Shown: in pieces, positions 1 to 64,000 of the stretch | Layout: each line of letters starts with the position of its first letter | Numbering within the stretch: the first letter of the stretch is position 1 | Assembly: GCA_014871385.1 (NCBI GenBank) | Contig: CM026427.1 | Span: 2,476,068-2,540,067, forward strand | Direction of reading: 5' to 3' | Origin: Ceratodon purpureus | Taxonomy: Eukaryota > Streptophyta > Bryopsida > Pseudoditrichales > Ditrichaceae | DNA: 64,000 bases | Translations under genes and position numbers: made by a program | The notes under the pieces: generated by a model | Seen by the model: only the letters and a program-made list of their open reading frames with translations | Databases searched by the model: none | Told to the model about the DNA's origin: nothing

Positions 1-49
1 ACAAGCACATCACCAAATGAAAAACAAACAACTCCCACTCTGCTCATCA

Positions 50-2123
<2,074 letters not shown>

Positions 2124-3300
2124 ATCTCTATCAAACACCCGCTCTTTCTCTTCTCACACAACGGCTGCCCCTCCTGGTATCACCCTACACCCTACTTTGC
2201 ACCACGCGAAACAATCGCTGTTCCTCTTCAACGTCTCCCAACCTCCTCAAACCTAACCTCTGATCTCGTATTCTGCACAACCGAACAATAACCGCGATAA
2301 CGCACATCCGTCAGCATACCAGACTAACACATCACAACATCACCAAAAACAGCCACGATAGGTCGCAGTGAACACTAACATCTTACAAGCCAAAACTAGC
2401 TCTCCGAACGTTTGAAAAACAAATAAAAATGACCAGAGAAACAAGGACGACAACCACCTGCTGCGTACCCCTAAACCTAACTCTCGGGCAAACTTCCCGC
2501 GCACAAGTATATTACCAGAAACATACACTGCAATCCTACTTATATAACTGCGCTCGCCGACCACGCCACACGGTCACGACATAAAGTTAAAAACGACCTG
2601 TAACGTAACGTGGACAGGAAGTTTCAAACGGACGACGAATGCGCCTGCGCCTGCGAGGAATATCCCCCGCCAGGGTTAGGGTTAGAGTGAGGCACTCGAA
2701 GAGAAGAAGCGAAGACGGAACCTGTGCAAGTGTCGGCGGCGCCCATGGCCCGCGAGCGCAATCGATGAAGGCCCGAGCACGTAGAGCAGGGGAAGTGGAG
2801 GTCCACAGGCGAGTCCGCAGAGGCGAAGCACACCATGCGAGGGGGGTTTGTGCGAGCGAGAGAGGCGATGATCCAGGGTTTGGTGTGGTAGCGCGAGAGC
2901 CCTGAGCCGTGGCAACGGCGGGGCCTGTAAAGCCTCGTTCTCAAAGGTAAAGCGACCCTGCACTGCGAACCCTAATCCCGGTTGGTTCCGTTCCCATTGG
3001 CTCGTGCCCCACTCACTGCGTTGGGTTGGGTTGGGTTGAGCAGGCCCCTTTGTGAGTCGAGTCGAGTGTGTGAGTTGGTTGGACTGGGAACTCTGCAGAT
3101 ATTTCTGTTCGTGGTCGTGTGGGTTCATTCTTTTTGTTCTCTACCAACGGCTTACAGCGCTTCCAGTTGGAGTCTTTTCTTTTTCTTCTTTTTTTTTGGA
3201 GTCAAATGGTGCCAGTTGGAGTCTTTTTCCATTTTTGACTTGAGGTGGGATTTACAGGAAGTGTTGTTTGAGGAGGTTTGGTGGATGTGGTAGAAGAAGA
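2124..3300 (-). promoter_or_regulatory. Upstream/5' leader region of the DEAD-box gene with telo-box-like motifs
   Basis: GC-richer stretch directly upstream of the helicase start. On the minus strand it contains AACCCTAA twice in overlap (ctctAACCCTAACCC, about 2671-2687), and the same octamer lies on the plus strand at 2968-2975. In land plants AACCCTAA (telo-box) is frequent in promoters of translation and ribosome genes, which would fit a Ded1-type helicase; that function here is inference. No transcription start or leader intron can be fixed. Small ORFs in this stretch have no family features. Confidence 0.35.
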
Positions 3301-5285
3301 AGAATGAATTTGTGTTTTGTTTTTACCTTAAATTTATACGAATGGTATTTTATATAATAATGATGATTTTTTGTCCAAACATTGTTGGATCCTCAAAGGT
3401 TAAAGAAAACCTTTCGAGAATTAAATGTTTTAGATTAAAATAAAGTTTTAAGTTTTTTTTTTCAAATTCTTTTTTCACATTATTCTTTTGACCATTCATG
3501 TTTGTTTCAAAACAAGTTTAATTCCTAAAGTGGAAACGCCTCAAAACCACCAAACAGCCTCAAAATTGGCCTCTTACATACAAGATGTAAGTTTTCAAGT
3601 TTTCATGTATTTAGGGAAAAATTAACAATAGGATCTAGTACATTACTTGAACATGTAAATGTACTTCAAATCTTAGATTCAAAATCCTTACCGTTTGTGA
3701 GATCGTAATAATCAAAGTTCGAAGAAAAGTTCTTTTGCTTTTGTTGCAAAATGGGTGTAAAGTGTTTTGTGAGCCGAAAAATCAATTGCAAAAATTAATT
3801 TGAATTGAGGCCTTTCAAATTCTTATACATAGTGGGATTAGGAATATGTCCATGTTCTTTTGACCTATAAAACCTAATGAAATGCTTGATTTTTCACATG
3901 GAGGTAAACTGAAATTCAAATACAAAGGTTGATCTTTGATAGTAAAAAAGGCACAATGAGATCATGCCTTAAAATTTAATTAACATGTATAAAAATTAAA
4001 ACGTGAGAAAAAATAAAATCTCAATTTTTAGAATTTTTTTGAAGTTTCTATGATCCAATTAACTTTGGGCAGATCTCATTACACTCTAATAATGTTTTCA
4101 AACTTTGACTGCAAATATCTCTAAAGTATGACGACTTTTGAAGCATGAATGGGCTTGTTGGAAAGGTATGGGAAACTCTATGATTCGCAAACAAAATCAA
4201 TTTCATACAATCAATATTTAGTAACTAGACCAAACACAAATCAATATTTAATTTTGTTTTCAACTTTGGGGGTTAAAAATCTTTGAGGTTCAAAATGTTG
4301 ATCAAAATATATATAGAATTAAATAGATGAGACAAAAAGGATTGAATTTCAATTAGTGGTATATTAGTACATATGCATTTTAGATCAAAACAAAGTAAAA
4401 TTTCTAAAGAATATTATTAACCAAACTATGTCTAAGTTTAGCTCATAGATTTGAATGTTGGGAGGGCGATACAGATGATTTGTGACACTTGTAAAAATAA
4501 CACTTAGAGTAATTAAAAAAGTAAATACATAACATTTATAGAAAAAATGGATATACATATATATATATATATATTCTATGTATGAAGTTCACAACACAAA
4601 TAATATGTAATAATATATTCTATAGCCTTCACTCCCTTTTTATGTCCTTTCCACCTTGCCTACTTGCTTTTATTTGTAAGTTTATAAACTTCCGTACACT
4701 TATCTTTTACTTTATGAACTTAAAATATATGATCTTTTACTTAATGGTCTCAAGAATACATGTACCAATCAATTTGTTTCTAAAAATGGAAACTAGAAAC
4801 TACTGCTTGACCTCAAAGTTATCTCCCTCCAAACTATGGTTCTTACAAAAGTCCTTTTTAGAAAGTTATCACTTATCAAGGTAAAATTAACAAAGTCGGG
4901 AGCACAACATTACATAACAGTTAACACATAACACTTATCAAGGTTTGGCTTATTAATTTTAAGGGAGCGGAAATCTCCATAACGCAAATAGAGTTTTAAC
5001 ACTTCTCGAGCTCTCCTCAAATCAAAAGAGTCGTCACATTCTTGCGACCTCTGAAAACAGTAACGCCGAGGTTACCTCAGCGTTGACTGTCGATGGGCGC
5101 ACAAACTTCCGGTTTCAGATTCTTGCATTGAATATGTATTTTCACATATCAATTTTGATGAGATTGCGGGTGAGAAAGAGGTAGACTCTACAAATGCTTG
5201 AACCATATTCAACCATAAACACAAAGTGATCTGAAAAATAGGATCACATGACATCATAGGTGAGCAAGAAAGGAAGTGAGTTTAC
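3301..5285. other. AT-rich intergenic stretch, no gene seen
   Basis: About 2 kb of strongly AT-rich sequence with homopolymer runs and an (AT)n microsatellite near 4556-4573. The longest ORFs are short, AT-driven and show no motif or splice-linked neighbour. The composition is clearly lower in GC than the flanking genes. Between about 5000 and 5285 GC rises toward the 3' side of the aminotransferase gene; no element ends were recognised. Confidence 0.6.
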
Positions 5286-5348
5286 AAATAGAGCATAATG
5301 TAGTATCGACTGAGTAAGAGTTCTCTCAGTCAATATTATGCTCTATTT
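5286..5348. repeat. Perfect 14-bp inverted repeat with inner stem (hairpin-forming)
   Basis: AAATAGAGCATAAT at 5286-5299 is matched exactly in inverse orientation at 5335-5348, and an inner GACTGAG/CTCAGTC pair lies inside. The 63-bp unit lies roughly 420 bp past the aminotransferase stop codon. It could be a MITE remnant or a 3'-region hairpin; no flanking duplication was recognised. Confidence 0.6.
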
Positions 5349-5768
5349 GACTGATTAATTAATTTTGACTTCCATCCTTCCAATTACAAATCTCCGTCGA
5401 TCGTACATACTCAACCTATTCCAGAGGCTGGAAGATGGTTAGGTCACAAAACTTTGCATAAAACCAATACTATCGGCTTACCTACACATTAAAGTTGAGG
5501 CATATTTTCCCAAATATCCTGCTTTCGCCCGTGTTACTGTACAGTTCAAAAAATATGCAATGTACAAAAATGCAGTTGCTCAGAGAGCAAGAGTTCTCTC
5601 ACAGAGCATCTGCACTGTGAGATCATCTGCCTGCAATCGAATAGGTAATTCCTACTTCGAATTGAAAGATTTCTGTAAAGAGAGAGAGAATCACTGTATG
5701 GAGATGAATCTATAACCAGATGTTGTGATCACTTTGATGTATGATCATTTTATTTTTTTTATGTCCTT

Positions 5769-8207
5769 TCATGGCTCAATCACAACTGACCACTCGCTGT
5801 CAACGTGCCCGTATTGAACATCGAGAAGTGCTCGACTGAGACGACCACAAAGACTCAAGGGCTCGTCTGATGAAGAGTTCGGCAAAGCAGCTGTCCCAGG
5901 TGCCTTCGCTAGCCAATGCTTGGCAGCATCGCCGTCAAATGGAACTGTGATCTCACTGTCTTTCATGACAAGGCCCACTACAGGCTGAATCATGCATGCT
6001 GTGCCTGTGCCAAAGACTTCCAGTAAGCGCCCACTTTCCGAAGCTCGCTCTACCTGCACATGTCTAGTATGTCAGAAGATGCAAAAAACAATTGACACAA
6101 TTCTAGATCGAAATATGCTTATGTAATATCAGAACAGATTAAAAATTCTAAGAATCAATGTATCTATTAGTCAGCGATGTTAACGCACCTCGTCGAAATG
6201 CAAAGGTCTTTCAGACACTTTCATGTCTCCAAATCCCCGGGCAAGTTTCAGCACCGTGTCCCTTGTGACGCCTGGCAGTATAAGACCATCCAAAGGAGGA
6301 GTCACGAGCTCCAGCTCCCCGCTCTCTCCCTCTTGACGAATTAGGAAAAATATGTTCATTGAGCCTGACTCTCCGACTAGGCCACCCTTAGACTTCCCAT
6401 CTTGCATTACAAACAATACCTGCACAGGGTTCAAACAAAGCAACGTTTTTAGTGTTGCGCATTTGATAGAGCTGGAAACCTGGCGGCAAAAGGAGATTCA
6501 GGCAAAGCAACAACTAAATGATATAGAGAGGTGATAGACAAGTCACGTACTTGGGAACAGCCTAGATGAGAACCCCGCAGTTGAGGCAAGATAGTTGGGG
6601 CGTAATTACCACCAATCTTGTAATTTCCTACACCTCCAGAGAAGGCACGCACGTTCTCTGTTTCGACATAAAGCTTGATAGGTTTCAAGCCGCTGGGAAA
6701 ATACGGACCAACTGGTGAGAGTATAACATACAACATAGCTTCTCTTGTTGGACCGACCCCAAGAAACGGATGTGTCCCAATCATCGTAGGTCGAATGTAA
6801 ACAGAAAAGCCCTCCGCATCTGGAACCCAGTCACGCTCCACTCGAACAAGCTCCTTAATGCATTCCAGCAACTCTACCTGTAAAACGAACATAAAACTTT
6901 ATTCAGTAACGCGTAAGAAGCTTGAGACATCTCTGAAATTTATGTTCAAAAGTAAATCCCATATTTCAATTTCAATTAACGATGAGAAGAAAGACCAGTG
7001 CAATCTTGAGTTACAAATATTCTTGTGAAGCCTGGAACAGAAGAATTTTAGGGCAAATCATATAATTCATCAACATCTCGTAAATCTGTATCAAATGAGC
7101 ATCATGCACCAATCGTTCTCTAGCCATCGGTAAGGATAGGACGTTTAACCTTATCAAATTTGGGCAAGGTAAGACGAGCCGCAGAACGAGCCAAACGATC
7201 CATGTTCATCTCAGGGCGAAACAGCCTCAACTGGCCATCCTTCCCCTTATAGACCTTCATACCCTCGAAGCACTCAACCGCATAATGGAGCACCTAAAAG
7301 AAGAGAATTCAGCATTTTCAGTAATCACAATTAACTTAGACTACAGAATCCACAGCTCATTCGGTGAATCAAGTAAATTCAGTAGTTTCAATAAACTGGT
7401 TTATATTTTTTATTTAGCCAATGATATCAAGTTAACACTCTATGTAAATTCATGCTGAAAGTGACAACAGAGAACAAGAAAATGACCTGTGCACATGGAT
7501 GAAGAGAAATGGGACCAAGTGGGTCAATTGAAGGGGCTGTCCAACCAAGACCATCCTTCCAAGAAACTTGTAGCATGTGGTCAGTATACACCGCCCCAAA
7601 CTTGAGTGTAGTCGCGTCTAACCTGGGTTTCGCCTGCCACATATTACACAAATATCTGAAAAAGAAAGACAATGGATGAACAAACGGTTCCCACAAGTCG
7701 ATTCGCTAAATCGCAGCTAGCGTTCTAAAATATGCGATGTCGAACCCTAAGCGGAGGTTGAGTGGAGTAGCTAAGGCTCCAAACATTTTTCACATTATGT
7801 TCAGGCACACAATGTGAGGATCTCCAAAAATGCACTTAACGTCCTCTGTTCCACAAACACAAACCTGGTTCTCGGAAGACACAAACCTGTAGGCGTTTTG
7901 ATGTTGTGATGACAAGATCGTCATAGCGAATATCTGAAGGCAAAGGAACCAAGTCGGGCACCATCTCTGTCATTCCTAGCTGCAACGGCTCTGCCACCCG
8001 AAACCCTGTAGTGCTATGCATGCGATGCCCGCAGAAGGATTCCTTCTTCGATATTCCTTTCGGGAGGCCAGAACAATCTCCATTCAGAGGAGTATTGCTC
8101 CTTTGCAAATAGAGAATCGAAGAAAGATGTGCGGGTTTCAAGGGAGCCTCATTGTGGTACCTCGGAAGAGTCCTCCCGAGCAATCTTTTGGCGGAGCGAG
8201 TCAACAT
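5769..8207 (-). CDS. Branched-chain amino acid aminotransferase, organelle-targeted, complete
   Basis: PLP fold-type IV transaminase that interconverts leucine, isoleucine and valine with their 2-oxo acids, using glutamate/2-oxoglutarate. Six exons: 8207-7887, 7633-7487, 7293-7150, 6877-6551, 6419-6189 and 6053-5769 (484 residues), all introns phase 0. Residues 1-80 are Arg/Ser/His-rich and poor in acidic residues, as in a mitochondrial or plastid presequence. The core starts near [28 protein letters not shown] and [12 protein letters not shown] follow. The PLP lysine lies in [13 protein letters not shown] (about residue 291), and exons 5-6 give [28 protein letters not shown] and [14 protein letters not shown]. 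No frameshift or missing catalytic residue is seen. Plant paralogues are split between mitochondrion and chloroplast; the sequence does not decide which. The start is the first ATG of an open exon, preceded by a possible splice acceptor (see next entry). Confidence 0.95.
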
Positions 8208-9770
8208 GATTCGTCTGTTAATAACAAAGTGTCAGAACATAAGCTTTAGAGGATAACTAAACAGCTCACCATCAAAATAACACTCTCATCAAAAGTACTA
8301 TAAAATCCAACACAAAACATGTCTCAAGTGACAACAAAAGAAGTAATACGACTAAACACTTATCATCAACATTCTTAACCTGCCAGTACACAGGCTCAAC
8401 AATTCAAATTAAATGCCACACGGAAATATTAGGCCATCCTCAAAGTGCCAACATAGAGACTCCGAACCGAAAGAGAAGCTTTTCTGTGTCTACTCAGCGA
8501 ACATGCACAACACCGGCAAGGCCGCTTCAGGATCCTGCCCAAACCGAAAGTATGTAACTAAATACACAAATACGGTATTAAAGCCTTCGGATGGAATAAA
8601 TGCATGCTTCAAAATGCAATTCCACTCCGATCTAGGCTTATAATCACAATATGAAATAAAATCATATAAAAATTTCAAGCTTTCACATGCACTACAGATG
8701 ACCTCCCGTGCTGCTTTAAGATTGAAGATAGAAAAAAGGCACTACGATAGAGAGTTTCGGTCCAATTCCGCGAAAAAAACAGTCCAAATTGAGACGATCC
8801 TCCGTCATAACAAAAACAACTGCATGGCAGGACACGCCAAGACCTGCATCGGTGGCCTACCCCATACAGATCAAGAGCAAACCACTTAAACCACAAACAC
8901 AATCCTAATGCTGAAGAACCGATCTTCTGCAACAACGAAACAATCCGCACCAACCACACGCCAGAGACTTCACCATTCCAGAACTACAGCAGAATAAAAA
9001 ATGCTATAAAATTACCACAAAGTAGATCATCCATCCTCGAGCCATGTTGGCTCCAACTACCGGGACACCTATCCCCTCGAAAACATATATATCCCCTGCA
9101 AACCCACACCGGGGACAACAGTCCGGTGCGCCCGCCGCACCGTCACCACCACTAACCAGACGAAAAAAACCACCGCACAAGCTCCGTGAAATAATCCAAT
9201 GAAGAAAAACTCCTGCGCGCTACATATTCATACATGTCTAATTCTAGACACGAACAGCCATAGCAAACCAAACGACGGTCCCATATACCCAACCGTACAT
9301 ACAACCACAAAGCCCATCGACAACGCAACAGATGACTCAATCAGGAAGAAAAAAAACGAAACGAAACGCACCAACAACAGCAGCGCCAAGAACACCAGCT
9401 ACCAGAAAAACGAACGGATTCCCACCTCACCTCCCACCCGGACCCAAAAACAAAAAAAAAAAAAAACCAACAGACCAAAAAAGGAAAACCAAACCACAAT
9501 CATCCCACTAGTCCCCCTCCCAAACCTCGCAGATCAAACCACGCACCACAACAAGGACCCAGGTCGATCAACTCACGTTTCTAGAATCCGAGTCCAGCCT
9601 TCCTCCACAACCAGATGCCGCGATGATCGAGTTCAGTCACCAAAGCAGTACGCGTCCGGAGGCTTGTATGGAATGATCTGAGAATGAGAAACTCTAGAGA
9701 ATTTGCGAGCGAGCGCGCGAGTGCGTGATCGAGCTGTGGCTGCGTCCGAGCTGTGAATGAGGAACTGCAT
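8208..9770 (-). promoter_or_regulatory. Probable 5' UTR with leader intron of the aminotransferase gene
   Basis: Ten bases upstream of the ATG the minus strand reads ttattaacag|acgaatcATG, a good acceptor. A good donor (AAAC|GTGAGT) lies near 9577, preceded upstream by a pyrimidine/CG-rich leader-like stretch to about 9770. The simplest reading is a 1.36-kb intron in the 5' UTR (about 8217-9577), which is common in plant metabolic genes. ORFs inside this span are short and low-complexity (Lys/Thr/Asn-rich with an A14 run). RNA data would be needed to confirm it. Confidence 0.4.
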
Positions 9771-10007
9771 GTGAAAACGCTTCCCAAACCATGCGTTTCC
9801 GGCTGCTGCTCTGCACATGGACTGCGCCTTCCTCTTCCGTTACCACCCTCCCTTCATGCATACGCCCAAAGCCGCCACTCTCTATCCCCCCTTTGGGCTT
9901 TTTTTTTCTTCGCTTTATTAATGTGTATATTTCCGTTTCTGAAATCTACACAAAGGTAACATGTCGAGGGATTATGATGGAGGAATCTACATATTTATGA
10001 GAATAGG

Positions 10008-10140
10008 GGGTGGGGGGTTTGGGTGCGGTGGCGGGTTTGGGGGGCGAATCGGGGGCAGGCGTGGGGCGGAGATCGGGGGCAGTTGGGGGGGACATCACCC
10101 GGGTGTTGGCAACTGCCACCTCGGGGGGTGGACGGGGTGA
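10008..10140 (+). other. G-rich tract with G-quadruplex potential upstream of the aminotransferase gene
   Basis: Plus strand carries more than ten runs of three to seven G separated by short loops (for example agggggtggggggtttgggt near 10006). It sits about 0.3 kb upstream of the putative transcription start of the minus-strand aminotransferase gene. The ORFs across it are composition artefacts. Confidence 0.55.
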
Positions 10141-10903
10141 GGTGGCAGGTGGGGTGAGATTCCGACGTGGCTGGGCCCACTGCCACGCTGGGCGGAGTCT
10201 GGCCTCCTCACTCCATTCTTTTTCCACCTCAGCGGGCCGCTGCTGCACGACGCCTTCATAAGTTCGTTCTTACCGCTGCCCAGGGCCTTCCACCTCAGCC
10301 GCTGCGAGGGCACTGTGTGCGCTCTTCACCTGCCATTCTTTATTTCGGCTTCTCCTCGGTGCCGTTCAGTGATTTTGGGAGTGTGAGGGTGTGAGGCTTT
10401 TTGTGGGGCTTTCTGTTGGGCTTTTGTGGGTCAACTCATCATCATCATCTTGCCAACCAGTTGTGAACACATGATGGGCCGTTGGGCTTGCTATGAATCT
10501 GTAATTGACTCTCGGTTTGAAGTTTGAGGCGGTGGACGAAGTTCCCATTGAATTTTTTGTAGGTGGTACATCCATGAAAAGAATTTTTGTATCTGAACAA
10601 GAAGACCCTCATCAGATGCTCTATTTTGATGTTGCCATATTCTATTGAATCCCATCTTGGGTTGTTTGTGAGCTGAGTCATGAACAGTTGCTTTACCAGC
10701 TTGTGGTAATTGTCCTTGCTTACTGAAGTTTATCCTTAGGATTTACACTATGATGGAGAAGTCCACCCGGTCATGAATTCTAGGGGAATGGAGTAGTTTG
10801 ATTGGCCAGGAATGAGACTCTTGTTGAGTTGGTGTATAGACTGTAATGGCTAAGATTCCTTTGATGGAGAGATTCAAGCATGGATCAAAAATGACATAGC
10901 TCC
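10141..10903. other. Intergenic DNA left of the CACTA insertion, no gene seen
   Basis: No ORF with family features or linked splice signals. The sequence ends at the CAA target duplication (10904-10906) and resumes at 57872, so 10903 and 57872 were presumably adjacent before the transposon inserted. Confidence 0.5.
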
Positions 10904-10906
10904 CAA

Positions 10907-10950
10907 CACTAGTGGGAAGTGACGACTTCTCCTCGAAAACCCTCCTCGAC
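10907..10950 (+). repeat. Left terminal inverted repeat of the CACTA element
   Basis: Starts CACTAGTGGG, identical over 10 bp to the inverted right end, and continues with imperfect similarity (CTCGAAAACCCTCCTCGACC here against CTCGAATCCCACCTCGAG at the other end). CAA at 10904-10906 is the target duplication. Confidence 0.85.
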
Positions 10951-11668
10951 CCTGTATTCCGCTGAGGGATCTAGTTTGGAAAGTGCTGTCAGGTTTGCTC
11001 TGGAGGGGTGTGTTGGGGGTTGGTGCCACGTGCCTTCCTTCCAGTGGTTGGGCACGTTACTGTATTGAATCACCGGAATTTTTTTCTGAGTGTCCTAAGA
11101 AGTTATCGGTGGCCACGAGTTTCACTCCTCCCGCGGCATGCACAGTGTTGACTGTAAGCCGGACCCACGTAACTACACCGTTGAGTGGACGGAAGTTGGG
11201 GGTGCCGATGAGAAGTTAGAAACAGAAATCGGATGTATGTGGCGACGTGAATCAAGTAAATTGATAGTGTGAATTCCTGTAGTTTTTACAAGAGACGGGG
11301 TACGGTATTGATATCCGGTTACTGTCTGAGGTCATACATCGCAGTGAAGGAACGCTGTCGTCGGTCTGGTAGATTCTGAATACCGAAATTCATAACCTTC
11401 TACCGTTTCTTCAAAGCCATATTCTGGAAACCGTAGAAATCGACATACTCCTGTAAAATAAAGGTTTGAATCCCACTCCAGTGATCATTGTTTTAAGTTT
11501 TCATAGTTTCAAAAATACTATGTACAGAACACGGGTTTCCTGAGTGATTTCTGCAGTGTTTAAACCACCCACGACTCTAAGGAGAATCATGTATATGTAA
11601 GTATGATTTCCTAGCTTTAAAATCAATTCTCAACTCCCTAAAATGCTGCATCGGCGAACATTAGTTCT

Positions 11669-13301
11669 TTAAGGCTTCGCCATGGCTTGTGACTCTAGGA
11701 ATTCGATGACTTCATTGATGCTTTCCAGCTGCTCCTGAGAGGTGGGCGTCCTCCGTGACAATTCAGATTCCAATACATGTAGCTCTTTTGCAGTTGTCAC
11801 GGCCTCTCCCTCGCAATCTTGAATTCTGCCATGCATCGATTCCATTTTTTGGGCAAACCGTGTTACATTGTTCCGGGTTCCTCGCTCGAGCATCGTTGTC
11901 AAGACCTGCACCTGCTGTAAGGTTATCATCAAATCTGGTCCAACTTTTCTTGAAGTCCCACTGGACAAGTTCCTCTGTGCTTCGATCATCTTTTCATACG
12001 CAATTTGATGAGTTGCGCAAGCCTTGTCATGTGCACGAATCCACTCTACATGTTTGTCCTTAAGCCCTCGTAGACGTTCCTGAACCAACGCAACAGCTGA
12101 GCGCTTCCTTGTAATGTTATACTTCTCACGGTTGATGAGCTCCCTGAGAGTTTCTTTTTTTTTAATCGTTAATGTTTCCAGCTCTCCCTTTAGAATTCGG
12201 AGACCTGCCATTAGTGTTTTCTTTTTTCCACAAACGCATTCTCCGCTATGAATGTCTCCTCTTGGGGAACCATCCGCTCGGGGACATTGCACATGTGCCG
12301 GATGGTCTTCGTCGTTTGCTACCTCTGGAGGAACGCCGTTTGCTTTCGATGTACGTGGCTGCCCCTGGGACTGCACATGGCATAGACATCATGTTCCTCA
12401 GCAGAATTCACAGGTATGGACATGATTAAAACACAGCTTATGAGTACGTTAATGATGTACACTAGTCGAAAGGAAACGCAGTAAATACTATACCCCGGAA
12501 GGTATCCTCAAGCAAACAGGACTGTAATTGCCCTAAAACAGAGATCATTAATTTCAGGACGAATATGAGCTCACTCTTGCTAAGTGCGGATTGTCTGGCT
12601 CCGGCTTAGGAACTGCAGACGCAGTTGCACGTTCTTGCACACCCCCCTCTACTTCTCCATCGGTGTCTGAGTCCTGCAATGCATTGCGATTACTTTAAAA
12701 CGGCTGTACGAGCAAGTACAGGATCTGTAATTAAACAACCGACAACGGATAGCCATGTCTTAGGTACATTGGAAAAAGGACTCCGGAATCAACCTTGACC
12801 ACAAATAACACCACCGTAGTACAATGTCGAAGTACATACCTCCCCCGCCTCGGTCCCCTCTGTGCCACCCAGACTTCGGCCAGGTAGAGGCATCACCTTT
12901 GGGTGCCTCCATGGAAGTGCTTCCCTCACATCGGCAAACTCTGGAAGCGGCTGGAAAGGAGCTCTCCTGAGGGAAGAGAAACACCTTATCATTGCGAAGG
13001 CGGTCCAATTAACGTTGGAGCCACGGCTTTCTTCGAGAAGCCCGTGGGCAAAATGAAGAGGGAGTATGCGCTCAACCATCGGTCGCTGGTGAACCCGAGC
13101 AAATAACTCCTCCACATACAGGTGATAGTCCTCGCCATCGGAGTCTCGAAATTCGTAGCCGGAACCCGACTTCTCTCCCCATCGTTCAACCACGTCCCGC
13201 GAGGGCGCTACATTCCTGAATGTGGGGTCGCTGGGAATAAAACCACTGGCGGGGAGGAGCATACACTGCTGGAACCAAAGCGCCCATTCCTTCTCTGTCA
13301 T
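11669..13301 (-). CDS. Unknown CACTA cargo gene, coiled-coil protein
   Basis: Model of three or four exons: 13301-12840, 12673-12575, a possible 39-bp microexon 12536-12498, and 12370-11669, all phase 0, giving about 420-433 residues. The start ATG at 13301 (MTEKEWALWFQQC) is chosen because the open frame upstream has no ATG. The N-terminal 150 residues hold aromatic-rich sequence (NVNWTAFAMIRCF, ADVREALPWRHP) without a recognised family. The last exon is largely helical and charged (LKGELETLTIKKKETLREL, then about 100 residues with heptad leucines), a likely coiled coil, and has a CVCGKKK motif at its start. It is read in the same direction as Tnp2. No homologue was recognised; it may be a transposon accessory protein or captured host gene. 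Exon joints follow good GT/AG signals, but the microexon is uncertain. Confidence 0.55.
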
Positions 13302-16300
13302 GGCTACAATACCACAGCTTAGTTCCAGCAAACAACATATGGAATTCAGCACGTAACACTTGCCCGTCAGAGGATGTCGAAGAGGAAAACACTCCACGCG
13401 AAGTCGGGCATCTGTTGTAGAACCTGGGAGGTTTAGTCACATAGGCTATGCCTTCACCTCGAAGATAATATGTGTCTCCTACAATCCATCACTGACATTG
13501 ATGTTATAGACCTGCAATTAGTGGTATTGATATACGATGGTGACAGTCGCAGTTCTAGGGGCATAGGTTGTCTTGTAAGATCAAATCCGCCTCCTGAATA
13601 TCTAATTTCGATGATGAAGGCCTGATTCAGAAGCCTAGAGTTTTGAGTACGATGTGATGTCCATGGGCATAGGGAGGGTAGAACCGTGAGCTTCCTAATC
13701 CGCCACTTTTTACAGGGACGTGGAGAAGTACTGCAGAAACAATTATTCGGACGGGGTTTAGGACTCTAAGTCACACCCTCAGCTAGCATAATTTACCTCC
13801 TAATGAGCTAACAATTGAGGCACCTTAATCCATGCGCCCGTGACAGTCTTCTAAATCACTGCAGATTTCCATGACATTTCATATGTCCTTGTTGCCTCTC
13901 TGAACCACTTTGCCCAACTGCTGCAACTGCTTGAACAGCTTCAATTCTTCTTCAGTTCTCGTAAACGTCATCGACCTGAAACAAGAACAATTTCAACTTT
14001 TTTGTTTTCCACAACTGCATCACATATGCTAAAACGTGTAAAAACATGTATCAACATTAGCGAAGGCATCCGATTGCCTGTAACTTAATTGCCGTCCACA
14101 GCGCTATAGATTCTCAGTGGAATATGAAGGAGGGGCAACAACGACAAAATTGACAGGAGAGTGGTAAGCAACGCTGTCCATGTTCTGACGCACTACTTTG
14201 AATTTTTCTGCGGACTGGGCTTGACTCCATTGACAATAAAACAACTATATAAGCTAAAGGATCCACGGAAAGAAGCTTGAGAACATTATGTCTGAGGCTC
14301 TCTACACTCTTCAGAATTTAACGCGCTCTACCGTTCTCATATCATTCTGAACATACATCTTCGTCCATGGACCTACACTCAATACGCTTAAGAAGATTTA
14401 ATGTGTATGAAGCAACTTATTCTTCCCCAAGCTTTTCAAAGTCTCAACTACGAAGGGAAAACAAATCCTACGCAGGATACGGAATGAAACACCATACTCG
14501 GTTGTTCTGCAGCTCTCTGAAGTTTTTAGAATAGACTCCTTAGTTCCATAAAGGGAAACAGAGCTGTATTGAAGACATTCCGGACTCCTCAGTCCAACCA
14601 ATGACACTACTCACACGTACTATACAATTCCGGTCTCTGCTGTTGCATTATATTATTGAATATAACGACGATTTGATTACGAATCCTGAGTATAGCGCTT
14701 AATTTGACACGATCTGCGTAGAAGACAATGAAAACAGTGGCCTAGCATACGATATCCCTGGACATGTGTCCCTCGAACGACATTACGTATATGAAATGTA
14801 GGTCTAATCTCAAATTGGCCCCACCCCTGCTACAAAAGCTCAAATGTATGTCCTATAATTTTCCTCCTGGGTTTGTGAAAGCTGGGATGTAGGTGGAACG
14901 CAACCTTGCATATGATCATCATCACTTCTTCGATGGACGAACTACATTCTTCTTGAGTCAGCTTTTGCTGCTTCCAGGCCTGAAATTCGAAAATTCATTA
15001 ATGATTATACAACGACCATAATAAGACTGAATTACTTATGTACGGGACACAGAATCGACGAACGAATACAAGACTTGGAAGCAGAAGACTACTACAGAAT
15101 GTGCACTAAAACCGCCCTACTTTAGACGAAGACCTACTTACAAACGGACAGGAACATTACGTCACATTGAAGAGTAAATTAGGTTACGGACGATACTTAC
15201 TGTGTGCCAGAAAGTTCTAGCCAGAAATGAATACTGACGCACAGTCAATGTGGACGATAACCTTCCGCATCCTCCATTTTATCAGCATTGCCTGCAAATT
15301 AGTGGGAAACATGTAATAACCAGATAGAGGGGCCTCCGTAACTTGTACGAAACGATAAGTGAAACCGGAAAACATATTTACACCATATTTGATCATACGT
15401 ACACATCTGCCACCATGTTCGGTAACGATCATATTGATCAATTCATACGTACTGGAGGACCTACCTTCGTCCTCCAAAGTGAATTTCCTTCTTGGTGCTC
15501 CTTCCTTGCCCTGTTAACTGCATTCTTCCAGTGTTAAAATGGTACTACATCGGCATGTAGGCCCCAATAATGTATAAAAAGGCTTACTGCCACTGCGGTT
15601 TAGGAATGAATATCAAATTTGTGTAGTTATCTTAGTGGAAAAGAATAGCGTGAAATGTGTCTCGTAGAAATATGGTGAAATTAAGGGTCTTTAACCATAT
15701 CATTAAGAAAGTGAAAGCGGTTTCAACACACTCCGTCCCCGACTTCCCCAGAAATATGAATACAGCATCGCCAAGATAATCGACAGTTCAAAGACACATC
15801 TCCAAGCACAAGAATGCCTATTTAAACATCAGCTCATAAAAGTGGAAAAACAATTAAGCACAAACGTTTTACCGTCACATGAATGGACTGGGACTTCCAT
15901 GGACCGCAGTTGTATACGTCCAGTTCAAAACAAGACTTCGGCAGTTTAAATTCCAGGATGATAGACCTCAATCTTGTTATCCACTGCAATACTAAACCCT
16001 GAAAAGAAAGTCCATATAGACGAATCACAGACGCAAGGAAAGCTACGTTGCACATCACGCACTTCGGAGGATTAAACAATCCACAGACGCGGGAATACAC
16101 TCCTTGTAAACCGTCTTACAATGACATACGCCTGTACCTGCACAAATTCAAACCGCACGGCCATAAGATTCCTCACAATTCGAAGATCAGTAACACATTG
16201 CTTCAACCAAAAGAAAATGACCCGACTTCCTCGACGTCGTCAAGTAAACAAATGCAATACTCTATCAACATTATCGAAAATCCTGCTTTCAACACTAAAT

Positions 16301-16900
16301 AAATCCCGTAACAATAACGTACATCTCATGAAATAATGTCTCCGTGTACCACAGCAAAACATTCATTATCTACCTCAAGCATACGGACATGAATTTTCAT
16401 TTTTTAACAATGCTCATCTCCCAGAACAGAGTCACCTACTCAATGCCTTAAACAATGATCCTGTACAAAGCGTCGTTCCCGATTGAATGAGTTCACAAAT
16501 GAACCCCGCACAACTGCAGCGACTAAACACTTGCCATCGGAAGAATTTCGGTTCTTATGGACAGAACTCTAATAAATCAGAGACCCAACATAACTCAAGG
16601 ACCAAATCCGAGCAATTCAGCAAATCAAATATGGAAACACAAAGACAAGTGACAACAAAGGAACCCTAGCCAGGTGGAGTATTTAGCGACTTGTATTACT
16701 GGAGTGATACCTATAACAAACAACGCCATGCCCAAAACATTTGAACACACAGTATGTCTTCTTCAGAGACGATCATGGAAATGCAATAATACATTGAACC
16801 ATGAAATCCTCAGACCAATCACGCACGAAAATAAAACAGTGGTATCTACAGTCCTCCCTTTTCTTGTATCCCACATGAACCCGGGAATCACACAAACACA
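13302..16900. other. CACTA interior between the coiled-coil gene and Tnp2, no gene supported
   Basis: About 3.6 kb of intermediate GC content with only short ORFs on both strands. None shows a motif, and I could not chain them with confident splice sites. It may hold extra 5' exons of the coiled-coil gene or the 3' UTR of Tnp2. Confidence 0.4.
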
Positions 16901-19900
16901 CTACTCCATCCATTGCAATTGGAACTCGTCCACATGCTGGTCATCATCAAAGTGGCTATCGTCCTCCACTCTCTGAGCCATCGCATCCAGCACTTGGACT
17001 TCCGGAAGTGGGATTGACTCCACGTCCGCTTCATCGATTCCGGAATTCTGTGTCACGGAAGAGCCCTCGTTGCCGTTCAAACGCATCGCTACATTGCTCG
17101 AAGTTCCAGGGGCTCCAAAGTGAAGAACGTCTCCTTCTCCAACAACTCGCTTGCTGCGAGCCTCAGCTCGTAAGACAACCTTCCACTCAGCGTCCAATAC
17201 GTCCGGCATAAAAAAAACCTGACTCACACTGAAGGGGAAAACGTACGCATTATGATTGGGCCTGTATCTTGCATTGTAACGGACTGTCCAGAAGCCGTAA
17301 GGGTCTTTCTTCACCGATCGCCTTCCCTCGTGCATTGGCGGGATCCAGTCAACCTTCATAAGCACGCATTTCAGAGTCCCATAGGAGACTAATAAAATAC
17401 TCTTGACAATACCTACATCTATCGTCGTTGTGACTGTCTCTGGGGTCAACGCCGCAATGCCACAATCAAAGGCCACGTGTGTAGGACCTTCCTCATCCGG
17501 GCAACACCTATACTTGCTACCGTATGCCCACATTGATTCATACGAAATAGCATGTGTGGACGGTGGACAATGCAGTGCCTCCAACATCGGGTCAATTGGA
17601 AATCTCTCATCCTTCAGTCTCCGGACATGCTGGTTCAGCCACGCTGCAAACTCAGGGAAACTGTAGTACAGGTTCTCTGGGTAGACATAGCGGAATACAC
17701 CTTGCCGTCCATCACGTATCCAAGCAGCACGAGCGCTCTCTCGGAATCCCTGGCACTCTATGCGGTGCTCTCCTTCCAGAACCTCCCACTCCCTGTCCGT
17801 TCATAGCTGATGTTATACTTTGGCGACCAACATACGTCACAATCAATGGGATTTGAAATTCACAATTCGAAATCAATTAAGTATGTACCAAACAGCATAT
17901 TACCTTAGTAGGTCCTCGGTATAAACAGAGTTTTTGAGGACGTAACTATGGATATGCTCCTTCTCTTGCTGCGTGAGTCTCTTAAATCTGCCCTTACCTA
18001 TTAGAAGCTCTCCAGAGTCTTGGATTTCCTCTTCCGGATCCCAGACTCGTCTTTTTGTGTGTTGGTAGAGAGAGAAATATTCCGTGCAAAATCCTAGAGC
18101 TTCGTCTACTGCGTACCCAGACGCCATTCCTGCTTCTGGTCGGGATTTATCACGGACGTACCTCACCAGTATCCCCAAGTATCTCTCCATTGAATAACAC
18201 CAGCGATAGTGGACGGGGCCACACTTTTCTACCTCATCGACAAGATGTAGCATGAGGTGCGGCATTATATCCCAAAAGCCAGGAGGGAACAAGATTTCCA
18301 ACATACATACAGTTTCAGCCACATACTCTCGCAGAGAAGGGATGTCTGACGTCTTGATCACCTTTGAGCATATTCTCTGGAAGCAATTCCCTACTCTGAT
18401 AATTGCGTTCCTGGGACCCTTCTTCAAGGAATGTCTAATGGCCGACGGAAGAATCTGCTGGAGGAGCACATGATGATCATGGCTCTTCATTCCAGATAGT
18501 TTTTTTTCACCTACATGCTTGATAAGTGTTGAGCTGTAGCCAGAGGGTACCTTTGTCCTCGAAATGACATCCATGAAGGATGCTTTCTCGCTTTCGCTGA
18601 AAACATATGGAGCCTTCGGTTTGATCCAGCCTGTCCTAGACTCCTGCAACCACAGCGCTCTTCGTGGATTACTTTGCCCATGATGCACCTCTTCTTCCAT
18701 GTCCCTACGCAAAGCTGTAGTGTCTTTCTCTCCGAAGAGGTGTCTCAAAATATTATCTGAAATATTTTGTTCTATGTGCATAACGTCCAGGGTGTTCCGT
18801 ATCAGCAACGCCTGAAGAGGAAATTCACAAAAAAGAATGACTTAGTTTAACAGTCTCAGTGATGAGGACATACCATCGTGGATTTAAATAACAGTCAGGG
18901 ATGACCGAAGGTATCAGAATGAATTAGTTATCCGGGACTCCATATGATGAAGGTGGTTTAACTCGAAATCCACACCGGACAGATCCTCTTCGCCCACAGG
19001 AACCCACACTTCTCCCACTCCCCAGAACGACTTTTACAAGACATCAACCACCGCTGTAGAATTACTGGATTCCCAAAGCATAGGTTGTTTAATTTCATAA
19101 CACGTCATCTGGAGTATATCAATGAACGCAGTACGGGAGGGTCATTTCTTCCCGAAGCTCATAATACCAGACACTCCCTCATTCACACGAACACAGCCCT
19201 ACAGTGATGCATATTAGTCTCTTCGGCGTTCAGCGTGAAACTTTGGCCTTCCTGAACAGGTCAGACGGAGTCTATTAAAACTCGAACACGGGCGGACTAA
19301 CAGGTTCAGAACCAGTTTACAAAAATGAATAAAAAACGTCATCCCTCGACGACGCTGTCTTATGAAGCTAGAGCACATTGCTTTTCTGCAGAATCAGTGG
19401 CTCAAATAAGTCTATAATGACGGGCACAAGCATGGTAAAGTGGACCACAAAAGTGCTTAGCTATTTGACGCTTTCAGCCCTTTTGCAAAAATTGCACAAA
19501 AGTGATGGAAAGATGTAATTGAATTCAATTATATTTGCTAATATGGATTGTCAACTTGTTTTTCTACAACATGGAAAAGTTTCATGCAAACTAGACACTT
19601 TAAAGTTATTGTATGAAGGCTTTAAATCCAAGCAAAGTGAATGCAGTCATTTGGAAAAGTGAACATAACGGTTTAGGGTTTTGTCCGAAATCACTTTTAA
19701 TTTTGCGGTGCCCTCTGTATATTTAAGAGGTATTCTAAAATAGTCAATTCATATACTCATTAATTGGTTTAGCATTCTAGAAGTACCGCAAGGATGTTTT
19801 TTAAGTGGGTCACTTCCGCGGTACTTTTTGTATGTTTTTTTTCACCAAACATTGTTTTTTAAATTGGAAAAAACATCCTCTAAAGACAATAGAGGGCACC

Positions 19901-22900
19901 AAATGAGGAAATCAAGACTTTGGAAAAGTTCATCTTCATGATTTAGAACTAGTGGTCAAATTTAGTTTCAGTTTAGGATGTTCTTTTTATGAAGATGTGT
20001 GTAAGATACCTTTTGACACTCTAGAAAGTGACTAAATTGCTCAAAAACTACACCAAAATGCTCAAAATCAGCTTTGAGCTTTAAAAAACAGCACACTTTA
20101 TATTCACTTGATAGTGATCACATTTTGCACTTTGTGGTCCACTTTACCGTGCTTACACCCTGACCTCTTCAATCGTGACTGTATACCCCGCATGTTTCAA
20201 CCATGCACTGCCTCAATGAAGTGGACACTCGGAAGTAAGCATTGCTCTATATGAGAAGAAGGCATATAACATGCAGGCAGCCCTGAGTGGCACATAGCGG
20301 AAACGTACGTTACTGTATAACCAAACAAGCAACTAACCAAACGTATAGGCAATTGGTCCACGGATTCCATTGTAATACCGACTGAATCTCGACTTTAAAG
20401 AACTTCCCCAAGGCTACTCTACAAAAACCACCTCAGACAAACCTTAACACCGGCAAGGAAAATCCCCCTACGAAGGAAATCAGAGACAGGAAATACCGAG
20501 GAGATCGTAAACACAAACGCTCAACATTTACAACGCAACGGACCTCTAAAATACATCAACATAGACTCAAAAAATAAATCCCTCTACTCCATGCGGAGGT
20601 TCACACCAGAGTGGTACTATATATTTCTGCCGTCCACGGTCGTTCACTAAAACATGGGAGACGTGATTGACAGCACACCATGTGTACCGAAACATGGAAT
20701 ACAATAAGAAAGAAGCATCACTCCAATTCTTTCGTCGAAGGTTACATTCTAAAGAGGGGATCCCCAGTCATTGGTTGAACCCATACTTCTAAAATGCGAA
20801 TACACTACTCCGGTACTGTCCCTTCCAACAACAACTAGAAGAGAAGACACAATACAGGAATGAATATCAATTATGTTCATAAAATAAATGAGCGGAGACT
20901 ATAGATTCCCCATTACAAGCTCGGTGAAGCTGTCTTAGACCGTACTCTAAGCATAACCTCTGTCCCATGAACAATCCTAGAGATCCTACTTTAAATCACA
21001 GACAGCACATTACTCGAAAGCAGGAGCGCGGTGACTTAACTACAGAAAATACTGAATCAATTGAGCAATTACTAACCGTGATTGAGATGGCCGCACTTTT
21101 TAAAAACTTATATTCTGAATGTCCATCCGGAGGCACGGGTCTCTTGAAGGAAGAAATTTCTCTAATGCGCAGCGAATACAGTAACAACGACGATCACTAA
21201 GTCATTACTCTACGAGATAACATTACATCCTCAATATAACTATCAGAAAGGGAAGAAGGGCATAGGGACTCACCTTCCAATACGGGAGTTGGAAGAGTGC
21301 GCTCACTCTTTTAATTCCATGAACCCTGGCGGGGTCATCACATTTAGGGGTGCCTCCTCGTTGCAACCACCCCTGCCGTAGCGTTCCCCAGCGTATTACT
21401 TGGTCTGCAGTGACGGGCGGTGGTCTAGCTCGTAGCTCAACCCTTCCATCATAATCGTCGATGTTGGAGGTTCTATCTCGGTGCCCTATTGGTAGAAATC
21501 GTCTTCCCTGATTGTTGAATATGTTCTTGCTTAGAGCGCGTGACCTGCGCGATATGGTGTTAGGACCACATATCGGGCAGGCACGGTATCCTTTGGTGAC
21601 GCAGCCAGCCACGATTCCATAAGCTGGGAAATCGTGGCTGGTCCAAAGCAAAGCCGCACGAAGATTGAAGCTGCTCATCCCATTGTAGCGTGATGCATCC
21701 TGTACTCTAATTCCTTCATTCCATAGTGTAATCAGCTCCTCTAGCAAAGGGGCCAAGTATGTATCAAAATTGTCTCCCGTCACACTTGCTCATCCCGGAA
21801 TTATCAAAGACAGCATTATCCAATGCTTCTTCGTAGTCATCCAAGGTGGTACGTTGAAGTTCGATAGGATTACAGGCCAAGTGCTCCAAGTTGATCTCTT
21901 TATGGAGAAGGGATTGACCCCGTCCGTTGCCAAACCTAGTCTTAAATTACGGTCCTCGCGTGCAAATTCGGGGTCAAACTCATCTAGCTTGTTCCACTGA
22001 GGTGAGTCCGCTGCATGCCGCATAGTACCGTCCTCACTCCTGTTTCTACGATGCCACGTCTGAAACGATGCTTGCAGGGGTGTACTATAAATCCTTTCTA
22101 ATCGGGGAATTAGCGGAAACCACCGCAGAACCTTCACAGGGACGGAGGATTTGCCAATGGTCCTGTACCTCTCTGCCCCGCAGACCGAACAAGCTCGGAG
22201 ATTGGCGTTCACAGGTCCTCTGAAAAGCATGCATGTCCTTGGCCCAGGACATACATGTATTGCCTCATACGCTAACCCAAGCTGTTTGAGAATCTTAGAT
22301 GCAGCATATTCGGATTTCGGTAACGAATTTATGCTGGGCAACATACTCTTCTGCAACAGCGCAAAGAGCTCGTCTATTAGCATATTCGACGCATTGTGCG
22401 TTCGCAGGCACGTTAGCAACAGAAGAGTTGCACTCAAAGAAGTCAGTGCTGCACCCGCAAACAGGGGTGTGGTTGCACTCTCTTCTAAAATCTCCATCTC
22501 TGTAGGGGCGACATCCCCCATTCCCCGTAGGTCATCATCTCGTAACTCTTCAGTGCGATCGTCCGCTGGTACTCCCTCATTGGTGTGAAGGTGAGCTTCG
22601 TAATCATGTTCTTCAGTTTCCATGTCGTCGGGTGTCGGCCCCTCCCCACCCTCAGGATTATCTCCTCTATCCAAATCCGCTTCAACCTCATCCATAGCGC
22701 CCAGGCCCCCTTCGCCGAGATTGTCATAAACGTGGAACTCATGCTGCACCATTCCGGCCATATCCAAATCATCGTCTAATGAGACTCCTGTCCCAGGTAG
22801 AAATCCAGGTCCTCTAACTCCATAACCCGCTCTTATTTTGTTGTCCCATTCTGTGTCAGAATCATCACTTGCAAAGCCCTGATCGAATAACAACCATGCG

Positions 22901-23242
22901 ACCGTCATCCTGCATGCTGAATGAGCGTATGTGGTTTCTGATATGTCGAAACCCTAAAGCAGCATAAAATTTCGGAAGAGGTTTAAAACGTAGACTGTAG
23001 TGGAGAAATCAAACCTGTGTACTCCCGCGGTGATAAGGATGGCGTCCATACAGATGTAGGTGTTGAGATACGACAGTCCTCAATCGCAGCGAATGATTTT
23101 CGCCTAAGCAGATGTTGCACTTGCAAACACGCTTCGTTTGTCTCTGTCTGTCCGCCTGAATCTCTTCCCTAAACAGGAGCTTACGGTCCCGCTCCTGTTG
23201 ACGTCTCCGATTGTGCAGGGGTAGTCTACGTGGTATGTCCAT
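16901..23242 (-). pseudogene. Tnp2 (Transposase_21) transposase of the CACTA element, one in-frame stop
   Basis: DDE transposase of CACTA elements. Exons: 23242-23015, 22953-21274, 18811-17904 and 17792-16901, with consistent phases (1,236 codons). Exon 1 matches the Transpos_assoc type of N-terminal finger (CKCNICLGE ... HLHLYGRHPYHRG). Exon 2 has the acidic linker and the Tnp2 core (NVPPWMTTKKHWIMLSLIIP, DTYLAPLLEELITLWNEG, FPAYGIVAGC, GYRACPICG, LFQLPYWK). Exon 3 starts LLIRNTLDVMHIEQN and contains the DUF4218 block (LFPPGFWDIMPHLMLHL, GPVHYRWCYSMERYLG). Exon 4 carries the DUF4216 block (SILLVSYG, DPYGFWTVRYNARY, VFPFSVSQVFF). A TGA at 21790-21792 (about codon 464) interrupts the frame between LSLIIPG and SVTGDNFDTYLAPL, where the family is continuous; the frame is otherwise open. 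A 2.46-kb intron (21273-18812) holds a TIR element. The copy is probably inactive unless the stop is read through. Confidence 0.88.
19422..20160. mobile_element. 739-bp non-autonomous TIR element inside a Tnp2 intron
   Basis: The left end GGGCACAAGCATGGTAAAGT and the inverted right end GGGTGTAAGCACGGTAAAGT match over about 30 bp with few differences, followed on both sides by GGACCACAAA. TGAC flanks both ends (19418-19421 and 20161-20164), a candidate 4-bp duplication. The interior is AT-rich without coding capacity, unlike the surrounding intron. The superfamily is not resolved. Confidence 0.65.
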
Positions 23243-24397
23243 TTTCCATAACTCCTAACGGATGCTACTGCGATTTGTCACTGCCCAGGTCCGGCCATAG
23301 CCAGGGTTTGAATATCTGGTGCTGAAGCAGAGTACACCTCTTTTTGAAGAGTGGCTTGGATATTTTCCCGCGGCTGGGCCATCAAGTTATTTTTCATCCG
23401 TCCTGTCATTAGTCGTCTCAGTATGGAACCACTCAGTTGCAAAGCAAGACCGGGAACCTTTTCCGAAAACCACATTCACGTCTGTTCTTATCTCTCCGGG
23501 CGCCTCTCTCCATGCTAGGTCGTACTGCTTTTGTAAAGGTAGGAGGATGGATACCTTGAAATCGAAAGAAGGTGGTTCGGGACATTATCTTGAGGACTTT
23601 GATGAGGAAGCGCTCTCCAAGGTCACGGACTACCTCCCCTGCGTCAAATTAAATAAATCCCCCGGGAAGGGAAACCCTTGATATGACCTAATTGCAGTGA
23701 AAGTCCTTGGGCGGAGAGATAATTGTGAGCGACTCCTTTGCGTATTACTGTACGTGCTCTACCGAGGTCAGTACTGTCTGTGAAATTCACCGACCAGATC
23801 AGAATACACGTTTCATTTGGTTCAGTTATAGGAAGAGACGCCAATTTTTTTCCGACTAAGATGATCAAGAAATCCTCTGGCAAAGACGTTAGTACGACTG
23901 TTACGGAGTCCAATGACCGGTTTGACTTCTTTAAGAAAAGGAAGACAGCGTTCGTTGAAAATCACTTCATTCAGAGCTTGCGGACTGTCCAGGAGGAATT
24001 AATTTGCTAATTACGATGACCGTTCCTGGAGAACGACTGAGCCTCACCCAAATTGAAGTAACGGTGGTTGGTTACGCTTCTGTATTCTGCGCCGTCCATA
24101 ATGCTCTATGAAGGAGTACTTCTCCGAGAACGCACCATTAATGCCGTTCCAGATGGTAGCCTATTTTCAGATTCCCCTCTTGTACGCTTCGATGATACTG
24201 TTGTTTAATTCTGAGGAAATCTTGGTTTTCGTATTTATTCTGGGGTTCCATTAAATATGATTTATACACGTAGCGATATCATCGGAAATCCCTCTTTAAT
24301 GGGCAACTACAATTTGTCCTATCCAGGATCTGGCATGGGCTATTACAGGCATGAAAGCATCCCCGCGGTAACGTCGTTGAAATAAGTATCTGTATCC
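23243..24397. other. Region between divergent CACTA genes
   Basis: Lies between the start of Tnp2 exon 1 (minus) and the unknown ORF at 24398 (plus), so it probably holds divergent promoter sequence. Short ORFs on both strands lack motifs. No clear TATA element was fixed. Confidence 0.3.
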
Positions 24398-25006
24398 ATG
24401 AGAGCACCTACATTGCAGATAAAGACACCCGCCTGCCCTTACTCCCTTCTCAGAGGTTGTTCTCCTCTTGTCCATGATTCGATGAGCTCCCCTTCCGGAC
24501 GAACTCGGGGTTCTTCGATGCATGCTCCGGGTGACACGAAGGAGGTACCACCTTCTTTGATCTCAAAGAAGAGGAGCAGAAGTGCTGTCGACATTAGAGA
24601 CTCTTGTCACGGACATGGACGTCCTCGCAACGTGAAGGATTTGTCTCAGTGGCTGCAGAAAGTTCTGCAGAACGACAATATCGGCAGAAATGAACAGGAA
24701 TTACCAGAGTTTCCGTCTCTTTCGCTGCTGTTAGACCCAGATTTCGCTTACGTTTGGACACTTGCATGCACGGTAGAGTTTAGGGATCTGATTCTTGCTA
24801 GCGGTGTTACATTCGAAGAGCACCATGTGGAATCCGTAGTTCGGGAGATGAAATTTCCCATGACAAGGTTGCCGAAGGACGCAGCGGAGTCTCAGAGTGA
24901 AGGTGTCCATTCACTTCATAGAACAGGTCAATCCACGTCCAGAAGTTCTAGCCTTGACGTCGTCGATCTTAATTCTGACGACGGTCACTATTCCCAGTGT
25001 ATGTAG
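24398..25006 (+). CDS. Hypothetical ORF in the CACTA element (202 aa)
   Basis: Open frame from ATG 24398; a second plausible start is the MSSPSGRTRG methionine near 24482. It encodes a basic patch (SKKRSRSAVDIR), a hydrophobic centre (SLSLLLDPDFAYVWTLACTV, FRDLILASGVTFEEHHV) and a Ser/Asp-rich tail. No family was recognised. It lies on the plus strand ahead of the Transposase_24-like gene and could be an upstream exon or a separate accessory gene. Its length without stops and patterned hydrophobicity favour coding. Confidence 0.4.
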   Translation: MRAPTLQIKTPACPYSLLRGCSPLVHDSMSSPSGRTRGSSMHAPGDTKEVPPSLISKKRSRSAVDIRDSCHGHGRPRNVKDLSQWLQKVLQNDNIGRNEQELPEFPSLSLLLDPDFAYVWTLACTVEFRDLILASGVTFEEHHVESVVREMKFPMTRLPKDAAESQSEGVHSLHRTGQSTSRSSSLDVVDLNSDDGHYSQCM

Positions 25007-26902
25007 CCGTGGATCTTTAGGGTGGCGTGATTGTACGTGGTGGATGCATATATCCACTTCTACTTATATTTAATGTGAATCCAAATTCCGTCTACATTGT
25101 AACATGTGGCCATGCAAATTTAATATTGCATACTATAATAAGCTCTGCAGGGACGGCTGTAAGTTCCGAAATCCATTCCCCAAAAATACGTAAAGGGATG
25201 GCACGTTAAGCGATAAGGCTTCCACTGGCGTGAGAACATTCTATTTTCGCTTAGTTAGTCCCCAGGTGAACTCCATCAAAGAGGGTTTCACGCCCTTTCG
25301 CACGACTGTAATGCGCTGGCATTCCATTCGTTCTATTAAATTTCATGATAAACTGTCGTGATTCGCCCAGTCAGCGCCAAATGCGCCATGCCCGACTCAA
25401 CTTTGATGCAATGCTTATTTTTATTAACATAGAGGTGACGTCCAGTAGCTTACTTCTCTTGAGACTGTATCCGCCCCCCCGCAAGTACGTTGGCAGTGGC
25501 TTTGGGGCTGGTACGCGCATTGTTCCTCACCCCTTTGGTTCTTCGCCATGAATCCGGAGCCCGAGGTCGCTTGGTCGTCTTTTAGTCCCCACGAGTACAG
25601 AAGTGGTGGAGTCCGGGTGAACTTTTTATTGAATGACCTCCCAGCAGGAGTTGTGTCACGAGTACTTCTACCACTGATATGGAAGGACAAGGAGAAGGAG
25701 GACCTTCTGCAAGCACAGGTGAACATGAGGTCGGTATGCCGCAGCTAGCGTGAGCACGTTGGACGCCGGCAAGACTGGATTTACGGAACCTGGGTGCACG
25801 AGCACAAGAGGGCAGCACGATGGGTTCTTGCAACATTCCAGTGAGGGCTGTGCGAGGTATTTCCGTATAATCTTCGTTCGCTCACAGTGTCCTTGACTGA
25901 AGCCCACCGCGACCTCTGCATTGAGCTGTGGAACGGAATGCAGTAGTACGCTGTCGATGTCGTCGTTGATGACGAGCAGGAGTTTAGACTTGTCTATGTA
26001 GTTGATCCCTTGTCGTTCTCTGGAAGGGTGACTTCCAGCGCGTCACCCACCGGGAGAAGTTGATTAAATTGTACAGAGATGGGATTTGGAGTACTAGAAG
26101 GTGCTTTTCAGAAATGAGGAGGATGGATTCGCGATCACTGGACGGAATCATATTTTACAATTTCCATCGATACAGATGTAACGTAGATGTATGTGTTGAC
26201 CTGATTGACCAACTCCAGTGGACAGAGGTCCCACTTGTAATGTACCTAAGTTACCCCAGAAATATACGTCTGTCAGTCGTTGTGTTGCCTTTCCATTACC
26301 ATTGTATGGCCGTCGGCATTGTGTATGCACACAACATCAGTGGAGTATACTACGCTTCAGTTTGAATGATTTGTGATCGTTAAACAGCCAATCTCACTTT
26401 AAAAACGACAGAGCAATTCATTGAATTTCACATTTGCAAAAACGCCTTGAACAATGACGTTTTCACGTATGATCGTCCGGAATGAAATGCGTCGTCCAAG
26501 AGGGACCCGCGTACGATGACGTCCCTCATGACGTCGATGAAAAAGAAGGTAAGGAAGAGGAGGCCACTGTCCCAGTAAGTCATATCGCTCTAAAACGATT
26601 CAGGCTCACACTTCGTCGATAGTACCTCTGCGATTCGGAGCTGCACACATCTTTCTCGCCTGACACGTCTTGATTCTCGAGAGCAGCACCTGCTCTAGTG
26701 TGCCACATACATCTACGTCCTTGATATTCTCTCATGGAGGGAACCGTAGGTTGTTCAGCGTCTTACCTACTTCCCTAATGTGATCTAGTATCGACGTGTG
26801 CTGAATCATAAATCAGGCTATTTTCGAACAGGATTTCCAGTCCACACAATATCTCGAACCCTTACAGTTTTCTGTCCATTTCACTTCGTTTGCTCAGCCC
26901 TA
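25007..26902. other. CACTA interior, no gene supported
   Basis: About 1.9 kb with only short unlinked ORFs on both strands. It might include introns or exons joining the 24398 ORF to the gene starting at 26903, but no convincing splice chain was found. Confidence 0.35.
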
Positions 26903-27355
26903 ATGGCGGCGGGTTATTCACACCGGAACGGAGCACTACGTTCCGGACCCCTTTACAATGACCCTCTCTCAGTTAGCCCTACTTCCAGTCATTCTTCCAA
27001 ATCTGGGTCGTCGAACTCTGTCTTGTGCTCAGATTTATGTAAACACTATTTACAGGTGATTCCCGCAATCATGTCCAGGAGAGCTCAGCAGCAGCCTACT
27101 GTGTTTCCGGCTAGGATGGTTGACCACCACCATAGAGAAGCAGTTAGATGTCCCGATGGGCAGGCGTTCAATTATGGTTATGGCAATTCCGGCGCGAGAC
27201 GTCCGCAAGCCCCTGGAAGCCATTTTCAATCTACTCTCCGGAATCCGTTTACAGCTCACATGCGGCCCCCTGTTCCCACCGCGTTTGACAGTCCTCCAAC
27301 ACCGAACCATCGGACTGCCGCTGTGGCCGCAGAACCGCACGAAACATACCAGGAG
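26903..27355 (+). CDS. Transposase_24-like CACTA gene, first coding exon
   Basis: ATG at 26903 (MAAGYSHRNG) opens 151 residues rich in Ser, Pro, His and Gln, ending QE before a phase-0 donor (GAG|GTTAG). The partner acceptor is at 37233/37234, so this intron now contains the whole Ty3/gypsy element. The low-complexity N-terminus is usual for the second, TNPA/TNP1-type gene of CACTA elements. Assignment depends on the join to the downstream exon, which is in frame. Confidence 0.55.
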
Positions 27356-27457
27356 GTTAGATTTGTCCACGTGAATGCACTGATGTATCGTGTCTTCGTT
27401 TCTCACCATGTATTAGTCTGATGTCTTACGAATGTCCTCAAATTCTATGTTGAAGAC

Positions 27458-28165
27458 TGTTATCCTGGGTAGTGGATGGAAGTTACTGAGATCCAAGTGA
27501 GGCACAGAGATTTGGGGCAGAGTTACTAAGTGGTGAGTTTACTGACAAGGGGATGGAAGACTGACTGTTGGGGGAACTTCATACGACCGAGGCCAGGCAG
27601 AGGTAACGGTCACGCTTCCTAAGACTAGGAGGTTACCCGCCAGCCGAGACTCCCATGTCGGGTCAGGGAACCAAGAGGGACTTGGGAAACATAGTACCTA
27701 GAGCGGTTTCTTCCAACAGTATCAACAGCTAAACAAGGCAGCAATAGAGCATTCAGGCATTCAAGAGAGCAGAAGACGAGAGTTAGAGTAGTATAGATCT
27801 GATGAAACGTGTATTATTGCATAAAGGTAGTTCAAGGTCATACACACAACGTCCTTAAGAGGAAGAGAGAAAACTGATCATCTAGTGTGGTGCCCTAACA
27901 GCCCTGAGTCGCGAGTAGGTAGTCTCAAGCGGCCAGTCTTGGTGTCCATGGAAAAACTAGAGATCCTTGCACTGTATTGCCTCGACTTCTTATACATATC
28001 CTACCTTGCTATTCCTGGCTGTAACTATGTGTTCAACTCCTTGTTCGCCATGGTGTTGTTCTTTCACTTCTACTGCTGCTTCTTCTAACTCCTAGTTTGC
28101 CATGGCGTATCTGTCCTTGCTGTCTTTCTTGCTATTCATGGTACCTGTGCTTTGGGCGGGTAACA
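27458..28165 (-). repeat. 3' LTR of the Ty3/gypsy element (708 bp)
   Basis: Line-by-line reading against 36387-37094 found no difference. Boundaries TG..CA with the AAGAC duplication at 27453-27457. Small ORFs inside it also occur in the other LTR and are not genes. Confidence 0.95.
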
Positions 28166-28179
28166 TTTTGCCCCTCCTC
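28166..28179 (-). other. Polypurine tract of the Ty3/gypsy element
   Basis: Minus strand reads GAGGAGGGGCAAAA immediately before the 3' LTR, the expected primer site for plus-strand DNA synthesis. Confidence 0.8.
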
Positions 28180-28210
28180 GTAGAGTGCAAACCGTCCCCG
28201 GTTTGCAAGG

Positions 28211-31200
28211 TTAGTGTCTTGATCGTCGTCCTGCAGGTCGCCTGTCGGGGCGGGTCTCCTCGCGAGGTACTTGGGCTTGGCGTCTGGGCGGATCCTGATT
28301 GTCGAAGATGGCGGCTATGGCGGCAGCGACTCCACGATGTAACACATTATGCTTGGTCCTGGAGGTACGTGCATGCTGATATATGTCAAAGACTGTCTTT
28401 CCCAATATCCGATTGCATGCGGGGCATTGGACATTGTCTGCTTCAGGGTCAGAATATCGTCTAACTAAATCCGGATGGGCAGCAAAATAATTTTTGACGG
28501 CAGCAATGGCCAATTCGGAATCTTCCTCACCCTCACTATCATCACTACGTTCTGCCTCCATGTCGTATTCTTCTTCTAATTTTTGCAATGCTAGTTTATG
28601 TTCGCGGAAAGATTTAGGTTGAGCAGGTACCATTTGGTTGCCATGACTTGGGATGTCTGGGATGGCGGGTGCAGGCAGCGTGGGCAGGTTTGTGACCAGG
28701 GCCAGCAACCGAGGTGAGGCTTGGGGAGTGTCCTCGGTGTCGGTGGCGACATCCGGAATGTGTACGCGATCTGGCTGCTCGTGGAGTTCAGGGAAGAGAG
28801 ACGCTACAGGGGCGTATAGCTCCTGCTCCTGGTTTGCAAGATGTGTGCTGTCCAGGTTTTCCGAGTTAGGGTGCGGCTGCTCCAGGGTTGTCGTGTCTTC
28901 CAGGGCCATGCCGTCCACGTCCATGTCCCAGGAGGGCTCGGATTGTTCTAAGTCCAAGTCTACCATGGCATCATCGATGCAGGAGTCGAGGAAGTCCTGC
29001 GTTGGTACGGCCGAGGTGGGGGGTTTCTCCCATAGCATACGATGAGCGTGGGTGGCTATGAGTCGTGCAGCGTTCTGGACCCAAATTGCCTTATTTGCCT
29101 CGAAATTGGTTTTTGCGTTCTCAGTGTCTGTGCGTAGACGCTGTAGATCGTTCAGCTCCTCGGCATTCCTTGGAGTCATGGCGGACGTTCCTGCTCCTTG
29201 ATTTGACTCGCTGAGGGTTTTGTAGCGTGCCAGAGCCTCGGTAGCTTGTTGCTCCAATCGGGAAGCACGTTGCTCTGCCAACTGCTTTGCTTTCTCCATG
29301 GCCTCCACTTGCTCGCGTGCAGCTGCTAGCTCGAGCTCCAATGTGGCTACCTGGTTGCGGAAATTCCCGAGGGTTTGGTTTGCCTCTGTAAGCTGAGACT
29401 TACACTCCTCCCTGGCGTCCGTGATGGATTGCTTGGCCTGAGCTTGGGCAGCTTGGATGGTCTGTATGGCCTTGCGTTTGTGGCGCTCTTCTATCTCCCC
29501 CTGCTGCTTTGCCATGGTGATTCGCTCCTGTTCCATGGTATGGACGAACTGAAGTAAGCGGTCCACGCAGGTAGCTAACTCCTTGCCCTGCTCTTGAAAT
29601 TCCTTGGCCTGTGGTCCGAGTTCTGTTTTGATGCTGTCTCCTTCGGTTGTTGCAGGCTCGGCCATTCTTGGGCGTTTGCTGGAAGATGGTGCCGCGGGAT
29701 CTCTCTTGGCAACCATGGCCAGGTCCCTCTGTAGGTCTAGGAAGGTCCCGATCCTTGGTGGTTGACTGTGGGTCCTGTAGTACGCCAAAAACCTCGTGAT
29801 GTAGGCTGTAAGGAATGGGCCGATTGGGCTGGAGTATGCCTCATCCCTGCGGTACCCTCGGAGCTGAACACGGAAATGTTCGTCTACAATGAGCCCCCAA
29901 TTGATCTTCACCCCCTTGTCGGCTAAGAGCATCAGACTAAGTTGTTCTGGCTGAATGCGGTTGCAGTTATTCTTGAAGAATATCTGACTCAGTACGCCCC
30001 TCATCCGAGCAAACCATGGCTCATTCAATGCAGGGCCAAGGGCGAATACATCGTACCTGCCATCAGCTTCGGGGGCGACGCCGTTGATGGGGCCGGTGAC
30101 CTCAGGTTGGGGAATGTTGCAGGCCGGCGTCCACTCCGTGGCTCCGGTTCCGTCCCAGCCAAAGAATGCATGGAGGTACCGTGGAGAGTACTGAACCAAG
30201 ATTCCATCGACATAGCCCGCTGGGAACGCCTCGTCCTCGCGGCGCGTCTTCATGGAGGCCAGAAACTCCATGCACTGAGCCACATTAACCTTGCCGTCCA
30301 AGCGCGTCCAATACTGAATGAGGTGAGTCTTCGTCAACCACGCTCCATCTGGTTTTCGCTTCCATTCGCGCACCATTCTTGGGCTGTAAATCGGACCCAT
30401 GGAGGTCTTGGTAGTCATGGTGCTGAGCAGTTCTAAAAGAGCGCTACGCGGTACTGATAGGAAAGAGAAAACTACGAGGCCGTGAGCTGGAGGGAATAGA
30501 GGAGAGGAATGGTGGGACGGTGCGCCTAGAACTCGGAGGGAAAGAGGAGGGGAAGGGGGAGGGGAAGGAGGATGATACTGCCATGGATGTATGGCCAAAT
30601 GTGTTGGTGTGATTTGCAGGGCATGATGTGATGGTTGGGTGCTGGTTGAGACAGGGAAGGCGTATGTTGGTTGGCTGTCCGCGGACTGTGGCGGCGGGGT
30701 CCTATCGAGCCGGGGTCGATCATGGTGATTTGGTTGATTAGATCCATGCTGTGCGGGTTGTCCATGAGTACGAGCTAGCTCTATTGAGTGATAGTCTTGG
30801 CTGGGTGGGATGGGCCTAGAGTGGCCATGGCGGCCAAGGTGACTGACGAGATGTGTAGGCAGTCGAGAGTTTGAGATTGGAGTAGTGATTTGACTTGCAG
30901 AGTTTTGAGTTCTAGTTCGGCTGAGTGGTCTAGGTTTGCCAAAACAGTTTTGGTAGTTATTTGTACGATGGCCTAGAGTTGTCCTGTGACAGGCCACCTG
31001 TCCTGGGTGGATACCCGAATGACACTCGTGGCAATTGATGTCCGGGGATGAGGTACCCGGGGGCCGGGTCTCGGGATACGATTCACGCCTTGAGTAGATA
31101 CCCTGTCTGTCACATGGTTCTACCTGGATATGACTGACATGGAGCTGTACTTGGGTGTTTTGGGCGATGGTAGTTTCTGGGGCGACCGTGATGTCCTCGG

Positions 31201-34200
31201 CTGGCTCGGCCAGGTCTTGTGCATCGTTGGCCAAGTTAGTGTAAATTTCACCAAGACTTAATTTGGGGGCCACATTAGGCGAGGTTGTATGATAGTGTTT
31301 AAGTTTATTTGCATTGACAATGGTGGCTTGATTGTCATAGTAGTCATTGTTGACCAGGAGAACAGTGTTGTTTGGTAATGCTAATTGAACACGGAAAGGA
31401 CCGTGCCAGATTGATTCAAACTTGGTTCTCTTTAATTTGGGATCGCGAGGGCACCAGAGTACTTGGTCGCCTTTTTGAAAAATCCGTGCTGGCTGGGAAG
31501 CTTGAAAATGCTTGGCGCTGAGGGCCTGTTTATCTGTGATATTCTTGAGTGCCAAGGCTCTGATCTCCTCCAAGTGGTGAATGTCTTGAAGTCTGGCTGC
31601 GAGTACTTTGTATGGGGAGTACTCCCTTGGGTTCATGGACTGAAAAGTAGGTGCTATGTACTCTGTGGGAAGCAATGGTTGTGTGCCATAGACCATCTCG
31701 AAGGGGCTGAGTTGAGTGGCGGTTTTGGTTGCGACCCGGTATGCCCAGAGAGCCGCGGGGAGACAGTCGTCCCAGTCACCTTGGTTGGCATGGACGAATC
31801 TCCGAAGCATATTTATAATAGTTTTGTTAGTTGACTCGGCTTGACCGTTTCCTTGAGGATAGTATACGGTACTCGTTCGGTGCTTGATAATGTGTTTCTC
31901 CATGAGGTCCTCGATGACAGAGTTGACAAAGTGCGATCCTTGGTCAGACACTATCTCCAAGGGGCAGCCGAACCTGGTAATGATGTTGTCGTACAAGAAG
32001 GTTGCGGTAACCACAGCGGTGTTGGTGCGCAGTGGCTTGGCCTCGACCCATTTGGTTGTATAATCTGTGGCAACTAAGATGTATTTATAACCTTGACGGG
32101 TGACCGGGCGGATGGGTCCTACAAAGTCTAATCCCCATCTTTGAAATGGGCCCAAGGGGGGCGTAGACTTTAATGGGACTCTCCCTTGGTGTTGAAAATT
32201 AGTAGTGGCTACTTGGCATGCATGGCAGTTTTTGATGTAAACATGCACGTCGCGGTGTAGTGTCGGCCACCAATATTTAGCAGTCAGAATCTTTTTGATG
32301 GTTGTATCTGGTCCTTGGTGTCCACCGACAGGTCCGTCGTGGAGATGTGTAAGGATGTTCGCTTGTTCCTGGGCAGGTACGCAGAGTCTAAGCACATGGT
32401 CTGGTCCTTGTCGATACAACTGTCCATGGACAACAGTGTAGGGAAGAGTAGTCCTAACGAAGCTAATTTTTCGGGTACCAGTGAGACCTGGGGGTGTGGT
32501 ACCAGTGGTCAGGTATCGCATAATGTCTCTGGTCCAATCTTGGGTATCCTGGACAACCACGGTGGCGGCCTGGATATAGAGATCATTGAAGGAGTCATCT
32601 ATGCCCTCTTCCTTGGTGTTGGTGTCACGGGACAAGTAGTCGGCTACGATGTGTCGTTTTCCAGGTATGTATACTACCTCGAAATCGTATTCTAACAATA
32701 TCATAATCCAACGAGCCACTCGTCCGGTGATGAGAGGTTGATTGACAAGGTATGACAAACTGTGGTGATCGACCATGAAACGGAATTTATTTCCTAACAA
32801 ATAATGTCTAAATTTTTTCACAGCATAGATCATGGCTAAAGCTTCCCTTTCTGTTGTAGAGTAGTTTCTCTCGGCCGGATTTAACAATCTACTTGCGTAG
32901 GCTACAGGTTGATCATGTTTGCCGTTGAGATTTTGGGCCAACATGACTCCCACGGCTATATTCGAAGCATCCGTGTGAACATGGAATGGCTTGGTCCAGT
33001 CAGGCGCGATTAGAATTGGTGCATGGGTATATGCTTCCTTGATTTTATCCAAGGCTGCTTGGGCTGCCGGAGTCCAGTCCCTTGGGTACGTATACTTGGA
33101 ATGGTTCAGAGCTGTTATTGGTGCCGTAATATGAGCAAGTTTCTCAATGTAGATACGGTTAAATTGTGACAGGCCCAGTAGGCGTTGGACACCCTTTTGG
33201 TCCTTGGGTGGTGTCATATCCAAGATGTCTTTGATCTTGGCTGGGTCTGGGAGTTTGCCATATTTACAGACAATATATCCTAAGATAACTCCGGCGAAAA
33301 AAAGAAACATGCATTTGTCTGCGTTTAGACTAACGCCGTTGGCTCTACAGGCATCAAATATGTGTCGTAAATGTTTGACATGGTCGTTCATTTGCCCGTA
33401 TACTGTGCCGTCATCCAAGTAGATGCGAAAAAAACGTTTCAAATATGGGCGAAATATCAATTCCATGACTCTTTGGAAGGTCATGGGTGCATTTTTGGCT
33501 CCAAAAGGCATGCGCTCAAATTGGTAAGGTCCCCATTCTGTTGAAAAAGCTGTTTTGTTTTTATCTTGTTCTGCCATGGCTACTTGGTAGTATCCTGAGA
33601 AGCAGTCGAGGAAGGAGTACATTTCGTGCCCAGCTACCTCGTCTATGATTTCTTCCATGTATGGCAGGGGATAGTGATCCTTTTTGGTTGCCGCATTTAG
33701 TTTCCTAAAATCTACACAGATGCGTAGCGTACCATTCTTTTTCGGGATAATAACCATGGGAGATAGCCAAGGCGCTGAGTCGACAGGGGAGATGAATTTA
33801 GCCTTTAATAATTTGTCCAGCTCCTCCTTGACTCGAATGGCATAATTCGGGTTCATCCGGTAACGTCGTTGCTGAACCGGCGTGGCATTCGGAACAAGGT
33901 CAATTGTATGTTCTGCTAGAGTCCTTGGTATGCCCTTAAGGTCTTCGTGGTTCCAAGCAAATATGTCATGGTATTCCTTGAATAGTGCGATGGCAGCTTG
34001 TTTGATGGTGGCTGGGGCATCCGCATTTATTTTAATAAATTTAGGGTCCTCCGTGGTGCCAAGATTTATCAATTCTACTTTGTCTTTGGCTCCATGAGTC
34101 CAGCCATTGACTACCTCATTTTCCAGCGCACGAAACGCTGGTGTTGTGTTTACGGTTACCGACCCTGCTGTTTCTTTGGAAAACCTTGGTGGTAAATCGT

Positions 34201-36298
34201 CTTTTTCTGGTGATGGAACCAGGCTGGCTAAGTGGATTTCTGCCAAGGGTATTAATCCTGGGTTGGCGTGCAGGACCAATGCTTCTTGATCTTGAGAGAG
34301 TCCTTTCACCCAGTCAGTCCCTGCTCGATGTCTGATCTGGGCTGCCTTGGCCCTTGTGATGCAACTATCAACAGGGATGATTACTGTCTTTCCTTGGCGT
34401 TGGATGCGAATGTGGTTTCGAGACCAGTCGTGCACGGCGTTCATGTCACGGAGCCAAGGTCTGCCAAGAATGATTGGGAAATTACTACTATTTGGCATGT
34501 CGATAATGACAAACGTGGCGGGTGTTGATACGCCATGGGTGGTAATAGCCACGGTAGCCAAGATCCCCAAGGGTGTGACAGGATCGTCGTTAGCCATCCT
34601 CAGGATGAATTTAGCAGTTTTTGGTTGGGGTAGTCCCAAGTGTTTTCGTAAATGTTCACTCATGACATTTACGCCAGATCCTCCGTCAACCAGAACATTG
34701 GTAAGCTCATGACGTCCCAGTTGCAGGTGGATTACCGCGGCGTCAGGGTCCAAGGTAGTGGCGTTTACTTCTACCACAGTGGGATCCTGGGTTGTCTCTG
34801 GCAAGGTTGCCTGTTGAAGGTACCTGTGTAATTCTGGACTAATTTTCAATAATTTAGACAAGGTTATGGTCACATTGGTATCATCCAGAATGTTTTGCAT
34901 GTCTGGGATTGTCGTGGTCATTTCTAGCCCCTGTTGCAGGTCCCTGCGAATGTCATGCAATCGTTCCCAATGGTCTGGAGGGAATGGTTTTCGGTGTTCC
35001 ACGACATGGTCAGTCACGGGGGCCTTGGAGCGTGTGGTGACGGCTGCGGCACTGATGGTGGCTACATTTGTCTCGGCATTGTGTACTTCTGTTAGAGTGA
35101 CCCCTCCTCGACGGTTAGGTACTGGTGGTCTTGGATTCTCCATGGTTGGAGGTGGGGGTCGGTGTGTCTCCGAGGGTCCTTGGTTTTGACCCCAGCGGTG
35201 TTTTAAATGTGGACATTGTCCTCGGCGGTGGTTGGGAGATCCACACTCCCAGCAGGTGTCGTTTCTCCCTGGCTGGAAGGCGTCCACGTTAATCTCTTCG
35301 GTGTACATGGAGGCTGTTGTGGGCCGTGGTCGCCGATTATCGTCTGGTCGAGAATTCCCTTGGGCGAACCAGCAACGACCACTATGTACCTTGCCACAAG
35401 TACCACAGACTGTGGGCGTTTGACGAATGTCGGATCTTACTGTTGGTAATGGTAGCAAGGGCGCCTGAGTACGGTTCAGGGCTCCAAGCTCCCGGCTTAT
35501 ATCATTGGCGGCCGTGAGTATATCATTTAGTGTTTTAACACCACGAATCACGATGCCCTGCTGAATCCATGGTAATAAGCCTTTCTTGAACCATTCACAT
35601 AAATAATCTTCTTCAGGCCTTTGGCTAAGTTTGTCTGCCAATTGCTTGAATCTGTCATAGAATTTGTCCACAGGTTCATTTCTGTCCTGAGTGATATTAC
35701 CCAAAGCCCTGAGTATTTCGGAGCTGGTTTTCAACTTTCGGAATTTGTGTAAGAAGCTACGTTCCATGTCGTCCCATGTGGCATGGGGGTGCTCAGTTTC
35801 AAAGTCGATGTACCAATTGATATGATTTCCTTGGAGTGTGGTTCCGAAAATGTTCTGTAAATCCAGGGAACTAAGTATTCCATTTGTGCGAGCAATGACC
35901 TTGAATCGGCGAATGTGCCAATCGGGGTCTCCTGACTCGTCAAAGACAGGGTATGGTATTTTCGGGAACTTGGTGATCCGGTCTTGGTCACCCCCATTCT
36001 GAGATGTCGCAGCAGTGCGGTTCTCTCTAGGCAGAGTAGTTGACCGAAGTGGATCCAACGGTGCTTCCAAGTCGTGCGGTGTAGCATTGACTGCCTCGTT
36101 GGTCGAGGTCCCGTGGAGATTTTGGTATTGGATGCTTAAGAGTTCCAGCTTGGCATTAGTGGCTTCGTTCTTGGCGGCCAAGGCTGTCATTTGGTCTTTT
36201 AAGAATTGTAATAGTTCTTTGGTAGGATCAGGATCGTCCTGCTGGTTTGTCTCTTCGACGTCATTGAGGCGATCAAGGGGCAGTTTTCGTGGAGGCAT
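28211..36298 (-). CDS. Ty3/gypsy Gag-Pol polyprotein with extra C-terminal module
   Basis: Single frame of 2,695 residues. Gag occupies about 1-370 and has a CX2CX4HX4C zinc knuckle (C349, C352, H357, C362). The protease motif VLVDGGSGVNVMS lies near 535-547. Reverse transcriptase spans about 800-1010, with YLDD at 960-963; RNase H starts near HVHTDASNIAVGVML (1106). Integrase has a HHCC-type finger (about 1320-1362) and a core with D in LDFVGPI (1391), D in SDQGSHF and E in GQAEST. After integrase a Pro/His/Ser-rich linker (1700-1960) leads to an additional module from Met1961 (ATG at 30418): an unknown globular segment, a long coiled coil (about 2225-2365), an acidic region, and a C-terminal finger with CPAC at 2625-2628 and QHA..H..H at 2641-2654. 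How the extra module is expressed (fusion or spliced mRNA) is not visible. Confidence 0.95.
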   Translation of the reverse strand: MPPRKLPLDRLNDVEETNQQDDPDPTKELLQFLKDQMTALAAKNEATNAKLELLSIQYQNLHGTSTNEAVNATPHDLEAPLDPLRSTTLPRENRTAATSQNGGDQDRITKFPKIPYPVFDESGDPDWHIRRFKVIARTNGILSSLDLQNIFGTTLQGNHINWYIDFETEHPHATWDDMERSFLHKFRKLKTSSEILRALGNITQDRNEPVDKFYDRFKQLADKLSQRPEEDYLCEWFKKGLLPWIQQGIVIRGVKTLNDILTAANDISRELGALNRTQAPLLPLPTVRSDIRQTPTVCGTCGKVHSGRCWFAQGNSRPDDNRRPRPTTASMYTEEINVDAFQPGRNDTCWECGSPNHRRGQCPHLKHRWGQNQGPSETHRPPPPTMENPRPPVPNRRGGVTLTEVHNAETNVATISAAAVTTRSKAPVTDHVVEHRKPFPPDHWERLHDIRRDLQQGLEMTTTIPDMQNILDDTNVTITLSKLLKISPELHRYLQQATLPETTQDPTVVEVNATTLDPDAAVIHLQLGRHELTNVLVDGGSGVNVMSEHLRKHLGLPQPKTAKFILRMANDDPVTPLGILATVAITTHGVSTPATFVIIDMPNSSNFPIILGRPWLRDMNAVHDWSRNHIRIQRQGKTVIIPVDSCITRAKAAQIRHRAGTDWVKGLSQDQEALVLHANPGLIPLAEIHLASLVPSPEKDDLPPRFSKETAGSVTVNTTPAFRALENEVVNGWTHGAKDKVELINLGTTEDPKFIKINADAPATIKQAAIALFKEYHDIFAWNHEDLKGIPRTLAEHTIDLVPNATPVQQRRYRMNPNYAIRVKEELDKLLKAKFISPVDSAPWLSPMVIIPKKNGTLRICVDFRKLNAATKKDHYPLPYMEEIIDEVAGHEMYSFLDCFSGYYQVAMAEQDKNKTAFSTEWGPYQFERMPFGAKNAPMTFQRVMELIFRPYLKRFFRIYLDDGTVYGQMNDHVKHLRHIFDACRANGVSLNADKCMFLFFAGVILGYIVCKYGKLPDPAKIKDILDMTPPKDQKGVQRLLGLSQFNRIYIEKLAHITAPITALNHSKYTYPRDWTPAAQAALDKIKEAYTHAPILIAPDWTKPFHVHTDASNIAVGVMLAQNLNGKHDQPVAYASRLLNPAERNYSTTEREALAMIYAVKKFRHYLLGNKFRFMVDHHSLSYLVNQPLITGRVARWIMILLEYDFEVVYIPGKRHIVADYLSRDTNTKEEGIDDSFNDLYIQAATVVVQDTQDWTRDIMRYLTTGTTPPGLTGTRKISFVRTTLPYTVVHGQLYRQGPDHVLRLCVPAQEQANILTHLHDGPVGGHQGPDTTIKKILTAKYWWPTLHRDVHVYIKNCHACQVATTNFQHQGRVPLKSTPPLGPFQRWGLDFVGPIRPVTRQGYKYILVATDYTTKWVEAKPLRTNTAVVTATFLYDNIITRFGCPLEIVSDQGSHFVNSVIEDLMEKHIIKHRTSTVYYPQGNGQAESTNKTIINMLRRFVHANQGDWDDCLPAALWAYRVATKTATQLSPFEMVYGTQPLLPTEYIAPTFQSMNPREYSPYKVLAARLQDIHHLEEIRALALKNITDKQALSAKHFQASQPARIFQKGDQVLWCPRDPKLKRTKFESIWHGPFRVQLALPNNTVLLVNNDYYDNQATIVNANKLKHYHTTSPNVAPKLSLGEIYTNLANDAQDLAEPAEDITVAPETTIAQNTQVQLHVSHIQVEPCDRQGIYSRRESYPETRPPGTSSPDINCHECHSGIHPGQVACHRTTLGHRTNNYQNCFGKPRPLSRTRTQNSASQITTPISNSRLPTHLVSHLGRHGHSRPIPPSQDYHSIELARTHGQPAQHGSNQPNHHDRPRLDRTPPPQSADSQPTYAFPVSTSTQPSHHALQITPTHLAIHPWQYHPPSPPPSPPLSLRVLGAPSHHSSPLFPPAHGLVVFSFLSVPRSALLELLSTMTTKTSMGPIYSPRMVREWKRKPDGAWLTKTHLIQYWTRLDGKVNVAQCMEFLASMKTRREDEAFPAGYVDGILVQYSPRYLHAFFGWDGTGATEWTPACNIPQPEVTGPINGVAPEADGRYDVFALGPALNEPWFARMRGVLSQIFFKNNCNRIQPEQLSLMLLADKGVKINWGLIVDEHFRVQLRGYRRDEAYSSPIGPFLTAYITRFLAYYRTHSQPPRIGTFLDLQRDLAMVAKRDPAAPSSSKRPRMAEPATTEGDSIKTELGPQAKEFQEQGKELATCVDRLLQFVHTMEQERITMAKQQGEIEERHKRKAIQTIQAAQAQAKQSITDAREECKSQLTEANQTLGNFRNQVATLELELAAAREQVEAMEKAKQLAEQRASRLEQQATEALARYKTLSESNQGAGTSAMTPRNAEELNDLQRLRTDTENAKTNFEANKAIWVQNAARLIATHAHRMLWEKPPTSAVPTQDFLDSCIDDAMVDLDLEQSEPSWDMDVDGMALEDTTTLEQPHPNSENLDSTHLANQEQELYAPVASLFPELHEQPDRVHIPDVATDTEDTPQASPRLLALVTNLPTLPAPAIPDIPSHGNQMVPAQPKSFREHKLALQKLEEEYDMEAERSDDSEGEEDSELAIAAVKNYFAAHPDLVRRYSDPEADNVQCPACNRILGKTVFDIYQHARTSRTKHNVLHRGVAAAIAAIFDNQDPPRRQAQVPREETRPDRRPAGRRSRH

Positions 36299-36365
36299 GG
36301 TGGTGGTCTAGGGCTTCGTAACCCAAATTGGTCAAGGTGGTTGTCTCACTGATCTCAAGTATCCA

Positions 36366-36383
36366 TCCCCAGCATGGTCGCCA
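36366..36383 (-). other. tRNA primer-binding site of the Ty3/gypsy element
   Basis: Three bases inside the 5' LTR the minus strand reads TGGCGACCATGCTGGGGA, starting with the TGG expected of a site complementary to a tRNA 3' CCA end. It resembles the tRNA-Asp-type site used by several plant Ty3 elements, with differences; the exact tRNA is uncertain. Confidence 0.6.
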
Positions 36384-36386
36384 AAA

Positions 36387-37094
36387 TGTTATCCTGGGTA
36401 GTGGATGGAAGTTACTGAGATCCAAGTGAGGCACAGAGATTTGGGGCAGAGTTACTAAGTGGTGAGTTTACTGACAAGGGGATGGAAGACTGACTGTTGG
36501 GGGAACTTCATACGACCGAGGCCAGGCAGAGGTAACGGTCACGCTTCCTAAGACTAGGAGGTTACCCGCCAGCCGAGACTCCCATGTCGGGTCAGGGAAC
36601 CAAGAGGGACTTGGGAAACATAGTACCTAGAGCGGTTTCTTCCAACAGTATCAACAGCTAAACAAGGCAGCAATAGAGCATTCAGGCATTCAAGAGAGCA
36701 GAAGACGAGAGTTAGAGTAGTATAGATCTGATGAAACGTGTATTATTGCATAAAGGTAGTTCAAGGTCATACACACAACGTCCTTAAGAGGAAGAGAGAA
36801 AACTGATCATCTAGTGTGGTGCCCTAACAGCCCTGAGTCGCGAGTAGGTAGTCTCAAGCGGCCAGTCTTGGTGTCCATGGAAAAACTAGAGATCCTTGCA
36901 CTGTATTGCCTCGACTTCTTATACATATCCTACCTTGCTATTCCTGGCTGTAACTATGTGTTCAACTCCTTGTTCGCCATGGTGTTGTTCTTTCACTTCT
37001 ACTGCTGCTTCTTCTAACTCCTAGTTTGCCATGGCGTATCTGTCCTTGCTGTCTTTCTTGCTATTCATGGTACCTGTGCTTTGGGCGGGTAACA
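36387..37094 (-). repeat. 5' LTR of the Ty3/gypsy element (708 bp)
   Basis: Appears identical to the 3' LTR at 27458-28165. Read on the minus strand it begins TGTTACCCGCCC and ends AGGATAACA, just before the primer-binding site. It should contain the element's promoter. Confidence 0.95.
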
Positions 37095-37233
37095 AAGACT
37101 ACGGTACAAAGCGTTTCCGTTATCGTCCTCTGGATATTATACGTTGTTTTATATTTCATTCACCACCAGCTTCAACTATCTATTAAGAATATATTAGTCG
37201 TTTTACATGAAATGAAGTAGTCACTCCATGCAG

Positions 37234-37762
37234 GAAGTTGGAGGAATCCAAGACATGGCTCAAATCCGCCATCAGAGAGGAGCTCCGCAGTGCACCCCTA
37301 TCTGTCCTCACGCGAGGGTGGTGCCTACCAATCGTAATGTGACACCTCTCTATACAACTTCCATACAGGACCTTGCTGGACCGGAGCGTACACCGGCATT
37401 ACAAAGAGAGCGAGAGCGCTTGACTCGGGTTCCTGATGAAGCCCGATGCTCACGGGAGGATAAAGAGCGCCAGAACAAGAAGAGATGCGTGCAGAACAGT
37501 TTGAAAGCACCGTACCTTGCAGAAATGAAGAAAGCACACGCGGAACAGAGATCCCCAAGTGCGATGATACCGACTTCTCCCACCGGCGAGGTCATTGGTC
37601 TGAAAACCGTATTTCACAATGCTGTTAGAACACTAGCTCGCCGATGTGTGAATTACTCCTACAGGTCCTACGTAGGGAGAAAAGGTGAATGGAAAGCAGT
37701 AATCGACGCCATAATGATGTCTTTGGAGTTAGTGTATGAATTCCCTCACCCACTGTCCCGGA
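37234..37762 (+). CDS. Transposase_24-like CACTA gene, central exon interrupted by the Mutator-like element
   Basis: Starts after acceptor ATGCAG|GAAG in phase 0 and runs open to the insertion point at 37762. Content: a basic, Arg-rich stretch (RERERLTRVPDEARCSRED), then VIGLKTVFHNAVRTLARR and WKAVIDAIMMSLELVYEF, a helical pattern typical of the Ptta/En/Spm (Transposase_24) family. The last 9 bp, TGTCCCGGA (37754-37762), recur at 55237-55245. Joining 37762 to 55246 keeps the frame, so the exon was intact before the Mutator-like insertion. In the present copy the frame runs into the inserted terminus and stops at about 37792. Confidence 0.7.
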
Positions 37763-37882
37763 GGGGAAAGTTCGTATGTGAGCGGAGAGCGTAGAGCGGA
37801 GAGCGGAGAGCACAGAATGGAGAGCACAGAATTGACAATTAGCAAAATTTTCAAAAGCAAAGTAGACCCTATAACCGTGGAA
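37763..37882 (+). repeat. Left terminal inverted repeat of the MULE
   Basis: Begins GGGGAAAGTTCGTATGTGAG, contains three tandem GAGCGGAGAG-like units and GAGAGCACAGAATGGA, which is also in the right end, and reaches the shared ACCCTATAACCGTGGA block. About 30 bp at the very end is well conserved; the rest is imperfect. Confidence 0.85.
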
Positions 37883-38170
37883 AATTACTAAATTAAGGCT
37901 TGATTTTGACACTTTTTTTAGGAAAAGAGTATATTACCGTGGAAATCAGGATTATCTCTGGTAAGAATTTATTACGTTTGTTCTCTAAGATACAAATTAG
38001 GGCTGATGTCATGATGACGTCATGCATACATTTTGTTAGATTTCTCATGAATTTAGGCAAGATATAATGATCAGGCGTTAAGTTCTAGATCAAACAATTA
38101 CTTCTTTCATAGGTTTATGTAAATGCAAAAGGAAAGAAACAAATTTCACAGAACATAAACGAGGCAAGGT

Positions 38171-39055
38171 TTGAAAACTTCCTGGAATATTTCGAAATTC
38201 GTGTATAATATCTGAACTGCTGAAACCAAGATATACCTTGTTAGAGTCCTTGTCTTCATCGAAGATTACTCTCTCTTCGTAGGCAGCAAAGCATCTTCAT
38301 TTGAGTGATACAAGTAGGAGATTTTCATCATCAAACAACACTTGGTAAGCTGGGTTACAGAGAAGGAGGTCACTCTTGGTTTCTTGAGCTTGTCTGTAGG
38401 TGGCGTATTAGGATAGTGACACAGTCCTTGGCATGCTGTGCTGTATGCGAAGGTAGCGTAGGAGTTCGGGGATGTCAATCTACAAGCTTGACTGTAACGT
38501 TTGAAGACTACAAGAATTCAGTGTGTTGCGCGATGCCGAAGGTGTGTAATGCGAGATCCAGGAGGACGAGAGCGGCTGTAGGTTTGCCCCCAAAGGCACC
38601 GGCGAGTTATGAGGAGCTGCGGCCGTGGCTGCTGGAGGTGGAGCGCGCTAGGGAACGAGGCATGGACTTGCCACCGTTTAGGCACATCGGAAGCCTCCAT
38701 GTTGGTGAAGGTGAATGGCGTTGGACAGTGCTGTGTACCAATGAGCTTCTCCGTATTATGGAGTTGTCCCTAATCCCGTATCCCTTGCTATCGAACGTTG
38801 ATGAGAATCCAGTTGTTCAGCTGCCCGAAGTGATCATATCGGATGGCGAAACTTGCTGGTTTGATATGGACAAGAGTTGGACTGTATATCCTTCGAAGGA
38901 TTAGTACTGTGAAGTCTAGTGGGGTGTTCGAATACATTCCTTTAGATTTAGGAATAAGAGAACTCGAAACCAACTTAAAGAGATGGGCTTAAAAGTTCCT
39001 GAAATATTTCAGAGTTCGTGTAGAATAATGGAGTAGCAGAAACCAAGATGTACAC
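38171..39055 (+). repeat. Imperfect direct repeats flanking a small MULE ORF
   Basis: About 65-70 bp at 38171-38240 (CTTCCTGGAATATTTCGAAA ... GCTGAAACCAAGATATACC) recurs imperfectly in the same orientation at 38994-39055 (TTCCTGAAATATTTCAGAGT ... GCAGAAACCAAGATGTACACC). The ORF 38533-38904 lies between. This may mark an old duplication or an insertion of the ORF segment. Confidence 0.6.
38533..38904 (+). CDS. Small hypothetical ORF carried by the MULE (123 aa)
   Basis: ATG at 38533 gives a basic N-terminus (MPKVCNARSRRTRAAVG), then EELRPWLLEVERARERGMDL, HVGEGEWRWTVLCTNELLRI and a C-terminus with ISDGETCWFDMDKSW. No family was recognised. The frame is also open further upstream to about 38305, but the ATG used has better protein-like content after it. 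It is flanked by direct repeats. Confidence 0.5.
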   Translation: MPKVCNARSRRTRAAVGLPPKAPASYEELRPWLLEVERARERGMDLPPFRHIGSLHVGEGEWRWTVLCTNELLRIMELSLIPYPLLSNVDENPVVQLPEVIISDGETCWFDMDKSWTVYPSKD

Positions 39056-39352
39056 CAAGTCAAGAATAGGTAACATGGTTAGGAAATGTGGGATTTTGAA
39101 TGGTTAAAATATAAGTTACAGCGCAATTTAAATTTAGAGCATTTCTTTTGTAACATTTCATTCTTCATATTATATTTTAAGCATTACGGTTGTGACATTT
39201 CATCCTCTACATACGAGGAGAGGATTTGGAAATAAGAATCGTAACAAGTATAGAGTCAGGGTAGTAGAGTAGACGAAGGATTACGCAATGAACTCCAATT
39301 AAATCAAATCAAATCCAATGAAAACAATGAAAGACCGAAGCCTCCTTCAAAC

Positions 39353-42300
39353 TCAGAACATGGTACCATCGCTACTTCCACTCTCAGAACTAGATGACTC
39401 TGAATCTCCTTCTACCGCCTCGTCATCGACGAATAAAAGGGCCCTGGGATCAAAAGTAGTTGGCCGACTAGGAACATATGTTAGGGCTCCAGATTGAAAC
39501 GCCTGTGCTAAGTCCTCTGCGTAGTCCGGAAGTATGAAAGGCTGAATCGGGCTGGAATGAAGACGCCACGATGGAGTGGACACTGCTCTTGGCCCACGTG
39601 GCGGTGATGCTGAAACTACTCTGCAATAGAGAACCAATTGTGGTTAGATAGAGTACGTAGAGCTGGAAAGAGAAGTAATGATTGCATAATTTGAACAAAG
39701 AATAGAAGACTTACACCACTTGTCAGGTCTTGCTCTCTTTGGAGGCGCTTCGCCTGCTGCTGCCGGCCTTGGATGTTTAGGAGGGCCCATGGCGGATGGT
39801 TTGAGAAGGGCGTTGAATATGGCTTCGTCCTCCTCAAAAGCGAGAATGTGGCGACCAACAGCCTGGGCAGCCTTGATGGAGGCTCCTGAAACTCGGAGAG
39901 ATACAAAGAAATGAGAAACTGTGGAAAAAACGAGAGGAAAAATGAAGCAGAGATATGTAAGAGAGATACCTGTCCCAGCATTCCAGTCAACGACTATGTC
40001 GCCGGGCTTGGACAGCTCCTCAATGATGTTCTGCATCATCTCAGGGGATTTCTCCCTTGGGCCTCTCCACGGCACCTCCCCATTCATGAGCTGAGATTCG
40101 GCATCGGTGAAGTTGAAAATGGCATCACTCTCGGTAATGTTGAGGAGCCCATGTATCAGGTCTTCCTTATTCGTCTGGAAGGAGAAAGTACTGCCACTAC
40201 GAACGTAGACGCGAATCCAGAACCGCATAGTCTGCAGTCAAGCAGAACTAGTGAGTAAAATTAAGCGGAAGGGTTATCAGTAAGCGAAGAGAAGGGCATG
40301 TTTAGGAAAAGTACCAAGTTCTCGGGGTTCGTAGGAGAAGTCAGGCCGAGTACATTGACCCCCCACCAGTCCTTGAACAGCACGTATCCACCAGCAGCAG
40401 CTTCTTCCTCGATATCCTTAGCCAGCTTCTGATCAGTGTTGTAGATGAGGCAGATGGCACCATCTTTCTGCAGGAAATCATCTGCAAAATGGAAGATGTC
40501 GTACAAATAATCCTTGTAGCGAGAGTTCCAAGGCGGAATACTCGTGGGGGGAACGGAAACGGATGGGACGGGAAGATTCTCAGGGATGTCGGCAATGATC
40601 AAGTCGACTCCCAGATGGTCCTCTTGTTTGCACCGGTCCCCAACTATGTTTTCGCGGCCTGCTCCAAACTTGAGGAAACAAGAAAGGAGAGTTAGTATCA
40701 ACATAGCGAGTAGAGGTGGCAGAATCCATTAGATGTCAAAATATAGGAACAAACCTTGCGAATGAAGTCTTGAGTCTTGATCCAATCCGGGTCGCCCCCT
40801 TTATGCTCCCGTCTCCTATTTCGCCGTAACAAGGAATCCACAGATGAGTTGAAGACGGAAACATGTGTGGAAATCGAAGCTCCAGCTGAAGAAGTTGTTT
40901 GAGGATATAGTTTGGCCTTCCTCTGCTGAAGGAGACCTCTGGTGATCTCCGAAGCACTGATCGAAGAAGGACCCGGTGAAGAAGTTGAAGACGGCTTCGT
41001 AACCACATTACCTGGAGAGGGCTCTGGTGCCGTCCGCTCTGGAGCGGAAGACGCCGCACCAGTTTGCTGTGAAGCTTGTGAATGTGATCGCAAAGATTTT
41101 AGTCGCCGAGCTCTCCCTTTCTTCGGTGGAGGAGCCGATGATTGGTCTTCAGGGCCTCCGCCATCTTCAGTAGCATCCACCGTTTCTTCGGCCACTACCT
41201 CACCGGCATCATGTAAAGTCTTGATGTCCACCTCAGAGTCAATAGTGAAACCTCGAAAACAATCAAGGTACCAACATCCCTCAAGCAAGTGGGGAGCTTT
41301 GTACCTTTTCAATTGTTGTGGAGAATAGATACACTGGTCCGAGGTTCTCGACGTCCAAGCAAGGAAGTAGCTGGGGAGCTGCTGGACGGTAAGGACGCCT
41401 TTTGGAATAAGCTCTCTCTTAAAGTACCTAAATAAACAATTTTAAAGAAGGTTAGCATCACTAAAATAAAAACAGCCCATTATTGCGGAAAACGAATGAC
41501 ATGAACATAACATACGTACCGATAAGTAACACGCTTGACAACCTCAGCGGTTCCAGGAAATTTAGCGAAGTTAGACTTCTTGTCATAAACCTTCTCAGCC
41601 TGCTTTCCAAGGAACGTCGGGAAGGCCTTGTCCCATAAAAGAATACGTGAACTCTCCACATAAGCCCCCGGTTCTTGGACATCCGGAAAATCCTTCCAAT
41701 TGATGATGAGGTTCTCCGCTTTGAATATGCCATCGACTTCGTTGATGACAGCTTCCTCCAACTATAATATAGACGAAAATATATTAGCGACGAGGTACGA
41801 GTTATGAAATAAAAAAACAAAAATGTAATTTGAATAATAAATGTAGAAAATATACCCCGGCCCAAAATGAAGCCTTGTTCAACCAAGGGTCGAGGTCGGT
41901 TTCCTTGAATTCCAACGGAAGGAATCTGTAAGATAGTCTGGAATTTGGGGATGAGTTCCACCACCTCAACCAGCGAGCCTTGTATTTGGGCTCAACTGCT
42001 GCTGGGACAATTTTCTGTAGCTTCTCAAGGGACATCTCCGGTTTATTGAAGTCACTGTAATGTCGATTGATCTGCATGAAGAGTGATAATTTTAGACGCT
42101 ACGAAGTAAGGAAATCACGTTGACATACGAAGTATCATAAATGGCATTAGTGAGTGTTTCACCTCATTGAAGAAGTCGTCACCATTCTTGGGATTCGCAA
42201 TGGCCAAGTACTTGGTGAAGTCCTTCTTCTTGATGGATTCGACCATTTTCTCAGATGCCTCATTCATGACATCCCAAACTGCATTTGCGGTTTGATCCTC

Positions 42301-45300
42301 CTCCGGTGTCTTCTCATAGTAGGCCCTCACTGCGTCATCGGAGGCTTGTGCAATTTCCCGCTGTTGAAACAAAAGTAATTATCAGGATATCGGAATTTAT
42401 CCAAGTTGCAGAAGCGAAGAGAGGATGGCGGCAAAACTTACACGATATAGAAGTGCTATAAAAATTTTGGTTGTCAAGGGAAACCACGACGGATTAGGTG
42501 GCTTGTGTTTCAGACATGCATCATATTCTTCAGCGCTAAGGAGGTCTTTAAAATCCTCCAGTTTCATCATCCCGAATGAGCGGATTCGAAACAACTTTGC
42601 TGGAAGATTACCCTTGACGTGGTCATTCTCAGTCGACCTGAAAATCAACGTTGAATATTAGAGGAAAAAAATGATGTAGCACAAAGGATTGAGTGTGCAC
42701 AATGAAGGATAGCATCAGAGAGAGTTACCAATTAATGTCGTGCATGGCGTGAAGCAACTTGCCCACATGGCCGCGGGGGTCAAGTATAATGCAATGCACG
42801 GAGATGTGCCATGCTGGGTCGTCCGCATGATGCTTGTTTATATGTCGGAGCCATGCAGCGAGGCGGTGGTTACCTTCCCAAACAAAAAACATCTTGTTGG
42901 AGAATTGCATCCAGTCCTCGTCACCACGGATCTCATCATCAAAACGATCACTCGCGGCCCTCCATAAAGGGCTCCAACCGGCTATGGTCTCCGCCGTAAC
43001 ATCCGTCGTTTGCTCCTCACTGTTGTATATGGAGATGTACATGACGCGGTCCCCATCCCTATACCCCTTAACAAACTCTCGCTCCAAGTGCTGTATCCCC
43101 ATTTCACCCACTGGTCTAACCTTGGCCATTGAAATCATCCTGCACAGGGGCACCATCAAGCGGGACTTCCTTTCTGGTTTAATCCTGAGTTTGTTGATGA
43201 CGCCAGTGGAGTCCAGCTTGTATTGTTTACGGTGCTCCAATTCGCCTTCTGAAGCAGTCTTCAAGTCTTCAGGACAAGATTGTTTTACCAACTCTTCTTG
43301 TGTTTGAGTAACCTGCAAAACGGTGTGCAGACTAATGTTGGAATCGCAACTTAAGTACTCTTGCAAGATACAGAAAAGCGAAATCACTTCATAATGATAA
43401 ATCTAATACAACAAGTTCAATATCATTTAAGCTTGAAGACTCTATCGACGTGATGATCGCCTATAATACTCCCTAGACTGTCTACAATTCCAATGACGGC
43501 GCCTCCTCCAGAAACGCCTCGTTTGTTGGACAGGGCATGGCAGAATTGCCGGCAGGGCAAACACAACATGGGCTGGCCGCCTCACTCTAATAGGCGAGGA
43601 TGGAGAGGGTGGAGACATCGGAGGCGAATCCTGCGTAGGAGATGTGGGCATATACCGAGGGGAAGTAGGCTCATATACAGGGGATGTAGGCATATAAACT
43701 GGAGAGGTAGGCATGTACTGTGGAGAATGGATCTCTAAAGGTACACTATCTAAACCTACAAGGCTTGCTACATCACAAGTACAATAGTGCTGATCAAATG
43801 AATCCGAAAGGTCAGAGACATTGATAACTGATATGGCGGAAGAGGCAGACATCTCAGGGGCATCAGAATATACCTATATTACGAAAAATGAAAAGGTTAT
43901 ATTCCGAGGTCAAAGGAAGATTAAAAGTAAGAAATAAACAACATTTCAGAAATGCTGAATCATCAAAAGGTTAAGGTTCAATTCAAAGTACCTCGGTCTC
44001 CGCAGGAGTTGGGACTTGAATTTGGCTCCCCATATTATCCTCAGATGACTCCTAGATAACGTACAATTAAACGATGATTAGGATGAAACAATGAAACAAT
44101 GTGAGGGCCCCGACAAAGTGTTGGGGCCGAATGCTTCTCTCAAGCATCACATTTAAAGAAAAAAAAAAGCAAGAGCCCACTGCAGCAGGGCCCCGACAAG
44201 GATTCGGGGCCGAATGTATGGTGGAGTGCACATTCACTCAAAAAAAAAGAGGCTTCGGCCCTGCTTCCTCGGCCCCTCCCCGAAGGGAGAGCCTCAGCAA
44301 GAGCCCACTGCAGCAGGGCCCCGACAAGGATTCGGGGCCGAATGTATGGTGGAGTGCATATTCACTCAAAAATAAAAAGGCTTCGGCCCTGCTTCCTCGG
44401 CCCCTCCCCGAAGGGAGAGCCTCAGCAAGAGCCCACTGCAGCAGGGCCCCGACAAGGATTCGGGGCCGAATGTATGGTGGAGTGCACATTCACTCAAAAA
44501 TAAAAAGGCTTCGGCTCTGCTTCCTCGGCCCCTCCCCGAAGGGAGAGCCTCAGCAAGAGCCCACTGCAGCAGGGCCCCGACAAGGATTCGGGGCCGAATG
44601 TATGGTGGAGTGCACATTCACTCAAAAATAAAAAGGCTTCGGCCCTGCTTCCTCGGCCCCTCCCCGAAGGGAGAGCCTCAGCAAGAGCCCACTGCAGCAG
44701 GGCCCCGACAAGGATTCGGGGCCGAATGTATGGTGGAGTGCACAATCACTCAAAAAAAAAGAGGCTTCGGCCCTGCTTCCTCGGCCCCTCCCCGAAGGGA
44801 GAGCCTCAGCAAGAGCCCACTGCAGCAGGGCCCCGACAAGGATTCGGGGCCGAATGTATGGTGGAGTGCACATTCACTCAAAAAAAAAAGGCTTCGGCTC
44901 TGCTTCCTCGGCCCCTCCCCGAAGGGAGAGCCTCAGCAAGAGCCCACTGCAGCAGGGCCCCGACAAGGATTCGGGGCCGAATGTATGGTGGAGTGCACAT
45001 TCACTCAAAAAAAAAGAGGCTTCGGCTCTGCTTCCTCGGCCCCTCCCCGAAGGGAGAGCCTCAGCAAGAGCCCACTGCAGCAGGGCCCCGACAAGGATTC
45101 GGGGCCGAATGTATGGTGGAGTGCACATTCACTCAAAAAAAAAGAGGCTTCGGCTCGGCTTCCTCGGCCCCTCCCCGAAGGGAGAGCCTCAGCAAGAGCC
45201 CACTGCAGCAGGGCCCCGACAAGGATTCGGGGCCGAATGTATGGTGGAGTGCACATTCACTCAAAAATAAAAAGGCTTCGGCCCTGCTTCCTCGGCCCCT

Positions 45301-48300
45301 CCCCGAAGGGAGAGCCTCAGCAAGAGCCCACTGCAGCAGGGCCCCGACAAGGATTCGGGGCCGAATGTATGGTGGAGTGCACATTCACTCCAAAAAAAAG
45401 AGGCTTCGGCTCTGCCTCCTCGGCCCCTCCTCGAAGGGAGAGCCTCAGCAAGAGCCCACTGCAGCAGGGCCCCGACAAGGATTCGGGGCCGAATGTATGG
45501 TGGAGTGCACATTCACTCAAAAATAAAAAGGCTTCGGCTCTGCTTCCTCGGCCCCTCCCCGAAGGGAGAGCCTCAGCAAGAGCCCACTGCAGCAGGGCCC
45601 CGACAAGGATTCGGGGCCGAATGTATGGTGGAGTGCACATTCACTCAAAAATAAAAAGGCTTCGGCCCTGCTTCCTCGGCCCCTCCCCGAAGGGAGAGCC
45701 TCAGCAAGAGCCCACTGCAGCAGGGCCCCGACAAGGATTCGGGGCCGAATGTATGGTGGAGTGCACAATCACTCAAAAAAAAAGAGGCTTCGGCTCTGCT
45801 TCCTCGGCCCCTCCCCGAAGGGAGAGCCTCAGCAAGAGCCCACCGCAGCAGGGCCCCGACAAGGATTCGGGGCCGAATGTATGGTGGAGTGCACATTCAC
45901 TCAAAAATAAAGAGGCTTCGGCTCTGCTTCCTCGGCCCCTCCCCGAAGGGAGAGCCTCAGCAAGAGCCCACTGCAGCAGGGCCCCGACAAGGATTCGGGG
46001 CCGAATGTATGGTGGAGTGCACATTCACTCAAAAAAAAAGAGGCTTCGGCCCTGCTTCCTCGGCCCCTCCCCGAAGGGAGAGCCTCAGCAAGAGCCCACT
46101 GCAGCAGGGCCCCGACAAGGATTCGGGGCCGAATGTATGGTGGAGTGCACATTCACTCAAAAATAAAAAGGCTTCGGCCCTGCTTCCTCGGCCCCTCCCC
46201 GAAGGGAGAGCCTCAGCAAGAGCCCACTGCAGCAGGGCCCCGACAAGGATTCGGGGCCGAATGTATGGTGGAGTGCACATTCACTCAAAAATAAAAAGGC
46301 TTCGGCCCTGCTTCCTCGGCCCCTCCCCGAAGGGAGAGCCTCAGCAAGAGCCCACTGCAGCAGGGCCCCGACAAGGATTCGGGGCCGAATGTATGGTGGA
46401 GTGCACATTCACTCCAAAAAAAAGAGGCTTCGGCTCTGCCTCCTCGGCCCCTCCTCGAAGGGAGAGCCTCAGCAAGAGCCCACTGCAGCAGGGCCCCGAC
46501 AAGGATTCGGGGCCGAATGTATGGTGGAGTGCACATTCACTCAAAAATAAAAAGGCTTCGGCTCTGCTTCCTCGGCCCCTCCCCGAAGGGAGAGCCTCAG
46601 CAAGAGCCCACTGCAGCAGGGCCCCGACAAGGATTCGGGGCCGAATGTATGGTGGAGTGCACATTCACTCAAAAATAAAAAGGCTTCGGCCCTGCTTCCT
46701 CGGCCCCTCCCCGAAGGGAGAGCCTCAGCAAGAGCCCACTGCAGCAGGGCCCCGACAAGGATTCGGGGCCGAATGTATGGTGGAGTGCACAATCACTCAA
46801 AAAAAAAGAGGCTTCGGCTCTGCTTCCTCGGCCCCTCCCCGAAGGGAGAGCCTCAGCAAGAGCCCACCGCAGCAGGGCCCCGACAAGGATTCGGGGCCGA
46901 ATGTATGGTGGAGTGCACATTCACTCAAAAATAAAAAGGCTTCGGCTCTGCTTCCTCGGCCCCTCCCCGAAGGGAGAGCCTCAGCAAGAGCCCACTGCAG
47001 CAGGGCCCCGACAAGGATTCGGGGCCGAATGTATGGTGGAGTGCACATTCACTCAAAAATAAAAAGGCTTCGGCCCTGCTTCCTCGGCCCCTCCCCGAAG
47101 GGAGAGCCTCAGCAAGAGCCCACTGCAGCAGGGCCCCGACAAGGATTCGGGGCCGAATGTATGGTGGAGTGCACAATCACTCAAAAAAAAAGAGGCTTCG
47201 GCTCTGCTTCCTCGGCCCCTCCCCGAAGGGAGAGCCTCAGCAAGAGCCCACCGCAGCAGGGCCCCGACAAGGATTCGGGGCCGAATGTATGGTGGAGTGC
47301 ACATTCACTCAAAAATAAAAAGGCTTCGGCCCTGCTTCCTCGGCCCCTCCCCGAAGGGAGAGCCTCAGCAAGAGCCCACTGCAGCAGGGCCCCGACAAGG
47401 ATTCGGGGCCGAATGTATGGTGGAGTGCACATTCACTCCAAAAAAAGAGGCTTCGGCTCTGCCTCCTCGGCCCCTCCTCGAAGGGAGAGCCTCAGCAAGA
47501 GCCCACTGCAGCAGGGCCCCGACAAGGATTCGGGGCCGAATGTATGGTGGAGTGCACATTCACTCAAAAATAAAAAGGCTTCGGCCCTGCTTCCTCGGCC
47601 CCTCCCCGAAGGGAGAGCCTCAGCAAGAGCCCACTGCAGCAGGGCCCCGACAAGGATTCGGGGCCGAATGTATGGTGGAGTGCACATTCACTCAAAAATA
47701 AAAGGCTTCGGCTCTGCTTCCTCGGCCCCTCCCCGAAGGGAGAGCCTCAGCAAGAGCCCACTGCAGCAGGGCCCCGACAAGGATTCGGGGCCGAATGTAT
47801 GGTGGAGTGCACATTCATTGGAGCAGGCACGCCTATTCTCCCTATTCCCACAATATGTTCTATGCCAAATGCCGCAAGCCAATCCCATCCCATTCCACAT
47901 TCAAGATCCCGTGAACCCACAAACAGAACCCCACATTCAAGATCCCGTGAACCCACAAACAGAACCCCACAATCAACAACCACCGCATCCCAAACCCAAC
48001 TCGCAACCGGAACCAACATGCGCGTTGGAATTCAAAAGGAAATAGCAATTCACCTGTTCAACCTATACCCAAAACAACGGATGCAATGTCAAGTGTAGCA
48101 GCTCACCTGAGAGTCATTTTCCTCGCGGGAATGGTGACTGTCTTCGTCTTCCTCCTCTTCCTGCCCACCATCCTCGTTGACTTCTTCTTCTTCCTCTCCA
48201 AGCTCCTCCCGGTCGTCGCCGTCGCTGTCCCTTCCAACTTCTCCATCCCTGTGGTCGCCTTCAACTTCTCGCGCGGCCTCCATTCCGAGAGCCTCCTCAA

Positions 48301-49283
48301 CGGCCGGCTGTGGCTGCTCTTCTCTCCCAAGACCCCGCCCACCCCGCCCGAGACCTCCTCGACGCCCCCTTCCTCGGTCCATCTCCAAACCCTTCTTGTC
48401 TGCTTTTCGCCCACTACCTCTTTCATGCCCTACAGGTCGATCTCCCCGACCCCCACCTTTCCGCTGACCTCTCTTGGAACCTCCAAGAGCCCCTTGTGCC
48501 CGATCTACAGCCTCCCCTTCCTCCATGATTGCTTTTCTTGCCCTTGCAGCCCCTCCCAACCAGTCACTGAATTCTTCTAGCGCTACTAAATCGTCACCTC
48601 TCACTCCTCCACCCTGTTTAGCATACCTAGAACCTCCCCCCTCTGTCCACTACTTCAAAATTACAACGTCAGCTACTTCAAGGCTGTGATTTCCGTTTTT
48701 ACAATTTCTAAACTTCGTCTATTATGATATAATGCATAACTGAAGTCATCATTTACAACTGAAAATATGCCATCAACTGATTATAACGAGGCCGTCAACT
48801 TCAAAACTGTATTGGAGAAATTGAATCGTAAATCAATGAAAATCGACTTACCTCGGTGGAGTTACAATCATCGACGAATCCTACATTTCTCTCTTTCGAA
48901 CGTGAATTATTTAAACCAAATGACGGCTGCGGAGACTCTGGAGTTTTTAAAGAATTGAACCCTAACTCCTCACACATATCTTTCCCTTGTTCCACCATGC
49001 TATCTAGAACCTCTTCAACTACCCTGTCATCTAATACCTCCTGTTTAAACTCCGCTATGGACTCTAGAATAAGTTTACGAATACTACAAAAATTTTTAGC
49101 CAAAGGCAATCCAGCTCCCCGTCTCTTCAGAGGTGCGCTCAGAAGGTTGCCTTTCGACTTTACCTGTCTACGTGACTCTCTTCTCTTCCTCGCTCTTCTA
49201 TCGGTAAAATCTGTACCACCTGGTTTTCTTCTACGTTTAGGAGTGACATAAGTGGAGGGAGATGGCCCTCCACTCTGCTTCAT
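39353..49283 (-). CDS. MULE-borne gene: CTD-like heptads + ParB-like domain + N6/N4 DNA methyltransferase-like domain
   Basis: Fourteen-exon model, all GT..AG with matching phases: 49283-48852, 48613-48107, 44051-43992, 43873-43586, 43312-42729, 42637-42442, 42360-42163, 42071-41856, 41761-41520, 41427-40755, 40668-40315, 40231-39970, 39885-39715, 39609-39353 (about 1,479 residues). Exon 1 has basic NLS-like clusters ([20 protein letters not shown]); exon 2 is Gly/Arg/Glu-rich. Residues 386-413 are four heptads of form Y-x-P-T-S-P-x. Residues about 490-600 resemble a ParB/sulfiredoxin fold, with EGNHRLAAW near 575. The C-terminal domain (about 1133-1395) follows the bacterial beta-class order: motif IV-like [12 protein letters not shown], then [37 protein letters not shown], motif I DWNAGTGASIKAA and motif II ILAFEED. 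The canonical DPPY/SPPY is replaced by DIPE, so catalysis is doubtful. A Ser/Glu-rich tail ends the protein. It is divergent from the transposase gene. The exon 4 donor (AGA|GTGAGG) and the last acceptor are the least certain joints. Confidence 0.7.
43634..43717 (-). other. RNA polymerase II CTD-like heptad array (4 repeats)
   Basis: Encodes [21 protein letters not shown] and YMPTSPT in tandem, followed by [12 protein letters not shown]. This matches the Y-S-P-T-S-P-S consensus at Tyr1, Pro3, Thr4, Ser5 and Pro6 but lacks Ser2. It lies in exon 4 of the ParB/methyltransferase-like gene. Confidence 0.85.
44103..47815. repeat. 128-bp GC-rich tandem repeat (satellite), about 28-29 copies, in intron 2 of the methyltransferase-like gene
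   Basis: The marker GTATGGTGGAGTGCAC recurs 29 times from 44216 to 47797 at 127-128 bp spacing; a divergent partial unit starts at 44103. Each monomer has a perfect 8-bp stem GGCCCCGA..TCGGGGCC with a 7-nt loop and a second pairing CTTCGG..CCGAAG. A monomer variant with CTCCAAAAA and CTCCTCGAAG occurs near 45367, 46391 and 47415, exactly 1,024 bp (8 monomers) apart, and its neighbours repeat in the same order, so the array has a higher-order period. The intron (48106-44052) is spliced phase 0 in the gene model. Long ORFs across the array are artefacts. Confidence 0.96.
47898..47969. repeat. 36-bp tandem repeat, two copies
   Basis: CATTCAAGATCCCGTGAACC and its continuation occur twice in tandem (47898-47933, 47934-47969), in the intron between the satellite and exon 2 of the methyltransferase-like gene. 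Confidence 0.85.
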
Positions 49284-49863
49284 GTGTCTAACCACAGGAA
49301 GGACTCTCTTACAAAAAGACTCTCAGGAGAGCTTCCTCCCAGCTTAAATACCTATGACGTACCACTATTTTTATTAAACCTTAAGCTCAAATACTTTCTA
49401 AACCACTGACACATTATATACCCACTTTAAATCAAGAGTACCAATGATAATTCTATATTAAAGTAAAGTTTAAACTATCAGCCCTAAAATAAAAGGTAGA
49501 TATCCGAGCACTTCAATGCTTGCCGCTTTTAAAATTCATTGTTTTAAATGTAGAATTTAAATGACGGCTCATTCTAATCCTATAATAAATCATAACAAAT
49601 AGAATGTGTTCCACGATTCAAATTATCTATGTAGAGTTCTAAAAATCTTACCTCATATTCTTAGACCTGCAAAAAGTGGCATTATAATTAGTTAGCGCCG
49701 TCTCTACATTCGTTACCTAACAGAATGAATCATTCTCCAACTGTTCACTAGGACATTCCAACTTGAATAAAATGATCAACAACGATGCATCATTCCTCTC
49801 ACTTTGCTCTCGCGATACGGCATTGCTAATACACTCTCTCTTCTACTCTCTGCGTCTGTAAAC
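49284..49863. promoter_or_regulatory. Shared divergent promoter of the methyltransferase-like and transposase genes
   Basis: 580-bp AT-rich spacer between two head-to-head ATGs (49283 minus, 49864 plus). On the minus strand a TATA-like TATTTAAG at 49343-49350 lies about 60 bp upstream of the ATG. On the plus side a pyrimidine-rich leader (CTCTCTCTTCTACTCTCTGC) precedes the ATG. Such an arrangement would couple expression of the two genes; that is inference. Confidence 0.5.
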
Positions 49864-52800
49864 ATGGGAATGGTGTGCCTGTACGCCCAAGGCATGGGCA
49901 TCCCTCTTAGGTTTCGCGTAGATGACGATGGTCGTGCTACAGTCTCCTCTCTTCGCTTGAGTCTCAGATTCCATTTCCGTGAGGATTCTATCAGTATAGA
50001 GGAGGAGATCTTTGATGACGTTACTGCCGAGGTTACCCACACCCTCGGCCAACCTTCAGTGAGAGATGAGAACAACATGTTGCAGTGGAGACTCCTCCCT
50101 GGATCCTATAGAGTCTATGGTCTTACTGATTCTCTTATGGCTGCATCCACTGAGATCCTCACCCCCCGTCGCTCTTCTACTTGCACAATTCAGACTCCCT
50201 TACCTCGTGATGTCAAGGTCAAAGTCGAGCCTGGTACGGAGACTTCAGATGTAGAGAAACCTCCTCCGACCGTCATATCTCTCTCTTCTGATGACGAAGT
50301 CAGTCCCGTCAAGTTGGTGCCTAAGGTCCACGCAGATGCTCCTCCTTCCAATGTGTCTCCACCATTGTCCCAGGTCATAGTTAGCATTGTTCCGCTCCTT
50401 AAAGAGATTGCTAAGACGCGTGGGTCGAAAAACATTTTGAAGAAGATAGACTATTCCACTATTAGACACGAGAGAGTTGAGTACTTGCCTGCGAAGTTTG
50501 ATGGTCCGGTTCTTTTTGAGTTGCCCCCAGCTGCTGCAGGATCCTCTAAGCTCGCCGCCAAGTCTATGCAGGGAATGGACAAACGATACGACGGACACTT
50601 GTGGACCAAGACCATCACAACAAACATCAAAAACGACTTCGGACTCTCTTTTCGAAGTTCCACCTGCGTCGGATGGCTCCGCTGCAGCAACAATGAGTGT
50701 GACTTCCTGAAGCGTGTTCCCAAGATCTTCGAGGTTAACGAGACTGAGTTTGAAGGCTGTACCCTGCAAGCTTTTGTCATGGACCAGCCTTCTCCATCTG
50801 ACTCCACGCTAGTGTGCAAGGTATGTAAAGAACCTCCATCATGTGTAGCTACATGCGAGGCTAAGATTTATTACGTTGTGGGCAAACCGAATCAGACTAG
50901 AGCGTGTATTCACATAGGAACACATGATCATCCAGTGAAAGTAGGAGACTACAGAGACTCTAAAGCAGAGATTAGTAGCTTAATAGAAGAGCAGGTAGAG
51001 ATGAACAACAAAGCAACGAAGAGCGCCGTTGTCTTGGAGGCGAGCAAACTCCTCATCGGGAGCTACCTTCTACAGCCCGAGGATGCACCACCGAGGAAAC
51101 TGACGATGGAGGAGCTGGTTCCTGTTCTGGATCGATGCAAAGACATGGCGTCGCCCAACATCCGCAACAAAGTCGCCACCTTCAAAAAATTCGTAAGGTA
51201 CGGAATCATGGACGGTATCACCAAGCTCCGTGGTAACAGTCTCTGGGCGTATGTCCAGGAGAACAGGTTTCCTGGTCAGGGATCCATGCGTGACAAAGTC
51301 TTTGTCTTCAAGATGTCGGAGGTCGGGCCGGGCAGTGGTGTCGACTTGGTCAGCCGTATGCAAGCTGGTGGCGATTTGGAGAACGCATGGATCATGTTCG
51401 ACCATGTCAAACGCGTCAAAGATTGGTCGACGATGGCGTGCCATGTGTACGACGCCACCTACTGCCGCGTGATGACAATCGCCACTTGCGACATGCAGTC
51501 CGAGGACACGGACGCCCAGCTCGTCTTCTGGAAAAACCTGAACCTGGTCATGGAGATCAATGGCGTTGCAGCGCCGAACTTCAAGGGGTTCATGGCGGAT
51601 AACGCACAGGCCAATTGGAATGCAGTGCGAATCCTTTACGGCAATGGCAACAAGGAAGACCCAATGGAGGACCGGGAGAGGTCGTGCTTGTTCCACTGGA
51701 CTCAGAACATGGTGGCGTATACGCAGAAGCACTTCCCCGAAGAACTCTGGGAACAGCACAAGAAGATGTGCACTCAGTACAAGAATGCGACCAGCATGGC
51801 AGAGGCGGAAACTCTGTACCACGCGTTGCGAGCATGGTGGGCATCCACCGGGGTCGTCGGGGAGAGCGGGCTCATCAAACTCGATCAGTGGCTGTCATTC
51901 TGGCACCACCGCTTCCGCCAGTGGGGGGGATTCATGACCGAGGTATTCTCTATGCACTCTGTTTTTATGTTTTTCATACTGGTTTCCTAGCCCTAACCTA
52001 CAAAAGTCTAATCCGTGAATCTAACGGCACCTACTGTCAAACCTGCAGAAATTCACAAAAGAAGAACTCACAGAGATGCCTACCTGTAACCTCGCCGAAA
52101 CAGTTCACAACAAGTGGCTCCAAGCTTCAGGAAACAACGGAAACGACCTCTACGTTGCTACCGTGGACGATTTCGTTCGGGCATTTCTACAGGTTGTCAA
52201 CTACTACCAGTTCCTCAAAGGTGACGTCGGCGGAACAGGACCATCTAAGAAGGAACTCAGGCTTCGGATGGCTGAACGCAACGCGAAGAAATGGGGAAAT
52301 CCTACACTGCTCGACAAGCCCATGCTCGATATGCCAGGCGCGGATGAGTTCTGCACCCGTCAGCCTATCATGCCTGGAGCGGAAGTCTTCGGTTCACAGA
52401 AGCGAAAAGCCGACGTCCTTATCGGAGCTGACGAGGAGTCTCATCGCCCGGACAAGACAAACTTCTCACGCCCAAGAGGCCCAAGACGTGCCGTGAGGCC
52501 TCGCCCTATGCAGATGCCCGTCATTGTGGAAGACGACTCCGACCACGACACCGAGGTACAATGTACGCAACCTCCTGCTCAGGAAGTTGATTCCCCTTTA
52601 CCTTCACCTGTGAACAAGGGCGGCATTCGCCATGTCAACGCGGTTGAAGAAACCAAGGTCGACGTGAAGGAGTGGCACATCTCGAGACTTCACAAACTTT
52701 CAGCGAAGTGCTGCTGGGCCCAAAGAGCTGAAACGAAGAAGAAGTGCACTGAGAGAATCGTCAGGGGGCCCCATTGCACAGCTGCACCGACCTACAGTGG

Positions 52801-53542
52801 GCTCTGGACTAACTATCGCAGGAACCTAGTGGAGAAGACTGAGTTCTTCTTCTGCTCCGACGATATTGAGCGTTGCGTGAAAGGCTCTAAGCGCAAGTGG
52901 GTAGCACACTACTCAAAGGACCAGGAATTCCCCTCCATTCCAGAGGTTTGGCCAGTGAAACTAGGTACTAACCTAAAACTTACTGAGATTCTTGCCCTCG
53001 AAGCAGCGGGCTTTCAACTTCCGCCGAAGAAACCAGTCTCCCCAAGACGCCTCTTCTCCTCTGCCCCGCCTCCTGCAAATCTCAGCTCAGTGCCAGTCCC
53101 TGCAGACGCTGACCGCTACCCAGGGAAGAGAGACGGCAAGATGGTGAAGCGCACTGCCACTCGTCCCAATCAAGCGCAGCGACTCTCCATGGGCTCCTCC
53201 GAGTCTCTTAAAGCGCGCCTCCGTTCCGTCACCATGATACCTGAGCCGGGCCACGGTTGCATCATTGGGCTGGATTCGGGCGTCGCTCCACACATCACAC
53301 GGTACCAGATTACCATCAGTTCTTACCCTGGTTGCACTTGCCCAGCATTCAAGAAGACAATGACTACGTTCCGTGGGAAGACTCAGTTCACGTATTGTAA
53401 GCACCTATACTACATATTCTTGAAGGTCTGCAACCGTGATCCCGAAGCGGAGCTTTTCATCCATGCGCCTACCTTCAGCTTCAACGAGGTCAAGGTACTC
53501 TTAGAGGGTGGAATCTTGCGTCACCCCTTGGCGAAGAAGTAG
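49864..53542 (+). CDS. Mutator-like transposase with zinc-binding region and SWIM finger (1,190 aa)
   Basis: DDE-type transposase that should act on the terminal repeats of this element. Two exons, 49864-51942 and 52049-53542, joined in phase 0. The frame is open upstream, but the first ATG is at 49864 (MGMVCLYAQGMG). A Ser/Asp-rich linker is followed by a zinc-binding region with C274, C279, C318, C321 and H350/H354/H356 (CSNNEC ... LVCKVC ... HIGTHDH), resembling the WRKY-GCM1/FLYWCH-type fingers of MULE transposases. The catalytic region has D530 in YDATYC and D579 in FMADNAQANW; the third acidic residue is not fixed. Exon 2 contains a basic/acidic linker and a C-terminal SWIM finger (C1122, C1124, C1143, H1145; CTCPAF ... 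YCKH). No stop or frameshift is seen, so the element may be autonomous. Placement with MULEs rests on the 9-bp duplication, long TIRs and SWIM domain. Confidence 0.88.
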
Positions 53543-53796
53543 GTAGCCCTCCTACTTTAGAACTTCCATTTCCACAATGGCCATTTGTCACGTAGTGAAT
53601 GATTTTAGTAATATACCATGTACTAAGTCAGCTATTCAGAAGCTGTATTGACTTTTTCATTATATTAAAGGCTTTGTCGTTCACATTGATTGCATTCTAT
53701 TTCAATACATTGTATCTTGAAGAAGTGCACTATATACCTCGTATCCCCTGACATGTACCCTTTATTAAGGCAAACATATACTTGTTATTAGATGTC

Positions 53797-54249
53797 CTAA
53801 TCTTCGAACCTAACACGTTTAGGGTTGCCCACTACACTATCAGCAGGACTGCGAGCCGCTGACTGTACTACAGGACAAACTACATTCGCATTCACTTTCG
53901 TTCCCACACTTGGCAAATGTCCTTGGTATGATCGTTTCAGCAATGGCCCACCTCCCCGCCTCCGATTAACTGATTCCCTGGAATAGGTTCCCCTTGGGAT
54001 CTTTCCAACCTTCGAGTATGCATGTGGTTGCAAAGGCACATCTGCGTCCTTCTCTAGCACTATGATTTCATCCGAATTTTCTGAACGTGGAGGGTCAGCT
54101 CTTACATCCGGTTGTACCGCAACATCCGATGTCGACGGACGCCCTTGGCTGTTGGCCATCACCTCTTCTTCGTCCTCCACCTCAACATATGGTTGAAATG
54201 GACAAACATCGTCAGCGAGTGAAACAACAATATCTCTGACGTCTTCCAT
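53797..54249 (-). CDS. Small hypothetical ORF carried by the MULE (150 aa)
   Basis: ATG at 54249, convergent with the transposase gene. The product is acidic at first (DDVCPFQPYVEVEDEEE), then has a SENSDEIIVLEKDAD stretch that looks like a SUMO-interacting-type acidic/hydrophobic patch, and ends in a basic tail (NRRRGGGPLLKRSYQG, NPKRVRFED). No family was recognised. It may be an accessory protein of the element. Confidence 0.5.
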   Translation of the reverse strand: MEDVRDIVVSLADDVCPFQPYVEVEDEEEVMANSQGRPSTSDVAVQPDVRADPPRSENSDEIIVLEKDADVPLQPHAYSKVGKIPRGTYSRESVNRRRGGGPLLKRSYQGHLPSVGTKVNANVVCPVVQSAARSPADSVVGNPKRVRFED

Positions 54250-55028
54250 AGCTGCTGTCCCGCACTACGGAAAAGAGCTTCACATAACACCAATACAAAA
54301 GAGGCAGAGACATTCCCTACTCTTATCTTAAATATCCCTGAAGAAGATGCTTGGCGCCCTTGAAAATCGGCTATTCATTCATTTAAAAGTTGTCATCCTC
54401 TTAAACCGAATGGAAAAAGATGAAGGTTTAGCAGAGGTCATTTAGCATTTAAATTTTTCTTTAAAAATTAAAGAATGAAAAAAAAAAAAAAAAAAAAAAT
54501 TAAAAAAAAAAAACATTTATATAAATTGAAATTAAAAAGATTAAAGAAAAGAATAGCAATATTTAAAATGAAGGTTGAAAATAATATGAAGGAGATCAAC
54601 AAATTGAATGTGAAAATAAAATGATTGTGAAAATAAAATGAAGGAGAGAATCAAATGCAAGGAGGCTTTTGACCCCTCTAACAAGATAGATAGAATAAAG
54701 AAAATTTTATAAAAAATACAAGACAAATATCAAAAAAAATTAAAATAAAATAATAAAAAGGAGAAAGGCATGTAGACTATGGTGGATGAATTCTAGCAAT
54801 GTTAAGAAAATGTTATGAAATTAAATGTTACTTGATCTCTATTCACAGGTTCAATACCAAAACATTTTAAGTAGTAATTTGCATATAAATTTAAGGAGAT
54901 AAGGGGAATTACTATATGCCTGAACTAGTTAGAAGGAGCTGGAGCATAGTAATTGGTGCAAGTTAAAAAATTAATCACCAAGAAAAGAGAAAATGAACTA
55001 CAAATTCAATGAAAATACTGTAATTAGT
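54250..55028. other. AT-rich MULE interior, no gene seen
   Basis: Extremely AT-rich, with a poly-A run near 54480-54500 and A/T homopolymer stretches. ORFs are low-complexity. It leads into the right terminal repeat. Confidence 0.6.
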
Positions 55029-55236
55029 CCACGGTTATAGGGTCAATTAAATTACTAAAATTAGTAACTTCCCAAAAATATACTAAGAATATTCGGATCT
55101 TCTAATTTTACAATTTATTTTTAGTAAAAAAAGTGCTATTTTAAGGTTCTGTCTTCCATTCTGTGCTCTCCGCTCTCCAAATCTGCGCTCACCGCTCTCC
55201 GCTCTGCGCTCTCCGCTCACGTACAAGCTTCCCTCC
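55029..55236 (-). repeat. Right terminal inverted repeat of the MULE
   Basis: Ends CTTCCCTCC at 55236 and contains tandem CGCTCTCCGCTC-type units that mirror the left end, plus the inverted ATAACCGTGGA block near 55029-55040. The TGTCCCGGA target duplication follows at 55237-55245. Confidence 0.85.
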
Positions 55237-57049
55237 TGTCCCGGAAATACGTGTCGAAGTTTCTGAAGGGAGCACTTGCTGATGACCGGAAGGTGTATAA
55301 AGCATATTTTATTCCAATGAAGGGTGAGCAACATCCGGACATGCCTGATGAGGCATACCTTGTTTGGAGCGAGTGGTGGTCGAGCCCTGAGGGAAAAAAT
55401 GAAGCAGCAGACATGAAAGCCCTACACGCAATGAGGAAGTCCAAGCAAGCCGTGCAGGCGAGAGGCGCGGATTCAGGAACTGGAGAATTCGACGCAGATA
55501 TGAGACCGGGGCAAAGCACAGGTGCGGAGGACTTCAACGACACATCTGAATTCAACACGACGTCGCAGGTACCTTTGTAGTTCTATGTGCCCAACCCGTG
55601 ATGTCTTAATTATTTATTAGACATGATTATCATGAGATTGGCGTCATTGTATGCTCCGGGATGTGGTTCCTCTAAAGAGAATCGTAATTGAGAGGTGCAC
55701 TACACTGTTCGATGCGACGCATGTCCACAAGCAGGACATAGGCTGATTGTAATGTTGCATTTAATTACTGACAATCCAGTGAGGTTGACAAGTACGTATG
55801 GGGGCCCAGTGGACGCAGAACTCCCGTGAAGGTTCTTACAGAGCCAAGTTCAATATAAGTGGCATCAATGTTGTTTTCGTAGTCACGTCCCCTGTTTTTT
55901 ATTCATTCAGAGACGAACAAGTTTAATACGGACTCGGTATTGCTGATAATTCATCATGAGTCCGATCTTATCTAAAAGAATGTGAACCTTCGGAAATCAC
56001 GACACGATTTATGTCAGTGGCAAATGCTAAAGCGTATTAGTTTGGGAAAAGGTGATGGTAGTTTCTGTAATGTAGTGCTGCAGTTTGAGGCAAGGTCATA
56101 ACTCAGTGAAATTGTAGTTTATAAAGAGGATTCCTAAATCCTCGCAACCATGACATATTAGGTTTCACTCATAGGAAGCTCCTGTCTGGGGCCTTGAAAG
56201 ATTGGAGACGTACTAATTTTTTCAGTTCTGGTTGCAGTTATTAAAGTAACTAGGCTTCTCGAATGAGTAATTGAGACATTGCCGGCATGAATGTCCAAAT
56301 GAATTTGTGGTAAAACCTACAGGTACAGAGTCACAGTCAAATGCGCAATAGCCCAAGCTCTTACCGAACCTATGAAATGGTCCTGCAGAATCCTCCAGTA
56401 TAAACTGAAATGAATTTCGGGACACCCCTTTATTCAATCCGATTTTGTTCTTGTAAAGGAATTCCTATAACATGTGCTTCAATGCCGAAATCGATGCAGG
56501 ACATAGGGGATGGCAGTATGGGAGCGTGGGCCAATTCGACTCCAGCACATTTTCGGAGCTCCAGCACACTGCCGAGTTCGGCGATTCCAGGATCCAGCGC
56601 AGACGATCGAACATTCACAACGAACGGCACTACAGGTCCAGATGGGTATGCACCAACTTCAGCATCAGCACAGGACCCTTCTGTGCCGGAGGAAGTCACG
56701 CCATATTATCCAAACGTAAGATTCCATTTCCTTTTAATTCAGTCATGATGTTTAGTGATTTCTCCAAGTATCTGACGATAGAGAACGCCTGCAGAGACCA
56801 TGTACACCAGAGTATGTCAGACAAGGAGAATATTTCAACATCTCCAACAAAGCATCCTAGGATTTTTCAGTTCGTCTTGGCTCCATGGAGGCACAGGTTC
56901 ATGAAATGTCCACTCAAATCACAAACAACGTCCACGTCATTAACGAGGTACTCCTTGCACAACAATCAATCAAACAGCTATTGACGTCTTTGCTTCCCTC
57001 TAATGCGTCGAGTTTCCCTCCTGTAATAGGCTTTGGACTTCGAATATGA
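55237..57049 (+). CDS. Transposase_24-like CACTA gene, 3' part downstream of the MULE
   Basis: The central exon resumes after the target duplication (55246-55568) in the frame of 37234-37762. It has SKFLKGALADDRKVYKAYF, AYLVWSEWWSSPEGKNEAAD and MKALHAMRKSKQ, the pattern of the Transposase_24 core in which a W..W..EGK..NK..R block precedes a conserved basic segment. Two further exons fit: about 56505-56715 (acceptor GATGCAG|GACATAGG; Ser/Thr-rich, ending PYYPN) and 56897-57049, which encodes a heptad-like helix (VHVINEVLLAQQSIKQLLTSLL) and ends in TGA at 57047-57049. Now separated from its 5' exons by 17.5 kb, this is probably a broken gene. Confidence 0.65.
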
Positions 57050-57824
57050 TGTGTGGCTGCTGATTTCACATTCACATATCATGACAGAAATGATTCAAGG
57101 TAACCTAGCTCCTCACAGACGGTAGCAGACGCTTCAATGCCCTAATTCGAACCACGCACCAGTGATGATTAGTACACGGTCACCGACGCCCACGGATTCT
57201 AAAAGCACTCTCGAAACCCTAAAACCCTGTAGCTCCTATTCCGGGTACGAAGCCGTACCTAAAGAATGTTGAACCGAGTATAAATCATCCACGGGTCCGG
57301 GTATATGTATTATGCATAACCGCCTCTTCAGTCAATTAGAACCCGTGCGTGTATGACGTAGATATTTTCCGCAGTGTATCAATCCCCAGACAAAGGGTAT
57401 ATTGTTAACAGGGTCCTATGACGGTGTATGGGTATGGTCCAGTACATAAGAGTTGCGCAGGGCATCGATATCGGAAAAAATATTTCAAAAATTTCGCAGG
57501 ATATACACTTGCATCATGAGAAAGTCCACCGGGTATGATTGACCACGTTTTCACCCCACCGGAGTTTACTCAGCAGTTGGGGTCGACGAAAAGCGATGAT
57601 TGGAAACCTTCATCCGACTGGGTTCTGACGGAACATCCGCTCCAGTGAATCCCACTTTCTACCGCGCGGACTAATTCACGGCATGTCAGACCCCTCAGAA
57701 AAGCGATCGTGAACAGACTGGCACTGCATTCCTCCAGTTTCATATTTGGAAAGATTGGCATTACCGATTCCTCGAATATGCATACTCAGCCCTCGGCGGA
57801 GGAACTTGGTGAACTCGAGGTGGG
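57050..57824. other. Right subterminal region of the CACTA element, no gene seen
   Basis: Noncoding; contains a telo-box-like AAACCCTAAAACCCT near 57208. It lies between the stop of the Transposase_24-like gene and the right terminal repeat. Confidence 0.4.
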
Positions 57825-57868
57825 ATTCGAGGAAATCTGCGAGGGCTGCCACGCTACCCCCACTAGTG
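57825..57868 (-). repeat. Right terminal inverted repeat of the CACTA element
   Basis: Ends CCCACTAGTG at 57868, followed by the CAA target duplication at 57869-57871. Pairs with the left terminus at 10907. The internal cctcgaatcccacctcgag block (read on the minus strand) is related to the left subterminal sequence. Confidence 0.85.
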
Positions 57869-58028
57869 CAATATGGCGAGATTTTTATGTAAGGGGAGTT
57901 TCTAGGAGGCCAAGCTTCTCGAGCATGCCATACAAGTAACTTGGTCTCATGAGAACTTTGACTTTATTAAAATTACCTTCAATAATTTTCATTTTTAGCT
58001 CTACTCATTTATTGGTTTTTTATGGGAC

Positions 58029-58078
58029 CTTAAGGAAGCGCCTACGCTCCCAATACTGGGAACGTAGGCGTTCCCTAA
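58029..58078. repeat. Imperfect hairpin, about 23-bp arms
   Basis: TTAAGGAAGCGCCTACGCTC faces an inverted near-copy (GAACGTAGGCGTTCCCTAAG) across a four-base loop, with one indel and two mismatches. It is in the host flank right of the CACTA element. A miniature inverted element or structured RNA region is possible. Confidence 0.55.
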
Positions 58079-58355
58079 GACCGCAATGACGATCCCATTT
58101 ACTCACAGCAGTCTTCGCTGATTCACCAGTTCTGTAACTTGACGTTAAGCAGCAGACTTTTCTCCTCTGCTCGTATGATCAGGAGTGTTCCTGTACGATC
58201 GGAAGCAGCCTCTTCGAATCGGAAGCCTGCTTTGGAACTGAAGTTGAAGCGGAGGCTTTTCAAGCCGTCCCCTGTTCTGATCACCTGATTCGAACTTGTC
58301 ATCGAGCTAAAGTTGAAACGGAGGTTCTTGTGCCTTTTTGAGGTTCTTTTTGCTG

Positions 58356-58449
58356 AAGTTGAAGCGGAGGTTCTTGCTTCGGAGGCATTTCAAGCGACTC
58401 TCAAGTTGAAGCGGAGGTTCTTGCTTCGGAGGCATTTCAAGCGACTCTC
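58356..58449 (+). repeat. 47-bp tandem repeat, two near-identical copies, with degenerate copies upstream
   Basis: AAGTTGAAGCGGAGGTTCTT and continuation at 58356-58402 repeats at 58403-58449. Degenerate relatives of the GTTGAAGCGGAGG core occur near 58235 and 58308. No coding role is seen. Confidence 0.8.
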
Positions 58450-58917
58450 ATTTTGATCAACTATTTGTTCTGGATGACTTTCAGTCTCCTCTGGTTTTAG
58501 CCCCCTTTGTGCGACTTGGTCCACTTCTCAGATCTCTTAGGTCTCACCTGCTCGTTGTTGCAGGTTTTCTTGCTGCTTTGCATGCAGGTTTAGTTCAGTT
58601 TTACTGTGCTTTGAGTTACGTGTTCCCGCTCTGAGGTTGTTCAGGGCGTCCCTTGGGTTATTCCCTGGGTCTGGTCTGCTCTTTCCGGGCTGATTGTATT
58701 GGGACTTCATCCCTTGGTTTCTAATTCTAATCAACTCACCCGAATATGGGTTTCAAGGATAAGTAGCAGAGGGCAGGTTGCCTTTTGGGACTTGTCTTTT
58801 GACGGTCTCCTTCGAGCTCCCCGCTCTTGGTACCGGTTTGTCCGGTTCCCTCCGGCCTCGTGTCGGTTTCTGCTCGGCCTCTGGCCTTGAGCTGTATTGT
58901 GTTTCCTTTTAACCCAG

Positions 58918-58990
58918 AATGGGATTCAGCAGAGGGCCAGGTTGCAGGTCCGGAGGTCGCGGGTTCGAACCCGGCCTGTCTGTGTTCCAA
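58918..58990 (+). other. tRNA-like fragment with B-box, probable SINE head
   Basis: GGTCGCGGGTTCGAACCCGG contains a perfect RNA polymerase III B-box core (GGTTCGAACC) in a T-arm-like stem. The upstream sequence GCAGAGGGCCAGGTTGCAGG resembles a tRNA D-arm/anticodon region with GCA in a possible seven-base loop, but the acceptor stem does not pair. A partial copy (AGTAGCAGAGGGCAGGTTGC) lies near 58764. This looks like a tRNA-derived SINE or tRNA pseudogene, not a functional tRNA. Confidence 0.45.
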
Positions 58991-59149
58991 TTTTTACTTT
59001 AACCCCGGTGGGGCATTCACGGTCGCGGGTACGAACCACTCCGTGACAGGATGGTTTCTAAGTTCAAATTTCATTATCCCCTTGTGCTTAGCAGCTTTCT
59101 CCAACCCTTTTGTTTTCAAGCAAAAGCTAATTTTAAATTTAAAGTGATT

Positions 59150-60654
59150 TCACTTATTGGGCAGGGACTTGGGCTGCAAGGAGGCTTTGAACCGATGAGT
59201 GATGCTTTTTGATGCATTCAAATATTTGTAAATAACATACAATAAAATTGGTCCATGTTATCTTGCAAAATTATCACTCAATTCTTAGCCAATCCCACTC
59301 AAGAATACCAAGTTTCAATTTCAAAAAAGTAAATTTCGAATTCCTGGTGATGACTTTTTAAAATTTGATTGCAAAGATATATAAAGAACATACATACACA
59401 CAACTTTTGCATTAAAAATCACTCCATTGAGTAACAAAGTTTTCCTCTATGAAGAATCCAATGAAAAGTTATTATGCACATAATTTTGTAAAATTGATAT
59501 TTCTTTATTGTAATTAGATTTTGGCAAAAGAATTTACCCTCATCTTTCTTGTAAGCAACTATAGATGTTGGCTGGTTTTACTTATTACTTATTTTGTGTT
59601 TTCATTCTCCAACACAGTATCGCTGCGGGGTCACTAGATAGGTTGGTCTATGTTTCAGGATGTTGCTTGTCTAACTTCAACCCTAGTCGGAAACTAGGGG
59701 GTTCAAAGAAATCTTTGTTTTTGTTTTGAAAAAGTTGTGTAACACTATTGCTTGGATTTGTAATTTCTTCTCTAATTATTGCCATGCTTACTCTAGTTGA
59801 TCTAATTATTCGTCTAATGTTATGTTATTGTAAAAATTTGGTCCTAAGGTGAAGTGATATTGTTGTTGAAATGAAGCATGAATGGAGGACGTAGTGTTGG
59901 AATTATTTTTTAGTAGAATTTTAAAGCGTGTTATTGTATGTACTCAAAAATAAGAGGAACATATGCTACTCTTTGGTGTGTACTTTGGTACACAGTGAAT
60001 ACAACGTCCTTCAAGTCCTTATTGAAGTTGGTCATAGAAGTATGTCAATGCCTTCGTCTTTCAGTGGCTTCAATGATTACGACCATCTTTTATCCTCGTA
60101 TGCGCTTATATTTTTATACATGCACATGTGTAGATGTGACACGTTGTGTAAGTGCGTTAGCCCTGTATTTTATAAGTCTATGTTGGTTTTGACATTAATT
60201 TATTTAAGTGTAAATCTTGATGTAGGAGGTTGAATTCAATTGTACTCAGAATGTTAGTTTGTGCTCAATCATGGATTGGAATAATTACTCTTGAAGACTA
60301 GATTGATACGAAATGAGCAGCTTCTTCACCCAACTACATCGAAGAACATGCTGCATTTGACAAAGCGCTACAAAGATGCCTCAAGGACAAAAAGAACGGT
60401 TGGTTTACCCCTAAAGGACAATTGTCCTAGAATAGGCTTTTTTAAAATTCGGGCTTGTACATGTGGCTTCAATTAAAGTTGAGATTTTTTGAAACTTTTT
60501 GTGAATGTACGCAATAACAAGAACTTTGAGGGAATCTTTTTTTCTTCCATTGGACATTTATAAAAATAGTTATGGTACCCGAAGTGGGAAAAGTCCATGT
60601 GCAATTCGGCGAGCCATGTGCAATTCGGCACATGCAATTCGGCGAGCCATGCTA
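59150..60654. other. AT-rich intergenic DNA, no gene seen
   Basis: Only short AT-driven ORFs. It contains a GTGCAATTCGGC-type short tandem repeat near 60598-60650 and the palindrome AGGACAATTGTCCT near 60416, which recurs near 63070 in a similar 50-bp context. Confidence 0.5.
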
Positions 60655-61125
60655 AATACATCAATTATCTCTGAAAATATTTCTATAAATACTTCATGAT
60701 GTCATCTTTGAAGTTTCAAAAAAAAAAAAAAAAAAAAAAAAACAACTTTGAGTGCATAATGTTCACTCCACAAAATATCAAAGTTTTCTCACCATTTCGG
60801 GTAGCGTACTAAAAAAACTCCTTCTTTCCTTCCTAAAAGTTAGAAAAAGTATTATTTTAGATTTTTTATTTTTTTTCAGTAAAAGGATGGAAGTCAATCT
60901 TTACTTTGACCATTTGGATTGGGAGTTAAAACAAATAATGGAATTTTTAGACAAGAAACAAGAGTTAGCATTCTTGTGTATACAACTCAATAAAAATATT
61001 GTTTTCAACATGCTACACTTGACTTTTGAGAGTAATTTTATAAAATACAATTATCTAACTTAGTCTCTTTTGACATGCATCAAAACCCCCAAAATCCATA
61101 ATGCAAAAAACCTAAGGAAAAATAA
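60655..61125 (+). repeat. AT-rich dispersed repeat, copy 1
   Basis: Shares blocks such as CACAAAATATCAAAGTTTTC, AATAAAAATATTGTTTTCAA and TTGCAAAAAACCTAAGG-type ends with 62005-62460, in the same order and orientation, about 1,350 bp apart. It includes a run of about 23 A. Confidence 0.75.
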
Positions 61126-62004
61126 ATTAGAGTGTGTCGACCTAGTGAAAAATCTTGTCAAAAAAGTTTGTTTTTAAATTTTAATTGCTATAATCTTCTA
61201 ATCTCTACGGTCGATTATATTGAAAAACTTTTGAGCTGTCTATTAAAATAATCTAGTTGAAGATCTTACAGTTAGCATTAGAAAATGGCAGTTTTGGAGC
61301 GTTTTTTGGTGAAACATAGTCAAGGAACTTCAGGGATTAAGAAATGTCTAGGAGCGAAGAGTTTCTGTCCATCAAAGACAACAACGATAGCTTGGGCAAT
61401 GGCTCAGACACGTTAAGTCAGACATTTTTGTGGCTCATATGTATACACTGCTATAGGATTGCTACCACTTGCTACGGAGGTTTCTGGCTACCTTAACGAT
61501 ATTGTATTCAAACTAACAATAAAGACTTACGAATTTAGATATTTTGATTGTAGGTGCAATTCATCCGGATATTTTTGATTTTCACCAGTGTGTTCACAGA
61601 TACTGTAGAAAGTGCAATTTTTTCATTGGACTTTTAAGGTTCACCTACAAATTCAAAACTTGGAGAAAGTTGAAACTAAAGTGTAGGGTACAAGGTAGGA
61701 GCTGATACATCTTCAGAAAAAACACTGGCACATGCTCTTTAAATACTTACCTTGAATCCACAACCATATTGTCAAAAATAAAAAAAGTCGTTTTAATTAT
61801 TGGTGAGAGTATCATAAGTTAGCACACCTTAATTGTCATTTCGAGACAACACAAGGAGATTCTACAGAAAAAGTGCAAATCAATGACCATTTAGAGATAC
61901 GGTTTCTTAATACATAGCCTCACAACTATTATATGCAAATCTAGCAGCATTGAATAGAAACTTACCACTTGAAATTCAAACAAAACGCATCATGTGAAGT
62001 CACA

Positions 62005-62460
62005 AAAATATATCTATTATCTCTGAGATTTTTTATACAAATACTTAATGTTGTCATCTTTGAGATTTCCCAAAAAAAACTTCTTTCAGTACAAAAGGTT
62101 TACTCCACAAAATATCAAAGTTTTCTCACCGTTTCGGATAGTGTACTAAAAAAACTTCTTCTTTTGTTTATAAAAGTTAGAGAATTTGTTATTTTAGGTT
62201 TTTTTATTTTTAACTTTAAATATGGACATCAATCTTTCCATTGACCGTTTAGATTGGAACTTTACAACATAATGGAATTTCTAGAAAAGAAATATGAATA
62301 AGCATTCTTTTCCATTCAACTCAATAAAAATATTGTTTTCAACATGCTACACTTGTTTTTAATTTGTAATTTTTTTTATAAAATTAGCTAACTTAGTCTT
62401 CTTTGTCACGCACCAAAAGCCTTAAAATCCATCATTGCAAAAAACCTAAGGGAAAAATGT
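62005..62460 (+). repeat. AT-rich dispersed repeat, copy 2
   Basis: Same order of blocks as copy 1 at 60655. A third, partial copy of the 3' part (TTAGCTAACTCAGTATTCTT, ... ATTGCAAAAAAATGG) lies near 63640-63710. The spacing suggests a decayed tandem or segmental duplication. Confidence 0.75.
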
Positions 62461-64000
62461 CACAAAATTTTGGAACCATGAAACCTCAAAATTGCAAAGT
62501 CGTAAGTTGTAGGCTTGATGCATTTCCTTTTCTAGCTGTATATGTTCATTCTCTTACCTTGAACCCTATACTTTAGTTTCAACTTTCTCCGAGTTTTGTA
62601 TTTGTGGGTGAGCCTTGAGGTCCCACACGTCTTGTTTTTAATAAAGGCCATATTTAAGACGCTTTGAGCACCTGATGGATTTTCAAACTCTCTTTATTAT
62701 ACTAGTTACTATTGTGTCTTTTAATGGACTAATTGCTTACCTTAAATTCTATTTTGAGGGGTTTTCAAATATTTTTGGAACTATTGGAGTTGTCCTATAG
62801 ATTAGATTGTCTACTAGATTATTTCTCTTAGTGCTTATACAACAATTGGCCAAATATTCTTTGAATAATTTAATAATATTTTTTCATCTTGTTTGTCTTT
62901 CCATCTTTTGCTTCAAATATCTATGCCTTGGGCAAAACTATTCCACAAATCACTGCATTTCTACACGTAAGTGACCTTTAGTCAACCACATAGAAAGCTC
63001 TTTATTCACCTAGTTTTAGATCTTCTCAATTTTCCAGTAACTTGTGCCTTCTCTCCATTTAACCCCTAAAGGACAATTGTCCTGGAATGGGCTTTTTAAA
63101 AATTTGGGCAAATTCCTAGAATTCCAATTTAATTCCTAAATCTTTGAAAAAAATAAGGTAGGTAGGCATTTTGAAGAGGTTTGTGCAAAAAAATAAAAAT
63201 AAAATAAAATAAAAAATTTAAAAGATAAAAATAAATAAATAAATAAATTTAAAAATAATAATTTTTGAACATACTGAAAAAAAGTTACAGGGTTTTGAGT
63301 GTCAAAAGTTGTATTTAGCCAAACTTTGGGCAGGCTCATAGCCACTGTGAATGCAGCAAAAACTGCCCAAAACTGCCTAAACTGCCCAAAATTGCCAAAA
63401 TCTACCAAAATCTGCCCAAAGACGAAACTTTGAAATTTCACCAAAAATTGAGATTTTGATATTTTTTTTAAAATATAAATTTTTATGTATAGAAAAGGCA
63501 GTAGAGCATGTTCCCACCGTTTTCATATGCTATTTTTATTGTCAAAAAACGACCTTTGTTTGTGAATTTCAGTATACCCCTAGTGGAAAATGATTTTTTT
63601 GGCAACCTTCCACAACTTTTTTGAATATATTTTATTTATCACAATTAGCTAACTCAGTATTCTTTGACGTGCATTAAAACCTTCAAAATCTATATTGCAA
63701 AAAAATGGTTTTTTGGGCCTTTAAAACTCTGATGTTCCCTTTTTGCGTAGGGAAAAAAAACTTGTTTTTCAACTTTGAACATTATGATCTTGCAATTGGT
63801 GAGGAATGAGTGTGTAAGTTTTGGTGGACATGTAGAAATAGTAGTTAGCTACAAGATCTTACAGTTAGATGTACTAATTAAGACCTCAACTTTGCAAAAT
63901 CCACCTTGCTTTGAAGAGGGGCTGTTTTGAGGCAGTTTTGATGAAAAATACCCTCAGAACTTTAGGGATTAAAACCAAACAAGGGGTGGAGCTTTAAGTA
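62461..64000. other. AT-rich intergenic DNA to the right edge, no gene seen
   Basis: Homopolymer-rich sequence with an AAAT/AAATA microsatellite-like stretch near 63187-63260 and tandem AACTGCC-like units near 63355-63420. ORFs are low-complexity. No element ends were recognised. Confidence 0.5.

Follow-up and report, generated by a model that had tools for sequence, protein, structure and literature searches.

What does a moss transposon gain from a gene that joins a ParB-like domain to a methyltransferase-like one? The question is raised by a window of 64,000 nucleotides from Ceratodon purpureus (the whole stretch that was analysed; contig CM026427.1, positions 2,476,068 to 2,540,067), in which a sequence-only reading had described such a gene, with 14 exons, as carried by an intron-rich DNA transposon. 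The carriage was confirmed, as TIRs and a perfect 10-bp TSD enclose the gene. The whole transposon spans 37763..55235 (17,473 bp), delimited by its inverted ends and by the TSD, which reads CTGTCCCGGA at 37753..37762 on the left and CTGTCCCGGA at 55236..55245 on the right. The left TIR (37763..37832, plus strand) contains short internal repeats (GAGCGGA), the right TIR (55155..55235, minus strand) contains short repeats as well, and the 52-nt arms are 87% complementary. Both of the two element copies in which both ends were read have the perfect 10-bp TSD. Mutator-like elements are described as having TSDs of 8–11 bp (PMC6446971), and the moss element has TIRs and a TSD within this range. It is a high-copy, TIR-bearing and probably Mutator-like moss transposon. 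Its transposase (1190 aa) is encoded by exons at 49864..51942 and 52049..53542 on the plus strand, with the intron position set by eye, and is transcribed divergently from the accessory gene. The transposase, a candidate MULE-type DDE enzyme, had no Pfam match at E 10; reading by eye gave the patterns D...D...C-x-x-H and CxC...CxH, the latter a SWIM-like cluster near the end of exon 2.

The accessory gene (39353..49283, minus strand) comprises 14 exons encoding 1494 aa, in a gene model supported by a contrast between exon and intron identity. On the minus strand, exons 1–5 lie at 49283-48852, 48649-48107, 44051-43992, 43873-43586 and 43312-42729, exons 6–10 at 42637-42442, 42360-42163, 42071-41856, 41761-41520 and 41427-40755, and exons 11–14 at 40668-40315, 40231-39970, 39885-39715 and 39618-39353; confidence is lowest for exons 1, 2 and 14. 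The predicted transcript holds both domains in one element-borne gene, and the fusion of ParB-like and methyltransferase domains proposed earlier is borne out within one open gene model. Between the two domains, exons 6–10 (40755..42637, minus strand) encode a middle region and a low-complexity linker with no Pfam match. When residues 440–1494 were used as one query against a collection of 5.8 billion sequences, none matched at E 1 among the best 7999 candidates scored, whereas separate pieces of the protein did find relatives there. Pooled dN/dS against ten copies was 0.15 for the ParB exon, 0.23 for exons 6–9, 0.34 for exon 10 and 0.53 for the methyltransferase exons. It is very improbable that the gene is accidental cargo, a captured fragment drifting in a Pack-MULE-like element. 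Mutator-like elements have been described as often acquiring extra reading frames, and some of the copies are damaged, but dN/dS is low and the exon-5 frame has 50 relatives in databases, and both results argue against drift.

Exon 5 (42729..43312, minus strand) encodes the ParB/sulfiredoxin-fold domain, with the motif EGNHR. Here the earlier claim fared unevenly, since the structural match, of modest Z, supports it and the Pfam ParB profile misses it. When 42 family members were scanned singly, none had a ParB-family Pfam match at E 1, and a PDB profile search with alignment A1 returned two matches (E 0.75 and 1.1). Neither the ParB exon nor its alignment found a confirmed relative among viral contigs or prokaryote genomes. 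Exon 5 is thus assigned to ParB/sulfiredoxin from its modelled fold alone. The residues of the G-x-x-R loop motif (G147, N148, H149 and R150) are retained in at least 90% of the 42 sequences; the canonical ParB motif is GERR, whereas the moss protein has GNHR. Upstream of this domain, exon 4 encodes four heptads (YMPTSPV) resembling those of the RNA polymerase II CTD, as a 21-bp repeat at 43637..43714 on the minus strand. With a relaxed pattern, four heptads were found in 18 of the 20 loci L001–L020, three in the other two, and five in a further copy, L053. Against the Pfam Rpb1 repeat the exon-4 heptads scored 0.0027, below the cut-off.

The methyltransferase-fold domain occupies exons 11–13 (39715..40668, minus strand). 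Its resemblance to beta-class N4C/N6A enzymes, noted from the sequence, is upheld by Pfam PF01555 (above cut-off), PHROGs and structure, which all agree. The fold and the motif order, IV then I, are shared with CcrM, MboIIA, PvuII, Tetrahymena MTA1 and bdelloid N4CMT, but the moss domain has DIPE where DPPY is expected. The catalytic motif IV of this class is [DNS]PP[YFW] and its SAM motif is FxGxG. In the moss domain DIPE, and not [DNS]PP[YFW], occupies the position aligned to motif IV of CcrM (40579..40590, minus strand). Thirteen homologs were found, and all ten that span motif IV retain ADIPENL, seven of these being 33–54% identical to the query. Motif I starts as DWNAGTG (39970..39988, minus strand) and runs on into exon 13; the SAM motif reads NAGTG, and its first glycine is retained in two of the six homologs that span it. 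Ordinary methylation by this domain is doubtful, because DPPY is replaced by DIPE and because ADIPENL is so uniformly kept. Degenerate partner subunits of methyltransferases exist, METTL14 and MTA9 among them, and offer a parallel to the altered moss domain. Of the modifying or modification-reading role proposed earlier, the modifying enzyme is doubtful given DIPE and the poorly kept motif I glycine, and modification reading fits better. An active N6A/N4C DNA methyltransferase, directed by the ParB domain to place a bacterial-type mark on the element's sites and so shield or activate the element, is therefore unlikely. It would agree with the domain's significant similarity to families and folds that are active, with a pooled dN/dS below 1 in the methyltransferase exons and with the way the same domain pairing is read in Ectocarpus (PMC12477816); against it stand the altered motifs and the constraint on these exons, which is weaker than that on the ParB exon.

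Such a pairing has precedents, because the Sola1-1_Ec32 transposon of the brown alga Ectocarpus is described as encoding a 1104-aa ParB-like and N4C/N6A methyltransferase protein (PMC12477816). The same source cites green and red algal cases, and the view that carriage by a eukaryotic DNA transposon is unusual is not supported. The moss and Ectocarpus elements are alike in being giant DNA transposons with both domains in one protein, encoded on the strand opposite the transposase; the moss element differs in its transposase, its 10-bp TSD and its host. New in the present case are the DIPE motif, a palindromic array in intron 2, the conserved heptads and the joining of unlike halves in L053; the algal proteins entered this comparison through their published description. 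The array as a possible target, the module exchange and the heptads go beyond the sequence-only reading.

The intron-2 tandem array (44168..47817) consists of 28.5 units of 128 bp and contains TCGGGGCCGA (gene strand TCGGCCCCGA). The window contains 29 exact matches to the palindromic core, all of them inside this array, where 0.04 were expected, and none at the element ends. The position of the array is identical in ten of ten joined copies. It was found within 1.5 kb of exon 5 in 18 of the 20 loci L001–L020, which include the window copy and the ten joined copies, and again in 9 of another 12 copies (750 bp sampled). The two exceptions among L001–L020 are L016 and L020, with the L016 array lying further up; L043 has neither array nor core; L049 and L050 have no TRF array and contributed one palindrome each. 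Array units are mostly 128 bp long, and their sequence diverges widely around the palindrome TCGG-CC-CCGA. In seven copies whose ParB exons are 79–83% identical, and also in L053, the palindrome is CTACTGTC-N6-GACAGTAG.

Fifteen non-redundant units, selected from 23 without regard to symmetry, have a mean identity of 54%, and 11 of them are exactly 128 bp long. Their 10-bp core is 97% conserved, compared with 57% outside two conserved blocks; none of 20000 permutations was as high, and the best other alignment window reached 85%. Block 1 owes part of its conservation to having served as the anchor for unit rotation; site 1 is unaffected. Dyad symmetry was also retained, with 80.0% of cells paired versus 72.2% in shuffled alignments (1/500) and a covariation of 0.278 versus 0.172 (2/500), and only 39–47% paired when the partners were slid by one column. 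Alignment A3, with 20 rows, scored 81.8% versus 69.1% for pairing and 0.342 versus 0.174 for covariation (0/500), values that are inflated because five rows (L046, L048, L049, L050 and L052) came from a palindrome search; alignment A5 omits these five, and L051 was excluded from A3 as close to L046 and L048. That the array acts as a structured intronic RNA, a small-RNA source or an intronic enhancer, with the target of the ParB-like protein unrelated, appears quite improbable. The array does sit within an intron, and block 1 forms a covarying hairpin with a wobble bias toward sense RNA, but site 1 in A3 does not clearly favour the sense strand (G-T 7, A-C 3; of the 20 rows, 5 are more stable as sense and 11 as antisense) and keeps its dyad symmetry while the arms change.

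A protein that recognises such sites could also assist transposition through end or site recognition or copy pairing, with the array as a binding or replication site and no anti-silencing. The gene and the divergent transposase were found together in seven of nine copies read past the array, and short repeats are present in both TIRs, as this explanation would have it. It is nonetheless decidedly unlikely, as the exact core matches in the window are confined to intron 2 and two copies keep the gene with no transposase seen past the array, in 5.3 kb read for c13_12786+ and 12.7 kb for c4_17779-. The proposition that the transposase is always present was dropped on account of these two copies; c6_50610+ was readable too short a way to be scored.

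Bacterial ParB loads at palindromic parS sites and spreads along DNA as a clamp. VirB is described as a CTP-binding anti-silencing protein of the ParB superfamily (PMC10653881). The moss gene resembles both systems in combining a ParB fold with palindromic sites, which are cognate in bacteria and putative in the moss, where DNA binding is a prediction and CTP binding a possibility. In Arabidopsis, VANC proteins of VANDAL elements are described as targeting fast-diverging tandem repeats in noncoding regions (PMC10398659), and the likeness extends to the added gene of a Mutator-like element and to short motifs within such repeats; this comparison is one of element layout and carries anti-silencing to the moss by analogy. 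The most probable reading, at somewhat less than an even chance, is that the accessory protein is a self-recognition factor with a VANC-like anti-silencing role. Its ParB/sulfiredoxin-fold domain, set after the heptads and before the methyltransferase fold, would give sequence-specific self-recognition by binding the palindromes that its own gene carries in intron 2, and might then spread as a clamp. The bound protein would keep element copies expressed against host silencing, while its methyltransferase fold would serve chiefly to bind nucleic acid or a modification rather than as an ordinary methylase. If so, unrelated transposon genes have twice arrived at a self-encoded recogniser paired with self-carried, fast-diverging target repeats against silencing, in the moss by way of a bacterial partition-type protein. 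The ParB-methyltransferase proteins of algal transposons, which are puzzling, would also gain a testable function, and the methylase fold of the moss family would be predicted perhaps not to methylate. The question is directly testable, because each of two exons scored at least 150 strong places in the genome and the moss can be cultured in the laboratory.

Exchange between copies bears on how specificity might be organised. In L053 a diverged ParB half, accompanied by an array of the other palindrome, is fused to a methyltransferase half close to that of the window; its exons 11–14 are 94.7–99.6% identical to the window's, and identity breaks near 40950, in the region of exons 6–10. In sequence terms, L053 is one clear case of module exchange. 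A fuller version of the self-recognition reading, which we regard as unlikely, is an element-specific anti-silencer of ParB-parS type with its loading-site array inside its own gene, heptads and a pseudo-methylase reader, in which a specificity half of ParB domain and array would be swapped while the effector half is shared. Identities of the ParB and methyltransferase parts were negatively correlated among the matches listed (n = 21, Spearman -0.47, p 0.03), but this was set aside because the pairs were hand-picked and the rows non-independent; the break in L053 counts instead. A uniform make-up of the window copy was also rejected. Its exons 1 and 2 are 77–78% and 73–83% identical, respectively, to copies that otherwise match it at about 95%, and the window copy is therefore itself a mosaic.

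The accessory gene lies within a transposable element of 17,473 bp (37763-55235), which is delimited by inverted ends (TIR) and flanked by a perfect 10-bp duplication (TSD), CTGTCCCGGA, at 37753-37762 and 55236-55245. On contig C13, another copy, of 14,571 bp, carries GAATATGGCC at both flanks, and the TSD is thus perfect in both of the two copies whose two ends fell within the sequence examined. Mutator-like elements are described as having a TSD of 8-11 bp (PMC6446971), and the TSD length and TIR of the window element are compatible with this class. The sequence-only reading of a Mutator-like transposon carrying the gene holds as regards the bounded element. The class itself is likely, short of proof, because the 1190-aa transposase has no Pfam match at E 10 and its pattern of D, D, C-x-x-H plus CxC...CxH was read by eye against known motifs. 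The transposase was located in seven of the nine copies readable past the array. An ORF of 155 aa at 53797-54264 (-) lies inside the element to the right of the transposase (top Pfam match 0.14). Plus-strand open frames at 37216-37794 and 55128-55580 cross the two element ends, so the element may have inserted into a gene of an older repeat. The window copy contains around 1.1 kb at 38174-39298, including an ORF (38305-38904, +), that is absent from three other copies (c13_12786+, c4_17779- and c13_11505-); a related stretch adjoins a fourth (c2_9571) in reversed orientation. Near the C13:11505089 copy (joined L034+L035, 18108-20000) there is a second transposase gene, ~50% identical.

The 14-exon gene proposed at 39353-49283 (minus strand), with its ParB-like motif and N6/N4 methyltransferase-like domain, is supported by a spliced model that is open throughout, with GT-AG introns, and by the contrast between exon and intron identity to a diverged copy, L053. 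Identity to L053 is 79.5-84.8% in exons 5-9 and 52-67% in the introns after them, which is the pattern expected of genuine exons. Pooled dN/dS of the window copy against ten copies is 0.15 in exon 5 (the ParB exon), 0.23 in exons 6-9, 0.34 in exon 10, 0.53 in exons 11-13 (the methyltransferase-fold, or MTase, part) and 0.59 in exon 14, from pairs that are non-independent because all use the window as reference, with gapped codons excluded. These ratios indicate strong selection on the ParB part, and within the gene the MTase part is under weaker constraint. Some of the gene copies are damaged. Frame-breaking gaps occur among the ten in exon 4 (three copies), exon 8 (two) and exon 10 (one), and 3/10 carry single stops in exons 10-13. 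Exons 1-2 (48107-49283) are just 73-83% identical to copies that are ~95% identical elsewhere, which makes the window copy, too, a mosaic. Intron 12 (39886-39969) has 84 nt and no in-frame stop, so its retention would lengthen the protein; this layout is shared by P0052, which comes from a different source. In two very similar copies, C13:12701876 (L026-L027) and C2:18106839 (L024-L025), exons 12-14 were not found in the sequence examined, and a 22-bp CCTGAACCCGCTCGCGCCCCCC repeat lies near their expected start.

The assembly searched totals 362,488,568 bp and has 151 contigs, and copy counts cover scored places only, leaving first-look places without a score uncounted. The best 150 of 1902 first-look places for exon 5 were all 78-100% identical, and by our reading 24 of these 150 contain a stop. 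For exon 12, the best 150 of 1645 were 91-100% identical.

Most of intron 2 in the window copy is a tandem array of 28.5 units of 128 bp (44168-47817). All ten joined copies have an array at the equivalent position, with a unit length of 127-139 bp and between 3.1 and 84.8 units per array, one array extending past the sequence examined. The array lies <=1.5 kb from exon 5 in 18/20 of loci L001-L020, a set that includes the window and the ten joined copies, and it is present in 9/12 additional, more diverged copies. Dropping units >90% alike reduced 23 units of the 128-bp type to 15, of which 11 are exactly 128 bp; their mean identity is 54%. Two blocks are conserved. Block 1, GCGGAGGC...GCCGAGGATGC, contains a hairpin. 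The second is a palindromic 10-bp core, TCGGCCCCGA (site 1), conserved at 97% vs 57% in the rest and 85% in the best other window along the unit; none of 20000 permutations was as high. The core has 29 exact matches in the 64,000 nt, every one in the array, where 0.04 would be expected.

The 15 units were picked without regard to symmetry. Their arms outside the fixed core vary yet tend to remain complementary. Paired cells reach 80.0% vs 72.2% when shuffled (1/500) and covariation 0.278 vs 0.172 (2/500), fractions that are not probabilities, as the rows are related. Shifting partners by one column lowers pairing to 39-47%. Pair types are no more numerous than in shuffles of these units (130/500), and the outermost pair is broken in 10/15. 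The hairpin of block 1 has 14 G-T vs 2 A-C pairs, 11 of the 14 coming from one single pair, and the sense RNA is the more stable in 13/15. Given the dyad symmetry at site 1 and the differing pair bias of the hairpin, site 1 resembles DNA that a dimer would bind, and block 1 may function at the RNA level.

A second palindrome, CTACTGTC-N6-GACAGTAG, replaces the first in 7/12 of the additional copies (L046-L052; ParB exon 79-83% identical). The unit is ~200-212 bp in four of the seven; L047 retains the 128-bp layout, with the second palindrome at the position of site 1. The first palindrome occurs in copies as low as 83% in ParB-exon identity (L044, L045), so this identity does not cleanly separate the two kinds. 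L053 combines a diverged ParB half and a second-palindrome array with a nearly identical MTase half. In 150-base steps it is 91-100% identical to the window from 39300 to ~40950 (exon 10), with exons 11-14 at 94.7-99.6%; beyond this point exons 3-9 drop to 72-85% and the introns to 52-73%. The break falls in a low-complexity linker. From these alignments we read L053 as a swap of the specificity half against a common effector half, with ParB and array held together by linkage alone.

Exon 4 encodes 28 residues of heptads that resemble the Pol II CTD at the sequence level. A relaxed pattern picks out four heptads in 18/20 and three in 2/20 of loci L001-L020, and five in L053; the Pfam Rpb1 repeat model gives 0.0027, under its cut-off. 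ParB proteins bind palindromes and can spread as CTP clamps. VirB, of the ParB superfamily, is able to relieve silencing (PMC10653881). VANC is an anti-silencer encoded by a plant VANDAL-group transposon, and its targets are fast-diverging tandem repeats (PMC10398659). The moss element has counterparts to these systems in its ParB-fold protein, its own palindrome array and the strong selection on the ParB part. We infer that the protein, once produced, would bind arrays of its own kind and would counter silencing of the bound, array-bearing copies. The CTD-like heptads could possibly attract transcription factors. The ParB-like and methyltransferase pairing in a giant DNA transposon has been published for Ectocarpus Sola1-1, in a paper that also cites green and red algal cases (PMC12477816). 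Among the matches listed from open-licence PMC papers, we found no moss or Mutator-like case of the pairing, no palindromic array accompanying it and no CTD-like heptads.

Other elements are present in the window. An open frame of 2698 aa at 28211-36307 (-) has, by eye, the appearance of a Gypsy-type retroelement polyprotein. A DUF4218 protein is encoded at 17900-18841 (-) (1.4e-32), which we take to be probably part of a CACTA-type element.
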